Of a stretch of 64,000 nucleotides of DNA, positions 1-64,000 are shown piece after piece. The DNA comes from Alloacidobacterium dinghuense (GTDB taxonomy: Bacteria > Acidobacteriota > Terriglobia > Terriglobales > Acidobacteriaceae), in NCBI RefSeq assembly GCF_014274465.1, contig NZ_CP060394.1, forward strand, positions 5,146,001 to 5,210,000, given 5' to 3'. The notes below the pieces were generated by a model that had not been told where the DNA came from, did no database searches, and saw only the letters and a program-made list of their open reading frames with translations. A program made the position numbers and the translations under genes. The number at the start of each line of letters is the position of its first letter. Position 1 is the first letter of the stretch.

Positions 1-726
1 GCGCCAACTACTCCAGCCCTTCCCGGAGAGCTCGTGCCGCTGTCAAGAATGCGCGCGATTATTGCGCAGCGCATGATTGATTCCAAACGCACGAACGCAC
101 ATGTGCATACGGTCTTCAAAATTGACTTCACCCGCATCGTCAAGATTCGCGAGAAGGAGAAGTCGAAATACGAACAGCGCAACGGCGTGAAGCTGACTTA
201 CATGCCGTTCATCTCACGCGCCGTGATTGCAACACTCCGCAAGATGCCCATTGTGAACGCGTCAATGGAAGGCGAAGCCATCCGCTATCACCAGAACATC
301 AATCTGGGTATCGCGGTTGCGCTGGATTGGGGTCTGATTGTACCGGTGATCAAGCAGGCAGAAGAGCGCAGCTTCGTAGGCGTCGCGCGTGCGATAGCCG
401 ATCTCGCCGAACGCGCGCGCGGCAAGAAGTTAAAGCCGGATGAGGTTGGATCTGGCACCTTCACGATTACAAATCCAGGAATTTTCGGCGAGCAGTTCGG
501 AACACCAATTATCAATCAGCCGGAGAGTGCCATTCTCGGCGTAGGTGGCCTTTTTAAAGAGCCCGCAGTTATTACCGATGACTCAGGAACCGACTCCATT
601 GCGATTCGGCACATGATCCACCTCACGCTCGGCTTCGATCACCGCATCATCGATGGAGCCGATGCAGGTAGATTCATGGCAGAGGTAAAGAAGTATCTCG
701 AAAACTGGAGCGAGGATATTGGTTAG
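1..726 (+). CDS. 2-oxo acid dehydrogenase acyltransferase (E2), C-terminal catalytic part; 5' end outside window
   Basis: The reading frame is open from the first base, so only the end of the gene is present. It begins with an Ala/Pro-rich linker and then the catalytic acyltransferase domain of the pyruvate/2-oxoglutarate dehydrogenase E2 family. The active-site signature DHRIIDGADAGRF lies near the C terminus (family form DHRxxDGA), where the His and Asp catalyse acyl transfer from lipoyl groups to CoA. The internal stretch FTITNPGIFGEQFGTPIIN is also typical. Lipoyl and E1/E3-binding domains must lie upstream of the window. The sequence does not tell whether the substrate is pyruvate, 2-oxoglutarate or a branched-chain oxo acid. 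It is convergent with purK across a terminator hairpin. Confidence 0.93.
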   Translation, partial: APTTPALPGELVPLSRMRAIIAQRMIDSKRTNAHVHTVFKIDFTRIVKIREKEKSKYEQRNGVKLTYMPFISRAVIATLRKMPIVNASMEGEAIRYHQNINLGIAVALDWGLIVPVIKQAEERSFVGVARAIADLAERARGKKLKPDEVGSGTFTITNPGIFGEQFGTPIINQPESAILGVGGLFKEPAVITDDSGTDSIAIRHMIHLTLGFDHRIIDGADAGRFMAEVKKYLENWSEDIG

Positions 727-750
727 TCCGAGGACAAGTAAGACGAAAGA

Positions 751-780
751 AAGGCAGGCGCAAAGCCTGCCTTATTTCTT
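751..780. terminator. Bidirectional intrinsic terminator between E2 gene and purK
   Basis: A perfect 9-bp inverted repeat, AAGGCAGGC / GCCTGCCTT (751-759 and 765-773), has a 5-base loop. It is followed by a T-rich run on the plus strand and preceded by an A-rich run that serves the minus strand. It sits between two convergent genes, as expected for a shared terminator. Confidence 0.8.
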
Positions 781-1927
781 ATAGTAATTCTTTTGCCTGT
801 AGCACGCGTTCAATAGCCTCTTCTGGGCTTTCACCGACGGCGGAAAGGTGCCCCATCTTTCGGCCGGCTCTTGGCATGTGCTTCTCATACAAATGCAATC
901 GCACGCCCGGCACGGACAGAGCCAGATCAAACCGCGGTTCATGTCCAAGCCAAAGTTCGCCCAACAAATTTGCTATTGCGGCAGGCTTTACGATTGACAC
1001 ATCGCCCAAGGGTAAATCGCAGACAGCACGTACAATTTGTTCGAACTGACTTGTCGTGCAGGCCCGCTCGCTGGCGTGATAACTGTTATGTGGTCGCGGC
1101 GCGAGTTCATTCACGAACAACTCGCCATTTCTCGTAAGAAACATCTCAACCGCAAGCAAGCCTTCGAGGCTCATTTCTACGGCGATACGACGCGCAATCT
1201 CTTGAGCTTTTTCTTCCAGTGAAATTGGCACTGAAGATGGTATGACACTCCACGCCAGAATCTGATGTTCGTGATGATTTGCAGCCGATGGATAGCTTTT
1301 CAGTTCGCCATTTGGAGAACGAGCCACCATCACTGAAATTTCTTTTTCAAGGTCTAGCGCCTTCTCAGCAATCGCGGGGCGATGCCCCAATAAGTTCCAG
1401 GCATCATGGGCAAGTGTCTCAGCTGACGAAGCAGTTTCGTCGAAGCCAATCTTCACCTGGCTGCGCCCGTCATATCCGCCACGCGCACTCTTTACAAAAC
1501 AGCGACCTCCAAGTGCAACGATGGCTGTCTGCAGGTCGGCTTCCGTGTGGATGTTCCGAAACTCGCCGACAGGAAAATCATGATCCACGAGCCAGTTTTT
1601 CTGAAGAATGCGGTCCTGAATGATCTCCATCATTGCCACGCCAGGTCGTACGGGAGCGTACTTGGCTGCTGCCTGCAGGCTTGTCACTGCGATCTGTTCA
1701 ATCTCGAGCGTAATGACATCGCAGCCGCGCGCGAGATCTGCTGCCGCGCGAGCGTCATCCCATGAACCTTCAAAACACGCATCAACAACGAATCTTGCCG
1801 GGCACGAAGGATCCGGGTCCATCACCTGGATACGATAACCAAGCGAGCGCGCTGCCATCGCAGTCATACGCCCAAGCTGGCCGCCACCGAGAATTCCAAT
1901 GGTTGCGCCGGGAAGTATCGCGCTCAC
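779..1927 (-). CDS. purK: N5-carboxyaminoimidazole ribonucleotide synthase
   Basis: This ATP-grasp enzyme of de novo purine synthesis carboxylates AIR with bicarbonate and ATP to give N5-CAIR. The N terminus has the expected GILGGGQLGRM loop; the central part carries ATP-grasp features (CFVKSARGGYDGRSQ, EKEISVMVARS) and the C-terminal part has FVNELAPRPHNSYH. At 382 residues it has normal family length. The start is GTG at 1927, whose GTGA overlaps the purE stop codon by 4 bp, so the two are translationally coupled. This purE-purK order is the classic bacterial arrangement. Confidence 0.96.
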   Translation of the reverse strand: MSAILPGATIGILGGGQLGRMTAMAARSLGYRIQVMDPDPSCPARFVVDACFEGSWDDARAAADLARGCDVITLEIEQIAVTSLQAAAKYAPVRPGVAMMEIIQDRILQKNWLVDHDFPVGEFRNIHTEADLQTAIVALGGRCFVKSARGGYDGRSQVKIGFDETASSAETLAHDAWNLLGHRPAIAEKALDLEKEISVMVARSPNGELKSYPSAANHHEHQILAWSVIPSSVPISLEEKAQEIARRIAVEMSLEGLLAVEMFLTRNGELFVNELAPRPHNSYHASERACTTSQFEQIVRAVCDLPLGDVSIVKPAAIANLLGELWLGHEPRFDLALSVPGVRLHLYEKHMPRAGRKMGHLSAVGESPEEAIERVLQAKELL

Positions 1928-2415
1928 TGCGGCAACTCCTCAGCCAGCACTTCCTCTTTGCGGGCAGCTCGCCATACGCGGAGCCGTTCACGTAGATTGT
2001 GATCTGTTGTGGCCAGCATCTCTGCAGCAAACAAAGCGGCATTCGCTGCACCAGGTTTGCCAATGGCCAGCGTCCCCACAGGCACGCCCTTTGGCATCTG
2101 AACAATTGAAAGCAGCGAATCGATGCCATTGAGCATCGTTGCTGGGACAGGCACGCCAAGTACCGGGACCAGCGTCTTCGCAGCAAGCATGCCAGGTAGG
2201 TGCGCCGCGCCACCTGCGCCCGCGATAATCACACGCAACCCGCGCGCTTCCGCCTGTTCTGCGTAAGTGAAAAGCAAGTCGGGAGTGCGGTGCGCGGAAA
2301 CAACTCGCACTTCATAGGGAATAGAGAACTCTTTCAGCAGGTCGACGGCATGTTTGAGAACCTCAAAGTCACTCTTACTGCCCATCACCACGCCGACAAG
2401 CGGGGCGTGCTCCAT
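1924..2415 (-). CDS. purE: N5-CAIR mutase (class I PurE)
   Basis: It converts N5-CAIR to CAIR, the step after PurK. Family motifs are all present: VGVVMGSKSD at the N terminus (substrate phosphate binding), SAHRTP (catalytic His) and IAGAGGAAHLPGM. A TTG start 24 bp upstream is possible, but ATG at 2415 is preferred because it places the family motif where it normally lies. A TATAAT box lies only about 8 bp before this ATG, suggesting a leaderless or nearly leaderless mRNA. The last gene of the phage-like block ends about 77 bp upstream on the same strand. Confidence 0.95.
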   Translation of the reverse strand: MEHAPLVGVVMGSKSDFEVLKHAVDLLKEFSIPYEVRVVSAHRTPDLLFTYAEQAEARGLRVIIAGAGGAAHLPGMLAAKTLVPVLGVPVPATMLNGIDSLLSIVQMPKGVPVGTLAIGKPGAANAALFAAEMLATTDHNLRERLRVWRAARKEEVLAEELPQ

Positions 2416-2422
2416 GAATGTG

Positions 2423-2428
2423 ATTATA
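2423..2428 (-). promoter_or_regulatory. Candidate -10 box of purEK
   Basis: TATAAT is read on the minus strand, ending about 8 bp before the purE ATG. No convincing -35 box is visible 16-18 bp upstream. If used, transcription would start at or very near the ATG. Confidence 0.45.
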
Positions 2429-2492
2429 GTGCCTTTCAATCAAGCATCATCTTGAGCAGCCCAACCTGTGCGAGTGCGTCTTGCCCGATCGT

Positions 2493-2774
2493 TTACAGTT
2501 TGATGCCAAGTGATCCGGCAAACTGAACCATCGCCGGCCACACGGCTTTGAGATCCTGAATGGTCGCTATATCCAGCGAGAAGTTCAGCGGATTGGTGAC
2601 GACGCCATTGACATCGCCAAGCGCTTTTGCAACAGTGCCTAAAAGCACACCGAGCCCAGCAACCACACTGGGTTCCGCCTTATTGCTTGCCACCATGGCC
2701 CCGCTCACGAATTTAAGAACATCTTCTGCGGCAACTTCGATGCCGTGTTCGATTCCAAGAAGGATGTTTGCCAC
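2493..2774 (-). CDS. Small conserved phage-block protein, possible membrane/lysis-associated protein
   Basis: A 93-residue protein with GTG start at 2774, preceded at 9 bases by AAGGAG. The middle has a glycine/valine/alanine-rich hydrophobic segment (VVAGLGVLLGTVAKALG) and the C terminus ends in a short helix with Trp (DLKAVWPAMVQFAGSLG). It begins 1 bp after the preceding 110-residue gene ends, so both are at the 3' end of the phage transcription unit, a position where holin-type genes often sit. I do not recognise a named family; the lysis role is only a positional guess. Confidence 0.55.
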   Translation of the reverse strand: MANILLGIEHGIEVAAEDVLKFVSGAMVASNKAEPSVVAGLGVLLGTVAKALGDVNGVVTNPLNFSLDIATIQDLKAVWPAMVQFAGSLGIKL

Positions 2775-2775
2775 G

Positions 2776-3108
2776 TTATTCGGTCTCCTTATTTGAATTG
2801 CGTGTTTGCTGTTGTTCTGGTGCAGGTTCAGGCGAAGTCTGCCTTAGAGCCCTATCCAGGTTTGCTGCCAGAAGATGGGTAAAACGATAGAGCCAACCGT
2901 AGAAACCGCTGGCTTCCGTTCTAGGTGGACCCATTGCGCTCACCGCAGCTGAGAAAACCCAAAGTGCCCCAGCCCCGGTCCAAAAGGATTGGGCTGAGCT
3001 GCTCGGCCAGAGGATCGCATGCATGAAGTTCATCATTGGTTCATCCTGATTTTCATTTTGGAAACAATAGAATTGCGTTGCGGCTGGGACCGCCACAGAC
3101 GTACTCAT
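2776..3108 (-). CDS. Small membrane protein of the phage block (holin-like position)
   Basis: The 110-residue product has one clear hydrophobic segment around residues 42-60 (FWTGAGALWVFSAAVSAMG), a second weaker aromatic stretch after it, and a polar Pro/Gln/Glu-rich tail. ATG at 3108 follows the tail-protein stop by about 14 bp. An in-frame ATG at 3036 has a better spaced AGGA and would drop the first 24 residues, so the start is uncertain. The size, single membrane segment and position after the tail genes fit a holin or tail-associated membrane protein, but no family motif proves it. Confidence 0.55.
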   Translation of the reverse strand: MSTSVAVPAATQFYCFQNENQDEPMMNFMHAILWPSSSAQSFWTGAGALWVFSAAVSAMGPPRTEASGFYGWLYRFTHLLAANLDRALRQTSPEPAPEQQQTRNSNKETE

Positions 3109-3122
3109 TCCGGAAATGTCCG

Positions 3123-5438
3123 CTACATTGGTACGTTGACGAAGATCGCGCTCGAGAATCGCGAGTAGTTTGGTGGAGTCGATCCGTCATACATACGCAC
3201 GTAGTACTGTTCCGTTACGGCTTCGCGAGGAATTGTGAAACTGCTAACCGGGCTCCGCAATACAAGGTCAGAGTCAGTTCCCGGTCCAAACGACCAGTCC
3301 CTTCTTCTCACCTCAAATCCCCCTCCAGAAGGAGCCGTCACACCTGCATTCACCTGGAGCGTACTCGCAGTGATCGACGAGGGACTAAGGGTCAGCAGGT
3401 TCGCCAAGGGCTCAACCGTTCGCGGCTGTAGCGGCAGCCAGGTATCGGCCGGCACCGCGGAGGAGGTTTTGATTGCGAGTGCGTCGGCCCAGTCGTTGGC
3501 GAAGTGAATCGTGTATTTATTCATCTGCGGCGACGAGTTGGAAACCTCTATTTGCACGCCGCGTACGACCAGATTTGCGCTCAAATTTGCCGATGGAGCA
3601 GTGACCGCGAGCAAATCGCCAGGCCAGATGTCGCCTTGCGTCTCCATGTTCCAGCCTGTATAGGTTCCTTTCCAGGCCGCTGCTCGACTTGACGATAAGG
3701 ACAGCAACGCCAATGCTGCATTCTCGCAGTCCGCCGAACTGATGGGATGCGGACTCGTTACAGAGCCAATCCAGCGAGCGGTCGCGGGGAGCTGCGAAGA
3801 ATTCTGCGGAGAGGTGGCAACGGCATTCGCCATGCGTGCCACAGCCCTGCGTTTTGTCCGATAGGAGACGAACACCTGTTCTCCCGCCTGCGGTACGTTG
3901 GTCGCATAAAAACGCAGCTTGCCTGTCCGTTCAATTTTGCAATCGGCCCCCTGGGCGGTGGTCCCTATCCGTTGCGTGATCATGTTGCTGCCGGGCGGGA
4001 TACTCGTAACCCAGACGGGTCCTCCCTGTGTCATGTCCACGCTGCGAATGCTGCAGATTAGATTTGTGCTGTTCAATAACCCGAACGTGCAAATCGATGG
4101 TGTAATTGCCATGGCGCCGTCATAGAGGACAACGGGCGTACTATTTACCCCATTTGTCATGTCTTGTACTTCCAGCACCAGGTTCAAGCCGCAAGGAACA
4201 GCACTACTACCCCAAAGTTCTGTCCCCTCATCGCCCAAGGAATAGTAAGACTGCAGGACCCGCTGCATTTCTTTCGCATACAATCGCGTGCGCAGAGTGT
4301 AGATCTGTCCCGCGACTGGAGTGAAGGAACTGCCGGCCGCAAGCCCCGCGATCAAGGGGGAAATGCAGGTTGCTCCATTTGCCTGATGCACTTGGAATCC
4401 AGCGAGACAGTCTGCGGTATTGACATCACCGCCGTACAGACCGCTCAGAATTCCGGTGCTCCCTGCGCTGAGGACGAGCCCATTCGTTTCGATAACCAGA
4501 GAGCCGCCAAGCTCCAAATTGCCATTTGCACACAGAGTGGTTTCGCCATCAAGTCCGTTGCCGCCCACGCAGGTCAGCCCGTTTGACGTGAGTGAAATAT
4601 GAGCGCCAGGATCTTGCAGTTGCCATAGCTGCGTATTAATTGACGGCGACTGAAAGAGATCCGCCAAAGGCTTTGTTTTGGAAGATGGTGGGAAGTATGG
4701 GTCCTCGGTTAGATCGAATAAGATCGTGGTTCCGTCACCTGCAAACACCTCTGTGACATAGGCACTCGGTTCATCCTCGCCGCAAACCGTTACATCATTC
4801 GCGAGCATTTTTATCATCGATGCCTGCAGTTTGTTTACTTGCAGTGTCCCGCTGTTTTCACTCAGTGAATGCGTGACATTGCCAATGGGGGTCATTGTCA
4901 CGTCTCCTGACATAACCCGATACATATTCCGCGAACTTGAGGCCAGAGTCCCGACATTGCCAGACCAGCCTTTAGCAGGCTCCGGTGTAAACCGTCCGAC
5001 CGTGCCCGCAGCTTGAGACGTGCTTAGAGAAAAGCGTGTGGGATCGACTATATTCGTCAACGTTCCGACCAGTTGTCCCGCTGGGAGGCCAAAACTCGAC
5101 GTCATCAGAGCGAGCCCCTGCATGTCGAGCAGAACTTCATCGCTTACTGCGGACACCACGGCCTGGTATACGGGCCCGGCCATGCCTTCACCCACTAGCT
5201 CCAACGCGGGTTCGCTCGCAATGTAACCAGTAAACAGCACAACTCCGCCATCGTCGCTCACTACTACTCGTGCCAAGCGAAGAGGCACCGGCAGATTGAC
5301 CGTTTGAGCAGCCAGCGCAAAGGTGCAAATGGATGGCTCATTCAATTGCCGCTCGATCCGCAGGGGCGTTTTCTGAATAACGGCACTCGTATAGTTCTGG
5401 TCACCTGTGCCATCTAGATTGTCGATCGTTAGGATCAC
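3123..5438 (-). CDS. Phage tail/baseplate hub-like protein
   Basis: At 771 residues this is the largest tail gene of the block. GTG start at 5438 has AAGGAG 5 bases upstream. The N-terminal ~230 residues resemble tail hub proteins that open with a short beta-rich domain (IERQLNEPSICTF). The middle (about residues 255-480) looks like a concanavalin/jelly-roll module rich in Gly, Asn and Cys. The region around 590-650 (GDIWPGDLLAVTAP) resembles the end of hub domains, and the C-terminal ~80 residues look like a fibronectin-type fold. The function as tail tip or receptor-facing protein is inferred from size, order and composition. The gene sits after the tail-tube-like gene and before the two small end genes. 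Confidence 0.65.
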   Translation of the reverse strand: MILTIDNLDGTGDQNYTSAVIQKTPLRIERQLNEPSICTFALAAQTVNLPVPLRLARVVVSDDGGVVLFTGYIASEPALELVGEGMAGPVYQAVVSAVSDEVLLDMQGLALMTSSFGLPAGQLVGTLTNIVDPTRFSLSTSQAAGTVGRFTPEPAKGWSGNVGTLASSSRNMYRVMSGDVTMTPIGNVTHSLSENSGTLQVNKLQASMIKMLANDVTVCGEDEPSAYVTEVFAGDGTTILFDLTEDPYFPPSSKTKPLADLFQSPSINTQLWQLQDPGAHISLTSNGLTCVGGNGLDGETTLCANGNLELGGSLVIETNGLVLSAGSTGILSGLYGGDVNTADCLAGFQVHQANGATCISPLIAGLAAGSSFTPVAGQIYTLRTRLYAKEMQRVLQSYYSLGDEGTELWGSSAVPCGLNLVLEVQDMTNGVNSTPVVLYDGAMAITPSICTFGLLNSTNLICSIRSVDMTQGGPVWVTSIPPGSNMITQRIGTTAQGADCKIERTGKLRFYATNVPQAGEQVFVSYRTKRRAVARMANAVATSPQNSSQLPATARWIGSVTSPHPISSADCENAALALLSLSSSRAAAWKGTYTGWNMETQGDIWPGDLLAVTAPSANLSANLVVRGVQIEVSNSSPQMNKYTIHFANDWADALAIKTSSAVPADTWLPLQPRTVEPLANLLTLSPSSITASTLQVNAGVTAPSGGGFEVRRRDWSFGPGTDSDLVLRSPVSSFTIPREAVTEQYYVRMYDGSTPPNYSRFSSAIFVNVPM

Positions 5439-5453
5439 TTGGTCTCCTTGGGG

Positions 5454-6434
5454 CTATATCAAGGTAGCGCTGCCCGGAATGAAGCTGCGGAAGCAGACCG
5501 TTAGTTCACCATCATTGCTGTCGGTCACCGGCAGCGCACGGAAGTTGGCATTTAATGCAGCCCTTTCGAGCGGCGCGGCCACGGCATCGGCACTTTCTTC
5601 AGATCCTTGCATCGCCTGCAACCGCGGATAGTGAAAGATCACGCGCTCTCCCTGCTCTCCGGGTAGAACGAACACTGCTGACCACTCCTGAAAAAAAGTC
5701 CCGCCTTCACGGTCGACAAAACCAACGATCGGCTGGACCTTCATGCCACTCAACGGGGTGCCAGCAAGCAGCGGCTGCGCGAGCTGCAATCCACCTGAAG
5801 TTACCTGTGCCACCCTCGCCACGTTAAAGCTCACTCGACGAATGTAGTCAGGATCATTGTTGATCGCGACTGAATTACGCACGTAAGCTGCTGATACACC
5901 GCTCCCGACAAAGCCTGCCTGCCCTGCGTAGTCGACATCGACGGTGACCAGGCAGCCAGCTGAGAACGGCCCGATGTCTGTTGTATTCAAAGCAATATTC
6001 GTGGCACTGGAACCAGCCTGCACACTGACTGCCGCAACCCCTTTTGCGCCAGATCCATTCGCAGCGCTTCCGCTCGCAGGCTGAATCAGGTTCATGTGCT
6101 GCGATCCGGCCGACAGCGCCATCGTCAGTTTGTTCCAGACCTTAAAGCGAAACGATACGGTCGCACCCGTCGCTTCACGGACCTGGTACTGCGCGACACT
6201 TGGCACGCCGACGTTCAGCGCACTGATCGAACCGGTTGACTTGCGAGCGAAATTTTCAGTCCAACCGAGATCGATCCAAGGCTCAGGCGGCGAATCTAGA
6301 GAAAACTGACCCATCTGAGATGGGTCGAATGTTGATGGAACTTGTTGCACTCGATTAACCGGAGCAAAGTACGCGCGCACCCGTCGATACATGGTAGGTA
6401 ACGCGGAATAATTTGTAACCACGGATGTGCTCAT
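5454..6434 (-). CDS. Phage structural protein, possible tail-tube or tail protein
   Basis: A 326-residue, Ala/Ser/Val/Gly-rich beta-type protein with no signal peptide or membrane segment. Its ATG overlaps the stop of the upstream gene by 4 bp (ATGA), and the next gene starts about 15 bp after its stop, so it lies inside the tail operon. It follows the tail-terminator-like gene, where a major tail protein is normally encoded. The segment EATGATVSFRFKVWNKLTMA is reminiscent of tail-tube beta strands, but I do not see a diagnostic motif. It could instead be a tail decoration protein. Confidence 0.55.
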   Translation of the reverse strand: MSTSVVTNYSALPTMYRRVRAYFAPVNRVQQVPSTFDPSQMGQFSLDSPPEPWIDLGWTENFARKSTGSISALNVGVPSVAQYQVREATGATVSFRFKVWNKLTMALSAGSQHMNLIQPASGSAANGSGAKGVAAVSVQAGSSATNIALNTTDIGPFSAGCLVTVDVDYAGQAGFVGSGVSAAYVRNSVAINNDPDYIRRVSFNVARVAQVTSGGLQLAQPLLAGTPLSGMKVQPIVGFVDREGGTFFQEWSAVFVLPGEQGERVIFHYPRLQAMQGSEESADAVAAPLERAALNANFRALPVTDSNDGELTVCFRSFIPGSATLI

Positions 6435-6919
6435 AGTTCGCCGCGCTCCTGAAACGTAAAAACATTGATCTTCACAACTCGTGTCAGGCGCTCACGTTGC
6501 GTTGTCAAAGTCGAGAATTGTGGTTCTCCCCAGAAGACCTTCGTCGCCATCGTGGCAGTCGGCGTCTGTGTGAAATTCATCTTTGGCGCACAATTTGGGC
6601 TGAGAATACCTAGCAGTTCTGCATCCATTCCCTCAAGCGTCCGCCCTCGGTCAAGGCCAGCATTGGCTTCTGTGCCGCCGGTTGTGTAGTGGACCTCGCA
6701 AGTCATCTGCGCCAGGACGGACGGCAGTTGTACATCCACGTCGAGAGCGGTCCAACGCAACACAAAGGCGTCTGCCGGTAACTGCGCGACAGGCGCTTCT
6801 GCTTCTTCCATCAGAATGCCTGGTCTTTGCACACCTCGTAAAATGATCACGCGGTTCGGATTCAATGCGGCCAGACGATTACGTAGTGTCACATAAAAAG
6901 TGTCTTTTGCATTTTCCAT
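6431..6919 (-). CDS. Tail terminator/minor tail protein-like
   Basis: The 162-residue product begins with a helix around RNRLAALNPNRVI and ends in a beta-rich part containing RERLTRVVKINVF, the general pattern of small tail-completion proteins. It lies between the head-tail adaptor-like gene (18 bp upstream) and the candidate tail protein, with which it shares an ATGA stop/start overlap. Family assignment rests on order and size; no catalytic or binding motif is expected. Confidence 0.5.
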   Translation of the reverse strand: MENAKDTFYVTLRNRLAALNPNRVIILRGVQRPGILMEEAEAPVAQLPADAFVLRWTALDVDVQLPSVLAQMTCEVHYTTGGTEANAGLDRGRTLEGMDAELLGILSPNCAPKMNFTQTPTATMATKVFWGEPQFSTLTTQRERLTRVVKINVFTFQERGEL

Positions 6920-6937
6920 ACATGCCTTCTTAAAAAG

Positions 6938-7387
6938 TTATGGAACGGGCTGTAGAAGTGAATGCGACTCACGTAACAGCAGGCGATACAAATAGACCTG
7001 TCCCAGGGATTGCGATACTGAACGCGATTCAACCAGGAATTGAGCGCCATTGATCTCGATCCCCGCTGCTGTGTCGAATAACGCATCTGCCGACGTCAAT
7101 TGCAAGGTGCTTACCTGTTGCTGCACTGCGGAAGCAGAGATTAGGAGCTCGTAACGTGCCTGTTGTCCTTCTTGCATCGTGGCGCGAACCCTGCGAAAAA
7201 TCGCAGGAGAGAGTGAAAGCTGCTGAAAATTGGGAATGTCAATGCCAACTTGTCCTGCGTCACTGCTATCGACAGTGGCAGGCGCTACAAAGAGAGAAAC
7301 AGCTATCCCTCCACCCGCCCGTAAAAGCGCATCCGCCATCAACAGAGCGCTGCTATTCGGATTTCTAACGCTAAGATCTGCGCTCAT
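6938..7387 (-). CDS. Phage head-tail adaptor-like protein
   Basis: A 149-residue protein encoded between the connector gene (ends 3 bp upstream) and the tail-terminator-like gene. The C-terminal part (ALFDTAAGIEINGAQFLVES, then SLGQVYLYRLLLRES) reads as a small beta barrel, as in stopper/adaptor proteins that join portal to tail. The N-terminal segment is Ala/Leu-rich. The specific role is inferred from position in the canonical order connector, adaptor, terminator, tube. Confidence 0.5.
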   Translation of the reverse strand: MSADLSVRNPNSSALLMADALLRAGGGIAVSLFVAPATVDSSDAGQVGIDIPNFQQLSLSPAIFRRVRATMQEGQQARYELLISASAVQQQVSTLQLTSADALFDTAAGIEINGAQFLVESRSVSQSLGQVYLYRLLLRESHSLLQPVP

Positions 7388-7390
7388 CTC

Positions 7391-8014
7391 TCACCCCAGG
7401 CGACTTGCCACCCACGGCTTCAATAGACTCTGCACCGTGCTGTCAATCAGTGTGTTGGAAAAGTACTCCATCTGCATTGTGTCGATTCTGCTGCTCTTCA
7501 CGTTTAATCCTGGGGTAGCTTGCGCATTCTTGACGATCAATGCACATGCGGCCATTACCGCATCGGGAATGGTGCTCAACCCCGCCGTGTACGTCACCTG
7601 CACCTCGTTATAGGGCAACCCAAGAATGTTCATCGGGAAGATTAGCTCACCGGTTTGCGGAACGAAGTCGACTGTCGACGGGTCCATCTGCGTCCACGCG
7701 CCGGGCAATGCGAACGCCCAAGCGATTTCTTCCTGCAATGGATAAATCATCTGGCCACGCCGCGGGCGCGCGTAGCGCGCCTGAATATTTACAAACGGTG
7801 AGGTAGCTGGAGTGATCGGCGCCAGCGGCAGATAACTCAATCGCACCGTCTGTGATCCAGCCGTGAGCCTCAAGCGCTCCACATACTGGGTAGGATTCAG
7901 GCTGATCCGTCTGCAGTGAGTGTCAATCAATGCCGAAGCGACAGTGATCCAATCATCCGTTGTATCCGACGCAAGGCCGAAGTTCTGATAGTCTGTCGGC
8001 TGCAAATATCCCAT
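7391..8014 (-). CDS. Head-tail connector protein (gp6-like)
   Basis: The product is 207 residues from ATG at 8014, which has GGAG about 6 bases upstream; a longer reading would add 16 residues without a ribosome site. N-terminal DDWITVASALIDTHCRRISL is the typical opening helix of connector proteins with the gp6-like fold. The middle is beta-rich and ends in YTAGLSTIPDAVMAACALIV, a pattern (tyrosine-threonine-x-GL-x-x-x-P-x-x-V) found in many such connectors. These rings attach below the portal. A strong terminator and about 240 bp separate it from the capsid gene. Confidence 0.7.
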   Translation of the reverse strand: MGYLQPTDYQNFGLASDTTDDWITVASALIDTHCRRISLNPTQYVERLRLTAGSQTVRLSYLPLAPITPATSPFVNIQARYARPRRGQMIYPLQEEIAWAFALPGAWTQMDPSTVDFVPQTGELIFPMNILGLPYNEVQVTYTAGLSTIPDAVMAACALIVKNAQATPGLNVKSSRIDTMQMEYFSNTLIDSTVQSLLKPWVASRLG

Positions 8015-8175
8015 AATTATCTCCGCATCTGAGTCGCCGCACGCTTCACATCTTTGTTTCAAGAAGAAGTGGGTGGATCAGTTTGTCGAAAGTGCATCGC
8101 ATTGCGATTCACAGAGTCCCGCGTGAAAAAAGAGCTCTAGCCACTCAGGCAGTTCAACCAAACGGACCCACCTGC

Positions 8176-8207
8176 AAAAAGGGATGATCCGCGCGAGCGA
8201 ATCATCC
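8176..8207 (-). terminator. Intrinsic terminator downstream of the major capsid gene
   Basis: Read on the minus strand, an 11-bp stem (one T-G wobble; outer arms GGATGAT / ATCATCC) with loop TCGC is followed by CTTTTT. It lies 45 bp after the capsid stop codon and about 160 bp before the connector gene, in the middle of the morphogenesis gene row. Confidence 0.75.
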
Positions 8208-8252
8208 TCAAGTTGATTCATGCTGCTAGGAAATCACCCGACGGCGACATGC

Positions 8253-9221
8253 CTAGCGATCAACCAGCACCTGGTAGTGCGCATAATTTGCGCCCTTCAC
8301 CACCACGCCACCGAACTTCACCACAACATACTGCGAAGCCAAGGAGCCGGGAATGCCGAGTTGGAAGACCCGGGGTGTCGGATCGCTCAGCCAGTGATAC
8401 TCGATCATGTCTTCAGTCACGATGTAGGCCGGAAGAACAGCCGATCCTGAACCCGGAGTACCGGTGTAGCTCAATGCCCAGTCCGGAATCAGCGGGAGGT
8501 CTCCGGCCTGCGTCGAGAGAGTCTTCACCGTGAATCCGGCATTGATTTCGCGAGTATTCAGAACGACGTTAAAGTCGGTCTTCATCTCGCGGTCGATCAG
8601 ATCGAGCAGCACCGGGTTGGCATAGATAGCAGTCGGACGAACTGCGAAGTTGCTGTTAGCTACCATTTGAGCAACTGTCGACTTCAAGCCATCGACGATG
8701 CTCGCGGTGGCGCCGATCGTCGTCGTGTTACCTCCTGCCGCAACTTGAGAGGAGACGCCGAAATACTGCGTCGATGTCGGAGTGCTCAACGAGGAATCGT
8801 TACCGTTCCAAAGCGCAATGTCGTGGGTGTGCAGAACGCCTTCGACTGTATCGACAAGATCTTTAGCCTGCAGATAAGCGAATTGTTTTTGCTGCGTGCC
8901 CAATTCGATGTCAAACAGGTTGTAATTGAGCTGGGCGACAATCGCCTTGAGTGGAACGCTGCGCTCCACGCGTGTCGGGCTAACAATTGGGGCAACAATA
9001 TTGCGTGGGTCGACGAAGCCTGCCGTTCCAGGGGTCGGAATGGCGGTCTCTTCGAAGAACCGAGAAGGATGTCCTGTGGCCGGAACTTGCTTGATCCTCT
9101 GCCCGAAGATACCCCGACGTTGTACGATGTCAGTGATCTCAGTCTGATAAAAGGGTACTTCGATTGCACCAGGCCCGATGTAATCAGCAGCCGCATGGAT
9201 GTCGTAAAAGTTTGCGCTCAT
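8253..9221 (-). CDS. Phage major capsid protein (HK97-fold type)
   Basis: The 322-residue product has features of HK97-fold capsids with an early N-terminal region. There is an extended arm with GFVDPRNIVAPIVSPTRVER, a spine-helix-like region (QAKDLVDTVEGVLHTHDIAL), and the conserved A-domain passage AIYANPVLLDLIDREMKTD. The C-terminal strand is RVFQLGIPGSLASQYVVVKF. It lies downstream of portal, protease and scaffold genes, the standard order. Terminators on both sides make it a separate transcription segment. The ATG at 9221 has only a weak upstream purine stretch. Confidence 0.82.
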   Translation of the reverse strand: MSANFYDIHAAADYIGPGAIEVPFYQTEITDIVQRRGIFGQRIKQVPATGHPSRFFEETAIPTPGTAGFVDPRNIVAPIVSPTRVERSVPLKAIVAQLNYNLFDIELGTQQKQFAYLQAKDLVDTVEGVLHTHDIALWNGNDSSLSTPTSTQYFGVSSQVAAGGNTTTIGATASIVDGLKSTVAQMVANSNFAVRPTAIYANPVLLDLIDREMKTDFNVVLNTREINAGFTVKTLSTQAGDLPLIPDWALSYTGTPGSGSAVLPAYIVTEDMIEYHWLSDPTPRVFQLGIPGSLASQYVVVKFGGVVVKGANYAHYQVLVDR

Positions 9222-9291
9222 TCGATTCTTTCTGCCTGCAGACAGGCGGAGTGATTGGTTTGAGATGGCACGGTTTCCGAAGGCCGTGCGT

Positions 9292-9320
9292 TATAAAAGA
9301 AAAGGGCGGCCTCAGCCGCC
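9292..9320 (-). terminator. Intrinsic terminator between scaffold and capsid genes
   Basis: Minus-strand GGCGGC-TGAG-GCCGCC is followed by CTTTTCTTTTAT. It lies 26 bp after the scaffold stop codon and about 70 bp before the capsid ATG. A second small hairpin (GCACGG / CCGTGC) lies between this terminator and the capsid start. Confidence 0.7.
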
Positions 9321-9346
9321 GTCACGCGCCAGTCTTTTGAATGACT

Positions 9347-9772
9347 CTACTGGGTCAGCATTCCCGCGCGCAGCAACTGCGCCTTTACAGCAATTCGCTG
9401 TTCGAGGCTCAATCCCGTGAGAGCCGCATCCAGGGCGCCGGCCTGAATTGAGTCAACTGTCGAAATTCCTTGTTTCGCCAGCAGTTGCGTCGTCGAAGCA
9501 GGGAGTGTCTGGCGAGCCGCGGTAGACCGGCTGCTCTGCGCGCGTAGTTCCGCAATCTGCTGCTCAGCTGCTTCTAGCTTCAGTCGCAGTTCGCACTCGC
9601 GCTGCAGGGACTCACTTTGGCCTTCAACCGCGGCCGTCATTTTCTCAACCGCTCCACCTGCAATTTGGTCACGCTGTTCGAGCCACGTCACAGTGCGTTC
9701 CAGGAGACCCGCGGCGGTGGTGAGGCGTTCAATACTCTCCCCCAACGAGGCAAGAATGTTATCTGTTTCCAT
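9347..9772 (-). CDS. Coiled-coil scaffold-like protein
   Basis: From ATG at 9772 (purine-rich GGAAGGAAG upstream) the product is 141 residues and mostly helical. A long heptad-type stretch rich in Glu, Gln, Leu and Arg (for example RECELRLKLEAAEQQIAELR) is followed by a Ser/Thr linker. A small C-terminal helical domain ends in QRIAVKAQLLRAGMLTQ. This is the usual architecture of a capsid scaffold encoded between protease and capsid genes. The start overlaps the end of the protease gene by 14 bp in another frame. The role is inferred from coiled coil and location. Confidence 0.65.
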   Translation of the reverse strand: METDNILASLGESIERLTTAAGLLERTVTWLEQRDQIAGGAVEKMTAAVEGQSESLQRECELRLKLEAAEQQIAELRAQSSRSTAARQTLPASTTQLLAKQGISTVDSIQAGALDAALTGLSLEQRIAVKAQLLRAGMLTQ

Positions 9773-10388
9773 TACGCTTCCTTCCTTCTTTTGTCTGACC
9801 CCAAAATTGCGTCTCGAATGGCCGGCCCGAGCGCGCAGCAAGTTTGGCCCTGTTGCTCTCTCTCAGCGAGTTGCTATTCCGGCAACGTCCCGCCGACAAC
9901 CGAAACGACGTGTTTCGATACGCGGCCTTCTCTCGAAGCAGAATGGCCGCTCCTGTGAATATGGCACGCGTTAACGTCCATACCTCTGCACGCATGTCAG
10001 CAACATGCGCATCTGCCAGCTCATAAGACATACCCATGCTGCCGCTCTCGCTGTGCTGCAGTTGCCGCACTACCTCCGGGAAATCACGGCCAAACAAATA
10101 GCCGCCCACTTGCAACTGATTTCCGATAACGTCAGCTTCCGTGATGATCCCGCACTTCGCCCGTGCATCATGGCCGTCCCATTTAGGTGCATAATCAACA
10201 GCCATCCCAAGCAATGATGGCAACGCCTCTCGCGCTGCCGTCTGCGTAAGGATCACCCTGTGTCCCCGTGCTCCGGATGGAGGCCGAGTGCTTGCTTCGT
10301 CCACCGTAGTAAGCACACCTTCAAAGGAAATCCGGTTCGGATGATCCCCGACTTCCGGCATGGTAATCGCCATTGCTTCCAGTCTCAT
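9759..10388 (-). CDS. Putative prohead protease
   Basis: The 209-residue product starts at ATG 10388 with GAGAGG close upstream. It contains RISFEGVLTTVDE near the N terminus, a His in the central WDGHDARAK segment, and SGSMGMSYEL about 60 residues later. The spacing and surroundings match the His and Ser of phage prohead serine proteases (S78/U35-like). The VGGYLFGRDFPEVV stretch also fits. The end of the gene overlaps the scaffold gene. The C-terminal ~45 residues are basic and look like a removable tail. The active-site assignment is by pattern, not by alignment. Confidence 0.68.
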   Translation of the reverse strand: MRLEAMAITMPEVGDHPNRISFEGVLTTVDEASTRPPSGARGHRVILTQTAAREALPSLLGMAVDYAPKWDGHDARAKCGIITEADVIGNQLQVGGYLFGRDFPEVVRQLQHSESGSMGMSYELADAHVADMRAEVWTLTRAIFTGAAILLREKAAYRNTSFRLSAGRCRNSNSLRESNRAKLAARSGRPFETQFWGQTKEGRKRNGNR

Positions 10389-10437
10389 GTCCTCTCTATC
10401 CCCTCATCTAAATGCTGGTTGTCTATTCGCTGCTCTT

Positions 10438-11685
10438 TTACCCCCTCTCTGACGCCGTCACTGTGAGCTGACTAGTCGGAAGCGGCGCCAGTCCACGCAT
10501 CGACCGCACTTCATTTACAGTCAAAACGCCAGCCGCAAGAAGCTGTGTCTGAACCTGTAGTTCCGTCAACTCGTCTGGCGCATCCAGTTCATTGAAAACA
10601 AACTCAAATTCACGCCAGCCCAGCTTCTTCGCAAACAAATCTCGTGTCAGATGCTCTGCCAGCAACTTCGCCAGCGGCACGATTGCGCTGCGGAATGCTT
10701 CGTCGGCCTGCTCTGCCGCCGTCGTTCGGTTCACTTCACGCTCAAGTCCAAGAAGCATCGGAGGCAATGAGAATGCATTCGCAACCATGCGAATCAAGAA
10801 CTCCTGCCAGTTCATCCGAAGGTCCGCATCTGTGCCGCTCGCGAAGCGTAGCACCTCCGGCTTCTGTTCTGTGCTAAGTAGAGGAACTCTGCCCGTGCCT
10901 TCAATTTCGTCCTGCCACCATCGAATCAGCCGCTCGTGCTCCACAGGAGTTGTTTCATTGAGCCACAACGCATATTGCACTACTGCGTTACTCGCCAGGT
11001 TTCCGGCGAATCTATGAGCGGCAAGAAAGGTGTTCACAGTCTCGAATGCAACCTCTAGCGGACCCAAACCAAACGGCGTATGGGATCGTGGATTCATCCG
11101 CAAGTAAATCAGCTGATCATCACGCAGCAAGACTTGCGTATTGGCGCCAGGTAATCCAGTCGTTTGCGCATAGCGGACTGATTCCGGCTTCCCATCCCAT
11201 TTCGGATTGATCTCAATCGTTGCGCCATCCACGGCCCACAAATCGAACGGTTTTTGCGCATCTCCTGTGATCTCCATCTCAATCGCGCCAAAACCCCCGA
11301 CCAGTGCATCTTCCAGGACCTGCTCAATCAAGGTGCGAAATGAATCGCTCGCGTTCGGCTCCTCAAGCGCTCGACGCAGGGCCTGCATACGTCCCTGAAC
11401 GTTGTCTACATCTAGGAGTGAGAATCCACGCTTCGGTCGCACTTGCCAATCCAGGCTGGCGATGCGATCTTTCAGCACATTGATTGCCCTGCGCACCAGC
11501 GGCGTTTCAGCAAAGCGACGCAAATTCACAGGAGTAGGTTTCGGCAACGCATTTGAGGGTGTGCGGTAGGGAGTCAGAATTGAAGGCAGTGCCAAGGTCT
11601 TTCGTTTTGCCGCCTGCTCCTCTGCTGCGTCGATGCCGACTTCCTTCCGCCGCCACAGTTTTTGAACCGAACTCTTGACCTTCAA
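10438..11685 (-). CDS. Phage portal protein
   Basis: The chosen start is TTG at 11685 with GGGAGG 8 bases upstream, giving 415 residues; an upstream extension lacks a ribosome site. The protein resembles HK97/SPP1-type portals: VRRAINVLKDRIASLDWQV near the N terminus, NPRSHTPFGLGPLEVAFETV in the centre, and MVANAFSLPPMLLGLEREVN then EQADEAFRSAIVPL in the stem region. The C terminus has VQTQLLAAGVLTVNEVRSMR and GLAPLP, a common portal ending. It forms the 12-mer ring through which DNA is packaged. It lies about 108 bp after the DUF3037 gene, which separates it from the terminase. Confidence 0.9.
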   Translation of the reverse strand: MKVKSSVQKLWRRKEVGIDAAEEQAAKRKTLALPSILTPYRTPSNALPKPTPVNLRRFAETPLVRRAINVLKDRIASLDWQVRPKRGFSLLDVDNVQGRMQALRRALEEPNASDSFRTLIEQVLEDALVGGFGAIEMEITGDAQKPFDLWAVDGATIEINPKWDGKPESVRYAQTTGLPGANTQVLLRDDQLIYLRMNPRSHTPFGLGPLEVAFETVNTFLAAHRFAGNLASNAVVQYALWLNETTPVEHERLIRWWQDEIEGTGRVPLLSTEQKPEVLRFASGTDADLRMNWQEFLIRMVANAFSLPPMLLGLEREVNRTTAAEQADEAFRSAIVPLAKLLAEHLTRDLFAKKLGWREFEFVFNELDAPDELTELQVQTQLLAAGVLTVNEVRSMRGLAPLPTSQLTVTASERG

Positions 11686-11793
11686 TGTTTCGCCTCCCGT
11701 CGTTCTCTGCTTTCTCAAAAAGAAAGGGCATGGCGATAAGCCATGCCCAACCAATCCCACGCACTGCCGCTTCTCAGATCGTCACATTTGGCT

Positions 11794-12627
11794 CTATAAC
11801 CGAAATTCCCTCTGCGCTGTCTCCGCCATTCTAGGCAGATCATTCGTTGTTATCACGCGGATATCCTGTTCTTCCATGGTCTCGACGGAAAATCGATATT
11901 GCTCCACGCGCTCAACATCCTCACGATCCGCGCTGACCTCAACAATCGGCTCTACAATCGCCGTAAGTTCCAGTTCCGCATTCTCAATCCGCGCCACACC
12001 TTCCCGAATGGATTCAACGCTGAAAGCCAATACTTTAGGCCACTCCGTATCGCTGTCTAGCGAGACAGCATGAAACATGCGAATTAGGCCATTCGGCCGA
12101 TAACCGCAATCGATACGTAAGGGATCACCCGTCTTCGTATATCTCGAGACAGAAATACGTTTGCGCATCAAGTCCCAAACGCCTGCGCGCTCAAACTGCG
12201 ACCGCATTTTGGCTTGTATCGCCTGCCGTCCGGTCTTGCGCGCCGACGCTTGCCTCTTGCGTGGCTCGACAAATAGCCGCATCAACTCCTCGACTCCGGC
12301 AATCATCGACTCAGCCAGATATGCCCTAGGTTCGGTGATCTGTAGTCCAGTCGAAAAAGAATCTTCGAAAACACGCATAAGTGGCGTTGCGTCGCTACCC
12401 TGATGTGCTAGCCGCCGCCGAAGCTCACTCTCCAGGCTCTCAAGCATTGCAACATCCACATCCGGGTCGATGCATCGAACACGCGCCCAGTCCTTCGTAA
12501 AGTTCACGGTTATCTGTTCCGGTTGTGCTACGTCCCGCAGCAGAACTCCGATATTTACGAATTCATTTCTCACCGGATCCGGCACATACCGGACGAGGTA
12601 GAAATCGCATTGCTTCCGTGTACTCAA
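11794..12627 (-). CDS. DUF3037 family protein, partner of the HipA-like gene
   Basis: The 277-residue product opens with QCDFYLVRYVPDPVRNEFVN and continues IGVLLRD, the hallmark start of DUF3037 proteins. The middle is Arg-rich and helical and the C-terminal half is alpha/beta. No enzymatic motif is visible. The ATG at 12627 lies 28 bp after the HipA-like stop codon, so the two form one unit. As I recall, DUF3037 genes commonly sit directly downstream of HipA-like kinase genes in Acidobacteriota and some other phyla; the molecular function is unknown. Here the pair is inserted between terminase and portal genes of the phage block. Confidence 0.8.
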   Translation of the reverse strand: MSTRKQCDFYLVRYVPDPVRNEFVNIGVLLRDVAQPEQITVNFTKDWARVRCIDPDVDVAMLESLESELRRRLAHQGSDATPLMRVFEDSFSTGLQITEPRAYLAESMIAGVEELMRLFVEPRKRQASARKTGRQAIQAKMRSQFERAGVWDLMRKRISVSRYTKTGDPLRIDCGYRPNGLIRMFHAVSLDSDTEWPKVLAFSVESIREGVARIENAELELTAIVEPIVEVSADREDVERVEQYRFSVETMEEQDIRVITTNDLPRMAETAQREFRL

Positions 12628-12655
12628 TTTCTATACCTGGATGTCATTGCCACGA

Positions 12656-13528
12656 TCACATTATCGGTCCTCGGATAGTATCGGCCCAACTGGGCTCGGG
12701 AAACTGTCTTTCGATCGCGCCGATCGAAACCGTCATCCAATTTGGAAAAGGCTGGCGGGATGATTCCTGAAAGAGAGTAATCAGCTCGCGAATACGGCTA
12801 CGTCGTTCCAATAACCGCTCAATAAGCGTCTCAATTTCTGCTAGATCCCCGCCATACCATTCCGGAGGCACTATCTCCGCTATAGACCAGATTTTCTGCG
12901 GATCAAGTTCTTCCGCGCGGCTCAACCAAGGCTCAAAGCTGTCCCAACCCACAACACCTCGGTACACGAGATTCCGCGCATAGACCCCCCGTAATGGAGC
13001 ATCAACAAATTTCCATTCCCCCGCATTAAAGCAGTACCCCTGGTCGATAAACGTGGCCGCATAGCGCTTCTCCCGAGGCCGTTTGTAGAATACGGCCTGC
13101 CTTCCATTGGAATTGCAAGTCCACTTATCAATCACAAGCATTCCGAAAAATTCAGCAAGGTTTTTCACTTCAGCCAGTCTTTCCTCGGGAAGGTAATCAA
13201 CTACCTGCCCCGGCATCAGACCGCCCACCAATCTGGAACCAAATTGTAAGCCCGGCCGACATTGTTCTTGGGTCTGGCCCAAATCAAGGCTAAGTTCCTT
13301 CGAGTTTTGAATCAGCCAATCTGTCACCTCAACGATTTCACTGGCTGGAACACTTAGCCCAACCGCTTCCGCCAATCGCGTCGCCATTAATTCATTGGCC
13401 AGGACCCGTATATGCTGCGGATTATTCTGAAACTTGACGACATAAGGATGGCCGTCTGAAGCAAGCATCAGATGGCTCTGCGCTCCTCCTCGCATCCGTC
13501 GAATTGCTTGTGTGGCCAGAACCGCCAA
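12656..13528 (-). CDS. HipA-like Ser/Thr kinase-fold protein
   Basis: The 290-residue protein starts at TTG 13528 with GGAGG just upstream; an internal ATG is possible but would cut the conserved RRMRGGAQSHLM start. PYVVKFQNNPQ contains the probable ATP-binding Lys32. IDKWTCNSNGRQAVF (D134, N139) matches the catalytic loop D-x-W-x-x-N of HipA-type kinases, and FIDQG (D162) matches the metal-binding Asp. It is shorter than E. coli HipA (about 440) and lacks the N-terminal HipA subdomain. No HipB-like DNA-binding antitoxin is next to it; the neighbour is DUF3037 instead. The substrate is unknown. The pair is located inside phage packaging genes, which suggests an accessory (moron) role such as exclusion or dormancy. 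Confidence 0.78.
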   Translation of the reverse strand: MAVLATQAIRRMRGGAQSHLMLASDGHPYVVKFQNNPQHIRVLANELMATRLAEAVGLSVPASEIVEVTDWLIQNSKELSLDLGQTQEQCRPGLQFGSRLVGGLMPGQVVDYLPEERLAEVKNLAEFFGMLVIDKWTCNSNGRQAVFYKRPREKRYAATFIDQGYCFNAGEWKFVDAPLRGVYARNLVYRGVVGWDSFEPWLSRAEELDPQKIWSIAEIVPPEWYGGDLAEIETLIERLLERRSRIRELITLFQESSRQPFPNWMTVSIGAIERQFPEPSWADTIRGPIM

Positions 13529-13579
13529 CCTGCCTCCGTTTCAATCGGATTGTACCTGCTCCGAGCTCCAACGTGACGT

Positions 13580-15100
13580 TCACAATCGCATTTCACCCCG
13601 TACACAGAGCGCTATTGCCATCGCCATCACGCAATCATCATGTGCTCCAGCACTGGCGCCAATCTTTCCGTTGCGATGCCGCACGAAGCTTCGGCATTCC
13701 TGCAGTAGGCGCTTGCTGTAAAAAATTGTCGGTGTTTCGACTAGAGCAGCAGCCAGCGCTCCCAGCATGCGCGGACGATGAACCACTGATGTGAGCCAGC
13801 CGTCCTGATCTTCCTGCCTGTAAATATGCGGATATCTGCTCACACTATGCAGGTATGCCAGCACCCCAGACCCGTGATTATTGCGTTCCACCACCAGCCA
13901 GGCTCCGTTGTACTCCTTCGCTAGCCGTGCAGACTCTTCCGCGAGTTCCAGTGGAGACAACCTTGCTCGTAATTCGGCACACTGAAGGCCTGTATTGATC
14001 TCCAGTACCTGCGCAACAGAATAGTCCCCTTCACTGCCGCCTCCAGCCGTGTCTACAGCAACCAGGTAACGTCGCCCCTGCACTGGAGGAAACCATAACT
14101 GCAATTTTCCTCCGAGCCGTGTTGCAATCGGCTCAGGCAAGTCCTTGATGCGCGCATCCAAGGCGGCGACATCGAAATAGCAATCGCCGCTGCTGAGAAA
14201 GCATTCAATCGCGTCCTCTGGATACTCCTGCTTCGCCAGCCCACGAAATCCCGCCGCTATCTTTCTGCGAAATCCTATTTGCTCCAGACTCAGTCCGTGC
14301 TGTTCAATCAGCCTCCGCTCATCACTCTGCAGCGACTCCTCGGACACGCGCTCCGCTCGGTATGCGTCCTCCAACCACCAGGGAAAGAAGTGTTGCACCA
14401 TCCGGCACTGTTCGGCATTGTTCCACTCTTCCCAGAAACATCCCTCAGCCCCGTTTGGGGTCGATTCCAGCACCAGCTCTCCTTGCGGAGGCATTGCTGC
14501 TCGTAGTCCCTGTAGCGTCTCCCCCGCGCCAGTCGGCCAGCGAGCGACTTCCGAGCAGTGCAGATTATGAATAGTCAAGCCCCGCCCTGCATTTGCGTCA
14601 CCAGCAGTTTCAACGCGGTACTCGCTATCCAGTGATGGGAATACGATCTGCCGCGAACTTGCCTTTGAGGTTCGCAGAGCCCCATCTCGCAGCCATTCTG
14701 GCAGCCCATCAAGGAATCTGTGAACAATTCGAAATATTCCCTCGGCTGCTTCCTGTGTGTGTGCCACTTGCAATGTCAGCGTACCGGGATTCGTGATCGT
14801 TCTCAGAAAAAATCGTCCGGCTACCCATGTGCTGATGCCCATCTGGCGCGACTTAAGGACGATATTTGCCCTTCCCCGTCGCTGCTCGAATGCCCTCTGC
14901 GCCCGGTTCGGTCGGAATGGCACGATTTTGCCAGTCCGGTTGCGAATTCGCAGGAGCTGTTCTGCAAGAAAACGCCCGGTAACCTCGCCTTTCAGCTCAG
15001 GCAGCGCGCTATCCAGGACCCTTCCAAGATCGAGCAGCTCACTGCGATCAATCGCACTTCCCCAGCTCTCAATACGCGTACCAGTTCGCATCGGGTCCAC
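13580..15100 (-). CDS. Terminase large subunit
   Basis: This is the packaging motor with ATPase and nuclease domains. Residues 83-91 (KSRQMGIST) form the adenine/Walker-A like loop, HNLHCSEVARW carries the Walker-B acidic residue (E184), and LESTPNGAEG is the coupling motif. The RNase H-like nuclease has Asp350 (VAVDTAGGGSEGD), Glu405 (VVERNNHGSG) and Asp488/489 (HDDCVMAMA). All key acidic residues are present, so it appears functional. Starts are GTG at 15100 or ATG at 15091, both overlapping the end of the spike gene. At 506 residues it has normal length. It is followed after 51 bp by the HipA-like gene. Confidence 0.93.
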   Translation of the reverse strand: MDPMRTGTRIESWGSAIDRSELLDLGRVLDSALPELKGEVTGRFLAEQLLRIRNRTGKIVPFRPNRAQRAFEQRRGRANIVLKSRQMGISTWVAGRFFLRTITNPGTLTLQVAHTQEAAEGIFRIVHRFLDGLPEWLRDGALRTSKASSRQIVFPSLDSEYRVETAGDANAGRGLTIHNLHCSEVARWPTGAGETLQGLRAAMPPQGELVLESTPNGAEGCFWEEWNNAEQCRMVQHFFPWWLEDAYRAERVSEESLQSDERRLIEQHGLSLEQIGFRRKIAAGFRGLAKQEYPEDAIECFLSSGDCYFDVAALDARIKDLPEPIATRLGGKLQLWFPPVQGRRYLVAVDTAGGGSEGDYSVAQVLEINTGLQCAELRARLSPLELAEESARLAKEYNGAWLVVERNNHGSGVLAYLHSVSRYPHIYRQEDQDGWLTSVVHRPRMLGALAAALVETPTIFYSKRLLQECRSFVRHRNGKIGASAGAHDDCVMAMAIALCVRGEMRL

Positions 15101-18100
15101 AAACCAAGGTTCTTTTGCCAGCCGATGAAATCACCAACGAGTTAGCGGTTGCTCCTTGGTAGTTAATGGCCTGCGAACTCGTTGTCGTCACCGTCACAGC
15201 GTTGGTACTCGAGTCTGACTTGATGACCGTAAATTCCTCCCCAGTTGGAGAAGCCTTATCTGGCCACGGCGTAAAGCAGCTCGGTAATGTGATTGTCTGT
15301 GTTCCGCTCGACGCGTTGGCAATGACATTTTTGTTAGCGGCGGTCAATGTTATGGATCCACTAGTATTCAATACGGTCGAGAGTGCAATGCCGCCCTGTG
15401 TACGAACAGTGCCTTGATAGGTAACGTTGAAAAAAGGATTCTGTCCCGCAATGTGCCCTTCAAACAGATCTGTCTGATACCCGCTATAAAGCTGCGCCGA
15501 ATATGCTTCATAGTTCGAAGTCGCCGCCTTTGGCGACGCCCACACAGTGGCGACCGCGCTGTTTCCGGGAGCATTATTCGAAGCCCCACCGCCCGTAAAT
15601 CCGGTCGTCGTCTCTGGTTCTAATGCTTGCGCATAATTTCCACAGCCGGTCAGATGATGAACGCTGGCGAATGTTGGAGGTATGCCGGAAGAAGCCGCAT
15701 ACGTAATCCAGTTCACTGACGAGGACATGCCCAGGCAGCCGATGTCGGCGACTTCCAACCCATTTGTCACATTAGGCGAGACATAGGCGAGGTTTGCCGA
15801 CGGAAAACTCGTGAAATCGGGCCACTGAATATGTCCGCCATGGATCGAAGTTCCATTGGCGCCGACGTAGAACCCGGCAATCGCAGGGCTATCAGCATAT
15901 GTATCTGTCCACACACTTCCAGCGCCACCTGTATCGTAGATCACATAGTCCGTTGCGTAGGAGGCATTGGCTACCGATGAACTTAGTGCTGTATTGCTAC
16001 AAGGTGCATTCGTGCACGTGTACGGATAGCCGAATCCGTGAATCATATAGCCGGTATTGCCTGTACCTTCGTTATAGATTCCAGCAATGAGCGCGTTGCG
16101 TACCAGTACAGTATCGAGATGGCTATCGATTGCCGTCTGCTGCATGTGAATTCCGTAAGCTGGTCGGCTCGCCGGGGTGAAGTTAGCGGCGTTATAACTG
16201 ACAGTCACATTCCGGAGAATGAACCCCGATTGATGTCCGTTGGTCGTGCTTTCCTCCCCGAGCAAGATGCCTTCTGCGGAAGTGTCGTTAACCGCAACGT
16301 CATCCACCAGCAACCCGCGGAACCACTGCAATTCCAGGCCGTGGATAGCATTCTTACTTGCAAGGATAGTGAAATCCTTAAAGACACATCCTTGTGCTTG
16401 AGAGTTATTCCCGAGAAAAACTACATCTCCTCCAAGATTTGTAGTTACATTGAGCGTAGTCGCGCTTGCTGTGCTATCTGCCGCGGTGCTTGCTCCACCC
16501 GATCCAACGAGATTAATGCAGGCTCCGTTGCTAGGCTCAGTCAGCGACGAGCTAACCGAGTAACTTCCAGGTCCAAGTCTTACGGTCTGGTTGCGGCCGG
16601 TTCCGTTAGCAATGCCAACCGCAGCATTCCAGGCACTGTTCAGGGTTGTATAAGTACTTCCGTCCACCGTGATCTCCCCGTTCAGCGATGCAGCAGTAAA
16701 CGCTCCCCCCACCTTTGTAGTTCCACTGACAGTTACATTAGCGGTTGAGTTACTCTGGCCTGCAACACTGAATGCTCCTGTCCACTGAGTCCCATTCCAG
16801 ACGTCGTATTCATACCCTGCATGGCCAGCGTTTCCCGGCGAGCCTTTAAAACATATTCGGTTTAGCGATTGAGTGCTTCCAACTGCAGGCGTGTCGAACC
16901 AGCAGTAGCTGTTTGCAAACTTTGTCCCGACCATCCATTGGTTGTAACCACCATACTGACCATATTGCTGCTCATATCTCATGAAGAAACCGTTTGTTGG
17001 CGTCCATACGAGCCCCAGTCCCGGCACGGTGACAGTCGGCTGCGCCGATATGCCGTTCACGTAGGTCGGGGCGGTCAGATAAGAGCCACCCGTGATATTG
17101 GCGAGTTGCATCCGCGACGATGCCCCGGAGGTCTCAGCCGTTTCCAGTTGATTGAACGGGATGCCATAGGCGCCATCAAAATTCAACCCGGGATAACGAT
17201 GTACAGCGATCTCGCCTTGATGGGCGTAAGAGCCAGAAGACGTATCAATGTTATGTATCGTCAGCTTTGCGGACCCTACGCCATCAAAGAAGTCTAATGC
17301 GCCGCCCGGCGGATCTACGATCAAACCATCCGGGATAGGTCCGGTAACGACTTCCGCGCAGGTCAGCACCCCAGTTTGGTCGCAGTTATCGATATATCCA
17401 GCGCCGGGCGGCTGAATGGCCGCAATGTGAGAGTCTTCGATATCAACGGCCGCATGCTGAGACCCAGGTCCTTCCTCGACGATGGAGCCTGCTGGCCAGT
17501 CACCGTTGCTTATGCTCGACCCGGAAGCCCCGCGGGCAAGGACGTGCATCTTCCCGTCGGCAGTGAACCCCTGTACTTCGATGACTTCAAACTGTCCGCG
17601 CTGAATGTTCGGATTGTACTGTGATGGAGCAGCACTGCCGGAGAGAAAGTCCTGCGGCATAATAATGTAGTAAACAATCGAGCCGGTTCCCATGTCAGCC
17701 GCCGATTCAAAATACTGCGCCATCCAGGATGTGTCAGTTACTCCGACAACTGTCGCTGAAGGAGGTAGTTCACCCGCCAGCTTCGTCTTCTCAAGCACGC
17801 CGCCGTTAACGTAAATCCCAGCATTCAGTCGTGGCTCGTTGCTGTAAGGAAAACCCTCCAGATAGAAATTCCGGATGCTTCCATAGCCACCTGCGCGAAA
17901 GCCGCTCATGTACTTGAGTGGCTTGATCGACCCGCCATAGAAACTATAGTTCACGGCCTTTACGATTGTGATCGCACCATGAGGATCAGGGCTTACCGAG
18001 GACGGACCACCACCCGCACCTTGGTTAGGAAAAGGATAGGAGTTGTTCGGGCAATTGATTCCGTAACAGTAGTATTCCTCCCCGAAGCGCTCTGCGGTGG

Positions 18101-19307
18101 ATCCAGGTGCCAAGATCTGGGTGTTGAAGAAATAGCTTTCGTTGATGTCGCCGCCTAAGATGATGGGCCACCGAACAGAAGTGATCGATAAGTTGTCTGA
18201 ACGAAATCGCTCACTGTTGTTATTTAGTTGCAGTCCGCGGCCGCCATGGTTAGACATCGAGACATTTGTAATGTGAAACTGGGCAGCAGCATCGACTTCT
18301 AGTAAAGTGCCAGTTGTGGCATGGCCGCTCCCATCGAGTTGGATATCGCTTATCTGCCCGTTACAAATTTCTGTGTTAGAGCAAGAGTCAGCGTAGACCG
18401 TAAGCAGGTTCGTCTGAGCAGACGTGAGTTGTAGTATGCTCGCTTGACTGCTATCTCCTTCGATGCATATGTTAGATGGAACACGTAACGTATTGCTTAC
18501 TTTATAGAGGCCGGCAGGTATATATATGCAGGGAGTTGCCCCATTGCTCCCAGCCTGGGGGTTCGCAACCGCAAAAGCAATTGCGGCTTGAATCGCAAGT
18601 GTCGAGTCGTTGGTTCCAGTTGGGTCAGCTCCCCCGGAAAAATCGGGATGTCTGATGTCAACTCGCGGCAGCTTTGTCACCGCATCGGGCGTCCGCAGCG
18701 TTCCAATCATATTACCGCCCGCCAGCGGCACAGCCGAAGCCACCGCCTGGTCCGTATACTGCTTCGTTGCCGCTTGGTTACTAGACGTTGGAGAAGCTGA
18801 CAGTAGCAGCGGCCCAGCCATTGTCCCGCCAGTCAGAGAAAGATAATTACCACTCAGAGATGCGATTGACGTGTCGACATATTGCTTTGTTGCGTCTTGC
18901 ACCGCGATCGTTGCAGGAACAAGTTGAGCGCGAATTGAAACGATGGAGGCAGTCGCCGCGGCCGGGACAACCCAGTATTCTTTGTTTACCGTGCCATCGT
19001 TAAGATGATAGATCGCCGTGTAGTAACTACCCGCCGGAGAAGCTCCAGCGTTCGCGGCAAGATTGATACTAACAAACCCGTCTTGCCCGATTGCAACCGT
19101 TGCATTGCCAGCAGCGACAGCCTGGTTCTTCGCAGTCGAAAAGGCGGCCCATGTTACGATCAGCGTTCCAGTAGCTGGCGTTCCATCTGCTCGATACACT
19201 ACTCCCTGCACCGTCGTAGTCGTTATCTGGGAATGAATAGGCGATGCAGTCAATCCGAATAGCAGGATCCACATCGCATTCTTCACAAACCACCTCTTCT
19301 GGCTCAC
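15069..19307 (-). CDS. Large beta-helix tailspike/fibre-like protein with signal peptide
   Basis: GTG start at 19307 has GAGGAG upstream. The first 26 residues form an apparent Sec signal peptide (basic start, NAMWILLFGLTAS core, cleavage near PIHSQ). Next come a fibre-type segment with the repeat LTGGTMAGPLLLSASPTSSN and ATKQY-T/V-D, then a pectate-lyase-like right-handed beta helix beginning at DFSGGADPTGTNDSTLAIQA. A second beta-helix region follows from about residue 880 (GSTYTTLNSAWNAA), and the C-terminal ~100-residue beta domain ends in CGPDANWYAY. Total length is 1412 residues. Such proteins bind or cut polysaccharide. A signal peptide is odd for a virion component and may mean it is secreted by the host instead. 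Confidence 0.8.
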   Translation of the reverse strand: MSQKRWFVKNAMWILLFGLTASPIHSQITTTTVQGVVYRADGTPATGTLIVTWAAFSTAKNQAVAAGNATVAIGQDGFVSINLAANAGASPAGSYYTAIYHLNDGTVNKEYWVVPAAATASIVSIRAQLVPATIAVQDATKQYVDTSIASLSGNYLSLTGGTMAGPLLLSASPTSSNQAATKQYTDQAVASAVPLAGGNMIGTLRTPDAVTKLPRVDIRHPDFSGGADPTGTNDSTLAIQAAIAFAVANPQAGSNGATPCIYIPAGLYKVSNTLRVPSNICIEGDSSQASILQLTSAQTNLLTVYADSCSNTEICNGQISDIQLDGSGHATTGTLLEVDAAAQFHITNVSMSNHGGRGLQLNNNSERFRSDNLSITSVRWPIILGGDINESYFFNTQILAPGSTAERFGEEYYCYGINCPNNSYPFPNQGAGGGPSSVSPDPHGAITIVKAVNYSFYGGSIKPLKYMSGFRAGGYGSIRNFYLEGFPYSNEPRLNAGIYVNGGVLEKTKLAGELPPSATVVGVTDTSWMAQYFESAADMGTGSIVYYIIMPQDFLSGSAAPSQYNPNIQRGQFEVIEVQGFTADGKMHVLARGASGSSISNGDWPAGSIVEEGPGSQHAAVDIEDSHIAAIQPPGAGYIDNCDQTGVLTCAEVVTGPIPDGLIVDPPGGALDFFDGVGSAKLTIHNIDTSSGSYAHQGEIAVHRYPGLNFDGAYGIPFNQLETAETSGASSRMQLANITGGSYLTAPTYVNGISAQPTVTVPGLGLVWTPTNGFFMRYEQQYGQYGGYNQWMVGTKFANSYCWFDTPAVGSTQSLNRICFKGSPGNAGHAGYEYDVWNGTQWTGAFSVAGQSNSTANVTVSGTTKVGGAFTAASLNGEITVDGSTYTTLNSAWNAAVGIANGTGRNQTVRLGPGSYSVSSSLTEPSNGACINLVGSGGASTAADSTASATTLNVTTNLGGDVVFLGNNSQAQGCVFKDFTILASKNAIHGLELQWFRGLLVDDVAVNDTSAEGILLGEESTTNGHQSGFILRNVTVSYNAANFTPASRPAYGIHMQQTAIDSHLDTVLVRNALIAGIYNEGTGNTGYMIHGFGYPYTCTNAPCSNTALSSSVANASYATDYVIYDTGGAGSVWTDTYADSPAIAGFYVGANGTSIHGGHIQWPDFTSFPSANLAYVSPNVTNGLEVADIGCLGMSSSVNWITYAASSGIPPTFASVHHLTGCGNYAQALEPETTTGFTGGGASNNAPGNSAVATVWASPKAATSNYEAYSAQLYSGYQTDLFEGHIAGQNPFFNVTYQGTVRTQGGIALSTVLNTSGSITLTAANKNVIANASSGTQTITLPSCFTPWPDKASPTGEEFTVIKSDSSTNAVTVTTTSSQAINYQGATANSLVISSAGKRTLVCGPDANWYAY

Positions 19308-19359
19308 CGTTGCTCCTCTTTTTTTCGCGGTCTAACACAGAAACCACTTTCAAGTCTGA

Positions 19360-19725
19360 TTACTTCGTCTCGCTTCTTTCTGCTTCTTTAGCCTTGTTGC
19401 GCTTGAGTTCCTCAGCTTGTTTCAGCAAAATCTGTCCAAGGCTTGGCGGTCTGCGTCGCCTCGAAGTAGCAGCCTGGACTTCTTCCTTAACTCCGCCTAA
19501 GTCGAATAGCAGCTTCGTATGTTGCACACTGCCCTCTACCGCATGATTTGCCAAAGCCTCAACTATTTGCCGGTAGTTTCTTCCAATTTCCTCTTGCGCG
19601 GTTTTTCTGAAGTGTCTCGGCTTGGTCGATAGTCGTTTTTCGGCAGCGTGTGTCTCCGTCTGGGGATCGATTTGCTCAGATTCCATAACTCGTTTAGTGC
19701 GAGGTTTATCAGCTCGTTTAACCAT
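19360..19725 (-). CDS. Small basic helical protein, possible small terminase or regulator
   Basis: From ATG at 19725 the product is 121 residues, very rich in Lys, Arg and Glu. A central helical segment (GRNYRQIVEALANHAVEG) is followed by an Arg-rich stretch (SRRRRPPSLGQILLKQAEEL). It is the first gene after the hairpin terminator and precedes the spike and large terminase genes by position. A small-terminase or DNA-binding role would suit the position, but there is no recognisable helix-turn-helix. I do not recognise the family. Confidence 0.5.
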   Translation of the reverse strand: MVKRADKPRTKRVMESEQIDPQTETHAAEKRLSTKPRHFRKTAQEEIGRNYRQIVEALANHAVEGSVQHTKLLFDLGGVKEEVQAATSRRRRPPSLGQILLKQAEELKRNKAKEAERSETK

Positions 19726-19736
19726 AGGCAAAAATA

Positions 19737-19763
19737 AAAGGGAGGCGGAAACCGCCTCCCTTT
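19737..19763. terminator. Strong hairpin terminator/attenuator at head of the late gene row
   Basis: A perfect 12-bp inverted repeat, AAAGGGAGGCGG / CCGCCTCCCTTT, has a 3-base loop. On the minus strand it is followed by TTTTATTTTTG, a good intrinsic terminator. The ATG of the next gene (19725) comes only 11 bases after the stem, so the U-tract doubles as the 5' leader of the late genes. On the plus strand the T-run is interrupted and weaker. Confidence 0.85.
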
Positions 19764-19787
19764 GTTGTTTTCTTTACTCTTATCTTT

Positions 19788-19793
19788 AGGATA
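19788..19793 (-). promoter_or_regulatory. Possible extended -10 box (TGCTATCCT) ahead of the attenuator
   Basis: Minus-strand TATCCT preceded by TGC lies about 25 bp upstream of the hairpin stem. The nearest -35-like sequence (TTGGCG) is 21 bp away, which is too far for a good match, so this is a weak candidate. Confidence 0.25.
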
Positions 19794-19900
19794 GCATTTT
19801 TAGTGGAAATAGTACGCCAACTTACACCAAACTATTTTCTCCATGAATTGAGCAACTTAGCGACATTTCCACAGATCTACCCCCTTGACAGGTTTTCCTA

Positions 19901-20350
19901 TTAGTCGATTTTTAGAATCTCTAGATCTAGAAATAGGCGAGATAGGTCATCAAGCGTATCTGAATACTTGCGCGTAACAGAGCGTAGGCTCGCCCCAAGA
20001 AGTTCTGCGGTCTCCTCCTGTGTGTATTCCTGCAACGCAATTCGGGAAATCAATTCACGCCCAAACGGATCGATCTTCTTGAGGCATTTCTCAATATCGA
20101 ATAAAAAGATCACGGCATCCTCAAAACTGTGCATACGATAGCTGGATGCTTTTCCACGAAAAACACATTTGCCGATTAGCGACGGCACACGTCCTGTTTG
20201 GAGAGAAACAAACATGTATCTCCGCAAGAGAAGCTCGGTGCGTCTCCTGTAGAAAGCGATGCCTTCTGTAGGTGCGCCTACGGGAACAGACGGCGTGTCA
20301 ACGCTTGTAGATTCGGCCCAGACAAAGGGGAGCATCAATGCTGCGCTCAT
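19901..20350 (-). CDS. Sigma-70 region-4-like phage regulator
   Basis: ATG at 20350 with GGGAGGGAG directly upstream gives 149 residues. The C-terminal half is a sigma region 4-like helix-turn-helix: FGRELISRIALQEYTQEETA then LLGASLRSVTRKYSD. This pattern matches small phage proteins of the DUF1492/ArpU/sigma-4-like kind that activate late transcription. Regions 2 and 3 of a full sigma factor are absent. Its ATG overlaps the stop of the zinc-ribbon gene (ATGA), so the two are co-translated. It is the best candidate for control of the downstream morphogenesis genes. Confidence 0.7.
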   Translation of the reverse strand: MSAALMLPFVWAESTSVDTPSVPVGAPTEGIAFYRRRTELLLRRYMFVSLQTGRVPSLIGKCVFRGKASSYRMHSFEDAVIFLFDIEKCLKKIDPFGRELISRIALQEYTQEETAELLGASLRSVTRKYSDTLDDLSRLFLDLEILKID

Positions 20351-20553
20351 AGCTCCCTCCCGGCAGCCGCATGTTGTGTTGTGATGCGTCGGTTCTTCCT
20401 TGGCCGGCCGGCCAACCTCCTGGATCTTGGAGCAGGAAAGGCTCGCAACCTCGTCGAGCACGTAGCGCAATAAACCTCGTTCAACTCCTGGGCTCGGAAC
20501 CAAAGGCCTCCGCACCCCTCACAAACCTTTAAAGTCACGCGCGTAAACGTCAT
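20347..20553 (-). CDS. Small zinc-ribbon protein
   Basis: ATG at 20553 with GGAG about 6 bases upstream gives 68 residues. Two Cys pairs, CEGCGGLWFR and CATCSTRL, are about 17 residues apart and form a likely zinc ribbon. They are followed by a basic tail (RSRRLAGRPRKNRR) resembling an AT-hook-like DNA-binding segment. It is translationally coupled to the sigma-4-like gene by an ATGA overlap. The combination suggests a small nucleic-acid-binding regulator; no exact family is recognised. A longer reading frame extends upstream to 20637 but lacks a ribosome site. Confidence 0.6.
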   Translation of the reverse strand: MTFTRVTLKVCEGCGGLWFRAQELNEVYCATCSTRLRAFPAPRSRRLAGRPRKNRRITTQHAAAGREL

Positions 20554-20972
20554 TATTTCTCCAAAGCAGTAAAAAAAGTCCACAGCTTTCTTTCTGACTA
20601 TTGCTTCTGCGGACAAGGGAGTAGGTACATCCAGCACGGTCTCAACTGGCTTCCGTTGCCGATTGCATGCATTCCTGTTGTTGGTAGGAATAGGGAGAGA
20701 GAGACACAGATCATGGGGTTATAGAGATAGGGTTTTCTTTAAATAAGTTTCTCTAGTGCCTTCTTCTGAGATACCAGCCCAATGTCCGCGCCCATGTCCA
20801 GAAAGCCGCTAAGGCTCTTTCAACGAGTGGCAAAATCTCAAATGACATGCAAAAGTGAAACGACTGTATCTGCGCGGCGTCGAATTGGTCAACAAATAGC
20901 CACTCAGAAGACGCAGCGTATCTAGCTGGAAAGCTCCGATCCCCCGAAATCAGAGAAACACAACATAGTAGC
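20554..20972. other. Non-coding AT-richer control region between divergent phage regulators
   Basis: About 420 bp carry no supportable gene. It separates the leftward zinc-ribbon/sigma-4-like operon from the rightward repressor-like gene, as in a phage lysogeny control region. It contains purine-rich runs (near 20690-20740) and AT-rich stretches but no clear consensus promoter I can defend. The only strong structured element is the inverted repeat immediately to its right. Confidence 0.5.
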
Positions 20973-21020
20973 TTTTCTTTGAGCTAAGTCTGTGCACAAA
21001 AGTGTATAGCTCAAAGAAAA
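20973..21020. promoter_or_regulatory. 14-bp perfect inverted repeat, candidate repressor operator
   Basis: TTTTCTTTGAGCTA (20973-20986) is repeated exactly inverted as TAGCTCAAAGAAAA (21007-21020), 20 bp apart. The spacer contains the smaller palindrome TGTGCACA. The right arm ends 10 bp before the ATG of the helix-turn-helix gene, where a Shine-Dalgarno would normally be; none is visible. It could be a two-site operator for autoregulation or an mRNA hairpin that controls translation. Confidence 0.6.
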
Positions 21021-21030
21021 CTTTCCACAA

Positions 21031-21744
21031 ATGACCTTTTCGCAGCTACATGAGCAACTTCGCCTGGAACTTCTGCGACGCATCGAGCGCGGAGTGCTCA
21101 GCGGCACGTTGCTGGCCCGTCAAACCGGGTTAAAGCATGCGCATATCTCCAATTTCCTTCACCGTAGGCGCCGTCTTAGCCTGGATGCGCTCGACCGCGT
21201 CCTATCCGCTCAATCCATCACTCTAGAAGAGCTTCTGGCGCAAGCACCAACCCGTCAGAGTCAGGCGCACAAGCATAGTGTTGCGTTAACAAGTCGCGTC
21301 GCGCTTGTATCTCAATCCGTAGCTATCTATGAATCGCAGATACGAACGAGTTCCATTTTGGAACTCGTTCAACTGCCCGCCGGATACCTTGATCATTTGC
21401 GCCCTAGGCGCTCCTCTGACCGAAAAGATTGGGAAAGATTCGTTGCGGTTCGAGTTAGTTACGTACAAGCAGAGCCAATGGGTCCCGTAATCGCTCCGCA
21501 TGCCATTCTTGTCATCGATCGGCAATACAACTCGCTTGTTTCCCATCGGCCGCCAATGCCCAGCATCTATGCCATCCACCGCGGAAATACTATGCTCCTC
21601 CGCTACGCCACGCTTTACGGAAGCACTATTGTTCTCCGTCCTCAAAAGATGGAACATCCGATCGAACTGATCGAAATGAAACCTGAAGAATCCCTTGGCA
21701 ACATCGTTGTGGGCCGCATTTGCGCCAGTATCTCCGAAGCCTAA
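21031..21744 (+). CDS. Helix-turn-helix (Cro/CI-type) phage repressor-like protein
   Basis: The 237-residue product has an N-terminal XRE-type helix-turn-helix (GTLLARQTGLKHAHISNFLH then RRRLSLDALDRVLSA). A short linker leads to a C-terminal beta-rich domain (residues ~130-230) that resembles S24/LexA-like peptidase domains (APHAILVIDRQYNSLVSHRP, RICASISEA). I cannot see a clear Ser-Lys catalytic dyad, so autocleavage may be lost. It is divergent from the rest of the phage block and sits next to a large inverted repeat, which fits the master repressor. The coding sequence contains a perfect 12-bp hairpin at 21344-21370. Confidence 0.72.
   Translation: MTFSQLHEQLRLELLRRIERGVLSGTLLARQTGLKHAHISNFLHRRRRLSLDALDRVLSAQSITLEELLAQAPTRQSQAHKHSVALTSRVALVSQSVAIYESQIRTSSILELVQLPAGYLDHLRPRRSSDRKDWERFVAVRVSYVQAEPMGPVIAPHAILVIDRQYNSLVSHRPPMPSIYAIHRGNTMLLRYATLYGSTIVLRPQKMEHPIELIEMKPEESLGNIVVGRICASISEA
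21344..21370. repeat. Perfect 12-bp hairpin inside the repressor gene
   Basis: GAACGAGTTCCA-TTT-TGGAACTCGTTC is a perfect inverted repeat within the coding region, between the DNA-binding and C-terminal domains. It is far longer than expected by chance in coding DNA of this size and has no T-tract. It could be an internal operator, an RNA structure, or the footprint of a recombination site. Confidence 0.7.
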
Positions 21745-21795
21745 TGCACTCACGCCCGCTCGAATTTTGGTAGCATCGCGTCGGAGGGGTTGTTC

Positions 21796-22020
21796 ATGGA
21801 CCAGATAACGGCTTCGGCGAACGGTACGCGCCGGACTGAAGATATTGCTCTTGACCTGCTCAAATTTGTTGCTGCTACCACTGGTGCGGGTCGCACCGCT
21901 GCTTCCTCACCTGGATTTGTTGCTGCGAGCGCTTCAAAGCCAGAGGATCAGGTAACACACCTGTTGGAACTCTACATGCGCTGTCTGCGCGTTGTTGAAG
22001 GAAAGGGAGAAGCGCGTTAG
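21796..22020 (+). CDS. Small hypothetical protein upstream of the Gfo/Idh/MocA gene
   Basis: A 74-residue protein starts at ATG 21796 with GGAGGGG upstream. It is mostly helical, with an Ala/Ser-rich middle and a C-terminal helix (QVTHLLELYMRCLRVVEGKG). No motif is recognised. It ends 9 bp before the dehydrogenase start, so both are probably transcribed together; this gene marks the return to ordinary chromosome after the phage block. Confidence 0.6.
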   Translation: MDQITASANGTRRTEDIALDLLKFVAATTGAGRTAASSPGFVAASASKPEDQVTHLLELYMRCLRVVEGKGEAR

Positions 22021-22029
22021 CGCGCCATT

Positions 22030-23058
22030 TTGAGGGAATCAGCAACGCAAAACGTAGCAGTGTTCGGTGCGGGTGTGTTCGGCAGGAATCATCTGCGCGT
22101 CTATCGAACCTTGCAGGAATCGGATTTTCCGGTCAGGCTCGCTGCCATCGTGGAAAGTGACACGAGCCGGACCGCGTCGCTTGAGCAGGAATGGGGCCTG
22201 CCCGTCTACGGTTCAATCGACGCTTTTCTCAGCGATTGTGCGAGTGGCAACCTCCAGATAGACGCAGCTTCTGTATGTGTTCCCACGATCGGCCATTTCC
22301 AGGCGGCATCTGCACTCTTGGCTAACGGAATTGACGTGCTCGTCGAAAAACCGATTGCCGCATCTCTTGAGGAAGCAGGGCAGCTCACAGCTCTTGCCAA
22401 TCAGCATCGACGTGTCCTGCAGATTGGGCATCTGGAGCGTTTCAATCCTGCGGTTGCGGCGGTTCGCGGTCTGCTAAATGGTCCGATGTTTTTTGAGGCG
22501 CACCGGCTCAGCGTCTTTAGCCCACGTTCGCTCGATGTAGACGTCGTTTTGGATCTGATGATTCACGACCTTGATATAGTCCTTACCTTTGCACAGTCTC
22601 CTGTCAGCCATGTGCATGCGGTTGGATTGCCCATACTCTCGCCGAAAGTCGATATCGCAAATGTCCGTGTCGAATTCGAGTCGGGCTGCGTCGCCAACTT
22701 TACCGCCAGCCGTGTCAGCACGGAACGAGTGCGCAAGCTGCGTTTTTTTCAACCACACCAATATGTGTCCATTGACTATGCAAGGCAGGACCTTCTCGTA
22801 ATCAATGTGGAAGCCCGGGCAACGGCAAACTCTGGTGTTGTAGGAAATTCTTCCGGGCTCAGCATGCAGAAGCCTCAGGTAACGCAGGGCGAGCCCTTGC
22901 GCTTCGAGATTGAATCATTCCTGGAATGTGTTCGCAGTCGCCGTCGGCCAGTGGTTTCCGGAGAGGATGGACGCGAAGCATTGAAGGCTGCCTTGCAGAT
23001 CAACGCAGCCATCGACGAACACGCCAGGCGCGCCAGACTGGATCGCTACACCGCTTAA
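22030..23058 (+). CDS. Gfo/Idh/MocA family NAD(P)-dependent sugar dehydrogenase
   Basis: The 342-residue protein has the N-terminal Rossmann motif VFGAGVFGRNHLRVY, the family signature DVLVEKPIAASLEEA with catalytic Lys of EKP, and the C-terminal catalytic His region DLMIHDLDIVLTF. This family oxidises sugars or nucleotide sugars. The HDLD pattern resembles UDP-sugar dehydrogenase-like members encoded near lipid A genes, but the substrate cannot be decided here. The start is TTG at 22030, without an obvious Shine-Dalgarno; coupling to the preceding small gene would help. It is convergent with the lipoprotein gene, with only 5 bp between stop codons. Confidence 0.88.
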   Translation: MRESATQNVAVFGAGVFGRNHLRVYRTLQESDFPVRLAAIVESDTSRTASLEQEWGLPVYGSIDAFLSDCASGNLQIDAASVCVPTIGHFQAASALLANGIDVLVEKPIAASLEEAGQLTALANQHRRVLQIGHLERFNPAVAAVRGLLNGPMFFEAHRLSVFSPRSLDVDVVLDLMIHDLDIVLTFAQSPVSHVHAVGLPILSPKVDIANVRVEFESGCVANFTASRVSTERVRKLRFFQPHQYVSIDYARQDLLVINVEARATANSGVVGNSSGLSMQKPQVTQGEPLRFEIESFLECVRSRRRPVVSGEDGREALKAALQINAAIDEHARRARLDRYTA

Positions 23059-23063
23059 AGCTT

Positions 23064-23942
23064 CTATTGCAGATTCTGTATCTGGGTTCCCTTCGGAATA
23101 TCGAGCTGGAACTGGTCGTCTTTCAGCGTCTGGTTGACTGTCACCTTCTGAAAAGTAATGACGATTTGGTACTCCTCAAGCGGACGCTTGATCGTGATGC
23201 TGGTGGGAAAGCGGAAATCCCCGAAAGATTCGTATGGACCATAGATTGCTTGCGTTTGAATATTTCCCTCTTTGTCGTAGATGTCTTCTCCATTCGGAAG
23301 TAGATCTACCCGACTGACGTGAATCACGCGCACCGGAACAAGAATGTTTGAATCGCCGTTTTTCCGAAACACGCTGAGAACATATTCAGGTTCGAGTAGC
23401 AGCTGCTTCTTCGTGGGATCGAGTACAGTCTTTGTCTCCGTCGTCCTCGACAGCGATTCATCTGGTCCAATGCTGTGGATGAGCAAGGAATCGAAGAAAA
23501 CATTCGGCCGCATATTTTCAAGCGGATTCGTCGAAGGTTTGCTGACTGCATTTGAGCCAACAATCGCCTTATTTTCATGCGGGATCAGTAGCTTGAAATT
23601 TGATCCGTCGCTGGCCAGGTCAAATGCGCGAGTATGCAGTACAGGGAGCAGGCCCAGGATTCGCAGCATCTCAGGCTTGCGCAGCAGAATGAAGCCACGA
23701 ACCGACGTGTAGTCGGTTACCTTGCCCTTTTGCGCTCCGCCAACCGACGCTTGAAACTCCACAGTTGCGTTCAGCGACTGAATCGCATCGTACTGTTTGT
23801 TAATATTGCTGACCAATTGCTCCACATCAGCAGACTGGACAACGCTCGGCATTTTCGGTTGCGGAAGCTTTCGGGTATGGCTCAAGCAACCGGTCAACAC
23901 CGGCAGGCACAGCGCCATCGCTTGAAACCAAAACTTTCGCAT
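23064..23942 (-). CDS. LolA/DUF4292-like lipoprotein
   Basis: The 292-residue product has a lipoprotein signal peptide: basic start, hydrophobic core and lipobox LTGC (Cys19). The mature part starts with a helix (VEQLVSNINKQYDAIQSLNA) followed by a long half-barrel of beta strands (RGFILLRKPEMLRI, FKLLIPHENKAIVG), the pattern of outer-membrane lipoprotein-sorting (LolA-like) and DUF4292 proteins. These bind lipid or lipoproteins in the periplasm. It lies 57 bp after mltG on the same strand and may be co-transcribed with it. Confidence 0.75.
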   Translation of the reverse strand: MRKFWFQAMALCLPVLTGCLSHTRKLPQPKMPSVVQSADVEQLVSNINKQYDAIQSLNATVEFQASVGGAQKGKVTDYTSVRGFILLRKPEMLRILGLLPVLHTRAFDLASDGSNFKLLIPHENKAIVGSNAVSKPSTNPLENMRPNVFFDSLLIHSIGPDESLSRTTETKTVLDPTKKQLLLEPEYVLSVFRKNGDSNILVPVRVIHVSRVDLLPNGEDIYDKEGNIQTQAIYGPYESFGDFRFPTSITIKRPLEEYQIVITFQKVTVNQTLKDDQFQLDIPKGTQIQNLQ

Positions 23943-23999
23943 CGGGCCTTCACTATCAAGAACTGCCGCTACAACTCATCTAAATAACGCTCTCGTCGA

Positions 24000-24986
24000 C
24001 TAACGCTGGCCTGCTGCGTGTTGCGCGCGACGATAAGCCTGAACATTTTGTTCATGTTCTTCCAATGTCTTTGCAAAACGGGAATGTCCCGCCGGATCGG
24101 TACTTGCAGCAACAAAATACAAAAATTGTGTCTGGGCTGGCTCCATTGCGGCTTTCAGCGATTCAATGCCAGGATTGCAGATCGGTCCAGGTGGCAGCCC
24201 CGAGTGCTTGTAGGTGTTATAGGGCGAATCGCCGTCAAGGTCGGATTGGTAAATGGTGCCTCTGTATTTTCCATCCAGCAGGTCGGCGTAAATCACGGAG
24301 GGGTCCGTCATGAGCGGCATACCCTTGGCGATGCGATTGGAGAATACGCTTGCTACCATTGGCCGCTCGCTTCCGATGGGTGTTTCTCGTTCGACGAGCG
24401 AAGCCATCGTCACCACGTTGTGATAGTTCTGGATTAGATCAATGCTTGCGGCCGTCTGGCGGAAGCGCTTCACCATCGCGGCAATTATCTGGTCGGGCGT
24501 TGACAGTCGTTGAAATTGATAGGTATCGGGAAAGAGGTAGCCTTCGACGCTCTGCGCGCCAGGATCCAAATCGGAGATCAACGCCACATTCCTCTTAACG
24601 GCCTCAAGAAACGCCTCTTTGCTGCCCAGCTGTGCGGCTTCAACCCTCTGCGCGATGTCAAAGATGTTGGCGCCTTCAGGAATCGTCAACGCCCGCGTAT
24701 AGACATCGCCCCTTTCCAACCTCGCATACACTTCCGACATGCGCGCCGGATGATCAAAGCGATACTCGCCTGCTTTCAGTGTCCCACCCTTCACCGCCCG
24801 CATGATGTCAAAGGCATAACGACTCCGGATCAAACCGTGTGACTTCAGAAGGCGTGCAATTTGTGCCGAACTGGTACCGGGCGGAATTTCCAGAAACATC
24901 TCGCTATGAGGGCCCGCCGGAACGTAAAGCGCCAGTCCGGCACACAACAGAGCTGCAGTCACTGCAAGAAGTAGTAAACGTCGCAA
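24000..24986 (-). CDS. mltG: Endolytic murein transglycosylase (YceG/MltG)
   Basis: It has an N-terminal transmembrane anchor (RRLLLLAVTAALLCAGLAL) followed by a LysM-like segment (FLEIPPGTSSAQIARLL) and the YceG catalytic domain. The catalytic Glu lies in MASLVERETPIGSER; other marks are EGYLFPDTYQF, MTDPSVIYA and YNTYKHSGLPPGPICNPG. It cleaves nascent peptidoglycan and sets glycan length at the inner membrane. Start options are TTG at 24986 or an unlikely GTG at 25106 that would overlap the divergent ruvX. Divergent mltG/ruvX starts lie about 100 bp apart. Confidence 0.93.
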   Translation of the reverse strand: MRRLLLLAVTAALLCAGLALYVPAGPHSEMFLEIPPGTSSAQIARLLKSHGLIRSRYAFDIMRAVKGGTLKAGEYRFDHPARMSEVYARLERGDVYTRALTIPEGANIFDIAQRVEAAQLGSKEAFLEAVKRNVALISDLDPGAQSVEGYLFPDTYQFQRLSTPDQIIAAMVKRFRQTAASIDLIQNYHNVVTMASLVERETPIGSERPMVASVFSNRIAKGMPLMTDPSVIYADLLDGKYRGTIYQSDLDGDSPYNTYKHSGLPPGPICNPGIESLKAAMEPAQTQFLYFVAASTDPAGHSRFAKTLEEHEQNVQAYRRAQHAAGQR

Positions 24987-25087
24987 ATCCCACTTGACCT
25001 GTAATTTGTTTTGATTCCCATCCCTGATTGTATGATGCGACTCATTTTGCCTGCATTTGGCTCTCGGGTCTTGCGTAAGATGCTGCC

Positions 25088-25525
25088 ATGGAGCACGATG
25101 GCGCACCGCGCCTTCTCGGTCTGGACGTAGGCAATCGGCATATTGGTGTTGCTGTTTCCGACGAGTTGGGGCTTACCGCGCAGCCGGTCCTGACCCTGGT
25201 TCGTAAGAAGCCTCGCGATGATTTGAGATCGTTGGCCAGGCTGGCCCGGAAATACGGCTGCCAGGAGATTGTCGTTGGCAATCCGCTTCACCTCTCCGGT
25301 GATCAAAGCCGTCAGGCCGAGAGAACGCAGGTCTTCGCCCAACTGCTCGCCGATGAAACGAAGCTTCCGGTGCATTTGTGGGATGAGCGCCTGACCACCA
25401 CTGAAGCGCATCGCATTCTGTACGAGTCAGGCCGTCCGAGGGCAGAACACCGTGAGGTGGTCGACCAGGTCGCTGCGGTTATTATTCTGCAAGGCTTTCT
25501 CGACGCGCGTCGTCTGGGGCCCTAA
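25088..25525 (+). CDS. ruvX: Putative pre-16S rRNA nuclease / Holliday junction resolvase homologue YqgF
   Basis: The 145-residue product shows the YqgF RNase H-like fold: LLGLDVGNRHIGVAVSDELG (first catalytic Asp), EIVVGNPLHLSG, the WDERLTTTEA motif with catalytic Glu, and a C-terminal DQVAAVIILQGFLD with the last Asp. All catalytic acids are present. The family matures the 16S rRNA 5' end in E. coli. ATG at 25088 is supported by the conserved N terminus. Confidence 0.94.
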   Translation: MEHDGAPRLLGLDVGNRHIGVAVSDELGLTAQPVLTLVRKKPRDDLRSLARLARKYGCQEIVVGNPLHLSGDQSRQAERTQVFAQLLADETKLPVHLWDERLTTTEAHRILYESGRPRAEHREVVDQVAAVIILQGFLDARRLGP

Positions 25526-25540
25526 CCAGCGCCGAAGGCG

Positions 25541-25570
25541 TCCTTCGACTCCGCTCAGGACAGGCTACAC
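25541..25570. repeat. Short dispersed intergenic repeat-like sequence
   Basis: The stretch around CTTCGACTCCGCTCAGGACA is a widespread short intergenic sequence seen in many unrelated high-GC genomes (from memory). It is found here between ruvX and the greA promoter and encodes nothing recognisable. Confidence 0.4.
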
Positions 25571-25598
25571 TCGACGCCCACTCGTCGTCCCGTATAAT
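25571..25598 (+). promoter_or_regulatory. Likely greA promoter
   Basis: TCGACG (25571-25576, four of six matches to the -35 consensus) and a perfect TATAAT (25593-25598) are 16 bp apart. Transcription would start near 25605, giving a 5' leader of about 60 bases that contains a 9-bp hairpin. Confidence 0.6.
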
Positions 25599-25635
25599 AA
25601 AAGTTTGGCGGTTATCACTGGTCAGCCGTGGACGA

Positions 25636-25657
25636 GCGGCTCATGCCTATGAGCCGC
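25636..25657 (+). promoter_or_regulatory. Leader hairpin before greA
   Basis: GCGGCTCAT-GCCT-ATGAGCCGC is a perfect 9-bp stem with a 4-base loop. It ends 13 bp before the preferred ATG (25671) and directly abuts an alternative ATG (25659). It occupies the place of a ribosome site, so it may regulate translation or, as reported for greA leaders in E. coli, promote early termination. Confidence 0.5.
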
Positions 25658-25670
25658 AATGGATTATTGC

Positions 25671-26144
25671 ATGCCCGAACACATCAAAAAGAAATTGCTG
25701 GAAGAGATCAAACAGCTCGAACATGAGCTTGCTCACGAGCTTCCCCTGGAAATCAAGAAAGCAGCCGCATTAGGGGATCTGAGCGAGAATGCCGAATACC
25801 ACATGGCCAAACAGCGCCAGGTATTCGTGAATGCGCGCCTTGGGCAACTCAAGAAGCGCATGGGCGAGCTTGCCCTCGTTAACCTCGCAAATATTCCTCA
25901 TGACCGCGTCGCTTTTGGCTCAACCATCGTCGTTTATGACACATCCAAGGATGAGGAGATCGAGTATAAGCTTGTCACAAGTGAGGAGTCGGATGTTAAC
26001 CAAGGCCTGATATCGACCACCTCGCCTATCGGGCGCGCTTTAGTCGGCAAGCAGGTGGGCGATGTTGCGACGGTTGTAACTCCGAACGGCAAACGCGAGC
26101 TCGAAATCCTGAAACTTTCAACGATCCACGACGAAGCGGAATAA
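25671..26144 (+). CDS. greA: Transcription elongation factor GreA
   Basis: The 157-residue protein has the GreA pattern: an N-terminal coiled coil with LGDLSENAEYHMAKQRQ (acidic tip residues DLSENAEY), then a C-terminal FKBP-like domain with ISTTSPIGRALVGKQVGD. It binds the RNA polymerase secondary channel and stimulates cleavage of backtracked RNA. ATG at 25671 gives the usual MPEHIKKKL start; ATG at 25659 would add four residues. The stop is 7 bp from the next ATG, so greA and the phosphatidyltransferase gene form an operon. Confidence 0.95.
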   Translation: MPEHIKKKLLEEIKQLEHELAHELPLEIKKAAALGDLSENAEYHMAKQRQVFVNARLGQLKKRMGELALVNLANIPHDRVAFGSTIVVYDTSKDEEIEYKLVTSEESDVNQGLISTTSPIGRALVGKQVGDVATVVTPNGKRELEILKLSTIHDEAE

Positions 26145-26150
26145 CGCGGC

Positions 26151-26870
26151 ATGAGTTCCAATAAGACCTGGACGAGCGCTTTTGGACGCGCATGCGGGGT
26201 GCTGCTGCAGGCCATTGTGAATGGCCTGGCGCTGACCCGCATCTCGCCCAACGTGCTCACCTTCATTGGGCTCATCATCAACACCGCTGCAGCGATCCTT
26301 TTCGGCTATGCCAACGAGCACAACTACGTACGCATGTTTCTCTATGCCGGACTGGTGATCATTGGCGCCGGCATCTTCGACATGGTCGACGGACGCGTCG
26401 CCCGCCAGACGCAACAAGTCACGGTCTTCGGCGCGTTTTTCGATTCGGTCATCGATCGCTACTCCGATGTAGTGCTCTTCTTCGGGCTGCTGGTCTTCTA
26501 CGCTCGCGGCAACCGCTTTTTCTACGTGGTGCTGGCGGCGTTCGTAATGGTCACCTCGCTCATGGTGAGCTATACCCGCGCGCGCGCCGAAGCGCTGATC
26601 GGGCAGTGCAAGGTCGGCTTCATGGAACGGCCGGAGCGGATCGTTCTTATCATCCTCGGCGCGCTGTTTAACCGCTGGGGGGCGATGGCGCCTGTGCTCT
26701 GGGTGCTGGCCGCGCTCTCGACGATTACCGTGATCCACCGCATCAGCTACACCTACCAGATGACCAAGCATCTGGCTCCGGTTCCGGAAACGCCGCCGCT
26801 CACCTACAAGCGGGAGCCGGTGGAGGCGACACCCGAGTTGCACTCGGCTCCCACTGCTCCTCCCGTCTGA
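26151..26870 (+). CDS. CDP-alcohol phosphatidyltransferase
   Basis: The 239-residue membrane enzyme transfers a phosphatidyl group from CDP-diacylglycerol to an alcohol. The full signature D-G-x2-A-R-x8-G-x3-D-x3-D is present as DGRVARQTQQVTVFGAFFD followed by SVID. Several hydrophobic segments follow. The N-terminal motif LTRISPNVLTFIGLIINTAA is typical of PgsA/PIP-synthase relatives. The acceptor alcohol cannot be read from sequence. The gene is the second of the greA operon. The C-terminal tail is Pro-rich and cytoplasmic. Confidence 0.92.
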   Translation: MSSNKTWTSAFGRACGVLLQAIVNGLALTRISPNVLTFIGLIINTAAAILFGYANEHNYVRMFLYAGLVIIGAGIFDMVDGRVARQTQQVTVFGAFFDSVIDRYSDVVLFFGLLVFYARGNRFFYVVLAAFVMVTSLMVSYTRARAEALIGQCKVGFMERPERIVLIILGALFNRWGAMAPVLWVLAALSTITVIHRISYTYQMTKHLAPVPETPPLTYKREPVEATPELHSAPTAPPV

Positions 26871-26950
26871 CCTCGCGAGAAAAGTACCTCTACAAAAACA
26901 CCTCCGAGGATACTTCCGCTTCCACAAGTGTTGACATCAAAGTTAACGCT

Positions 26951-27544
26951 ATGATGCGGCGTCTACTCTCCCAGCTCCCTGTCGCTCTGTGCTTCTTTGC
27001 CTTTGGCGGTCTCTTTGTAACCGGCTCTGCGCGGGCCCAGACGGACGCTGCTGCCAGCCTCTATGGATCTTTCAGCGGCACGACGGCTGCGAATGGCACG
27101 GTGCAAAGCCCGTCGAACGCGGCGGGCGTGCTGCTGGAGTTGCGGCACATCTCCAACCCTTTGGTCGGCTATGAACTGAACTACTCTTTCAACCGGGCCA
27201 ACCAGAACTACAACGACTTCGAAGAGATCAAGACGGCAGCGCACGAGGTGGGAGCGGACTGGTTCGTGTCCTTTCCGGTGCTGATGTTGAAGCCGTTCAT
27301 TCTGGCGGGTGGGGGGATCATTTTCTTTCATCCCGACTCGGGACAGCCCGACAGCAAGAGTGACGCCAAGCCAGTCTTTGTGTACGGTGCCGGGGTGGAC
27401 TGGACGGTGATTCCTCACATCGGGTTACGATTTCAATACCGCGGCAATCTGTATCACGCGCCGGACGTGTCGCATGCCTTCTCATCGACCAACGCGTTTA
27501 CGCATACGGCGGAGCCGATGATCGGGGCTTATCTCAGGTTCTGA
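26951..27544 (+). CDS. Secreted outer-membrane beta-barrel protein
   Basis: The 197-residue product begins with a signal peptide (LPVALCFFAFGGLFVTGSARA, cleavage about residue 30). The mature protein alternates polar and aromatic residues in strands, for example GYELNYSFNRANQNY and GLRFQYRGNLYHAP, and ends with MIGAYLRF, a terminal Phe typical of small OmpA/OmpW-like eight-strand barrels. A decayed copy of its last 34 codons and 3' flank lies immediately downstream. The function is probably structural or adhesive. Confidence 0.75.
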   Translation: MMRRLLSQLPVALCFFAFGGLFVTGSARAQTDAAASLYGSFSGTTAANGTVQSPSNAAGVLLELRHISNPLVGYELNYSFNRANQNYNDFEEIKTAAHEVGADWFVSFPVLMLKPFILAGGGIIFFHPDSGQPDSKSDAKPVFVYGAGVDWTVIPHIGLRFQYRGNLYHAPDVSHAFSSTNAFTHTAEPMIGAYLRF

Positions 27545-27553
27545 CCCCTCCCC

Positions 27554-27741
27554 ATGTTTTTGTAAATTCGTCCAAACACAGGCGGTTAAGGCGTTCATAC
27601 TTGAGCAAGGTCTATCACGCACCAGAGCCGTATGATGCCTTTTTCTCGACCACTGAATTCACGCATACCTATGGGGGAATGATTGGGCTTTACCTCAGGT
27701 TCTGAGGGCCACCCTCCCCCCTATGTTTTTGTAAATTCGTC
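27554..27741 (+). repeat. Two-copy direct repeat in the 3' flank of the beta-barrel gene
   Basis: ATGTTTTTGTAAATTCGTC occurs exactly at 27554-27572 and again at 27723-27741, with similar continuing bases (AAA, then GGTTAAGG). The 169-bp period also brings a second, diverged copy of the gene's C-terminal codons between the two, so this is an old tandem duplication. Confidence 0.85.
27601..27705 (+). pseudogene. Decayed duplicate of the beta-barrel gene C terminus
   Basis: This frame reads KVYHAPEPYDAFFSTTEFTH followed by TYGGMIGLYLRF and a stop. It parallels NLYHAPDVSHAFSSTNAFTH then MIGAYLRF at the end of the intact gene. There is no start codon or ribosome site and no upstream barrel, so it is a remnant produced by tandem duplication and drift. 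The rest of the region to 27959 shows nothing coding. Confidence 0.8.
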
Positions 27742-27959
27742 TAAAACAAGTGGTTAAGGGGATGTGCCAGAACCGGTGCACCTTCCTCTGCGATTTGCCT
27801 CTCTTATTTCAGGATAGCTGGTTTCGCTGGAAAATATGCCAGAGATCGTTGCAACGAATATCCTTCGAAATCAATCGCTGATGAAGAAAGTTTGGTTTGA
27901 GGGTCTTGACAGGCGGCGGCCATGGGGGTGGCCGCCGCCGAATGCGTCTCGCGCTATTG

Positions 27960-28778
27960 CTACTGCGCTGTGACGATGTCGTCGAGGACGTAGAGCTCGA
28001 TCAGGGCCTGGGTTCTTAGCTTCTCGAAGTGTTCAAGAGTGGTACCGAATTCCATGTCGGGATGCACCTTTCTGAAGCGATCAAGAAACTGTGGATCGTC
28101 TGCGAATGCAGCATCCATGCTCGGGAAAATATCTACGGTCACCCCCTGGAACGGCAAATCGGGCCCAAAGGGCATTGCCCGAACATTCAGAGACCAGCCG
28201 TCTGACTTGCCCTCTTTCACCAGCGCGTCCGCGATGGGTTGCCATACTTTCTTCTCGTATGCGATCCAATCGTCAAAGTTGCCATCGGCGACTTTCATGT
28301 AATTGACCCGGAAGTAGTCGCCCTTCTTGGGTGCGCCAACGGTTGCCAGATTCTGGAATAGCGCCGTCGATACGAGTTTGGCGACCGCATCCCGGTGTTT
28401 GAGGTAATCATCCGGGGTAAAGGTCAGCCCCTCCTTTTTGATCGCAGCGTCGAGTTGTTCCATCCCCAAGGTATGCGGCGTTTTGGCGAAGAGGGAAATG
28501 CTGAGGTAATCGCACTCTGCGGATTCACCTCCTGGAAAGACGGGTCTCAGAAGATACCAGGCGGTGAGTTCACCGTCGCTCACGCGGCCTTGGGCGACTT
28601 TGTGAGAATCCTCTGTCAGGAACTTGTGAAGGGCGGCGGCACTGTCCGGCTTTACTTTGAAGCAGGCCACTGTGTGATAACCCGTGGATGGCTGCTGCGC
28701 ATACGCAGGCAGAGTAGAGAATGCAAGTGCGATTGCTGCACCCAGAAATGTGCGGGCAAACGTGCGGGCGATTTTCAT
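27960..28778 (-). CDS. Secreted protein of unknown function
   Basis: The 272-residue protein has a signal peptide ending near TLPAYAQQP. The mature part contains two similar halves of alpha/beta character (YHTVACFKVKPDSAAALHKF and YFRVNYMKVADGNFDDWIAY), suggesting a duplicated dimeric alpha-beta-barrel (ABM/EthD-like) fold. No catalytic motif is recognised. It is transcribed alone, divergent from the EF-G-like gene. The fold is inferred from pattern only. Confidence 0.7.
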   Translation of the reverse strand: MKIARTFARTFLGAAIALAFSTLPAYAQQPSTGYHTVACFKVKPDSAAALHKFLTEDSHKVAQGRVSDGELTAWYLLRPVFPGGESAECDYLSISLFAKTPHTLGMEQLDAAIKKEGLTFTPDDYLKHRDAVAKLVSTALFQNLATVGAPKKGDYFRVNYMKVADGNFDDWIAYEKKVWQPIADALVKEGKSDGWSLNVRAMPFGPDLPFQGVTVDIFPSMDAAFADDPQFLDRFRKVHPDMEFGTTLEHFEKLRTQALIELYVLDDIVTAQ

Positions 28779-28939
28779 GGAACCTCACTTTCTTTGGCTC
28801 TCCGACCGGTCGAGCTGGTCAGCGGCTTCCAGAGCTGAAGTCAGGAGATGATTCCTGGGGGGAAGTGCCAAAAACAATACGGGAGACAAAGAATGGGCGC
28901 AATACTACCTTTGCAGTACGCTGCGGTGTCTGATGCCGC

Positions 28940-29325
28940 GTGTCCGCGATTCGCAGAATGTACCCTTTAGGCAGGGTGCTGGTTTTTTACGGCAGGAATC
29001 GCCCGCTACTCGGTAAACCACTCCCTGTGATAGCATCGTCAATCTCTGAAGACGCCCGGATTTTTGGGGCGCCTGCTGGCCCTGATGGATGCCGAGGACG
29101 GCAGATTCGGTGGAAGGCTGACGCCGTGTTCTTTCGTCAGCGAGACGCCGCAAGCGACGCCTGAACGACATCCCTGTCTCGAGCAATTCGAGAAAGAACA
29201 GGCACCTGACCTGAGTGCCTTTAATCGCGGAGTCCTGATGCCCCGGGCTAAAGCCCGGGGCAGTCATCCGGGGTTTGCAAGTAAGGCAGCCACCATCCAT
29301 TCCCGCGCTTCTCCTTGATTCCCAC
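28940..29325. repeat. Intergenic repeat-like region with a GC-rich palindrome
   Basis: About 640 bp (28779-29417) hold no supportable gene. The right part contains GCCCCGGGCT-AA-AGCCCGGGGC (29240-29261, perfect 10-bp stem), preceded by sequence that looks like a dispersed intergenic repeat of Acidobacteriota (from memory). It includes ACCCTTTAGGCAGGGT (around 28968-28983). No open frame here has a ribosome site or a recognisable product. Confidence 0.5.
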
Positions 29326-29417
29326 ACAATCTGTTGACCGGTCTTTCGCTAGCCGGTTCGTTTACGGACCGAATTTTTTGCTGGCTGACTTCACTTACAT
29401 CAAAGAAGGAGTTCACG

Positions 29418-31553
29418 ATGAAAACGTATCAAGGAAGTGAGATTCGAAACGTAGCTGTAGTAGGGCATGCGCACAGCGGGAAGACAACGCTCGTCTCCGC
29501 TCTGCTGCATGCCGCCAAGATGACGCCAAAAATGGGGCGCGTGGAAGATGGCAGCGCCATGACCGCCTATGACGAGGAAGATGTCGCTCGGCGAACCACC
29601 ATGCTGAACGCCGTGGCGTATGCCGAATGGAACGGAGTGAAGGTCAATTTCATTGATACCCCTGGCTTCCATATGTTCGTGCACGAAGCGCGAGCGGCGA
29701 TGATGCCGGTGGAGGCTGCGCTGGTGGTGGTGAACGCCGCGAACGGGCCGGAGGCGATGACCGATCGCGTCTGGAAATTCGCCGATGAGTTCAACCTGCC
29801 GCGCGTGGTGGTAATGAACCAGATGGACCATCCGCGAGCCAATCTGGACAAGACGCTGGAAGCGATGCGCGAGCGCTATGGAAGGCACCTGATCCCGGTG
29901 CAGTTGCCGATTGTGAATGACAAGGGCTTTCAGGGTGTCGTGGACCTGGTGACGATGGAGGCGTTTTTCTATACGCCCGACGGCGATGGCCACGGCAAGA
30001 TCGGCGATATTCCGGCCAACATGGCGGAAGAAGCCAAGGCGGCTCACGAGACGCTCGTAGAACTGGTCGCAGAGGGCAAGGACGAGTTGATGGAGGAGTT
30101 CTTTGCCCAGGGCACGATTCCGGAGCAGCACCTGATTACGGCGCTGCATGAAGCGATCCGGGAAGACCGTATTTTCCCAGTGCTCTTCGCCAGCGGCGGC
30201 ACAAATGTGGCGACCGATCACCTGCTCGATTTCCTAAAAGTGTATGCGCCTGCTCCAGTTGAGCGTGCTCCCGTGGCCGCAAGGGCCGTTCTACAGGCTG
30301 TGGCTGCGCACGGCAATGGTGAGGTAAGCGAGAGACAGCCTGAGATCGTGATGCGTGCTGTCGATGACAAGGAGCCGATCTCGCTCTATGTGTTTAAGAC
30401 CATGACCGATCCGTTCGCCGGGCGCATTTCCTTCTTCAAGGTCTTTTCCGGCGTACTGAAGAACGACGCAGGCGTCTGCAATTATTCGCGCAAGGGGTCG
30501 GAGAAATTTGCTCATTTATCAGTTATGCAGGGTCATTCGGCCGTGCCGGTTTCGGATCTGCATGCCGGCGACATCGGCGCGGTGGCCAAGCTGCGCGATA
30601 CGTTTACCGGCGACACGCTGGGCGAGAAGGGGCACGATATTTTCTTCGAACCAGTGGGCATGCCGGAAGCGGCGATGACCTATGCGATTGAGCCGAAGAC
30701 ACGCGCCGATGAGGACAAACTGGCTCCTGCGGTGCACAAGCTGATGGAGGAGGACCTGCTGGTTCGCTTCTACCGCGATCCGCAGACGAGCGAATTTCTG
30801 ATTGCGGGAGCGGGGCAGCCGCATATTGAATCGCTGGTGTCAAAGCTGCGCAAGCGGTACCACACCGAAGTGACGCTGAAGGCGCCCAAAGTGCCGTATC
30901 GCGAGACGATTCGCGGGCGCGCTGAAGCTCAGGGGCGGCACAAGAAACAGACTGGAGGCCATGGGCAGTATGGCGACTGCAAGATCAAGATGGAGCCGCT
31001 GCCGCGCGGATCGGGCTTCGAGTTTGAGAATGACATTTTCGGGGGTGCGATTCCGCGGCAGTATGTGCCGGCCGTCGAAAAGGGCATTCAGGAGTCGGCT
31101 GCGCGGGGATTTTTAGCGGGCTACCCGGTCGTCGATTTCAAGGTGACGGTCTTTGACGGCAGTTATCACGATGTCGATTCAAACGAACTGTCCTTCAAGC
31201 TGGCGGGGCGGATCGCTTTCCGCAAGTGCATGGAGCAGGCGAAGCCTGTGCTGCTGGAGCCGGTGATGCGGGTTGAGATCGAGGCTCCGGAGGAGTTTGC
31301 CGGGGCGCTGATGGGCGACCTGAACCAGCGTCGCGGGCGCGTGCAGGGCATGGAGAGCACCAATTCCGGCACGACGATTCGCGCTGAGGTTCCCATGGCG
31401 GAGATGCTGACCTACGGGCAGAGCCTGACGGCGATGACCCAGGGGCGGGGCAGTTTCCACATGGAGATGGACCACTATGATGTTGTCCCGCAGGTGCAGG
31501 CGGACAAGATTATAGCGAATGCCAAGAAACCGGTGGAGGAGGAAGAGGAATAG
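29418..31553 (+). CDS. Elongation factor G paralogue
   Basis: ATG at 29418 with AAGGAG 6 bases upstream gives 711 residues. G domain: GHAHSGKTTL (G1), DTPGF (G3), NQMD (G4, where most EF-G have NKxD). The G2 region reads ARRTTM instead of the usual RGITI. Domains II-V follow (KFAHLSVMQGH, DLNQRRGRVQGMES near the C terminus). It belongs to the EF-G-like paralogue group rather than the main FusA encoded with ribosomal proteins; no ribosomal genes are nearby. The role may be an accessory, back-translocation-type or stress-related translation factor. A strong terminator follows. Confidence 0.9.
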   Translation: MKTYQGSEIRNVAVVGHAHSGKTTLVSALLHAAKMTPKMGRVEDGSAMTAYDEEDVARRTTMLNAVAYAEWNGVKVNFIDTPGFHMFVHEARAAMMPVEAALVVVNAANGPEAMTDRVWKFADEFNLPRVVVMNQMDHPRANLDKTLEAMRERYGRHLIPVQLPIVNDKGFQGVVDLVTMEAFFYTPDGDGHGKIGDIPANMAEEAKAAHETLVELVAEGKDELMEEFFAQGTIPEQHLITALHEAIREDRIFPVLFASGGTNVATDHLLDFLKVYAPAPVERAPVAARAVLQAVAAHGNGEVSERQPEIVMRAVDDKEPISLYVFKTMTDPFAGRISFFKVFSGVLKNDAGVCNYSRKGSEKFAHLSVMQGHSAVPVSDLHAGDIGAVAKLRDTFTGDTLGEKGHDIFFEPVGMPEAAMTYAIEPKTRADEDKLAPAVHKLMEEDLLVRFYRDPQTSEFLIAGAGQPHIESLVSKLRKRYHTEVTLKAPKVPYRETIRGRAEAQGRHKKQTGGHGQYGDCKIKMEPLPRGSGFEFENDIFGGAIPRQYVPAVEKGIQESAARGFLAGYPVVDFKVTVFDGSYHDVDSNELSFKLAGRIAFRKCMEQAKPVLLEPVMRVEIEAPEEFAGALMGDLNQRRGRVQGMESTNSGTTIRAEVPMAEMLTYGQSLTAMTQGRGSFHMEMDHYDVVPQVQADKIIANAKKPVEEEEE

Positions 31554-31582
31554 CGGCAAATGCTCGACTGATTTTGCGATTG

Positions 31583-31611
31583 GGCCAGTCTGGGACTGGC
31601 CTGATTTTTTT
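31583..31611 (+). terminator. Intrinsic terminator of the EF-G-like gene
   Basis: GGCCAGTC-TGG-GACTGGCC is a perfect 8-bp stem followed by TGA and seven Ts. It lies 30 bp after the stop codon. Confidence 0.9.
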
Positions 31612-31811
31612 GTGCTGCCGGGAAAATGATGGAAATAGGTCCATCCCCTGCTCATAACCCATTTGGAATGAGGGTATTTGTAAATCTCTTGAAGGATGGG
31701 CATTCCACGAAGAGACAATCGCGCCAAGTCGAGTATTTTGGCAACCTTCGGCGGGTTTCGTAATCTAAAATTCTGAGCCAAGAGATTGAATTCAGGAAAG
31801 TTGAATCGTAG

Positions 31812-33299
31812 ATGAAGTTGCGCACTCTGATCGTGCCGGTTCTGGTGGGCTGGATGGGAATAGGTTGTGCGCTGGGGCAGAGCAATCCGAATAATTCGGC
31901 AACCAACCCGTACTACGGGAGCGTGCAAGTTGCGCCTGCGACGCCGGAGGTGAAGCAGCTCTCGATTGATGACGCGATCCTGATGGGGATTCAGAACAAC
32001 CTGGCGCTGACGGAAGCGCGCCAGAATCAGCAGACGGCGCAGGCGCAAGCCTCGCAGACGTTGAACTTGCTGTTGCCGAATCTGTATGTGTCCGGCGGGA
32101 CTGGTCTGCACCAGTACAACCTGGAGGCAGAGGGATTTCGCGGCGGCTTGCTGGGCGAGTTCAGCAGCCTGCTTCCGCCATCGGAGATAGAAAATTTCAA
32201 ATTTGTCGTGAAGGTCGATGTTACGGAGGGACATGCGAACCTGTCGCAGACCCTCTTTAACTGGGCGGGCTGGGATCTGTATCGCGCGATGAAAACCGGC
32301 GCCAAGGCGGCGTATTACAGTGCGCAATCGACGCGTGGGCTGGTGGTGCTGAATGTGGGCACGACGTATCTGCAGGCGATTGCAGACAGGGCGCAGCTCG
32401 ACTACGCGGAATCATTGCTCAAGACCGACGAGACACTGCTCAGCCAGGCAGTTGCGGAGCACCAGGCGGGGACGGCGGCCAATCTCGATGAACTGCGGGC
32501 GCGGGTTGAGTACCAGACGCAGCAGCAGGCTGTGATCAATGCCGAGAACACGCTGCAGAAGGATGAAATTACGCTCAAACGGCAGATCGGGATGGATCCA
32601 GGGCAGAAGATTCAGCTCACGGATGCGGCGCCATTTGCGGATCTTTCCAAGATGAGCATTGAGGATGCGAAGCGTGAGGCTTATTCCAGTCGGCAGGATT
32701 ATCAGGCTCTCATACAGAACCTTCGCATGGCGGAGTTGGAGCGCAAGGCGGCAACGCATGAGCGCTTCCCGACGGTGAACTTTAAAGGGAATTATGGTGT
32801 TTCGGGGATTTCCGGCGGACCTTACCATGGGGTGTTCGAGGCGGCAGGCACGATAGAGGTTCCAATCTTTCAAGAGGCGAAGTTTCGCGGCGACCATGAC
32901 GTCGCCGAGGCGCAGCTGGAGAACTATCGCTCCCAGATGGCGGACCTGAGGAACAAGATTGACCAGCAGTTGCGGGACAGCCTTCTCGATCTACAGACGG
33001 CTTCCGATCTGGTGAACGTGGCGCGGAGCAATGTGGACCTGTCGACGACGGCGTTGGAGCAGAGCACAGACCGTTTCCAGGCTGGAGTGGATGACAATTT
33101 GCCGGTGGTGCAGGCGCAGTCGACTCTGGCGCAGGCTCAGTCGCAGTATGTGAACAGCGTGCGCCAGTTCAACCAGGCGAAGCTAGGGCTGGCGCGCAAC
33201 CTTGGCATTGTCGATACGCAATACAAAACGTACCTGCAGGGGGGTACGCCGCCAGACGTGAAAACCAATCCCACGGCCCAGCCGCAAGGGGGAAGGTAA
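31812..33299 (+). CDS. TolC-family outer-membrane efflux channel protein
   Basis: The 495-residue protein has a signal peptide (VLVGWMGIGCALGQ region) and two related halves of long amphipathic helices, each opening with patterns such as DAILMGIQNNLALTEARQNQ and, in the second half, LVNVARSNVDLSTTALEQST. This is the OEP/TolC domain organisation that makes a trimeric outer-membrane tunnel. No inner-membrane pump or adaptor gene is adjacent; the following gene is a cold-shock gene. The C-terminal tail is Pro/Gln-rich and likely unstructured. Confidence 0.92.
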   Translation: MKLRTLIVPVLVGWMGIGCALGQSNPNNSATNPYYGSVQVAPATPEVKQLSIDDAILMGIQNNLALTEARQNQQTAQAQASQTLNLLLPNLYVSGGTGLHQYNLEAEGFRGGLLGEFSSLLPPSEIENFKFVVKVDVTEGHANLSQTLFNWAGWDLYRAMKTGAKAAYYSAQSTRGLVVLNVGTTYLQAIADRAQLDYAESLLKTDETLLSQAVAEHQAGTAANLDELRARVEYQTQQQAVINAENTLQKDEITLKRQIGMDPGQKIQLTDAAPFADLSKMSIEDAKREAYSSRQDYQALIQNLRMAELERKAATHERFPTVNFKGNYGVSGISGGPYHGVFEAAGTIEVPIFQEAKFRGDHDVAEAQLENYRSQMADLRNKIDQQLRDSLLDLQTASDLVNVARSNVDLSTTALEQSTDRFQAGVDDNLPVVQAQSTLAQAQSQYVNSVRQFNQAKLGLARNLGIVDTQYKTYLQGGTPPDVKTNPTAQPQGGR

Positions 33300-33445
33300 C
33301 AATTTTCTTGGTTACCTGACGAATCTGATAGACTGGATAGGCGTTAGAACTGAACGGGCAAGAGCAGTCCTCGCCCAGCAGCAAGAACTTGCCAGTAGTG
33401 GATCCGATTTGTTCCAGCGCAATTCAAATTAGGAAATAGCATCAC

Positions 33446-33646
33446 ATGGAACAAGGAACAGTGAAGTGGTTTAACGACGCAAAAGGGTTCGGCTTCATCT
33501 CGCGCCAGAATGGTGAAGATGTCTTCGTGCACTACTCAGCCATTAACTCAAATGGCTTCAAGAGTCTGCAAGAAGGTCAGGCCGTACAGTTCAACGTCGT
33601 TAAGGGGCCGAAGGGCTGGCAGGCAGCGGACGTTCAGCCGCTCTAA
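33446..33646 (+). CDS. Cold-shock domain protein
   Basis: The 66-residue single CSD protein has both RNA-binding motifs: RNP1 (KGFGFI) and RNP2 (VFVHYS), with the usual GTVKWFND start. It acts as an RNA chaperone. It has a 145-bp upstream region with potential secondary structure (GGCAAG...CTTGCC around 33357-33391), typical of structured cold-shock leaders. A strong terminator follows within 25 bp, so it is a single-gene unit. Confidence 0.95.
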
Positions 33647-33668
33647 GACGCAGACAATCTAGACGGAT

Positions 33669-33708
33669 CATAAGAGGCGAGCTTTCGGGTTCGCCTCTTA
33701 TGCTTTTT
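33669..33708 (+). terminator. Intrinsic terminator after the cold-shock gene
   Basis: CATAAGAGGCGA / TCGCCTCTTATG is a perfect 12-bp stem with a 10-base loop, followed by CTTTTT. It separates the cold-shock gene from the convergent glycosyltransferase gene. Confidence 0.88.
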
Positions 33709-33729
33709 GACGGTCCTGTAACAAAACGG

Positions 33730-35001
33730 TTAGCGGCGCATGATTTTTTCAAGTGCATCGCAGGCTGTCTTCAGGCCGTCTTCCTTGGCCATTTCGCGCT
33801 GTACTTCGAGGGCACGCTGGGCGTAGCGCGGGTTGCTCAGAAGTCCCGTGATCATTCGGGCTGTGCGCTCAGCGGTATAGTTCTTGCGCTGGACAACTTT
33901 GGCCACACCGAGACGGCGCACACGGCGAGCATTGTCAGGCTGATCATGGCTGTAGGGCATGACGATCATCGGCTTGCCGGAACGAAGCGCCTGGGCTGTC
34001 GTTCCTACTCCCCCCTGATGCACGATGGCCGACACACGGGGAAAGAGCTTCGAGTAGGGCGCGTATTTCGCGATGCAGATGTTTTCCGAGACGGGCAAGC
34101 GCGGGATGTTGTCTGGTTCGTTGCCAACGAGGAGGACTGCGCGGAGGTTCAGCAGCCTTGCGGCCTCGGCGCTTTGCTCGTAGAAGTCGCCTGCATCGAG
34201 CACGGCGGCAGAGCCGAGGGTAAAGACCACGGGCGGCGGTCCCGCATTGAGGAATCTTTCCAGTTCCGGAGAAAGGGTGACGTTTCCGGCATCGCCGTCA
34301 TAAAAGACGAAGCCAGCGATCAGGGTGTTCTCAGGCCAGTCGGGTTGCGGCTCGCCGAGCATGCGGGAGAAGAGTGCAAGGACCAGCTGCTCGGAATGCT
34401 TGGCATCGAAGATCGGATCCTCGCCGCGGCCGAGGCCCAGTTCACGGCGCAGTTCGTAAACTGGCTCGGGCCAGCGGCGCGTGACGTAGCGAGCGAAGCG
34501 GGTTACGGCGTGGCCGATTTTTGGGACAACAATTTGTGCGCGGGCTAAGGTTGGATACGGTGGCAGGACCGGCGGGTCGTACGCTGAGAAAAATGAAAAT
34601 GGGGCCAGTACGTAGGAGGCCCACGGAATGCCGGTCTTTTCGGCGACGATGGGGCCAGCGTAGGCGAGCTCGCCGGTCATGAGCAGATCGGCTCCGCCGT
34701 CGGCCTCGACCGCGGCGAGCAGGTCGTCGTAGCTCTGGCGCAGAGCGGGAAAGAGAAATTCGCGCAGGCCGTATTCGGTTCCTGTCTTCTTGTCGTAAAT
34801 CAAGGCGACCAGGCGCTTGTCGGTCTGGTCCTGATCGGGACGAACAGGAAAAAAGTCGATACCGAGAGGCGCGATCTTCGGGCGGAACATTTCGGGCACG
34901 GCAATCGCCGGACGATGGCTGCGTCTTTTTAATTCCAGAGCCAGCGCAATAAGCGGGTTTACGTCGCCAAATGTGCCGAAGGTCGAAAGGACGATTCTCA
35001 T
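33730..35001 (-). CDS. UGT/MGT-type (GT1-like) glycosyltransferase
   Basis: The 423-residue protein begins with MRIVLSTFGTFGDVNPL (acceptor domain start, GT-B fold). It carries the C-terminal donor-binding motif HQGGVGTTAQALRSGKP then PYSHDQPDNARRV, as in macrolide/sterol/flavonoid glycosyltransferases of family GT1. The conserved His of HQGG and Asp-Gln pair of HDQ are present. The acceptor is unknown. No neighbouring biosynthetic gene on this strand clarifies it. The stop is 22 bp past the cold-shock terminator. Confidence 0.87.
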   Translation of the reverse strand: MRIVLSTFGTFGDVNPLIALALELKRRSHRPAIAVPEMFRPKIAPLGIDFFPVRPDQDQTDKRLVALIYDKKTGTEYGLREFLFPALRQSYDDLLAAVEADGGADLLMTGELAYAGPIVAEKTGIPWASYVLAPFSFFSAYDPPVLPPYPTLARAQIVVPKIGHAVTRFARYVTRRWPEPVYELRRELGLGRGEDPIFDAKHSEQLVLALFSRMLGEPQPDWPENTLIAGFVFYDGDAGNVTLSPELERFLNAGPPPVVFTLGSAAVLDAGDFYEQSAEAARLLNLRAVLLVGNEPDNIPRLPVSENICIAKYAPYSKLFPRVSAIVHQGGVGTTAQALRSGKPMIVMPYSHDQPDNARRVRRLGVAKVVQRKNYTAERTARMITGLLSNPRYAQRALEVQREMAKEDGLKTACDALEKIMRR

Positions 35002-35199
35002 GTTTCAGGCAGATATAGTGATGATCGTTTAGGTTAGTCTATTGCCGGCATGCGAGGGCTGAAGCACCCACATACCTGTAGGCGTCTCGCCCTGGCAACA
35101 AAAGTCTTGATGGCAGCGGCGGAAAGATGCCCGCGTCTGTGGGCTGCTTTCATCGTATGGATTCTTCCTCCCGTTGGTCGTCAGAATGACGTCTTCTGA

Positions 35200-36756
35200 T
35201 TAGAAGTTTGCCTCAAATGTGTGAAACCTGTGTTCAAGCTCCCACTGTTGTTGTGCTTTTTCGCTGGAGTGAACCAGAGTTGCACATTCTCCGGTTGGCG
35301 TATCGCGTCCGAGCTGCCCGCGGCACTGCGATACGGGCTGTTCGAGTTTCTCGGGGTCGGAAACTTGCCAGAGGTTGGCTCCGGGCAGGAAGCTGTGCTC
35401 GATGCCGGTGCGGACCATCTGCTTGAAGTCGCGATAGGTTAGCGGATATGTAACTGCGGCACGTACATATTCGTGCGTGAGGTCGATGCGGGAGACGCCT
35501 TCGTCATCGGTGGAAAGAGCGACGGGCACGCCGTACTTGCGATAGAGCATGAAGGGATGGCTGTCGCCCCTGGTATTGAGGATGACGTCATTGCTGGTGA
35601 GATTTATTTCGACCATCACGTGCTTTGTCGCCATCTCCTTAAGCAATTCGTACGGCTTGTCTTCATACATGACGTCGACGCCGTGGCCGATGCGCTCGGC
35701 GTGTCCCTGCTCAACGGCGGAGCGGATGTGGAAGGTGAGCCCATCGGGCGGCACCATGCCCGGTTCGAGTTCGCCTGCGTGCAACGAGATGTGCACTTTC
35801 GGATAAAGCGGGTGCAACGCATCGATCATCTGCATGTGGAGACGATAATCGGCCATGCAAACCTCGCAGTCTTCCGGCTGGACAAGGTTGATGCCGACGA
35901 CCCGCGGATCGACCGACGCCACTTCGAAGCCGAGAAGGATCTGAGCGAAGACGACTTCTTTGGGAAGGCCACGCAGCACCTGATAGATGAAGCGAACTTC
36001 CACATTGCAGGCCGGCGTTGCCTTCGGTTGACCACAGTGCTCGTGTTCCCGGCGCGTGGCTTCAATCTGGTCGAAGTAAGCGCTGACGGCGGGTATGACG
36101 TTGCGGAAACCGTGTGCCATCAACACGTCGCGATATTCCACAAAATTAGGATGGAAGCCGGTCTCGATCGCCAGGCCGGCGGCAGGTTTGAAATCGGGCG
36201 TCTCCATCAGCTCCAGATATTGCTCATTCTGCGCAGCGGCGCGGCTGGCAACCTCGTCAATCCACTCGCTGACATGGCTTTTGTTGGTTCCACCGAATTT
36301 CTCAAATGTGTCGAAGAAGTGATCGTGACCCGAGTCGCCGGTCCTGGGGACGAAGGTGCGCATGGAAAATGAATCAATCAAATCGTCGTATAGCTTCTGT
36401 TCGTGTGGAACGCTAGCGGCCGGTTCTTCGCCCGACTTGCATGCGCCATTCACTGGCCTGATAAAGGCGAGAAGCCGGGTGTCTACGCAGAGCCCGTCTT
36501 CGCCTGCCGCACGAATAAAGGACTCGGCGTAGACTGCTCCGGAGAGATGCACGTGCAGGTCGGCCCCTTTGGGCATCTGGTAAAAGAAGGCGCGCAGGGC
36601 AGCGGGACCTTCTTTTCGGGCCTCTTCGAAGGCGCGGGCTGTACGGGCCTCCTCTGTGGCCTCATGTGCCGGCGCTGTGGCTTGCGCGTAGGTGGATTGC
36701 AACGCGACGAATAAGAGGGACAACGCGAATAGCTGACGATAGCGGGCGCGAGACAT
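35200..36756 (-). CDS. Secreted adenosine deaminase-like protein
   Basis: The start is set at ATG 36756 (AGAGGA 8 bases upstream), giving 518 residues with signal peptide RQLFALSLLFVALQSTYAQA. The metal-dependent hydrolase core has DLHVHLSGAV (first zinc His pair), HISLHAGEL (His and catalytic Glu), RIGHGVDVM and STDDEGVSR (Asp metal ligand). All key residues are there. It resembles secreted ADGF-like enzymes that are longer than cytosolic Add (about 340). The probable reaction is adenosine to inosine plus ammonia outside the cytoplasm. Its start lies 26 bp from the divergent glycosidase start. Confidence 0.88.
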   Translation of the reverse strand: MSRARYRQLFALSLLFVALQSTYAQATAPAHEATEEARTARAFEEARKEGPAALRAFFYQMPKGADLHVHLSGAVYAESFIRAAGEDGLCVDTRLLAFIRPVNGACKSGEEPAASVPHEQKLYDDLIDSFSMRTFVPRTGDSGHDHFFDTFEKFGGTNKSHVSEWIDEVASRAAAQNEQYLELMETPDFKPAAGLAIETGFHPNFVEYRDVLMAHGFRNVIPAVSAYFDQIEATRREHEHCGQPKATPACNVEVRFIYQVLRGLPKEVVFAQILLGFEVASVDPRVVGINLVQPEDCEVCMADYRLHMQMIDALHPLYPKVHISLHAGELEPGMVPPDGLTFHIRSAVEQGHAERIGHGVDVMYEDKPYELLKEMATKHVMVEINLTSNDVILNTRGDSHPFMLYRKYGVPVALSTDDEGVSRIDLTHEYVRAAVTYPLTYRDFKQMVRTGIEHSFLPGANLWQVSDPEKLEQPVSQCRGQLGRDTPTGECATLVHSSEKAQQQWELEHRFHTFEANF

Positions 36757-36782
36757 TACGATAGTCCTCTTGGGTGAGAAGA

Positions 36783-39287
36783 ATGCAAAAGCAATGTGGG
36801 ACAAGTGTATGGTATCGGCTCGCTCAGGCGGTGACGATCCTGGTGATTGCGACCGCGGGGCGTACGGCTGGGGCACAGCAGTGGCTGCAATCCATTCCAC
36901 AGTTTCCGCTGGCTTCGAGTGATCTAACGATCCGGCAGCATGTAGAGCCGTTGAAGCCCTTCACGGTGGCTGGAGAGTGCGGCACTTTTGTCGGTCAGCA
37001 GGACGGCAGCTTTGAGGCGTGGGTCTTTCCGGTGAAGCTGCTCAGCCATTTCCATCTTGAGGCGGAGCTTGCGGACTACAACGTCCCCATTGATGTGACC
37101 GAACAGGCGGCGGAGATTGAAGTCGCTCCCGATCACACAACGATTACTTATTCGCATGCTGCCTTTACCGTCCGCGAGATTCTGTTTGCAACACAATGCG
37201 ACACGAATGGCGCGGGCATTATGGCGCTGTTTCAGGTCGAATCGGTGCGGCCGATTAAGCTTACCTTCTCATTCACGCCCGAGATGAAGCGCATGTGGCC
37301 CGCGCCGAATTACAACGCGCCTTCGCCGGACTGGATGAAGCTGGGCGATGGCGGTTACTACATTCTGAACACGGACGCGGAGGATTTGCGGGGAGCCATC
37401 GGCATGCCGGGAACACAGCCGGGAATTCTCGCTCCGTATCAGGAGCGGCCAAAATTCTGGCCGACGCAGATGATTCTGAGTTTTGATCCGAAGCGCGATG
37501 CAGGCCGGTATTTTCCCTTGCTGCTGGCGGTCGGGAACAACGCGGAAAGCGCGAAGCCTGCGGCGCTTGCGGCTCAGCTGGCGAGGTTGAATGAGAACGC
37601 TGCGCAGCTATATGCGAAGACGGCTGACTACTATGCGCACTTCTTCGACAAGCGGCTCGTAGCTGACACTCCGGACCAGCGTTTTAACGAGGCCATACGG
37701 TGGGCCGAGCTTGCGATCGACCAGCTGCGCGTGCGGCATGGAGATGAAGTTGGACTGGTGGCGGGGTTCTACTCTTCCGGCGATTCGAACCGGCCGGGAT
37801 TTGGCTGGTTCTTCGGACGCGACACGCTGTTTACGCTGTATGCGGTGAACGGCTACGGAGATTTCGCGCTCACACGGCTGGCTCTCGAGTTCCTGATCAA
37901 GCGTCAGCGCGACGACGGCAAGATCATGCACGAGTATTCGCAAACGGCGGAGCTGGTGGACTGGGGGAAGTTTCCCTACGAGTATGCTGCTGCGGATTCG
38001 ACGCCGCTCTTTTTGATGGCGATGGAGGACTACGTCAACGCGAGCGGCGACAAGGAGTTTCTGCAACAGCATTGGGATGCGGTTGATAAAGCATGGCAGT
38101 TTGAGCGCACGCACGATACCGATGGCGACGGAATCTACGACAATTCTCAGGGGACGGGTTGGGTGGAGAGCTGGCCCTCGGGGATGCCGCATCAGGAGAT
38201 TTATCTTGCGGCGTTGGACCAGCAGGCGAGTGGCGCTTTCGCACGCTTAGCTCGTGCGATGAACAAAGCTGATGACGCGAGTGCTGCCGAGGCGCGTGCG
38301 CAGAAGGTGGCCGCAACGATAGAGCAGGAGTATGCAGGGCCGATGTATGCGTTCAGCCATAATGTTGATGGCTCACTGGATAAGACGGCGACGATCTATC
38401 CGACGATTGCGTGGTGGGATGGGCACTGTGCGCTGAAGCAATCGAGCGAGATGTTCCAGCGCTGGGCGTCGGAGGAATTTTCGACCGACTGGGGTCTGCG
38501 CGATCTGGGTGAGCACGAAGCCTTTTATGATCCGATCAGCTACCATCAGGGTTCGGTGTGGCCGCTGTTTACCGGTTGGGCCTCGCTTGCTGAGTACCGA
38601 ACCGGGCGCTCGCTTTCGGGCTATGCTCATCTGATGCAGAATGCGGACCTGACCTGGGCACAGGATCTGGGCTCGGTGACCGAACTGCTTTCCGGGGCGT
38701 ACTTTTCGCCTTTCGGGCGCAGCACGCCGCATCAGCTCTGGTCGTCGGCGATGGTGCTGACGCCTGCGCTGCGCGGGTTGTTTGGGATCACGACCGACGC
38801 TCTCAATAACAGCATCTCTGTAGATCCGCACTTGCCGGCGGAGTGGTATCACGCTGAGTTACGGCATGTTCCGGTGGGTGGGAGCCTGATCGATATCTCG
38901 TTCAAGCGGGAGGGCGCGGTTCTTATTGTTCGGGCTGCGGGCGGTTCGGTTCAGTTGTTCGGAGCTCATGGAGGGGAGCTGCGTATTCCGTTGCCCGGAG
39001 TGGAGATTGGGATTCCGCATGAGTTGCCGTTACCCGGGTCGAGCACGGCGCAGTTGAAGGTTTTGAGCCAAAGCGTGGATGCACATTCGCTTACGCTCCA
39101 GCTTGAGGCGCAGGGAGGCAGCGCTTACGATTTGCCGTTGCGCGTGAATGGAGCGCGGTCTGCGATTCAGGTTTCGGGTGCAAAGGTAGATCAGGCGGCT
39201 GGCGGCGGGTCTGGTTTGGGGAAGTTGCATCTCACGTTCCCGGCAGGTGTGGGCTATCAGAAGCAGACCGTCCGCCTGACGTGGTGA
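36783..39287 (+). CDS. Secreted (alpha/alpha)6-barrel glycosidase, amylo-1,6-glucosidase-like
   Basis: It is 834 residues from ATG 36783 (a GTG at 36774 would add three). A signal peptide ends near RTAGAQQ. After a beta-sandwich N-terminal domain, the catalytic barrel has FGWFFGRDTLFTLYAVNGYG, the acid/base-type QRDDGKIMHEYSQ region and DGDGIYDNSQGTGWVESW, then WDGHCALKQSS and SYHQGSVWPLFTGW. The C-terminal domain is beta-rich. The pattern matches glycogen-debranching/GH63-like proteins; actual specificity (alpha-glucan, mannosyl or rhamnosyl links) is not determinable. It is divergent from the adenosine deaminase gene. Confidence 0.82.
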   Translation: MQKQCGTSVWYRLAQAVTILVIATAGRTAGAQQWLQSIPQFPLASSDLTIRQHVEPLKPFTVAGECGTFVGQQDGSFEAWVFPVKLLSHFHLEAELADYNVPIDVTEQAAEIEVAPDHTTITYSHAAFTVREILFATQCDTNGAGIMALFQVESVRPIKLTFSFTPEMKRMWPAPNYNAPSPDWMKLGDGGYYILNTDAEDLRGAIGMPGTQPGILAPYQERPKFWPTQMILSFDPKRDAGRYFPLLLAVGNNAESAKPAALAAQLARLNENAAQLYAKTADYYAHFFDKRLVADTPDQRFNEAIRWAELAIDQLRVRHGDEVGLVAGFYSSGDSNRPGFGWFFGRDTLFTLYAVNGYGDFALTRLALEFLIKRQRDDGKIMHEYSQTAELVDWGKFPYEYAAADSTPLFLMAMEDYVNASGDKEFLQQHWDAVDKAWQFERTHDTDGDGIYDNSQGTGWVESWPSGMPHQEIYLAALDQQASGAFARLARAMNKADDASAAEARAQKVAATIEQEYAGPMYAFSHNVDGSLDKTATIYPTIAWWDGHCALKQSSEMFQRWASEEFSTDWGLRDLGEHEAFYDPISYHQGSVWPLFTGWASLAEYRTGRSLSGYAHLMQNADLTWAQDLGSVTELLSGAYFSPFGRSTPHQLWSSAMVLTPALRGLFGITTDALNNSISVDPHLPAEWYHAELRHVPVGGSLIDISFKREGAVLIVRAAGGSVQLFGAHGGELRIPLPGVEIGIPHELPLPGSSTAQLKVLSQSVDAHSLTLQLEAQGGSAYDLPLRVNGARSAIQVSGAKVDQAAGGGSGLGKLHLTFPAGVGYQKQTVRLTW

Positions 39288-39292
39288 GTGTT

Positions 39293-39301
39293 TGCTATAC
39301 T
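39293..39301 (+). promoter_or_regulatory. Candidate extended -10 promoter of the tRNA-Phe gene
   Basis: TGCTATACT is an extended -10 box that would start transcription about 100 bp before the tRNA. There is no good -35 match. It lies directly after the glycosidase stop codon. Confidence 0.35.
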
Positions 39302-39408
39302 AGTTGAGGTTGTTTGATGTCAGGTTGCTGCCTGCAAAGCCGCTCAGGCTTTGGCCTTCCTCCTTCTCAGACATCCCCATGCGCCTCAGGCGTCCTTGGA
39401 ACTCCCAA

Positions 39409-39483
39409 GGCCAGATAGCTCAGTGGTAGAGCGCGGCCCTGAAAAGGCCGGCGTCGGCGGTTCGATCCCGTCTCTGGCCACCA
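39409..39483 (+). tRNA. tRNA-Phe (GAA)
   Basis: The acceptor stem is GGCCAGA paired with TCTGGCC. The D arm is GCTC-AGTGGTA-GAGC and the anticodon stem CGGCC/GGCCG with loop CTGAAAA gives anticodon GAA. The T arm GGCGG-TTCGATC-CCGTC (one G-T pair) has the invariant TTC. Discriminator A and CCA are encoded. All stems close. tRNA genes are common integration sites, and an accessory-looking region starts right after this one. Confidence 0.96.
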
Positions 39484-40005
39484 TTTAGAATCAATGACTT
39501 ACCGAGAAACACCTCCCTAATTCTCCGAGACAGTTTTCATGCGTTCCTTGTAAGTGATTGAAAACAATCAATGAACAATGTTCCCATATTGTTCCCGTAG
39601 CACAAAACTTACCTTCAAATACTTCGGGGAGAACTGAGTCAATCCGTCGTGTTGTTTGTTATGCGGGTTACAGGAGGTGATTGAGGTCGCTCGACGGGCG
39701 CGTTGGCGATTATCGTGGCCCAGCCAATGATTGGCCAACTTCCAATGGCCTACAATCCTGGAACTTGACGGTGGAGATCGTAGTACCGAAGGTACAGGAT
39801 GAGCGTTCTAAGGAGATCCTGTGCGAATTTGCGAAGCCCAGTCGGTCGTTAGATTGGGCCACCGGCTGGTTGCTCAACGCACCACAAAATAACTCACGAG
39901 TCCATCTGGCGCCGCCAGGGTTGTTGACCGCGACTACACCTACCGCCAAGCCGACTTCAACGAAGCCTACGCCGGCGGCAGGCGTCTTTGCGTGTCAAGC
40001 ACGGT
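39484..40005. other. Gene-free remnant region beside tRNA-Phe
   Basis: No intact gene is visible in about 520 bp. Close to the tRNA is the duplicated motif GTTCCC (TGTTCCCATATTGTTCCCG near 39580-39598). At the far end, plus-strand codons 39926-40012 read DYTYRQADFNEAYAGGRRLC and then stop, which looks like the end of a lost secreted or outer-membrane protein. A frame at 39681-40022 has no support. The content fits a decayed integration site. Confidence 0.4.
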
Positions 40006-40632
40006 TCAGTAGCCGATGGTGAACCGCTCGCGGCGATGTGCCGGCTTCTCTAGTTCATCCACGGTCGCGATCGCATAGTCTTCCATGGAGATGTGGCTTT
40101 TGCCTGAAGCGTCGGCGATCAGGTCGTCCTTGCCGAGGCGAAACTTGCCGGTGCGCTCGCCAGGCTCGAAGAAGGCCGCAGGTGAGAAATAGGTCCAGTC
40201 TACGTCGCTGCGCCGGAGATCTTCGAGCACTTTGTTATGAGCCGTGGCAATCGGAATCCCCCACTCAGGGACGTAGCCGGCCGCCAGGACTGTAACGCCG
40301 GGTTTGATGAACAAGCTGGCGGCTCCGCCGACGACGAGGAGGCGCTGCTTGTTCTGCTTTGCTGCATTGGTGATGTGCCGGGTGACGGTAATAACTTGCT
40401 CCGTGTTATCAGCGGGCGCGCCATATGCGCTTACGACTGCATCGGCGCCCTCCAAAGCGCCGGCGATCTGTTTCGCGTCGCTAAGGTCGCTCGTAACGAC
40501 GCTCAGGTTCTTGTGGTTCTGGACCTTCGAGGGGTTGCGAACCACTGCTGTCACATGGTGACCACGCTGCAAGAGCTCCGTTGTTACTCTTTGACCCGTT
40601 TTTCCCGTTGCTCCAATAACCGCTATCTTCAT
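40006..40632 (-). CDS. NmrA-like NAD(P)-binding protein
   Basis: ATG at 40632 follows AAAGGAG at 6 bases and opens directly into the Rossmann motif KIAVIGATGKTGQRVTTELL; an upstream extension has no support. The 208-residue protein is an atypical short-chain dehydrogenase of the NmrA/SDR_a5 kind (VTAVVRNPSKV, VVSAYGAPADN, VDWTYFSPAAFFEPGERTG). No Y-x3-K catalytic pair is clear, so it may be a redox sensor or a reductase. It is divergent from the LLM oxidoreductase, about 290 bp away. Confidence 0.85.
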   Translation of the reverse strand: MKIAVIGATGKTGQRVTTELLQRGHHVTAVVRNPSKVQNHKNLSVVTSDLSDAKQIAGALEGADAVVSAYGAPADNTEQVITVTRHITNAAKQNKQRLLVVGGAASLFIKPGVTVLAAGYVPEWGIPIATAHNKVLEDLRRSDVDWTYFSPAAFFEPGERTGKFRLGKDDLIADASGKSHISMEDYAIATVDELEKPAHRRERFTIGY

Positions 40633-40921
40633 GCCATCTCCTTTGCTGGTTTGTGATCTCTCACATCCGGTGAAGTAGATGTCGGAGCGTAAGGGTGGAC
40701 TCACCGTGAAGCTTCATCGGGTCAGATTCACGCACTATTCTGTAAGGCTTGGCAATTTCCTGGAAACTCGTACGAAACATGGTCGGGAAATGATCTTCTA
40801 GTTGCGTTCGCTCTCATCCCTGGCAAGGATTCCGGCATTTAAGCAATTAAAGCATCCCGTAGCGATTATAGGAATCTGTTGCAACAGGCATTTTCGTTCC
40901 ACAGGAGCCCAGAAGATTGAA

Positions 40922-41974
40922 ATGGAGATCGGAATCGATAGCTTCGTTGCGGCAGTACCGGACGCGTTGACCGGAGCGAGCCTGAGCCCCCAGGATCGCC
41001 TCGCTCACCTTCTTGACGAAATAAAGCTTGCCGACGAGGTTGGTCTGAATGTATTCGGGATCGGAGAGCACCATCGAGCCGAATTCCTTGATTCGGCGCC
41101 GGAGACTCTCCTGGCAGCCGCAGCCGCTGTGACCCGGCGAATTCGCCTGACGAGCGCGGTAACCGTTCTCAGCGCTCACGATCCGGTCCGGGTATTTCAA
41201 CAGTTTGCTACGATCGATCTCATTTCTCGCGGACGAGTGGAGATGGTCGTGGGGAGAGGTTCCTTCTCCGAAGCGTTTCCGCTCTTTGGTCTTGCATTCA
41301 AAGACTACGACGCCCTGTTTGCGGAGAAGCTGGATTTGCTACTCAAGCTGCGCGAGAACTCCCAGGTACATTGGGCGGGCCGTTTTCGTCCCCAACTAGA
41401 TGGCCAGCCTGTGTATCCACGCCCGTTACAGGAAAAGCTTCCCATTTGGCTCGGTGCCGGTGGGACACCAGAATCATTTGTGAGGGCAGGGCAGCTCGGA
41501 CTGCCCCTGATGGTAGCCATCATTGGTGGACAACCACACAGATTCCGACCGCTCATCGATCTCTATCGCCAGGCGGGAGAAGAAGCAGGGCACCAATCTG
41601 AGAGTCTGCGCGTAGGTATCCACGCCCTCGGTTACGTTGCAGACACAGACCAGCAGGCCGCTGACGAGTTCTTCCCGGGTTATGCTCGGTCCTTTACTGA
41701 AATAGGTAAGGAACGAGGTTGGGCGCCGGTGACTCGTTCCCACTACGAAGCAGTCCGTGGTGCCAACGGAGCTATGCTGGTGAGTGAGCCGGAACGAGTT
41801 GTCGAGAAAGTTCTTGCCTTTGATGAAGCTCTCGGAGGCATATCGCGGTTAACGTTTCAGATGAGCATTGCGTCTCTGCCGCATGCCAACAGAATGCGAG
41901 CCATCGAGCTTCTTGGCACAAAGGTCGCACCCATCGCGCGGGCGATAATCCAGAGAGAATCATTGGTGAGTTGA
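40922..41974 (+). CDS. LLM class flavin-dependent oxidoreductase
   Basis: From ATG 40922 the product is 350 residues, opening MEIGIDSFVAAVPD. Family marks are VGLNVFGIGEHHRAEFLDSA (EHH motif), RIRLTSAVTVLSAHDPVRVF, RVEMVVGRGSFSEAFPLFG, and PIWLGAGGTPESFVRAGQLG. It resembles luciferase-like FMN monooxygenases of the nitrilotriacetate/alkanal type with a TIM barrel. The substrate is unknown. The AraC-type regulator starts 1 bp after its stop, so the two are one unit. Confidence 0.88.
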   Translation: MEIGIDSFVAAVPDALTGASLSPQDRLAHLLDEIKLADEVGLNVFGIGEHHRAEFLDSAPETLLAAAAAVTRRIRLTSAVTVLSAHDPVRVFQQFATIDLISRGRVEMVVGRGSFSEAFPLFGLAFKDYDALFAEKLDLLLKLRENSQVHWAGRFRPQLDGQPVYPRPLQEKLPIWLGAGGTPESFVRAGQLGLPLMVAIIGGQPHRFRPLIDLYRQAGEEAGHQSESLRVGIHALGYVADTDQQAADEFFPGYARSFTEIGKERGWAPVTRSHYEAVRGANGAMLVSEPERVVEKVLAFDEALGGISRLTFQMSIASLPHANRMRAIELLGTKVAPIARAIIQRESLVS

Positions 41975-41975
41975 G

Positions 41976-42854
41976 ATGAATCTGAATGCAAGTCCGGCGC
42001 TTTCCGCGTTGTGTACGGGCGAGTTTTCTATCATCCGGTCAAGCTCTGACTTTGCCTGGAGCGGTTTTCTCCTGGAGCGGCAATTGGCTGGCGTCAACAT
42101 GCGCATCAACGACCAAGCCCATCAAAATATTCTGGCGTTGGTCGGTTCTCCGCTTATGCGTGGCGAGCACGAGACCAAATCGGGTACCGTTTTTGTACGC
42201 AAGACCGCCGGACAGGTTACGGTGATTCCCAAGGGGCCGGTCCCCACGATGCATCTGGTATCGCCTGCAGAGTTAGTGTACTGCTCATTCGACGGGAACT
42301 TTATCGACGAAATCGCAGAGGATATAAGGGGTCTTGATCCCGAACGCCTGGTATTTCGCTCCGGGCTCAAGGACAAAGCGCTTCATCAGTTGATGCAATT
42401 GCTCGTTGCAGAGTTCGATGCTGGCAATCCGACTGGAAGACTTTTCGCAGAGTCTCTTGCCCAAGCACTTGCGTCGCGATTCCTACATCTTGGGACCGCA
42501 GTGCCGATCGAGGTTCCCACCAAGATATCGGCTCTTCCCGGGAATCGACTTGCTCGGGTGAAAGATTTCGTGGAATCCTCGCTCGACCAAGACATTACTC
42601 TCGAGATTCTCGCTCGAGAGGCGGGTTATAGCAGGGCACACTTCCTGCGTATGTTCCGCGAATCAACGGGCACGACACCACATCAATACGTAATGCAGCG
42701 CCGCGTCGCGCATGCGGAAAAGCTGCTCACTGCCAGTCCTCTTGGTGTTGCAGAGATAGCTGCTGCCAGTGGCTTCTCGAGCCAGGCTCATCTCACACTG
42801 GCATTCAAGAAACAGACAGGCATTACGCCTGCTGAATACCGCCGAATCAAGTGA
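41976..42854 (+). CDS. AraC-family transcriptional regulator
   Basis: The 292-residue protein has an N-terminal cupin-like sensing part and a C-terminal double helix-turn-helix. HTH1 is ITLEILAREAGYSRAHFLRM and the second includes LGVAEIAAASGFSSQAHLTL with FKKQTGITPAEYRR, the classic AraC signature. It probably controls the LLM oxidoreductase and/or the divergent NmrA-like gene, with which it forms a local cluster. The inducer is unknown. A small palindrome (ACGATC-GAA-GATCGT, 42891-42905) lies downstream. Confidence 0.92.
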   Translation: MNLNASPALSALCTGEFSIIRSSSDFAWSGFLLERQLAGVNMRINDQAHQNILALVGSPLMRGEHETKSGTVFVRKTAGQVTVIPKGPVPTMHLVSPAELVYCSFDGNFIDEIAEDIRGLDPERLVFRSGLKDKALHQLMQLLVAEFDAGNPTGRLFAESLAQALASRFLHLGTAVPIEVPTKISALPGNRLARVKDFVESSLDQDITLEILAREAGYSRAHFLRMFRESTGTTPHQYVMQRRVAHAEKLLTASPLGVAEIAAASGFSSQAHLTLAFKKQTGITPAEYRRIK

Positions 42855-43063
42855 AACAAAGTTTCCAAGGCAAGATAATCCTGCGGTATTACGATCGAAG
42901 ATCGTGCATTTGACGCGGGCCAATCTTCGACCGATGCTTCGCAGCAGCAATAATCTATAAAACATTTGGAACGAAGGTGTAAGACGCCGCAGAAGATTGT
43001 GCTTATCGTGAAGTCATAGGTTTCCAGAAGATTCGAAGACCTATGCTTTAGGAGAAAGCTCGA

Positions 43064-43642
43064 ATGAAAAATGTTTTGCGATTGCTCCCTGTTGTCGTTG
43101 CGATCCTTGCCATACAGGCTTTCGGACAGACAAATTCCTGGAAGATAGATCCCGTCCATACGCAAGCAACATTCCAGGCGCGACATCTTTCAGTAACAAC
43201 TATCCGGGGTTCGATTAGCAATGTCACTGGAATGGTCGAATGGATTCCAAATGACCCATCACGCGATAGCGTCGTGGCGACACTGGATGCAAAAACCGTC
43301 AACACGGCTAACGATTATCGCGACAAGACGATCAAGGGTGCTGATTTCTTCAACATCTCGAAGTATCCGCGAATCACCTTCAGGTCGACGGCGGTCAAGA
43401 AGTCCGATAGTGGATATCAGGTATTCGGAGACCTGACCATCGCCGGCGTGACCAGACCAGTGGTTTTGGAAACAGAGAATCCTGCGGCCCCGCAGAAAGG
43501 CATGGAGGGAGATATCGTGACGGGTCTCTCCGCGACAACCACAATCAAACGCAGTGATTTTAACTTTGGGGCGAAGTATCCGAACAGTGTAGTCAGCGAT
43601 GAGATCAAGATCACGATCGATTTGGAATTGAGCCAGAAATAA
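43064..43642 (+). CDS. YceI-family periplasmic protein
   Basis: The 192-residue product has a signal peptide ending near IQAFGQ and a YceI lipocalin-like domain: WKIDPVHTQATFQARHLSVT at the start, VATLDAKTVNTANDYRD, IKGADFFNISKYPRITFRST and FGDLTIAGVTRPVVLE. YceI proteins bind isoprenoid-like lipids in the periplasm. A ribosome site (AGGAGAAAGC) precedes ATG 43064. It stands alone between the AraC gene and the aldo/keto reductase gene. Confidence 0.93.
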   Translation: MKNVLRLLPVVVAILAIQAFGQTNSWKIDPVHTQATFQARHLSVTTIRGSISNVTGMVEWIPNDPSRDSVVATLDAKTVNTANDYRDKTIKGADFFNISKYPRITFRSTAVKKSDSGYQVFGDLTIAGVTRPVVLETENPAAPQKGMEGDIVTGLSATTTIKRSDFNFGAKYPNSVVSDEIKITIDLELSQK

Positions 43643-43714
43643 AGACAAGTGCGACTGCTCTTCAATTTGTTCTCTGGGCTGCAGTCGTGCGTGTGATGAG
43701 ACTGGAGGAGATAT

Positions 43715-44662
43715 ATGTCACAGGTTGGAGTAACTACGACTAGTGACGCATCAAGTTCGATCTGCGCCAACGGTGCTGGAATTCCGTGCATCGGGTTCGG
43801 AACGTTCGGCATGCATGGTTCGAAGCTCGCGAACCTGATCGTTCATGCTGTACGGGCGGGCTTTCGTCACATCGATACTGCGCAGATATATGGGAATGAG
43901 GACGCCGTCGGTGAAGGCATACAGAGGTCTGGCGTATCGCGCGATGATGTCTTCATTACCACAAAGGTCTGGGTCAGCAACTACGAACAACGCCGGTTTG
44001 AGCGATCAGTGAACGAGAGCCTAAAAGCGTTGCGCACCGATTATATCGACTTGCTGTTGCTGCATTGGCCAAGCGCAGCGGTGCCGCTCGAAGACCAGCT
44101 CGGGCATTTGAATGCATTAGTGCACGCAGGCAAGGTACTCAGCATAGGCGTAAGCAATTTCAATCGTGCACTGCTGCAACGAGCGGTTGAGTTGTCGGAC
44201 ATTCCCCTCGCCACAAATCAATTTGAATATCATCCATATCTCAACCAGGAGCGCCTCATCACAGCCACACAGCAAGCCGGAGCGGCAGTTACCGCGTATT
44301 GTGCGATGGCGGTCGGAGAGGTATTTTCGGATCCTGTCCTTCAACGGATTGCTAGACGATACAACAAGTCCATTTCTCAGATAGTTCTGAGGTGGCTGTT
44401 GCAGCAAAACGGTGTCGTAGTACTTTCCCGCACCGAGCGGGAAGAACGCCTCAAAGAAAATCTCAACATCTTCGACTTCTCTCTTGAAGAAGTTGATATG
44501 AGCGCAATCGTTAGGTTGGCTCGACATAGTAGTCGCATCGTGGACCCACCAGGCCTTGCACCCTTATGGGATCCTACACCTCCTAATCCTGCCGCTACCA
44601 AAGCAGATGGTAATGTGCCATCGGCTGTCATCAATTTGAAAGGGTATTTATGGTCGAACTGA
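43715..44662 (+). CDS. Aldo/keto reductase
   Basis: The 315-residue TIM-barrel NADPH-dependent reductase has the full catalytic tetrad: Asp and Tyr in FRHIDTAQIYGNEDAVGEGI, Lys in FITTKVWVSNYEQ, and His in IDLLLLHWPSA. GKVLSIGVSNFN and the C-terminal cofactor segment VVVLSRTEREERLKENL are also typical. It reduces aldehydes or ketones to alcohols; the substrate is unknown. GGAGG lies 6-7 bases before the ATG. The gene overlaps the pirin gene by 13 bp. Confidence 0.92.
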   Translation: MSQVGVTTTSDASSSICANGAGIPCIGFGTFGMHGSKLANLIVHAVRAGFRHIDTAQIYGNEDAVGEGIQRSGVSRDDVFITTKVWVSNYEQRRFERSVNESLKALRTDYIDLLLLHWPSAAVPLEDQLGHLNALVHAGKVLSIGVSNFNRALLQRAVELSDIPLATNQFEYHPYLNQERLITATQQAGAAVTAYCAMAVGEVFSDPVLQRIARRYNKSISQIVLRWLLQQNGVVVLSRTEREERLKENLNIFDFSLEEVDMSAIVRLARHSSRIVDPPGLAPLWDPTPPNPAATKADGNVPSAVINLKGYLWSN

Positions 44663-45360
44663 AAGCGCTGGAAGATATAGCCGGCAGGGAAAATGGCTGG
44701 CTTAAGGCGAAGCACCACTTTGCTATCGGCGAGTATGGAAATTCCGCACATGCTCCAATTGGGAATCTGTATGTTTTTAACGATGACGAGATCGCTCCCC
44801 ATTCTGGATTCGGTCTTCATCACCACGCCAATGTCGAGATCATCACGTATGTTCGGTACGGAACGGTGACGCACCAGGATGATCAAGGCAACCGTAGTCA
44901 AATCGAAGCGGGGAACGTACAGGTGATGAGTGCTGGAACGGGAATCCTCCATTCGGAAACCAATATAGAGGACGTCCCGGCGCGGCTGTTTCAGATTTGG
45001 CTTTCCCCGAAGGATCAAGGAGGTTCTCCTCAATGGAGCACAAAACCATTTCCAAAAGCCGATCGCGCTGGTCGATTCGTAACGTTTGCCAGTGGAAGAA
45101 CAACTGACGAAGAGGTTCTTTCCATGCGCGCGGATGCAGAGGTATCTGGCGCACTGTTAGAGCGAGGAAGTGTTACAGAGTATCCGTTGGGTTCTGGTGA
45201 TGCTGCTTACCTTGTGCCGGCCTCAGGACGCGTAAACGTGAACGGGGTACGCGTGGAAGCGCGAGAAGGGCTCGTCATCCGTGAAGAACAGGCCCTGCGA
45301 ATTGAGGCTCAGCTAGACGCAGAGGTGGTGTTAATCGTGACGAGGGACAAGCATGCCTGA
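44650..45360 (+). CDS. Pirin-family bicupin protein
   Basis: The 236-residue protein has the pirin N-terminal cupin with metal-ligand motif GFGLHHHANVEIITYV (paired His and Glu) and MSAGTGILHSE carrying another His and Glu. The second cupin is at the C terminus (YLVPASGRVNVNGVRVEARE). It resembles YhhW-type quercetinase-like pirins. ATG at 44650 lies inside the aldo/keto reductase gene, so the two are translationally coupled, and its end overlaps the next gene by 8 bp. Confidence 0.9.
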   Translation: MVELKALEDIAGRENGWLKAKHHFAIGEYGNSAHAPIGNLYVFNDDEIAPHSGFGLHHHANVEIITYVRYGTVTHQDDQGNRSQIEAGNVQVMSAGTGILHSETNIEDVPARLFQIWLSPKDQGGSPQWSTKPFPKADRAGRFVTFASGRTTDEEVLSMRADAEVSGALLERGSVTEYPLGSGDAAYLVPASGRVNVNGVRVEAREGLVIREEQALRIEAQLDAEVVLIVTRDKHA

Positions 45361-45850
45361 TCGAAATCCAGGAACGAAGTATTTGCGGCGTGTAATCAGC
45401 GTTTTCGTTGTGACGTTCGTGCTCACTGTCACATCATTCAGCCTTGCACGAGCGCAGACGACGCCTACGTCCTCCGAACAAAAAGAACTGCTCAGAGTTC
45501 GTCAACAAGTGTGGGATAGCTATTTCTCGAACGATCAAGTCAAACTCGAGGAGTTGATTGGTGAAGACTTCCTGACCATCAATCCCGGCGAAGCACATTG
45601 GCAAAATCGCAATGAATTTCTAGCGGGGGCCAAAGCTTTCGCCGATCATGGTGGGAAGCTCGTGTTCCTTTCTTTCCCGCGTACTGACATCCAGAGCTTC
45701 GGCGATGTGGCTGTCCTCTATTCGTTGGTAAAAATCACCATGGGAAGTGAGGGAAAGCAGGAGTCCCTCAATTGCCGCTCCACGGAGATCTTTCAGAAAC
45801 GCAATGGGAGATGGGTGAATACCGGAGCGCACGTCGATTCGGGACAGTAG
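45353..45850 (+). CDS. Exported NTF2-like (DUF4440) protein
   Basis: The 165-residue product starts with a signal peptide (VFVVTFVLTVTSFSLARAQT) and continues with a cone-shaped NTF2-like domain: LLRVRQQVWDSYFSNDQVKL, LIGEDFLTINPGEAHW, and STEIFQKRNGRWVNTGAHVD. DUF4440 members are often small ligand-binding or isomerase-like enzymes with unclear substrates. It overlaps the pirin gene and is the last gene of this group. Confidence 0.82.
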   Translation: MPDRNPGTKYLRRVISVFVVTFVLTVTSFSLARAQTTPTSSEQKELLRVRQQVWDSYFSNDQVKLEELIGEDFLTINPGEAHWQNRNEFLAGAKAFADHGGKLVFLSFPRTDIQSFGDVAVLYSLVKITMGSEGKQESLNCRSTEIFQKRNGRWVNTGAHVDSGQ

Positions 45851-46001
45851 CTTCGATGCGTGGCTTCTGCTTCCAAGCTCGTTTCCCGCTAGTATTCGGC
45901 CTAGGTCTTGCCGTGGCGTAAGTTCGGCGCTTCTTTTTGAGCATGGCGTGCATCCATAGAAGGCAGTACAAGATCTCAAGGTTTGTCGGGATAACGCAAG
46001 C

Positions 46002-48218
46002 ATGGCTGAGTTCCCGCCATATGAGCCCGACCCGCTCAACGGAGTAAATGCAATCGGCACTCCCGAAGAACAATTCTCGATCATGGCCCAACTGCGCGCT
46101 ACGGCCAACGTCATTCCGGCATATGTGTGGTATGCAAGTCCATCCGGTGTGCTTGTTTTCGTGAATTCGCGATGCGCCGAATATCTCGGGCTACCCAGGG
46201 ATCATCCTCTTCGTCTTGGGGCAGATCCCGGTGGGGCGTGGGATTCTCACATTCATCTGCTGCATCCGGATGATCACGAAGGGACACGTCGAGTGTGGTC
46301 TACGTGTCTTCGCACCGGAAGTGCGGGCGAGGTGGCCTTTCGAGTTCGAAATGCCGTAGGAGGATACAGGTGGTTTCTGAGCCGAGCAGAACCTCTGCGA
46401 ATGAGTGACGGAACACTCGTGTGTTGGGTTGGGATTAATCTCGATATCGACGAACGCAAGCAAGCGGAATTCTACCTCGATGAGGGACAGCGGCTTGCGC
46501 ACACGGGCAGTTGGACATTGAACAATGACGGATTCGAGCACTGGTCCTCCGAGTTGTTCAAGATTCACGGTCTCGATCCTGCAACTAAAGCTCCGAGCGT
46601 TTCCGAATATCTGGCGCTCGTACACCCGGAAGATCGAGAGTTCGTGTCGCGGAACATTCAGGAGATGTTCGCGGCACACAGCGGATTCGACTTCACCAAG
46701 CGGATTGTGCGACCTGACGGAGCGATTCGTAGTGTTCGTTGCGTCGGCGTTCCGTTGAGTCACGGCGACTCTTTCCAAGCTTTCGTAGGTACCGGAATCG
46801 ACGTCACAGAGCAGGAGCAGCTGACAGAGGAGCTACGCAGAAACGAACTCGAACTCCGGCAGGTTCTGGACCTCGCGCCTCAACTTATTGGGATATACGG
46901 ACCCAGTCGCGAGCGTCTCTATCTCAATAAACCCGGGCTTGATTTCGCAGGGATTAGTCTCGAAGCGTGGAGGCAAACACAAGCCCCGGCAGCCTTCATT
47001 CATCCGGATGACCGGGAGCGAGAGCTCGCTTATTTTGCCGAGGTCCAGTCTAACGGTTCAGGCGGCCAGCTGGAATTGCGATTGCGCGATGGGGATGGAA
47101 GCTATCGTTGGTTCCTGACCCGCTATAACTCATTGCGCGACGAGCATGGACAAATCCTCCGGTGGTACGTCGCGTGTACCGATATCGATGATCGCAAGCG
47201 TGCCGAGGAGGGCCTGCAACGTGAAAACGCCGCCTTGCGTGAAGAGCTGAATCAGACGTCGATGTTTGAGGAGATCGTCGGTTCTTCGGAGCCTCTGCGC
47301 AAGGTGCTGTCACACGTCAGCAAAGTAGCGATCTCAGACTCAACCGTACTTATTCTGGGTCAAACCGGTACAGGCAAGGAGTTGATTGCTCGCGCGATCC
47401 ACAAGCGTTCCAAGCGTGCGGGACGGGCATTTATTGGCGTGAATTGCGGCGCAATCCCCGCTTCGCTGATTGCCTCGGAGCTCTTTGGGCACGAAAAGGG
47501 GGCGTTTACTGGCGCTACGCATCGACGGTTGGGACGCTTTGAAGCCGCGAACGGTGGCACCATTCTTCTGGATGAAGTAGGGGATCTGCCTCCGGATATT
47601 CAGATCGCATTGTTGCGAGTGCTGCAGGAGCGTGAGATCGAACGTGTCGGTAGCGACCGGCCTATTCCCGTGGACGTCCGAGTGTTGGCCGCAACCCATC
47701 GTGACCTCGATGAGCTTGTGAGTGAAGGTAAGTTCCGCCAAGACCTCTTGTACAGATTGAATGTCGTCCCGATCTCTATGCCCTCGCTACGCGAGCGGGC
47801 GGCCGACATTCCTATTCTTGTCGAATACTTCATTGCCCGATTCGGAAGGAAGATGGGGAAGAAGTTTCAAACCATAGAGAAGAAGACCCTGAAAATTCTG
47901 CAAGAGTACGGATGGCCAGGGAATGTCCGAGAATTGCAAAACGTGATTGAGCGCGCTGTTACCTTGAGTGACTCAGATACGTTTAGCGTGGACGAAGCGT
48001 GGCTCAAGCGAAAGCCAACCGAGGTTGCGCATTCAAGTGCGGCTCTCAACGGTGCGTTGCTGGCGCACGAAAAGGAAGTGATCGAAGCCGCGCTCGCGCA
48101 GAGTCACGGACGGATATCAGGACCAGCAGGCGCAGCCACTCAACTGGGTATTCCCGATTCCACCCTTGAAGCGAAAATCAAACGCCTGGGAATCGACAAG
48201 TTTCGATTCAAGTCCTAG
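46002..48218 (+). CDS. Triple-PAS sigma-54-dependent transcriptional activator
   Basis: The 738-residue protein has three PAS/PAC sensor modules (about residues 30-150, 155-275 and 280-405; for example GTLVCWVGINLDIDERKQAE closing the first). It has no receiver domain. The AAA+ domain carries Walker A LGQTGTGKELIARAIHKRS, GAFTGA at residues 500-505 for sigma-54 contact, and LLDEVGDLPPDIQ (Walker B). The Fis-type helix-turn-helix ends the protein (GAATQLGIPDSTLEAKIKRL). It probably senses a small molecule or redox signal and activates the -24/-12 promoter at 48843, which precedes the aldehyde dehydrogenase gene. Confidence 0.94.
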   Translation: MAEFPPYEPDPLNGVNAIGTPEEQFSIMAQLRATANVIPAYVWYASPSGVLVFVNSRCAEYLGLPRDHPLRLGADPGGAWDSHIHLLHPDDHEGTRRVWSTCLRTGSAGEVAFRVRNAVGGYRWFLSRAEPLRMSDGTLVCWVGINLDIDERKQAEFYLDEGQRLAHTGSWTLNNDGFEHWSSELFKIHGLDPATKAPSVSEYLALVHPEDREFVSRNIQEMFAAHSGFDFTKRIVRPDGAIRSVRCVGVPLSHGDSFQAFVGTGIDVTEQEQLTEELRRNELELRQVLDLAPQLIGIYGPSRERLYLNKPGLDFAGISLEAWRQTQAPAAFIHPDDRERELAYFAEVQSNGSGGQLELRLRDGDGSYRWFLTRYNSLRDEHGQILRWYVACTDIDDRKRAEEGLQRENAALREELNQTSMFEEIVGSSEPLRKVLSHVSKVAISDSTVLILGQTGTGKELIARAIHKRSKRAGRAFIGVNCGAIPASLIASELFGHEKGAFTGATHRRLGRFEAANGGTILLDEVGDLPPDIQIALLRVLQEREIERVGSDRPIPVDVRVLAATHRDLDELVSEGKFRQDLLYRLNVVPISMPSLRERAADIPILVEYFIARFGRKMGKKFQTIEKKTLKILQEYGWPGNVRELQNVIERAVTLSDSDTFSVDEAWLKRKPTEVAHSSAALNGALLAHEKEVIEAALAQSHGRISGPAGAATQLGIPDSTLEAKIKRLGIDKFRFKS

Positions 48219-48389
48219 GCCGGCTGATGCCGCCAGCCAAGAAATCTTGAACACAGCCCTTCCGCGTTTTACCCGTTGAGTGGGAAATCCCGAAAACCTG
48301 AGACTTTCGCCGGCTCTAAACCTTTGACGGCGAATGAATTGTAACGGCCTTCTCTTTGCATTTCGCTCCAGCGGGTTGGAGGGGCGGCG

Positions 48390-48665
48390 ATGACGTTGAA
48401 AATCACACGGATTTGCGAGCAACACGGGACACGAATTTGTCTGTCTGGCGAACTTCGATGCGCGTACATCGATGATGTGCGTGCCGAAATCGAACAGGTT
48501 GGCCAGCCGGCAACTTTGGATCTGGACGAAGTCGACGTTGTCGATATCGATGGGGTTCGCTTGCTGAATGAGTGTGTGGTTCAGGGCATTGAGGTGTTTA
48601 ATTGCTCATCCTACATTCGCAGGTGGATGCTTCAAGAGAAAAGAGCCTATCGAGACGACAAATAG
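48390..48665 (+). CDS. STAS-domain-like small protein
   Basis: ATG at 48390 with GGAGGGG 5-6 bases upstream gives 91 residues. The fold pattern fits STAS (SpoIIAA-like) domains: TRICLSGELR strand, ATLDLDEVDVVDIDGVRLLN, then a helix. In phosphorylatable STAS proteins the loop is D-S-S-G; here it is DIDG with Asp54 at the Ser position. It may be a permanently 'on' or non-phosphorylatable antagonist-like protein. It stands between the sigma-54 activator and its promoter. The assignment is moderate. Confidence 0.6.
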   Translation: MTLKITRICEQHGTRICLSGELRCAYIDDVRAEIEQVGQPATLDLDEVDVVDIDGVRLLNECVVQGIEVFNCSSYIRRWMLQEKRAYRDDK

Positions 48666-48842
48666 CGACGCGGTTCCCGCCGGTAGGCGGGATGTCCAGA
48701 TTTGTTTCGTGCCGACGACCGGTTTCGAGCGCTTTCTCCGTGTCTCATTCACCTGCCGCATCCCTTTTCCCCATCTATCGCGAAATCTCAAAAAGTGGGG
48801 AGCGACACTCGCGCTAACCTCCTGAAAATCAATGGATTTGAG

Positions 48843-48859
48843 TGGCCCGATTCTTGCAC
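48843..48859 (+). promoter_or_regulatory. Sigma-54 (-24/-12) promoter of the aldehyde dehydrogenase operon
   Basis: TGGCCC-GATTC-TTGCAC has invariant GG and GC elements exactly 10 bp apart, an almost perfect match to the TGGCAC-N5-TTGCA consensus. Transcription would start near 48870, about 45 bp before the GTG start codon at 48915. The sigma-54 activator gene is encoded just upstream on the same strand. Confidence 0.88.
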
Positions 48860-48914
48860 AACCATAACGGGTGGGAACGTAAGAGCCAACTGAGCAACAG
48901 GAGATGAGTCAATC

Positions 48915-50387
48915 GTGACTGAGCTACAGACCGATGTAAGAACATACAGCTACTACGCCAACAATCAGTGGAAGAATGCACAGAACGACAAAACCTTTGA
49001 AGTCCACGAGCCCTACAGTGGAAGGCTCTTTGCTCGCGTGGCGGCAGGATCCCGGGCGGATGCTCATGCCGCCGTGAATGCGGCAGCTGAAGCTTTTCCA
49101 GGATGGGCCGAAACGACGCCTGCAGAAAAAGCACGTCTTTTCCTGAAGGCATCCGAGATCGTCAGACGTCGTCGAAACGAAATCGCTGAAATCCTCGCTC
49201 GCGAAACAGGGTCAACCATTTCATTCTCCGTGTTCCAGATGGACCTGGTTGCGGCCACCCTGCAGCAGGTTGCAGGGTGGGTGTATCTGCCCAAAGGCGA
49301 GGTCCTCGAAACCAACCAGCCCAATACTCATTCGATCGGAGTGAGACGGCCATTAGGCGTTTGCGCGAGCTTCACTCCATGGAACGGCGCCAACATCCTA
49401 TCCTGGCGAGCCGTCATATCGCCGGTGGCCGCTGGAAACACGGTTGTCGTTAAGCCATCCGAGTTCGCTCCTGTCTCTGCTGGAATCATGCTCGCGGAAG
49501 TTGCTGAGGAAGCCGGGTTCCCAGCGGGAGTGATTAACGTTATTACGCATGCGCCAGGAGCCGCTGGTCCAATTGCCGACGAGTTCTTTGACCGTTCTGA
49601 AGTTCGGATCATCAATCTGATCGGCGGAGTGAAGACGGCTCGCATGTTGGCCGAGAGAGCGGGCAGGCTCTTGAAGCGAACCGTGATGGAGCTTGGCGGC
49701 TTCAATCCAATGATTATTCTCGACGACGTCGATGTGGACTTCGCGGTTCGAACGGCGACGTTCGGGTCTTTCTTTCATCAAGGGCAGATTTGCCTCAACA
49801 CTCGCCGGATCATCATTCAGCGCAAGATCTACGACGAGTTCCTCGGCAAGTTTGTGGCACGGACCAATACCCTACAGGCGGGCGATCCGCTGAACCCGAA
49901 AACAATTATCGGTCCAATCATTACTCTTGATGCCGTAAAGCTGATCGATGATCGTGTTCAGGAGGCGCGCGCAAGTGGAGCGAAGGCTCACACCGGCGCG
50001 AAACACGATGGGCAGATTTATTTCCCTACAATTCTGACCGATGTTCCTCTCGATGCCGCCATCGCCAACGAAGAGACTTTCGGGCCGGTCGTCGTGGTCG
50101 AGGCGGTGGATACACCCGAGGAAGCAATTGCCGCAGCAAACCGCACAATGTACGGGCTCACGTCTTCGATTCTGGCTGGCAACACTTACAAAGCATTTGA
50201 AATGGCGCCAAAGATTCTAGCTGGAATCGTGAACGTGAATTCACCGACAGTAAATGATGAGATTCACGCACCGATGGGTGGCGTTCGCGACAGCGGGTGG
50301 GGTCGAACAAGGCCCCGCAGTCTCGACGATTTCAGCGACGTGATTTGGATCAACGCCCACAGTGGTCAGCGCCAGTATCCCTTTTGA
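48915..50387 (+). CDS. Aldehyde dehydrogenase
   Basis: The 490-residue NAD(P)-dependent dehydrogenase oxidises an aldehyde to the carboxylate. Catalytic Cys293 lies in FFHQGQICLNTRR, Glu259 in VMELGGFNP, and the Asn of ASFTPWN is present; NVVV-type cofactor loop is seen as GNTVVVKPSEFAP. Similarity in style to benzaldehyde/vanillin dehydrogenases (HQGQIC, IGPII) suggests an aromatic aldehyde, but this is an inference. GTG start at 48915 follows AGGAG. It is the first gene after the sigma-54 promoter. Confidence 0.94.
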   Translation: MTELQTDVRTYSYYANNQWKNAQNDKTFEVHEPYSGRLFARVAAGSRADAHAAVNAAAEAFPGWAETTPAEKARLFLKASEIVRRRRNEIAEILARETGSTISFSVFQMDLVAATLQQVAGWVYLPKGEVLETNQPNTHSIGVRRPLGVCASFTPWNGANILSWRAVISPVAAGNTVVVKPSEFAPVSAGIMLAEVAEEAGFPAGVINVITHAPGAAGPIADEFFDRSEVRIINLIGGVKTARMLAERAGRLLKRTVMELGGFNPMIILDDVDVDFAVRTATFGSFFHQGQICLNTRRIIIQRKIYDEFLGKFVARTNTLQAGDPLNPKTIIGPIITLDAVKLIDDRVQEARASGAKAHTGAKHDGQIYFPTILTDVPLDAAIANEETFGPVVVVEAVDTPEEAIAAANRTMYGLTSSILAGNTYKAFEMAPKILAGIVNVNSPTVNDEIHAPMGGVRDSGWGRTRPRSLDDFSDVIWINAHSGQRQYPF

Positions 50388-50509
50388 CCGCGAAGTGACG
50401 ATCGAAATCAAATCTCTCCATCGCGACCTGAGCAACAACGCAAACAAGAGCGGGATTCCGCCTGCGCGCCGACTTCCGAAGGAATAACAGTCAGATTCTG
50501 GAGCTCAAA

Positions 50510-52216
50510 GTGATTCATGTTTCGAATGAAAAGAAACAGTTTGTTCTCGATCAACTGTCTACTGGCCGCTTAGACCGCCGCAAGTTTTTCTCGATACTTG
50601 GAGCGGCAGCTGCTACCAGTATTTTTGGTCCTTCGCTCAACGAGGCCCTTGCGGCCAACGCAAATCAAATAGAGCGGCGAACTTCGCTCCAGGCGCACTA
50701 TGACTACATCGTCGTGGGCGCAGGCTCAGCCGGTTCAGTCCTGGCAGCCGAACTGTCGAAATCCGGCGCACAGGTTCTCCTGGTGGAATCGGGAGGACCC
50801 GACGACGCGCCGACCATCGCGAACCCGAGCATATGGTTTTACAACGTTGGAGGGCCGCTCGACTACCACTTGCCTCTCGAACCGCTGCCACAGTTGAACA
50901 ATCGCAAATTCAACATGGCTCTCGGTCACGTGCTTGGGGGCGGAGGCAGTATTAACGGCATGGTTTGGACTCGCGGCATGCAGCGCGATTACGACGGCTG
51001 GGAGAAGAGCGGTGCGAAGGGGTGGGCTTTCGTTGACGTGCTTCCGGTCTTCAAGAGTCAGGAGGATTGGGAGGGAGGCGCCAATTCCTGGCGAGGTGCA
51101 GGCGGTCCCATCCATATCCGCCGCCCTGGAGATCCTCATCCAACAGCGCCAGCTTTTGTCGAAGCTGCACGAGAAATGGGGATGCCCATCCTCGACGACG
51201 TAAACGGACCAATGCGGGCTGGCGCCGGGTTCATCAACATGAACATCGCCGCCGATGGGACTCGGGTAAGCGCCGTTCGCGCCCTTCTTCGCCCGGAGTT
51301 GGCCAGGCCAAACCTGACCCTTCTCCTTAATACAAATGTCGTGAAACTGAACTTCAAAGGCACTCGGTGCGTGGGCGTCAAGTTGATTACAGAAGGCGTG
51401 GAAAAAGATATCGCTGCCAGCAAAGACGTCGTCTTGACCGCCGGCTCCATTCATACGCCGAAACTCTTGATGCTCTCCGGCGTTGGAGAGGCGAAGGCGC
51501 TTCAGGGGCTCGGAATTGAAATCGTCGAAAACCTACCTGGAGTTGGCGCCAATCTGCAAGACCATGTACTCGTGTCCGGGGTTGTGTTTAAGTACAAGGG
51601 CAAGATGCCGAAACGGCCGGCCGACAGCGATGCCGTCGAGGCAGAGGCTTACCTGTCGAGCGGTTCCTCCGGCGATACCGACATCAATCTTGTTCTTGAA
51701 CAGCTGCCAGCGGTTACACCCGAGGCTGCGGCGCGATTTGGTGCGCCGCCGGACGATGCCTTCACGATCGCACCGGCGCTGGTGCAGCCAACGAGTAGAG
51801 GCTCCGTCCGTTTGGCCAGCAATAGATTTCAGGATGCTGCCGTAGTCAATGGCAACTATCTCGGGACTGACCAAGATTTTGCGGCCATCGTACGCGCCAT
51901 CGAAGCTGCACGCGAACTGGGGAATCAACATGCTTTTGACGGCGTGCGCGAGATCGAAGTCGTTCCTGGCCCTAAGGCGACGTCTGAGGATATCCGAGAG
52001 CTTGCGAGACTAGGCTCGGCGAGCTTCGGACATGCTGTTGGCACATGCAAAATAGGCGTGGATGAGCTCGCTGTGGTCGATCCGAAGCTTCGCGTGCATG
52101 GTCTTGAAAATCTGCGCGTAGCTGACGCGTCAGTTATGCCGCGGATCATTACCGGGCCCACCAACGCGCCGACCCATATGATTGCGGGGCGCGCCGCCAA
52201 ATTCATTCTCAGCTGA
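50510..52216 (+). CDS. GMC-family FAD-dependent oxidoreductase with Tat signal
   Basis: The 568-residue protein starts with a Tat signal (LDRRKFFSILGAAAATSIFG), so it is exported folded with FAD. The Rossmann fold is YIVVGAGSAGSVLAAELSK, GMC signatures are GHVLGGGGSINGMVWTRG and GSIHTPKLLMLSGVGEAKAL, and the C-terminal catalytic region has FGHAVGTCKIG (His) and GPTNAPTHMIAGRAA. GMC enzymes oxidise alcohols (choline, glucose, aryl alcohols, cyclic polyols). Here it probably converts an alcohol to the aldehyde used by the neighbouring dehydrogenase. GTG start has GGAG 6 bases upstream. Confidence 0.92.
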   Translation: MIHVSNEKKQFVLDQLSTGRLDRRKFFSILGAAAATSIFGPSLNEALAANANQIERRTSLQAHYDYIVVGAGSAGSVLAAELSKSGAQVLLVESGGPDDAPTIANPSIWFYNVGGPLDYHLPLEPLPQLNNRKFNMALGHVLGGGGSINGMVWTRGMQRDYDGWEKSGAKGWAFVDVLPVFKSQEDWEGGANSWRGAGGPIHIRRPGDPHPTAPAFVEAAREMGMPILDDVNGPMRAGAGFINMNIAADGTRVSAVRALLRPELARPNLTLLLNTNVVKLNFKGTRCVGVKLITEGVEKDIAASKDVVLTAGSIHTPKLLMLSGVGEAKALQGLGIEIVENLPGVGANLQDHVLVSGVVFKYKGKMPKRPADSDAVEAEAYLSSGSSGDTDINLVLEQLPAVTPEAAARFGAPPDDAFTIAPALVQPTSRGSVRLASNRFQDAAVVNGNYLGTDQDFAAIVRAIEAARELGNQHAFDGVREIEVVPGPKATSEDIRELARLGSASFGHAVGTCKIGVDELAVVDPKLRVHGLENLRVADASVMPRIITGPTNAPTHMIAGRAAKFILS

Positions 52217-52229
52217 AAACAGGGATAAC

Positions 52230-53225
52230 ATGAGGAGCAATTCAAAAGGCACACCGGTGACGATCGATACGCATCAGCATTTATTACCCGACTTCTTCTG
52301 GGAGGCGACGGAAAACGCGCATGCTCCAGTCGGAGGGCTTGCACCGCTGCGATGGTCCAAGGAGGCTGCCATCTCATTTTTGGATGACGCCGGGATCGAC
52401 ATCGCCGTTCTGTCGCTCAGTACGCCCGGCGTCCACACGGGAGATAGCGCAAAAGCGCGATCCTTAGCGCGACAGTGTAATGAGTTTTCGGGGGAACTCA
52501 CTCATGCACGGCCCGACCGTTTTGGAGGCTTTGCCTGCCTTCCGCTTCCGGATGTCGACGCTTCTTTAGAGGAACTCTCGCATGCACTCGATGGACTCGG
52601 GCTCGATGGCATCGTTCTCTTCACGAATTCCAACGGCGTCTATCTCGGAGATCCGGTCCTGGAGCCGGTGTTCGAAGAACTTGAGCGCCGCAAAGCCGTT
52701 GTCTATGTGCATCCGAATCCATCGCCTGACCCGGTTGCTCATTCACTGGGGCTGCCCGACAATCTGATCGACTTCACAACAGACACGAACCGCGCCGTCG
52801 CTCAGATGCATTACACAGGAAGGTTCGCGCGCACACCAAATGTGAAGTACATCTTTTCTCACGCTGGAGGGTCGATCCCCTATCTTGCGGCGCGTTTCGA
52901 CATCATCGACAAAATGGGGTTCATCCCGAGCGGTGACCAGCGAGGCACAGCCGCGGATATGTTCCGCCGGATTTATTGGGATACTGCTCTCGCCGCAAGC
53001 GACCCCGTGCTGCGCATGCTGCGGGACGTGGCAGGAATCAGCCAAGTTTTGTATGGCACGGATTTCCCGTATCTTCGTCGGGACCTTGCGGTTCATTCGA
53101 TACAACGGATCCTGCAAAGCGTTGAGCTTAACGATCTGGAAAAGACCGCTATCCTCGGAGGCAATGCATTACGCCTCTTTCCTCGCCTGCACTCTGCACG
53201 TCGCGCGCTCGTCACAACGTCTTAG
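52230..53225 (+). CDS. Amidohydrolase (ACMSD-like TIM barrel)
   Basis: ATG at 52230 gives 331 residues, 13 bp after the GMC stop. Metal-binding motifs of the amidohydrolase-2 family are all seen: IDTHQHLLPDFFW (His-x-His), VVYVHPNPSPDP (His), FSHAGGSIPYLAARF (His) and LYGTDFPYLRRD (Asp). Members are decarboxylases or hydrolases acting on aromatic acids or lactones (2-amino-3-carboxymuconate-semialdehyde, gamma-resorcylate, 4-oxalomesaconate type). Its place in the operon suggests the carboxylate or lactone formed by the upstream enzymes as substrate. Confidence 0.9.
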   Translation: MRSNSKGTPVTIDTHQHLLPDFFWEATENAHAPVGGLAPLRWSKEAAISFLDDAGIDIAVLSLSTPGVHTGDSAKARSLARQCNEFSGELTHARPDRFGGFACLPLPDVDASLEELSHALDGLGLDGIVLFTNSNGVYLGDPVLEPVFEELERRKAVVYVHPNPSPDPVAHSLGLPDNLIDFTTDTNRAVAQMHYTGRFARTPNVKYIFSHAGGSIPYLAARFDIIDKMGFIPSGDQRGTAADMFRRIYWDTALAASDPVLRMLRDVAGISQVLYGTDFPYLRRDLAVHSIQRILQSVELNDLEKTAILGGNALRLFPRLHSARRALVTTS

Positions 53226-53428
53226 CCGGAGTTCTCAACGGCCCCTCATTTTTGCGCGGGCGCAATTCGCGTGATGAGCTCCGATGCCCAGGCAAGTCGC
53301 ACGGGCCGTGGCTGCCGGCATCGACGCCACGCTGGAGGTATGGATGGGATGGCGCACGGATTTGTCATGGGTGGGCGCTCCAGTCAGTGGGAACATTTCT
53401 AGAGTCAGCAGCAAGGGGGGACTAGCAG

Positions 53429-54172
53429 ATGAAGACTGCAATTAGAACGCACGAAGGACGCGTAGCGTTGGTGACCGGTGCCAGCCAAGGCATCGGCCAG
53501 GCGATCGCATTCGCGCTGGCGGAACGAGGTGCACGGGTGATTGCGACCGACCTCAAGCCACCGCATGAAACCGCAAGGAAGATTGGGCCCGCGGGATATG
53601 CGCTTCAGCTCGACGTGACGCGTGAAGAGGATTGGAACTCGGTATCCAACAAAAGCGGGGAGGTGGGCGAGGTAGATATCGTCGTGAACAATGCGGGTTA
53701 CTTTCCAAATTGCTCCATTGATGAATTGGACCTGTCGACATGGCGAAAAACCATGGCGACAAATCTCGACTCACACTTCCTCAGCGCAAAACATTTCTTG
53801 CCCGCGATGAGAAAGAAGAAGTGGGGCCGCTTCATCGGCATATCGTCAAACATGGTTGGCTTGGCCATACCGGGCATGAGCCACTACATCGCCTCGAAGA
53901 TGGGAATCATCGGGTTCATGAGGGGTCTAGCGAACGATGTTGCGAGTGACGGCATTACAGCGAATGCGGTACTGCCCGGGCTGACGAGCACATCGGCGAC
54001 TGCCCTCCAATCGGACGAGCAGAAGCGCGCCACATGGGAACAGCAGGCCATCAAGCGAATCGGAGCACCGGAAGATGTGACGGGCGCGATTCTGTTCTTA
54101 ACAAGCGATGAGGCTGCATTCATCACCGGGCAGGCAATCGTCGTCGATGGCGGTCAATATCGCATCGGCTAG
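53429..54172 (+). CDS. Short-chain dehydrogenase/reductase
   Basis: The 247-residue classical SDR has cofactor motif ALVTGASQGIGQAIAFALAE, the NNAG strand (VNNAGYFPN), catalytic Ser and Tyr-x3-Lys (SSNMVGLAIPGMSHYIASKM), and the C-terminal FLTSDEAAFITGQAIVVDGG. All active-site residues are present. It is likely NAD(H)-dependent (acidic Asp in VIATDLK). About 200 bp separate it from the amidohydrolase gene, so it may have its own promoter, yet it belongs to the same gene group. Confidence 0.93.
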   Translation: MKTAIRTHEGRVALVTGASQGIGQAIAFALAERGARVIATDLKPPHETARKIGPAGYALQLDVTREEDWNSVSNKSGEVGEVDIVVNNAGYFPNCSIDELDLSTWRKTMATNLDSHFLSAKHFLPAMRKKKWGRFIGISSNMVGLAIPGMSHYIASKMGIIGFMRGLANDVASDGITANAVLPGLTSTSATALQSDEQKRATWEQQAIKRIGAPEDVTGAILFLTSDEAAFITGQAIVVDGGQYRIG

Positions 54173-54305
54173 ATGTTTGAACACGAGTAGGAGGCGGTTG
54201 GTTTACTCAGCCCGCGACGCGTTCCCCAGCAGGGATCTACCGCACGTAGCGTTGGTTACGGGCACCGATGTGAATAATACTTAGGCGACCCATAGACCTC
54301 ACATC

Positions 54306-55811
54306 ATGAATATTCCGGCTTTCACTGTTAACTCGCGTGATATTAGGCAGCATAGGGCTTTGAGAAACTTTTCAAAGGCAGTATGTTTCCTTATTTTCTT
54401 GCTTTGCGTTTTTGTTACGGGCACGCTGAAGGCACAGACACCAGACCCAACGCCCCTCCATGCCCCGCAACCGGGAGTTCGGCCTCCACTGAGTCCTTTT
54501 CCGAGGTTTGAAGACTGGAGCTTTCTACGCGATCCGTCCCTGCGAGTGGATCGTTACGACAGATTGAAATTCATTCCGCTGAACGACTCCGGGACAAACT
54601 ACCTAACCTTCGGGCTTGAGAGCCGGACGGAGTTTCAGTACCTCGGCAACAATAATTGGGGCGCGGGCCCACAAAATCCAGGCGTTGTTCTTGTGCGGCT
54701 AATGCCCGATATCGACCTCCGCCTGGGAGATCACGCGCGCGTCTTTGTTACTCCGTTCTTCGATGAGTTCACGGGCCAATATCCGCGACCGGGAATCGAT
54801 AAGGACATCGCCGATGGACATGAAGGTTTCGTCGAGTTCGGGGGAAATCTGCACGACCCGCACCCCGGTTGGGATGTCATTGTCGGGCGCCAGGAAGTCG
54901 TGCTCGGAACAGGACGCCTTTTGGATGACAACGAGGGGGTGAATGTAAGAAGCGCGTTCGATGGCATCCGTGTAGGGTACGACAAACCAGCGGGCCGCAT
55001 CGATCTGATCGCTGTCAAGCCGGTAGAGATCAACCCAGGCGCGTGGGATGACATACCTAACCCAACGATCACTTTTTGGGGCTTGTACGCTTCGAATCTG
55101 CGCTGGAGCCCGCGGTTCATGTCCGATGCCTACTTTCTTGACTACGATGCAAAGTCGGCAACATACGGCAACCAATCCGCACGAGAGCAGCGGCGCATGA
55201 TTGGTGGACGGTATTTCAATCGCCTGCCTGGCGAGCCGCCCAGGGCAGGTTTTGATTACAACATCGAGACTGGGTTCCAGTGGGGCTCTTTCGGGAATCG
55301 CTCGATCCGTGCATGGGCCACTGGAGGGAATATAGGGTGGACGCTTCCCGGTGAGGTGTGGCGCGCGCGTTTCGGTCTACAGGCCGACGCCATCAGCGGT
55401 GACAGCGGCCAGCCGACTACCCTGGGAACATTTAACGCGCTATTTCCGCGAGGAGCTTATTTCGGGCCGAAGTTCGCGCTGATCGGGCCGGCAAATTTGC
55501 TTTCTGTTCAGCCGCAATTTTGGTTTCATCCTCGGCAAAATGTGACCGGAGATATCTGTTGGATCTGGTTCTGGCGCGAGAGCACAAAAGATGCGCTTTA
55601 TAGCTTCAACAACGTGGCACTACGGCCAGCGAATCTTAGTGACGCGCACTATATCGGCAGCCAACCCAATTTGGAGATTCGTTGGGCGATAAGCGAGCAT
55701 TTCCTTGGTGCCTTGAATCTCGCCGGCTTCATTCCTGGAACCTTCCTAGAGCAGTCTCCCCCCTCTGACAAGATTGCGTTCGTCAATGCAGGTCTTACAT
55801 ATCGGTTTTGA
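54306..55811 (+). CDS. Alginate-export-type outer-membrane porin
   Basis: The 501-residue protein has an N-terminal signal region (VCFLIFLLCVFVTGTLKAQT) and an outer-membrane barrel of the alginate export (AlgE-like) domain kind: YLTFGLESRTEFQYLGNN, VRLMPDIDLRLGDHARVFV, VIVGRQEVVLGTGRLLDDNE and a terminal AGLTYRF with aromatic end. In soil bacteria such porins import catabolic substrates, matching the enzyme genes just upstream. Ribosome site is weak. The translation end overlaps the racemase-like remnant's open frame. Confidence 0.87.
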   Translation: MNIPAFTVNSRDIRQHRALRNFSKAVCFLIFLLCVFVTGTLKAQTPDPTPLHAPQPGVRPPLSPFPRFEDWSFLRDPSLRVDRYDRLKFIPLNDSGTNYLTFGLESRTEFQYLGNNNWGAGPQNPGVVLVRLMPDIDLRLGDHARVFVTPFFDEFTGQYPRPGIDKDIADGHEGFVEFGGNLHDPHPGWDVIVGRQEVVLGTGRLLDDNEGVNVRSAFDGIRVGYDKPAGRIDLIAVKPVEINPGAWDDIPNPTITFWGLYASNLRWSPRFMSDAYFLDYDAKSATYGNQSAREQRRMIGGRYFNRLPGEPPRAGFDYNIETGFQWGSFGNRSIRAWATGGNIGWTLPGEVWRARFGLQADAISGDSGQPTTLGTFNALFPRGAYFGPKFALIGPANLLSVQPQFWFHPRQNVTGDICWIWFWRESTKDALYSFNNVALRPANLSDAHYIGSQPNLEIRWAISEHFLGALNLAGFIPGTFLEQSPPSDKIAFVNAGLTYRF

Positions 55812-56154
55812 CTTCATCGGAGAAGCGTCCTCGCTGTTCAGAAACCCGATTGAGATGGAGACGCGCTTTTACGGGCGCGTCGCTAGCGCGGAGATCGTCC
55901 CGCCAAACGAACCGGACTTAGACGATGTGCATCAAGCCTACATTTCGATGGCGGCGTCGGGCTTTGTGACAAAGGAACAGTGTTTGCTCTTCCATGACGT
56001 GAGCCACCGGTTGCTTGAGAACCAGGGCGTGGAAGCGATCATGCTTGGGGGCACCGATCTCGCGCTTGCATTCGACGAACAGTCGACCGATTTCCCGTTG
56101 GTCGACTGTGCGGGTATTCATGCCGATGCGATTGCACGGTTGGCGATCGGTTGA
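55812..56154 (+). pseudogene. C-terminal remnant of an Asp/Glu racemase-like gene
   Basis: The frame encodes only the last ~110 residues of an aspartate/glutamate racemase-type protein (family about 230): METRFYGRVASAEIVPPNEP, the helix RLLENQGVEAIMLGGTDLAL and DCAGIHADAIARLAIG. The N-terminal half with the first active-site residue is missing, and there is no ribosome site at the junction with the porin. The second catalytic position, usually Cys in GCTE, is Gly (GGTD). It looks like a gene cut by the rearrangement that brought the porin next to it. Confidence 0.65.
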
Positions 56155-56332
56155 CGGGGCTTCAGTCAGAACGATCTTTTAGTTCCCATCCAAGTGAAAA
56201 CTCACTCACAGGAAATCGGTAAACACTAGCGCGTTTTGAGGGACCAATCGTGGCCACTCAGTGTGTTGATTGGCAGGATTCGTATGTGCACCCTGATGAA
56301 TCACAGCCCCAGTCGCAGTTACATTGCAAAAT

Positions 56333-56752
56333 TCACACCGAACGACCATCGAAAGCGGCTCGGGCGCCCTGAAACCGATGTACGCTCTTTGCGACCCATA
56401 GCCAAAGTGGTGCGACATTGTTGAGCATCTCGGCACCGAGCGGTGTAATCGCGTATTCGACGCGGGGAGGTACTTCGGCGAAGACCTTGCGGGTGATGAG
56501 GCCGTCGCGTTCGAGACCACGAAGCGTCTTGGTCAGGGATTTCTGGCTGATGACTGCGACGTTCTCCATGATGCGAGAGAAACGCATTGGGCGCCGGTAT
56601 TCAGCGATAACGCTCATCGTCCAGAGAGACCACTTGTCAGCGATGCACGCTACCATCTCGCGCGTGAGTGAATCCTCGTCGTCAGTGAGGGACTCGCAAA
56701 ATCCCTTGATATGTTCCCAGTTGAATGGCGGCTTTGGGCTTATCTTCTTCAA
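56333..56752 (-). CDS. HxlR-family transcriptional regulator
   Basis: The 139-residue winged-helix protein has the HxlR core: ADKWSLWTMSVIAEYRRPMR, FSRIMENVAVISQKSLTKTL and the wing RGLERDGLITRKVFAEVPPR then VEYAITPLGAEM. The start is TTG at 56752 with GGGG nearby. It lacks the usual early Cys (C-P-V) of redox-sensing members, since the N terminus reads FCESLTDDEDSL. It is divergent from the NTF2-like and NAD-binding genes, which are probable targets. Confidence 0.9.
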   Translation of the reverse strand: MKKISPKPPFNWEHIKGFCESLTDDEDSLTREMVACIADKWSLWTMSVIAEYRRPMRFSRIMENVAVISQKSLTKTLRGLERDGLITRKVFAEVPPRVEYAITPLGAEMLNNVAPLWLWVAKSVHRFQGARAAFDGRSV

Positions 56753-56845
56753 TAGTTACCCCGTGGTTAGTACAGGCATAAAAGGTGCCTTATTGCGAAA
56801 GTATACTGCCCTCTCGATACTAAACAATGGAGAGGAAGCCGGACC

Positions 56846-57307
56846 ATGAGCAAACACGTTGATATCTCACCCCAGGAAGCCGCGGATCGACTTGCTATTC
56901 GGGAATTGGTCGAGGCATACGCGCATTGCGCGGACCGTCGTGACGCGCAAGGCCAGATGTCTCTCTTTACGGTGGACACGCATTTCGTGGTGTATATGAA
57001 TGCGAAGGACTCGATACCCTCGCAGGAACTGCACTCGCGCGAGGAACTCGCTCCCGTCTTCGCAGACTTGAACAAATACGACGCAACGATGCACTTCGTT
57101 GGACAGAGCACTATCTTCTCGCTCACCGGCAGTCGGGCCACTGGGGAAGCTTACTGCATAGCACACCATCTCACGGTGGAGGGTGAAAAGCGGCGCCTAA
57201 TGGTGGCTTACCTGCGCTACTATGACACCTTTGTGAAGGCGGACGGCGCGTGGTTGTTTGCCGAGCGCCTGCTCTACGTCGACTGGATTGAAGAGCGTGC
57301 GCTGTGA
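56846..57307 (+). CDS. SnoaL/NTF2-like protein
   Basis: The 153-residue protein has an NTF2-like fold (AIRELVEAYAHCADRRDAQG, FTVDTHFVVYMNAKDS, YLRYYDTFVKADGAWLFAER) as in polyketide cyclase/SnoaL and scytalone-dehydratase-like small enzymes. The conserved Tyr/Asp/His set sits early (AYAHCADRRD) and in the middle (HFVGQSTI). No signal peptide, so cytoplasmic. Its stop TGA overlaps the next gene's ATG (TGATG). Confidence 0.85.
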   Translation: MSKHVDISPQEAADRLAIRELVEAYAHCADRRDAQGQMSLFTVDTHFVVYMNAKDSIPSQELHSREELAPVFADLNKYDATMHFVGQSTIFSLTGSRATGEAYCIAHHLTVEGEKRRLMVAYLRYYDTFVKADGAWLFAERLLYVDWIEERAL

Positions 57308-58005
57308 TGAACACTCCGGTGGCGGGTCGCATGCGGCTCATCATCGTGGGCGCGACGGGCATGGTCGGCGGCTACGCTCTTCGCTATGCACTGAGCCTTC
57401 CGGCTGTCGAACGAGTGACATCGATCAGTCGCAGGAAGACTGGTATATCGCACGCTAAGTTCGATGAGGTCCTGCATCAGGATTTTAGCGACTGCTCCGA
57501 GCTTGCACGGGCTCTGGCAGGTCAGGACGCAGCGGTCTTTTGCCTGGGCACGTATACCGGAACGGTGACAGACGCCGAAATGCGAATGATCACCGTTGAC
57601 TATACGGTCGAGTTCGCGCGAGTTTTTCGTAACAGTTGCCCAAACGCATCGTTCTCATTCTTGAGCGGGAGCGGTGCTGATCCTACGGGACGAAGCCGCA
57701 TGGCGTTTGCGCGTTACAAGGGTGAGGCTGAGAAGGCGCTCCTCGGATCGGGGTTTCCTCGGCTCTACATCTTCAGGCCAGCCTATATCTATCCAGTAGA
57801 ACCACGAAAGGAACCGAATTTCAGCTACCGCTTGCTGCGATCGGTATACCCCGTGTTTCAGCTCCTGTTCCCCAACCAGGTGATTCGTGCCGATGACCTG
57901 GCTAAGTCCATGGTGGATGTCGCGATCCGTACAGGTGCGGGAACGGAGCAGGTAATTCTGGAGAACCGCGACATTCGAACCCTGGTCTATCCAGATCCCC
58001 AATAA
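57307..58005 (+). CDS. NAD(P)-binding oxidoreductase-like (SDR_a5/NmrA type)
   Basis: From ATG 57307 (a GTG at 57304 adds one residue) the product is 232 residues: Rossmann motif RLIIVGATGMVGGYALRYAL, then VFCLGTYTGTVTDAEMRMIT, SFSFLSGSGADPTGRSRMAF, and ARYKGEAEKALLGSGFPRLY with a Tyr-x3-like Lys. It resembles HTATIP2-like atypical SDRs. Translational coupling with the NTF2-like gene and divergence from HxlR suggest one regulated stress or detoxification unit. Confidence 0.87.
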   Translation: MNTPVAGRMRLIIVGATGMVGGYALRYALSLPAVERVTSISRRKTGISHAKFDEVLHQDFSDCSELARALAGQDAAVFCLGTYTGTVTDAEMRMITVDYTVEFARVFRNSCPNASFSFLSGSGADPTGRSRMAFARYKGEAEKALLGSGFPRLYIFRPAYIYPVEPRKEPNFSYRLLRSVYPVFQLLFPNQVIRADDLAKSMVDVAIRTGAGTEQVILENRDIRTLVYPDPQ

Positions 58006-58231
58006 GAGCGGGCGGAAACTGATGGTTCAGGCGTAAGGCGTGCCTGCCATTGCGACCACTAGGCCGATGGCTCCCTTATCTCTGCATCCAAAACGAAAGC
58101 AAGCTGCGGGTAGTCAAAATCACGTTGAGTATTCCCGCTGCCGTCTCAAGCATCATTTGTTCGTGGGAGTTGACGACCGCCTCATTCGAGGCATGGATTG
58201 AAGGCCCGGTCGACGGGCACTGAGGTGCACA

Positions 58232-59275
58232 ATGACCATATTGCTGATTGGACTTACCGGCGGGCTCTATAGATTCGAGTTGGACGCGAGTGACGGTCTT
58301 AGACCAGTGCTTTCCGGCGTCCAGCCGATGGCATTCGCCATGGACCCCAGCGAGCCTGCTCGAGCGTATTGCGCTACCTACAACCGGGGACTTTGGCGCA
58401 GTGAGGATGCGGGTGAGACGTGGCTGCCCGTCGGAACCCCGCAAGGTTTCTTCGACTGGCCGACCGGCGGTGCGATTGAGCCGCGCGAGACGACCTTCGT
58501 GTCCGTCGATCCCGCTCCTCAGGCAGATGGCCGGCATGCCGTGTGGGTCGGCACGGAACCAAGCCGCATATACCGTTCCACTGACCATGGCGACACCTTC
58601 GAACTCGTGTCCGCTCTCGACTTGCCTTCCCGCACGAACTGGTCTTTTCCTCCGCGGCCGCGGACTCACCACGTCCAGTGCATCGCCCACACCTGCGACG
58701 GTTGCATGCACCTGGCCATTGAGGCTGGCGCCATGATTCGTTCCCGCGACAGCGGCAGGACCTTTATGGACCGGTTGCCCGATAGCCCCGTGGATGCACA
58801 CGTGTTGCTCACCCATCCGCTTGCTCCGCTACGCCTCTACGCGGCCCTCGGCGACGCATTACTGAGAGCAGGAAGGTCCTTTGCCGAAAGCCCGGACGGC
58901 GGAGATACCTGGATCTACTTCGGCAAAGGTCTGGAAGCTGCACCGTACCTGTACGGCGTTGCCATTCATCCCACCAATCCCGAGGACATTCGGGTCGCCG
59001 CATCGCCGAGTCCGCAGAGGGCACACGCGCGTGGAGGATCTTCTATTTTCCGCCGCGAAGCGGATCTCTGGGTGGAGGACGCCGAACGTTTCCCTTGCGA
59101 CCGAAGTCTGATTCCGGTGCTTGCCACCCATGCTGAACAACCGGGGAGTTGGTTCGCCCTCTCGAATCTGGGCGTCTTCTCGAAAGAGCCCACAGCCAAA
59201 GCCTGGGCTCGTTTGACGGGGCTCGAAGACTGGCGTGATATGCACCCAACCGCTCTAGCCGCACTCAATTTTTGA
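58232..59275 (+). CDS. BNR/Asp-box beta-propeller protein
   Basis: The 347-residue protein carries at least four Asp-box motifs (S-x-D-x-G-x-T-W/F): SEDAGETW, STDHGDTF, SRDSGRTF and SPDGGDTW, regularly spaced, so a WD40/sialidase-like beta propeller is likely. There is no signal peptide and no sialidase Arg triad is evident, so it may be a binding or scaffold domain rather than an enzyme. It stands alone about 225 bp after the NAD-binding gene. Confidence 0.82.
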   Translation: MTILLIGLTGGLYRFELDASDGLRPVLSGVQPMAFAMDPSEPARAYCATYNRGLWRSEDAGETWLPVGTPQGFFDWPTGGAIEPRETTFVSVDPAPQADGRHAVWVGTEPSRIYRSTDHGDTFELVSALDLPSRTNWSFPPRPRTHHVQCIAHTCDGCMHLAIEAGAMIRSRDSGRTFMDRLPDSPVDAHVLLTHPLAPLRLYAALGDALLRAGRSFAESPDGGDTWIYFGKGLEAAPYLYGVAIHPTNPEDIRVAASPSPQRAHARGGSSIFRREADLWVEDAERFPCDRSLIPVLATHAEQPGSWFALSNLGVFSKEPTAKAWARLTGLEDWRDMHPTALAALNF

Positions 59276-59578
59276 CGAGCAAGGAGAACTCGAGCCACGG
59301 AACATCCAGTTCAGAAATCGACAAATAAAGTACATTTTGCAAAGACGGGTAGCGACGATGTCTGGTGGCGACCATCCCCTTTTGCTGGTGCGGGCGACAA
59401 ATGTGGGGTTGGGACCAATCATCGAAGAAGATTTGACCGCCGTGGCGCCCAGACCGCTTCGTGAGTCTTACTCACGGATGATCGGCCAAGTGAAGTACTT
59501 GTCCCGAGGTCGAAAGCGACCCCAGCGGTGCGGATCGATAAATTCAGTCGGCAATTCAACCGTTAACCGAAGTGCGGC
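59276..59578. other. Gene-poor gap between BNR gene and sigma-like gene
   Basis: About 300 bp. An open frame runs through it into the 3' end of the leftward gene (59337-59648) but has no ribosome site and no recognisable product. I see no RNA gene, repeat or strong hairpin here. Confidence 0.4.
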
Positions 59579-60142
59579 TCATGAAAGGCTCCTGCGAGCG
59601 AATTCGTCAGTAGCGCTTAGCTTCTGCTTGATTCCTGAAACCGATTGACGAAGGTGGGACTTTCCATTAGCGAACTCCACCATATGTTGAAGAGCATGAA
59701 TCCGTGTCTCCAAGATTTCTTGTGTCGAAGTACCTAAAAGAGCTGCGCATTCCTGGGCCGGGTATCGCTCGAGAACTGAAAGCACAAATACGAGGCGTTC
59801 AAAGTCTTCAAGCGCGAGCACGCTCGCAAATGGAGACTCTTCCAAAAGCATCTTGGGAGGATCTTGCTTTGCCGAATCGGACGCACTTGCTGTCGACCTA
59901 GCGAGGCTGACATGAGGCCCCATTATCCGAATCGCATTGCCGACTATGATGCGCCGAGCCCAGGAACGTGCCCATTTTTTGAAGACGGGGTTTCCATCCA
60001 CGCAGTCGGCGAGACCAGCGACGAAGGATCGTTCCGCATCCCCTTGATTTCCAGTTAGCAAAAGGGCGAGCAAATAAAGACTGTTCATATGTTTCGTGAA
60101 CAGCTTGCGAACATCATCGATCGTTGTGTAATCGCTATTCAT
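59579..60142 (-). CDS. Sigma-70-like (ECF-type) degenerate protein
   Basis: From ATG 60142 the product is 187 residues. The N-terminal helices resemble region 2 (FTKHMNSLYLLALLLTGNQG, DAERSFVAGL) and the C-terminal part resembles region 4 (FVLSVLERYPAQECAALLGT, then ILETRIHALQHM). The linker is Ser/Ala-rich. Region 2.4 DNA-contact residues are not convincing, so it may not be a working sigma factor. It lies on the same strand as, and downstream of, the degenerate histidine kinase gene. Confidence 0.6.
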   Translation of the reverse strand: MNSDYTTIDDVRKLFTKHMNSLYLLALLLTGNQGDAERSFVAGLADCVDGNPVFKKWARSWARRIIVGNAIRIMGPHVSLARSTASASDSAKQDPPKMLLEESPFASVLALEDFERLVFVLSVLERYPAQECAALLGTSTQEILETRIHALQHMVEFANGKSHLRQSVSGIKQKLSATDEFARRSLS

Positions 60143-60292
60143 GCTCGTCCCAATTGAATGTGGCAGTGCCGTCAAACAAGGTTGCCTACTACTTTCCCGC
60201 GAGGCTTGTCCGAACTGTAAGAGCCGATTTCGAAGAGCTCGGGGTTCTTACCTCCGACCGTGCGATTAATTCTTTTGTCGAGCTTGAGCGCC

Positions 60293-61060
60293 TCATTGCC
60301 CGGCGCCTTTACGAAAGATAATCGACCCCAATCGGACGCGAACTTGAGTTCCAAGAGAAGCCGAACTCGAGATCGTCAACTGTCCCCCAATTCGCGAGGC
60401 TGCCTCCCTCATTCGCCGGAGACCGGATTGCGTCTGATCTCCTTGCTTAAGTGGAGTGAGATCGATTCCGATTCCGTTGTCGATGATGCACAACGAAAGA
60501 TCCTGACCGAACTCAAGCTCCACTCTCAAATTCGTCGCTTTTGAATGCATATAAGCGTTCTGAATAGCTTCGCAGCCAATGCAAAAGATTTCATTGCTGA
60601 CAATGGAGTGCGTCTCTTGTACTTCGCCAACCAGCGCGAACGTAACCTCTATCGACTTCGTTGCAGTACCTTCTTCGTTCGTGCGAGGGATCGCCTCGAG
60701 CAAGTCGTTACAGTGCTCGGTTGGAGAGCGGAGAGAATCTAGAGCCGGCTTTCTCACCTCAGTCGCTTGTCCGAGCCACTCAGAGAATCTCTTCAGAGTC
60801 CGGCGCATGTCCGCCACATTGTCGTAGTTGGACGGTCCGTCGTCGTCAAGCAACTTGCCAGTCTCCACGGTCTGCAGAAAGGAATCGTTCAGATCTCGGG
60901 TATGTCGCGTTTGATGTGCAAGCCGGTGGTCTAGCAGGCCATCAAAGCGTGAGATTGAATGTTTTTGGCGCAATAGATAGATCAACAAGACAACGATCAC
61001 AATGAAGACAGCGATCGCTGCCAGAACTTCCGGGGATCGATACCATGGTTCTAGGTTCAT
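60293..61060 (-). CDS. Histidine kinase-like protein lacking the phospho-acceptor His
   Basis: Starting at ATG 61060, the product is 255 residues: one membrane helix (VLAAIAVFIVIVVLLIYLLR), a dimerisation part and a complete HATPase domain (N-box CIGCEAIQNAYMHSKATN, G1 CIIDNGIGID, G2 GLRRMREAASRIGG). In HisKA_3 kinases the dimerisation helix reads (A)RELHDTLLQ; here it is TRDLNDSFLQTV, so the acceptor His is Asn (codon at 60887-60889). The sensor region, often a beta propeller in this group, is missing, leaving only the PWYRSPEV-type membrane-proximal part. It could bind ATP but not autophosphorylate. The start is uncertain; no ribosome site is seen. Confidence 0.75.
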   Translation of the reverse strand: MNLEPWYRSPEVLAAIAVFIVIVVLLIYLLRQKHSISRFDGLLDHRLAHQTRHTRDLNDSFLQTVETGKLLDDDGPSNYDNVADMRRTLKRFSEWLGQATEVRKPALDSLRSPTEHCNDLLEAIPRTNEEGTATKSIEVTFALVGEVQETHSIVSNEIFCIGCEAIQNAYMHSKATNLRVELEFGQDLSLCIIDNGIGIDLTPLKQGDQTQSGLRRMREAASRIGGQLTISSSASLGTQVRVRLGSIIFRKGAGQ

Positions 61061-61435
61061 CAGGCGTTTGAATGCTTGAGAATTGCCGAATAATGTGAGC
61101 GAAGGTGCTGAACAGCTCACGCGATAATTTGCAAATCAACTTAGGAATTGTCAGTTTACTGACACGGGCGACGGCGTCGACGACTACAGATTCCTCTTTG
61201 GCGGCGTCCGAGCGATCATGCCAGCCTTGATTGAATTCCAGATCGATCCATCTCGCAACGCCAGATTCGAGATGATTTCACCTACCAATTCTGGTAGGCG
61301 ATCTCCTGGACTTTTCGGTTACTTCCCATCTCCAGCGTTTGATAAGAATGATGGCGGTTCATCAACATTGAATCGACAAGTTACAATTGCGCATCGTAAG
61401 TCAAGGATTGTGTTTCGTTTCTACGGCGCCTGAAA
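61061..61435. other. Divergent control region between kinase-like and response regulator genes
   Basis: About 375 bp without a supportable gene. It contains the perfect palindrome described separately at 61149-61164, and the open frame 61218-61433 (71 residues) shows no known motif, no good ribosome site and codons unlike its neighbours. The region must hold the promoters of the two divergent units. Confidence 0.5.
61149..61164. promoter_or_regulatory. 16-bp palindrome, candidate operator
   Basis: TGTCAGT-TT-ACTGACA is a perfect 7-bp inverted repeat with a 2-bp centre, suiting a dimeric DNA-binding protein. It lies in the divergent region about 90 bp from the kinase-like gene start and 270 bp from the response regulator start. 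The NarL-type regulator encoded next to it is the obvious candidate binder. Confidence 0.55.
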
Positions 61436-62065
61436 ATGTTCCCCGACTCTCGCATTCGAGTACTCAGTGTTGATGACCACCCGGTCTTTGGTGCCGGATT
61501 AGGAGTAATCCTCAGTACTGAGGAAGATATGATTCTGGTTGCACAGGCATCGAACGCTGCCGAGGCGATCGACGCCTTTCGTAAACACCGCCCCGACATC
61601 ACGCTGATGGATCTTTCCCTGCCAGATGCAAGCGGCACCGATGCTTTGATTGCGATTCGCGAGGAATTTCCTCAGGCTCGCATCATTATGCTCACCACGT
61701 TCGACAGGGAGGCGGAGATTCAGCGCGCACTACGCGCTGGAGCAGCTGGCTATATTCTCAAGAGTTTGGATCGAGCCAGACTCCTGAATGTCATCCGATC
61801 TGCCCACGCCGGGCATCGCCACGTGCAGCCAGAAGTAGCCGCACGACTAGCCGAACACGTCGGCTATGAGGAGCTGACGACGCGTGAGGTCGAGGTCCTC
61901 AGCTTTGTGCGCGACGGATATCGCAACAAGCAGATCGCAGATCGGTTGGCGATCTCAGAAAATACCGTCAACTTTCACGTCAAGAACGTGATGATGAAGC
62001 TGGGTGCGAATGATCGTACGCATGCAGTGACCATTGCACAACGGCGCGGATTTCTCCGCATTTAA
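61436..62065 (+). CDS. NarL/FixJ-type response regulator
   Basis: The 209-residue protein has a receiver domain with VDDHP acidic pair, phosphorylatable Asp59 (DITLMDLSLPD), the LTTFD Thr and Lys109 (GAAGYILKSLD). The LuxR-type helix-turn-helix is complete (LTTREVEVLSFVRDGYRNKQ, IADRLAISENTVNFHVKNVM). It is fully functional by sequence, unlike the neighbouring kinase. It is followed by a solute-binding lipoprotein and a sensor gene on the same strand (29 bp to the lipoprotein ATG). Confidence 0.93.
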   Translation: MFPDSRIRVLSVDDHPVFGAGLGVILSTEEDMILVAQASNAAEAIDAFRKHRPDITLMDLSLPDASGTDALIAIREEFPQARIIMLTTFDREAEIQRALRAGAAGYILKSLDRARLLNVIRSAHAGHRHVQPEVAARLAEHVGYEELTTREVEVLSFVRDGYRNKQIADRLAISENTVNFHVKNVMMKLGANDRTHAVTIAQRRGFLRI

Positions 62066-62093
62066 CCGCAGCCAAGGTTCAGGAGTTGGGCTC

Positions 62094-63425
62094 ATGCACA
62101 CGTTTCGCGCCTCAATCTCCCGCTGTACTAGACTGGCAATAATCTCACTTTTCCTGGCGGGAATGGGAAGCTGTCACCAACAGACGAAGGAGACTGTAAC
62201 GATCCGAATCCTTCGAGACGAGTGGATCCCGCCAAATGAACTATCTGCAGTCAACGCATTGTCCGCAGAATTCACCACTCAGACAGGGATCAGACTCGAG
62301 AACATCCGTGGGGTTCCAGCTGAGACCCTGGACCAGCTATCGTTCGTAAGAAAACTCCTGCAGCAAGGATCCGAAGGACCGGAGGTCCTCGAAGTCGACG
62401 AGACATGGCTGGGTATGCTTAAAGATGACTTGCTCGATTTGAGACCGTACATGCCGGATTTAGCTCATTCAATCGCGCCAGCACTTGAGTCCAGTTATTT
62501 CATCGGAGGAAAGCTCGTCGCCATTCCCTATCAGAATCACGTCGGCGTCTTGGCTTTCCGAGCAGACCTTCTTCGTAAATACGGCTTTGGTAATCCTCCT
62601 GCGACATGGACTGAACTTGAAAGGATGGCGCTGCGTATCCAAGAGGGTGAGCGCGCGCACGGCAACAAAGACTTCTGGGGTTACGTATGGCCGGGTGCAG
62701 CCGAAGAATCGCTTACCTGCAATGCTCTTGAGTGGCAAGTCGATGAGGGTGGTGGCAAGATCATCGAGAGCGATGGTGCGGTCAGCGTGGACAATCCAGC
62801 GGCGATTCACGCGTGGCAACGGGCCAAGCATTGGATTGGCTGGATTTCTCCTCCGAGCGTGCCTGAATACAGGGAGTCGGATGCCTTGGGTGCTTTCAAT
62901 TCCGGTCGAAGTGCGTTTCTCCGCGTTTGGGCCGGCGAACCCGGTGGGGATTCAAGTCAGCAAGACTCGAATCTTCACGTGACTATTTGGGGAACTGGAC
63001 ACCAAGTTGGAGAAATGGCGATAACGGCGCTACCAGGTGGTTCCGTTTCAAGGGTCGGCACCCTTGGAGGAGTTGGATTAGCCGTCTCCAAGTACTCTAA
63101 GCACCCCCAAGAAGACGCCGCGCTTGTTCGATTCCTGCTTCGAAAGCAGCTCGAATCATTTGAAAAAGGTGAGATTCATCTTTTCGTGGCCAAGCCCGCC
63201 CTATACGATGTTTCATCTTCGAACCCGGATACTGCACGAGCAATTGTTATTGCTCGTCCAACTCGCTTTGATTCACGTGATTATGAAAAAGTAAGCAGGG
63301 AATATTTTGGGGCTGTGCATGCAGTGCTTACCGGAGAGAAACGAGCCTCTGCTGCAGCATTCGAGTTGCAAAAGAATCTGGTCCGGATCACAGGGCAGCA
63401 ACCCGGGCTCGTGGCTCGAGAATGA
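62094..63425 (+). CDS. Extracellular solute-binding lipoprotein (family 1 type)
   Basis: ATG at 62094 with GGAG 8 bases upstream gives 443 residues. A lipoprotein signal (LAIISLFLAGMGSC, Cys about residue 28) precedes a mature part resembling ABC sugar-binding proteins: ILRDEWIPPNELSAVNALSA, GPEVLEVDETWLGMLKDDLL, IPYQNHVGVLAFRADLLRKY, and FNSGRSAFLRVWAG. Two-lobe periplasmic binding fold is expected. No permease or ATPase gene is adjacent; instead it lies between a response regulator and a sensor gene (26 bp downstream), so it may serve as a ligand-binding partner in signalling. Confidence 0.85.
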   Translation: MHTFRASISRCTRLAIISLFLAGMGSCHQQTKETVTIRILRDEWIPPNELSAVNALSAEFTTQTGIRLENIRGVPAETLDQLSFVRKLLQQGSEGPEVLEVDETWLGMLKDDLLDLRPYMPDLAHSIAPALESSYFIGGKLVAIPYQNHVGVLAFRADLLRKYGFGNPPATWTELERMALRIQEGERAHGNKDFWGYVWPGAAEESLTCNALEWQVDEGGGKIIESDGAVSVDNPAAIHAWQRAKHWIGWISPPSVPEYRESDALGAFNSGRSAFLRVWAGEPGGDSSQQDSNLHVTIWGTGHQVGEMAITALPGGSVSRVGTLGGVGLAVSKYSKHPQEDAALVRFLLRKQLESFEKGEIHLFVAKPALYDVSSSNPDTARAIVIARPTRFDSRDYEKVSREYFGAVHAVLTGEKRASAAAFELQKNLVRITGQQPGLVARE

Positions 63426-63451
63426 AACACTCCTCTGCACAACGAGGACGA

Positions 63452-64000
63452 ATGAGAAGATACACAACAATCAAGCTCAACCTCGGTCTCCCCCTGAAGT
63501 TGACATTTGTACTACTCGTTGTGTTCATCCTAGGCGGCAACGGGCTACTCATCTGGCAGTTTCGCTTGGCTCGAGAGCAGACCGACCGCCTAGCCGTCGT
63601 AAGCAAACAGATGATGGCAGTTCTGCGTTTGCGCAACAGTCTTGTCTCGTTTCATCAGAGCATCGATGAACTCGTGGTATCACATGATACCCACGCCCTG
63701 TCACTTAGGTCTGAGAGCCTCCAGAAGGATCTACTTGAACAGCTACAGCAAACAAGGGAAGCCCTCAGTTTGTCTCCTTCCGCGCACTCGTTCGACAGGC
63801 GGTTCTTGCCAATCCTCGACGCTGTCGAAATCGGCTTTCCGCATCAGCTTGAAGCGATCAGATCGTTGGCGGCGACAAGTGATTGGGAAGCGGTCAAGTA
63901 TCGCGACGCAAATGAACTCAGGCCGACAGAGATGGAGGTGACGGCGTTCGCTGAGAAGATAGATGAAGCCTTTACCACGGAGCTTTCGCGCTCCGAGTTG
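63452..64000 (+). CDS. Membrane sensor protein, N-terminal part (runs off the window)
   Basis: ATG at 63452 opens a frame that stays open to the window end (183 codons). Residues ~15-36 form a membrane helix (LKLTFVLLVVFILGGNGLLI), followed by a long helical periplasmic segment with heptads (EQTDRLAVVSKQMMAVLRLR, SLQKDLLEQLQQTREALSLS), the look of a four-helix-bundle sensor as in chemoreceptors and histidine kinases. GAGG lies just upstream. Given the response regulator and solute-binding genes before it, a hybrid or plain sensor histidine kinase is the best guess. Confidence 0.7.
   Translation, partial: MRRYTTIKLNLGLPLKLTFVLLVVFILGGNGLLIWQFRLAREQTDRLAVVSKQMMAVLRLRNSLVSFHQSIDELVVSHDTHALSLRSESLQKDLLEQLQQTREALSLSPSAHSFDRRFLPILDAVEIGFPHQLEAIRSLAATSDWEAVKYRDANELRPTEMEVTAFAEKIDEAFTTELSRSEL

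Follow-up and report, generated by a model that had tools for sequence, protein, structure and literature searches.

The locus described here raises the question of why a HipA-like kinase should be encoded among the packaging genes of a phage-derived element, and whom it serves. In the window, by which we mean the whole stretch of 64,000 nucleotides from Alloacidobacterium dinghuense that was analysed, the genes for a terminase large subunit (13580–15100) and a portal protein (10438–11760) are separated by two open reading frames that lie with them on the minus strand, a HipA-like kinase of 290 aa (12656–13528; HipA_2, PADLOC PDC-M66A) and a DUF3037 protein of 277 aa (11794–12627; PADLOC PDC-M66B), a probable antitoxin or sensor, both starting with TTG. 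A sequence-only reading of this DNA had placed the pair in that position, and Pfam and PHROG profile searches agree with it. The gaps between terminase, kinase, DUF3037 and portal genes are 51, 28 and 33 bp, short enough to allow a single transcript; over 61 related clusters the corresponding medians are 161, 55 and 172 bp, with some gaps exceeding 1 kb, and because of these wider intervals the pair may also have a promoter of its own.

The kinase matches the HipA_2 family over residues 9–101 only (Pfam, E 1.3e-9) and its neighbour matches DUF3037 (Pfam, E 7.2e-19), while the PADLOC profiles give modest matches (PDC-M66A, E 1.1e-9; PDC-M66B, E 1.1e-10); PDC-M66A is matched by 21 of 21 aligned kinases and DUF3037 by 21 of 21 aligned partner proteins. 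The catalytic residues D134, N139 and D162, previously judged intact, are invariant together with K32 in 92 of 92 aligned relatives, comprising 61 kinases from clusters, 11 standing alone with their partner at the same site (two of them identical) and 20 from elsewhere. The locus thus combines a HipA-like kinase gene, an adjacent DUF3037 gene on the same strand and intact catalytic residues, all of them features of HipAD/PDC-M66. It falls outside the HipBA type, since the neighbours of the kinase gene are those for the terminase and the DUF3037 protein, with no HipB-like antitoxin gene beside it, as had been noticed from the sequence; the nearest HTH gene recognized by Pfam (21031–21744, plus strand) is divergent and about 7.5 kb from the pair. 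The source genome also carries a second pair, with a DUF3037 frame of 132 residues (G000:C1:89045).

An AlphaFold2 model of the kinase built from 21 sequences (mean pLDDT 75.5, low at residues 140–142, 163–185 and 267–290) resembles Helicobacter pylori CtkA (Z 12.8), Shewanella HipA (Z 10.5) and Legionella HipT (Z 10.3), and also PI4K II (Z 11.9) and the Fam20 kinases (Z about 10), with a Golgi casein kinase as the top Foldseek match. As the PI4K II and Fam20 scores are near that of HipA, the fold alone is insufficient to single out HipA. Searched by sequence against solved structures, the kinase hit HipA weakly (E 0.42) and nothing else, and the DUF3037 protein, the putative capsid and the 771-aa and 326-aa proteins of the cluster had no match. 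The kinase fold is shared with HipBA and HipBST (Z 8.6–10.5), which differ from the window pair in having a HipB or HipS partner where the window has a DUF3037 protein. In the predicted structure of the latter, the C-terminal half (residues 127–277) bears a weak likeness to PD-(D/E)XK nucleases (best Z 8.6), and Foldseek gave no match to it at E 0.001 or better; we take the likeness as a hint. The DUF3037 protein diverges more quickly than the kinase (mean distance 0.81 versus 0.49), as might be expected of a sensor or an antitoxin.

Pairs of this kind have been characterized elsewhere. A HipA/DUF3037 pair beside Retron-Sda1 is described as defending against phage Bas51 independently of the retron, with the kinase being required and deletion of the DUF3037 gene being toxic (PMC12548924), and in the DS-6 system, validated and renamed HipAD, a catalytic mutation is reported to abolish defence (PMC13092281). 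Both accounts agree with the earlier suggestion that the DUF3037 protein takes the place of the antitoxin. HipAD and the window pair share an intact HipA-like kinase associated with a DUF3037 protein in the absence of HipB. They differ in that DS-6B contains DUF1829, a domain with no Pfam match at E 1 in the 21 partners compared here, in which a second, C-terminal domain is predicted, and in that the window pair is part of a domesticated phage cluster passed down mostly by vertical descent within a bacterial family. The Retron-Sda1 pair is likewise a two-gene PDC-M66 unit inside the operon of another element, that element being a retron there and a set of phage packaging genes here. A further parallel is offered by five gut phages of the 'Gratiaviridae', in which a HipA-family kinase among the late structural genes lies between the portal and capsid genes together with an ATPase and a glycosyltransferase, and is proposed by its authors to confer immunity to other phages (PMC8008677); the window kinase, by contrast, lies between terminase and portal, is paired with DUF3037 and is found in the chromosomes of a bacterial family. 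A role for such a kinase among virion genes had been called undescribed in the sequence-only reading, which is only partly so in view of the HipA/DUF3037 defence pairs and the Gratiaviridae kinase. The pair itself is of a known kind; what is new is where it is found.

The cluster extends over positions ~2776–19731 (17–19 kb), and sigma-like and divergent HTH genes continue it to 21744. Its genes lie on the minus strand, and the best supported are those for the terminase (phrog_2, E 8e-28; Terminase_6C, E 3.7e-4, under the curated cut-off), the portal (Phage_portal PF04860, E 5.1e-54) and a head-tail adaptor (7391–8062; phrog_442, E 1.4e-15). The protein encoded at 8253–9221 is considered a putative major capsid protein from its position, its conservation and weak matches only, which were obtained in relatives (SU10_MCP, E 0.0046, in one of eight; phrog_10 major head, E 0.012, in two of eight). 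Between portal and putative capsid are a conserved protein in the position of a protease or scaffold (9759–10388; in 61 of 61 fetched clusters, no family match) and a small conserved protein to which no family was assigned (9347–9841). Beyond the adaptor follow a conserved protein in tail or connector position, with no function assigned (6938–7387), two further conserved proteins (6431–6919 and 5454–6434, matched in 57 and 58 of the 61 fetched clusters, respectively), a conserved 771-aa protein (3123–5438; 55 of 61) and a last small gene, also with no function assigned (2776–3108). Upstream of the terminase are encoded a 1412-aa beta-helix, pectate-lyase-like protein (15069–19307; 42 of 61) whose N-terminus looks by eye like a signal peptide, a small protein matched in 3 of 61 relatives (19360–19731) and a sigma-factor-like regulator with region 4 (19901–20515; 30 of 61 fetched stretches); the divergent HTH gene mentioned above is of the Cro/C1 type (20 of 61 stretches). 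The conserved left flank consists of purE (1924–2439, minus strand), then purK and a 2-oxoacid dehydrogenase gene, and the conserved right flank (22030–25106) of genes for a GFO/IDH oxidoreductase, a LolA-like protein and YceG, with a GreA gene also on this side. Among the 27 window proteins scanned with Pfam, several cluster proteins being matchless, there is no integrase or replication protein, and no lysis gene was recognized in the cluster, where several proteins are without a family match.

The arrangement recurs in the family Acidobacteriaceae. Among 200 of its genomes, the terminase is found in 111 (E 1e-20), the putative capsid in 114 (E 0.001; a single match in 113 of them) and both together in 106, of which 104 also encode the kinase; the kinase as such is found in 142 (E 1e-20), the 58 genomes with no match including some incomplete ones. 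In a sample of 396 genomes from the phylum any kinase match occurs in 61, and matches above 270 bits outside the family in three only, and of 457 named relatives, the 80 best bear the name of Acidobacteria, Acidobacteriaceae or a member genus, except for one labelled Rhodanobacteraceae (L118) and one labelled 'bacterium' (L166). Among the genomes compared, the closest relative is G453. In all 61 genome clusters that were fetched, having been picked for linkage of kinase and putative capsid, the pair lies between terminase and portal, and the order terminase, kinase, DUF3037, portal, capsid is kept in 58, the capsid gene being upstream in three; 22 of the 23 kinase-holding viral contigs fetched, some of them near-duplicates, have the same order. 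A chance insertion in one genome is ruled out by this recurrence across the family. Genomes of genus g11 yield several kinase matches each, as many as 8, of which some may be fragments. Nine family genomes have a terminase or capsid match and no kinase match, and since in two of them (G499, G463) a DUF3037 gene stands at a contig end, others are likewise truncated by a contig end and only fragments of the terminase are present in G435 and G515, they are poor evidence of kinase loss. Phage records contain no relative of the kinase or the DUF3037 gene at E 1e-5 (at E 10, three insignificant matches to the kinase and none to DUF3037), 35 portal relatives, all below 60% identity, and no relative of the putative capsid. 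Related portal and capsid genes are present in viral contigs, in which a query for DUF3037 by peptide patterns found no relative, an insensitive search given that the 22 contigs found through the kinase contain DUF3037.

So constant a position would be expected if the pair were a control part of the particle, the kinase phosphorylating terminase, portal or capsid, or arresting the producing cell, and thereby timing packaging or release of a particle resembling a gene transfer agent (GTA). There is a precedent in Caulobacter, where LypABC, an immune-type system, is described as controlling GTA release (PMC13236601). Four loci with terminase and portal nonetheless have no pair between them: in three viral contigs (L035, L036, L042) the terminase directly adjoins the portal (about 30–140 bp), and in G420 other genes occupy the interval and the kinase is elsewhere in the genome. 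In one viral contig (L025) the kinase is accompanied by no cluster gene and by no DUF3037 match. From these exceptions, the terminase–portal junction behaves as a slot that nearly always holds the pair. Together with the retention of the pair where no terminase or capsid match is left, described below, they make particle control an unlikely explanation of the pair as a whole, while a particle role in the species that bear the cluster is possible.

Whether the element moves or is inherited was explored by comparison with the host marker RpoB. Over 52 genomes, distances between kinases correlate with RpoB distances at r 0.80, those of putative capsid and DUF3037 at 0.75 each, portal at 0.68 and terminase at 0.37 (Mantel p 0.001 for each of the five). 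Quick trees were compared as well, the cluster tree being based on concatenated capsid, portal, kinase and DUF3037 sequences. RpoB gives 26 splits supported at 90 or above; 22 of these recur in the cluster tree and three are contradicted by a supported split. Counting all 49 splits, 29 are common to both trees. Given the low terminase correlation and the three conflicting splits, parts of the cluster may have been exchanged. The chromosomal site was searched for over whole genomes in 61 cluster genomes, 55 of which are common to the 61 clusters picked by linkage, since many of the fetched stretches end near the cluster edge and show a flank gene in only 18 of 61. In 32 of the 61 genomes the kinase has purE, yceG or (in 5 of them) both no more than 15 kb away; in 7 more the distance is 15–30 kb and in 3 it is at most 65 kb, so that all 42 genomes in which either gene shares a contig with the cluster have one at 65 kb or less; the other 19 have no contig shared with purE or yceG. 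In G412, counted among the 32, purE lies inside the cluster on the opposite strand. Some one-contig genomes have one flank gene far away (362 kb in G407), which means that the site was rearranged on one side. Over 13 close cluster pairs dN/dS is well below 1 for five genes, as purifying selection would have it, with 0.03–0.20 for the kinase and 0.02–0.38 for putative capsid, portal and terminase, several dS values being above 1 and the ratio not being computable for the kinase and terminase of the source genome and G453.

The cluster thus behaves as a single-copy element of Acidobacteriaceae that is inherited mainly vertically. The earlier idea of an active phage whose lysis is timed by the kinase conflicts with this behaviour, and with the persistence of the pair without terminase or capsid matches. 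An ordinary family of active prophages with the pair as defence cargo, whose narrow host range and fixed integration site mimic vertical inheritance, would account for the related portal and capsid genes in viral contigs and for the terminase tracking its host less well, and acidobacterial prophage clusters have been described (PMC5900883). We consider it very improbable nevertheless, in view of the lack of an integrase among the 27 proteins scanned, the single copy and agreement with RpoB, the derivatives at the same site that consist of the pair only, and the genome G007, whose cluster is split over three contigs, one with the terminase, one with the pair and one with the genes from portal to tail, all still open. 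GTAs are described as difficult to detect from sequence and of unknown prevalence, and some have their genes dispersed over distant loci (PMC11841831). With them the cluster shares structural and packaging genes unaccompanied by any integrase or replication gene in the Pfam scan, vertical inheritance (weakest for the terminase) and purifying selection, and on these sequence characters it looks like a GTA-like domesticated phage of Acidobacteriaceae. In GTAs, too, domesticated phage structural genes are kept by the host and are sometimes dispersed (PMC11841831, PMC13236601); the present cluster, compared with them by Pfam and PHROG scans, differs in its embedded HipAD pair.

The kinase occurs without a terminase or capsid match in 32 of the 200 family genomes, of which 22 were inspected, a first 16 and then six more. 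Among the first 16, DUF3037 is kept in 14, beside the kinase in 10 and unlinked in 4, and in five the pair still occupies the ancestral chromosomal site. In four of these (G241, G281, G529 and G443, the last 83% complete) it has the GFO gene as its immediate neighbour on one side and purE or the dehydrogenase gene on the other, and in the fifth (G273) it adjoins GFO, while some 8 kb of further sequence separate it from the dehydrogenase gene. The genomes of G241 and G529 each consist of a single contig, and the order in G241, GFO, kinase, DUF3037, purE, purK, leaves no space for phage remnants. Named loci show the same site, with both flanks in L107 (the G443 contig) and L174 and the GFO side in L133, L165, L172 and L173. 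In a quick tree of the 92 kinases, the 11 pair-only rows form four groups nested among cluster-bearing rows, which takes four changes, two of them forced by starred branches; on the RpoB tree, the four pair-only genomes with RpoB need three changes, two forced, and genera g7 and g9 include both states. We read the direction as loss of phage genes, given this nesting and because phage genes would otherwise have had to insert twice, once on each side of the pair, which is implausible; the phage genes appear to have been lost about three times or more while the pair was kept. The retained pair is under strong purifying selection as well (G241/G281 dN/dS 0.046 for the kinase and 0.035 for DUF3037).

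Six of the 16 have no DUF3037 gene beside the kinase, which at first sight speaks against the pair model. When the whole genomes were searched, an intact, unlinked partner (330–364 bits) came up in four of the six, all from genus g256, 42 kb away in G487 and on other contigs in G440, G509 and G551, with the G440 gene about 1.5 kb from purE and hence near the old site; in the other two, G417 and G418, the kinase has no DUF3037 match genome-wide. That both genes are kept even when unlinked supports a functional bond between them, which G417 and G418 do not. As the pair persists without terminase and capsid, one-contig genomes included, control of virion genes is not its only role, and its retention, with the several kinase matches per g11 genome, points to a benefit for the host, or to addiction, that is separate from the particle. 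It might be pure addiction, in which the pair is of no use to the host, its loss frees the toxin, and a unit that once stabilized the element survives as a selfish remnant. Persistence after the surrounding genes were lost, the unlinked partner retained in g256 and the toxin–antitoxin behaviour reported for relatives (PMC12548924) are what this would produce. We judge it distinctly unlikely, since the kinase can evidently be lost, having no match in 58 of the 200 genomes (some incomplete), and since strong purifying selection and the multiple kinase matches of g11 suggest a benefit. That the two genes remain where the phage genes are gone suggests that they are of use to the host independently of the element.

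The explanation that we favour, and hold to be probable from sequence and analogy, is a HipAD-type toxin–antitoxin or defence pair that has its own function in the host and became fixed in a vertically inherited, phage-derived element. The cluster would have been domesticated early in Acidobacteriaceae, with the pair occupying the terminase–portal junction. The kinase would be the toxin, as was shown for its relatives, and the DUF3037 protein would restrain it and probably sense a trigger. By analogy with DS-6/HipAD and the Retron-Sda1 pair, the freed kinase would phosphorylate a host target, growth would stop and infection by other phages would be aborted. Selection acting on the pair itself, through protection, addiction or both, would keep it when the surrounding phage genes are deleted, which is why it would remain after their loss.

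Some of the observations fit this explanation less well: the kinases without DUF3037 (G417, G418, L025), which a plain toxin–antitoxin model does not predict; the near-constant position in the packaging region, which is not required of cargo; and the small number of genomes, 5 of 61, that have both flank genes at 15 kb or less. A bolder version, which we put forward tentatively and give somewhat less than an even chance, is that the cluster is a novel GTA, independently domesticated in Acidobacteriaceae, with a built-in HipAD immune pair that guards or arrests the producing or receiving cells while genes are being transferred, and that hosts repeatedly discard the particle genes and keep the pair. 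If true, this would be a route by which cells acquire defence genes from domesticated phages.

Our searches of the open-licence literature brought up neither a GTA nor a domesticated phage from Acidobacteriaceae, and no HipA/DUF3037 pair in a domesticated-phage setting. A widespread phage cluster that is passed on mostly by vertical descent and occurs in common soil bacteria, including cultured ones, constitutes a concrete GTA candidate; Granulicella rosea, Edaphobacter modestus and Acidipila rosea (loci L141, L170 and L096) are among the culturable bearers. An immune-type pair that is fixed among packaging genes and survives their loss bears on two questions at once, what controls or maintains domesticated phages and where chromosomal defence pairs originate, and sister species that carry either the cluster or the pair only provide a natural set in which both can be tested directly.

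In a group of loci that includes representatives from Granulicella and Edaphobacter (L118, L139-L141, L149, L150, L164, L166 and L170), the beta-helix gene is preceded by the capsid block, and the terminase gene, the pair consisting of the HipA-like kinase and the DUF3037 protein, and the portal gene are still found together. The cluster of genome G007 is dispersed over three contigs (L357, L356 and L358), one holding the terminase gene, another the pair and another the block from portal to tail genes, with the reading frames open in all three parts.

Other relatives depart from the usual arrangement of the pair itself. Genus g256 (L207, L209, L213 and L221) retains both the kinase and its DUF3037 partner, though unlinked, and at locus L020 (8931-10611) one kinase gene is followed by two successive DUF3037 genes. 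In genome G417, the position next to the kinase where DUF3037 would stand is taken by another ORF (L217, 9878-10462), which, by eye, reads like a zeta-toxin-type P-loop protein. The slot between terminase and portal in genome G420 (L220, 9726-10953) holds two other ORFs in place of the pair, and reading of their translations suggests a putative S23-like four-helix protein and a putative TonB-like protein.

Relatives of the kinase are also present on viral contigs. On L012 (6150-6965), a stop codon occurs near the end of the kinase stretch, reflecting either sequencing error or decay. Contig L025 (8001-8807 and 11916-12980) carries both a kinase relative (50% identity), for which a DUF3037 match is absent, and an ORF that, on inspection, resembles an integrase.

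Upstream of the terminase, the minus strand encodes a 1412-aa beta-helix protein (15069-19307) with an N-terminus that, judged by eye, is signal-peptide-like, as it is in several relatives. Phage tail spikes would not usually start in this way; the gene may encode a secreted, host-type protein. The cluster is preceded by two candidate regulators, a sigma-like gene (19901-20515, minus strand) and a divergent Cro/C1-type HTH gene (21031-21744, plus strand), which stand ahead of the cluster in relatives too, in 30 and 20, respectively, of the 61 fetched stretches, these being clusters chosen for kinase-capsid linkage; an HTH relative is also located close to the solitary kinase of L216, L218 and L221.
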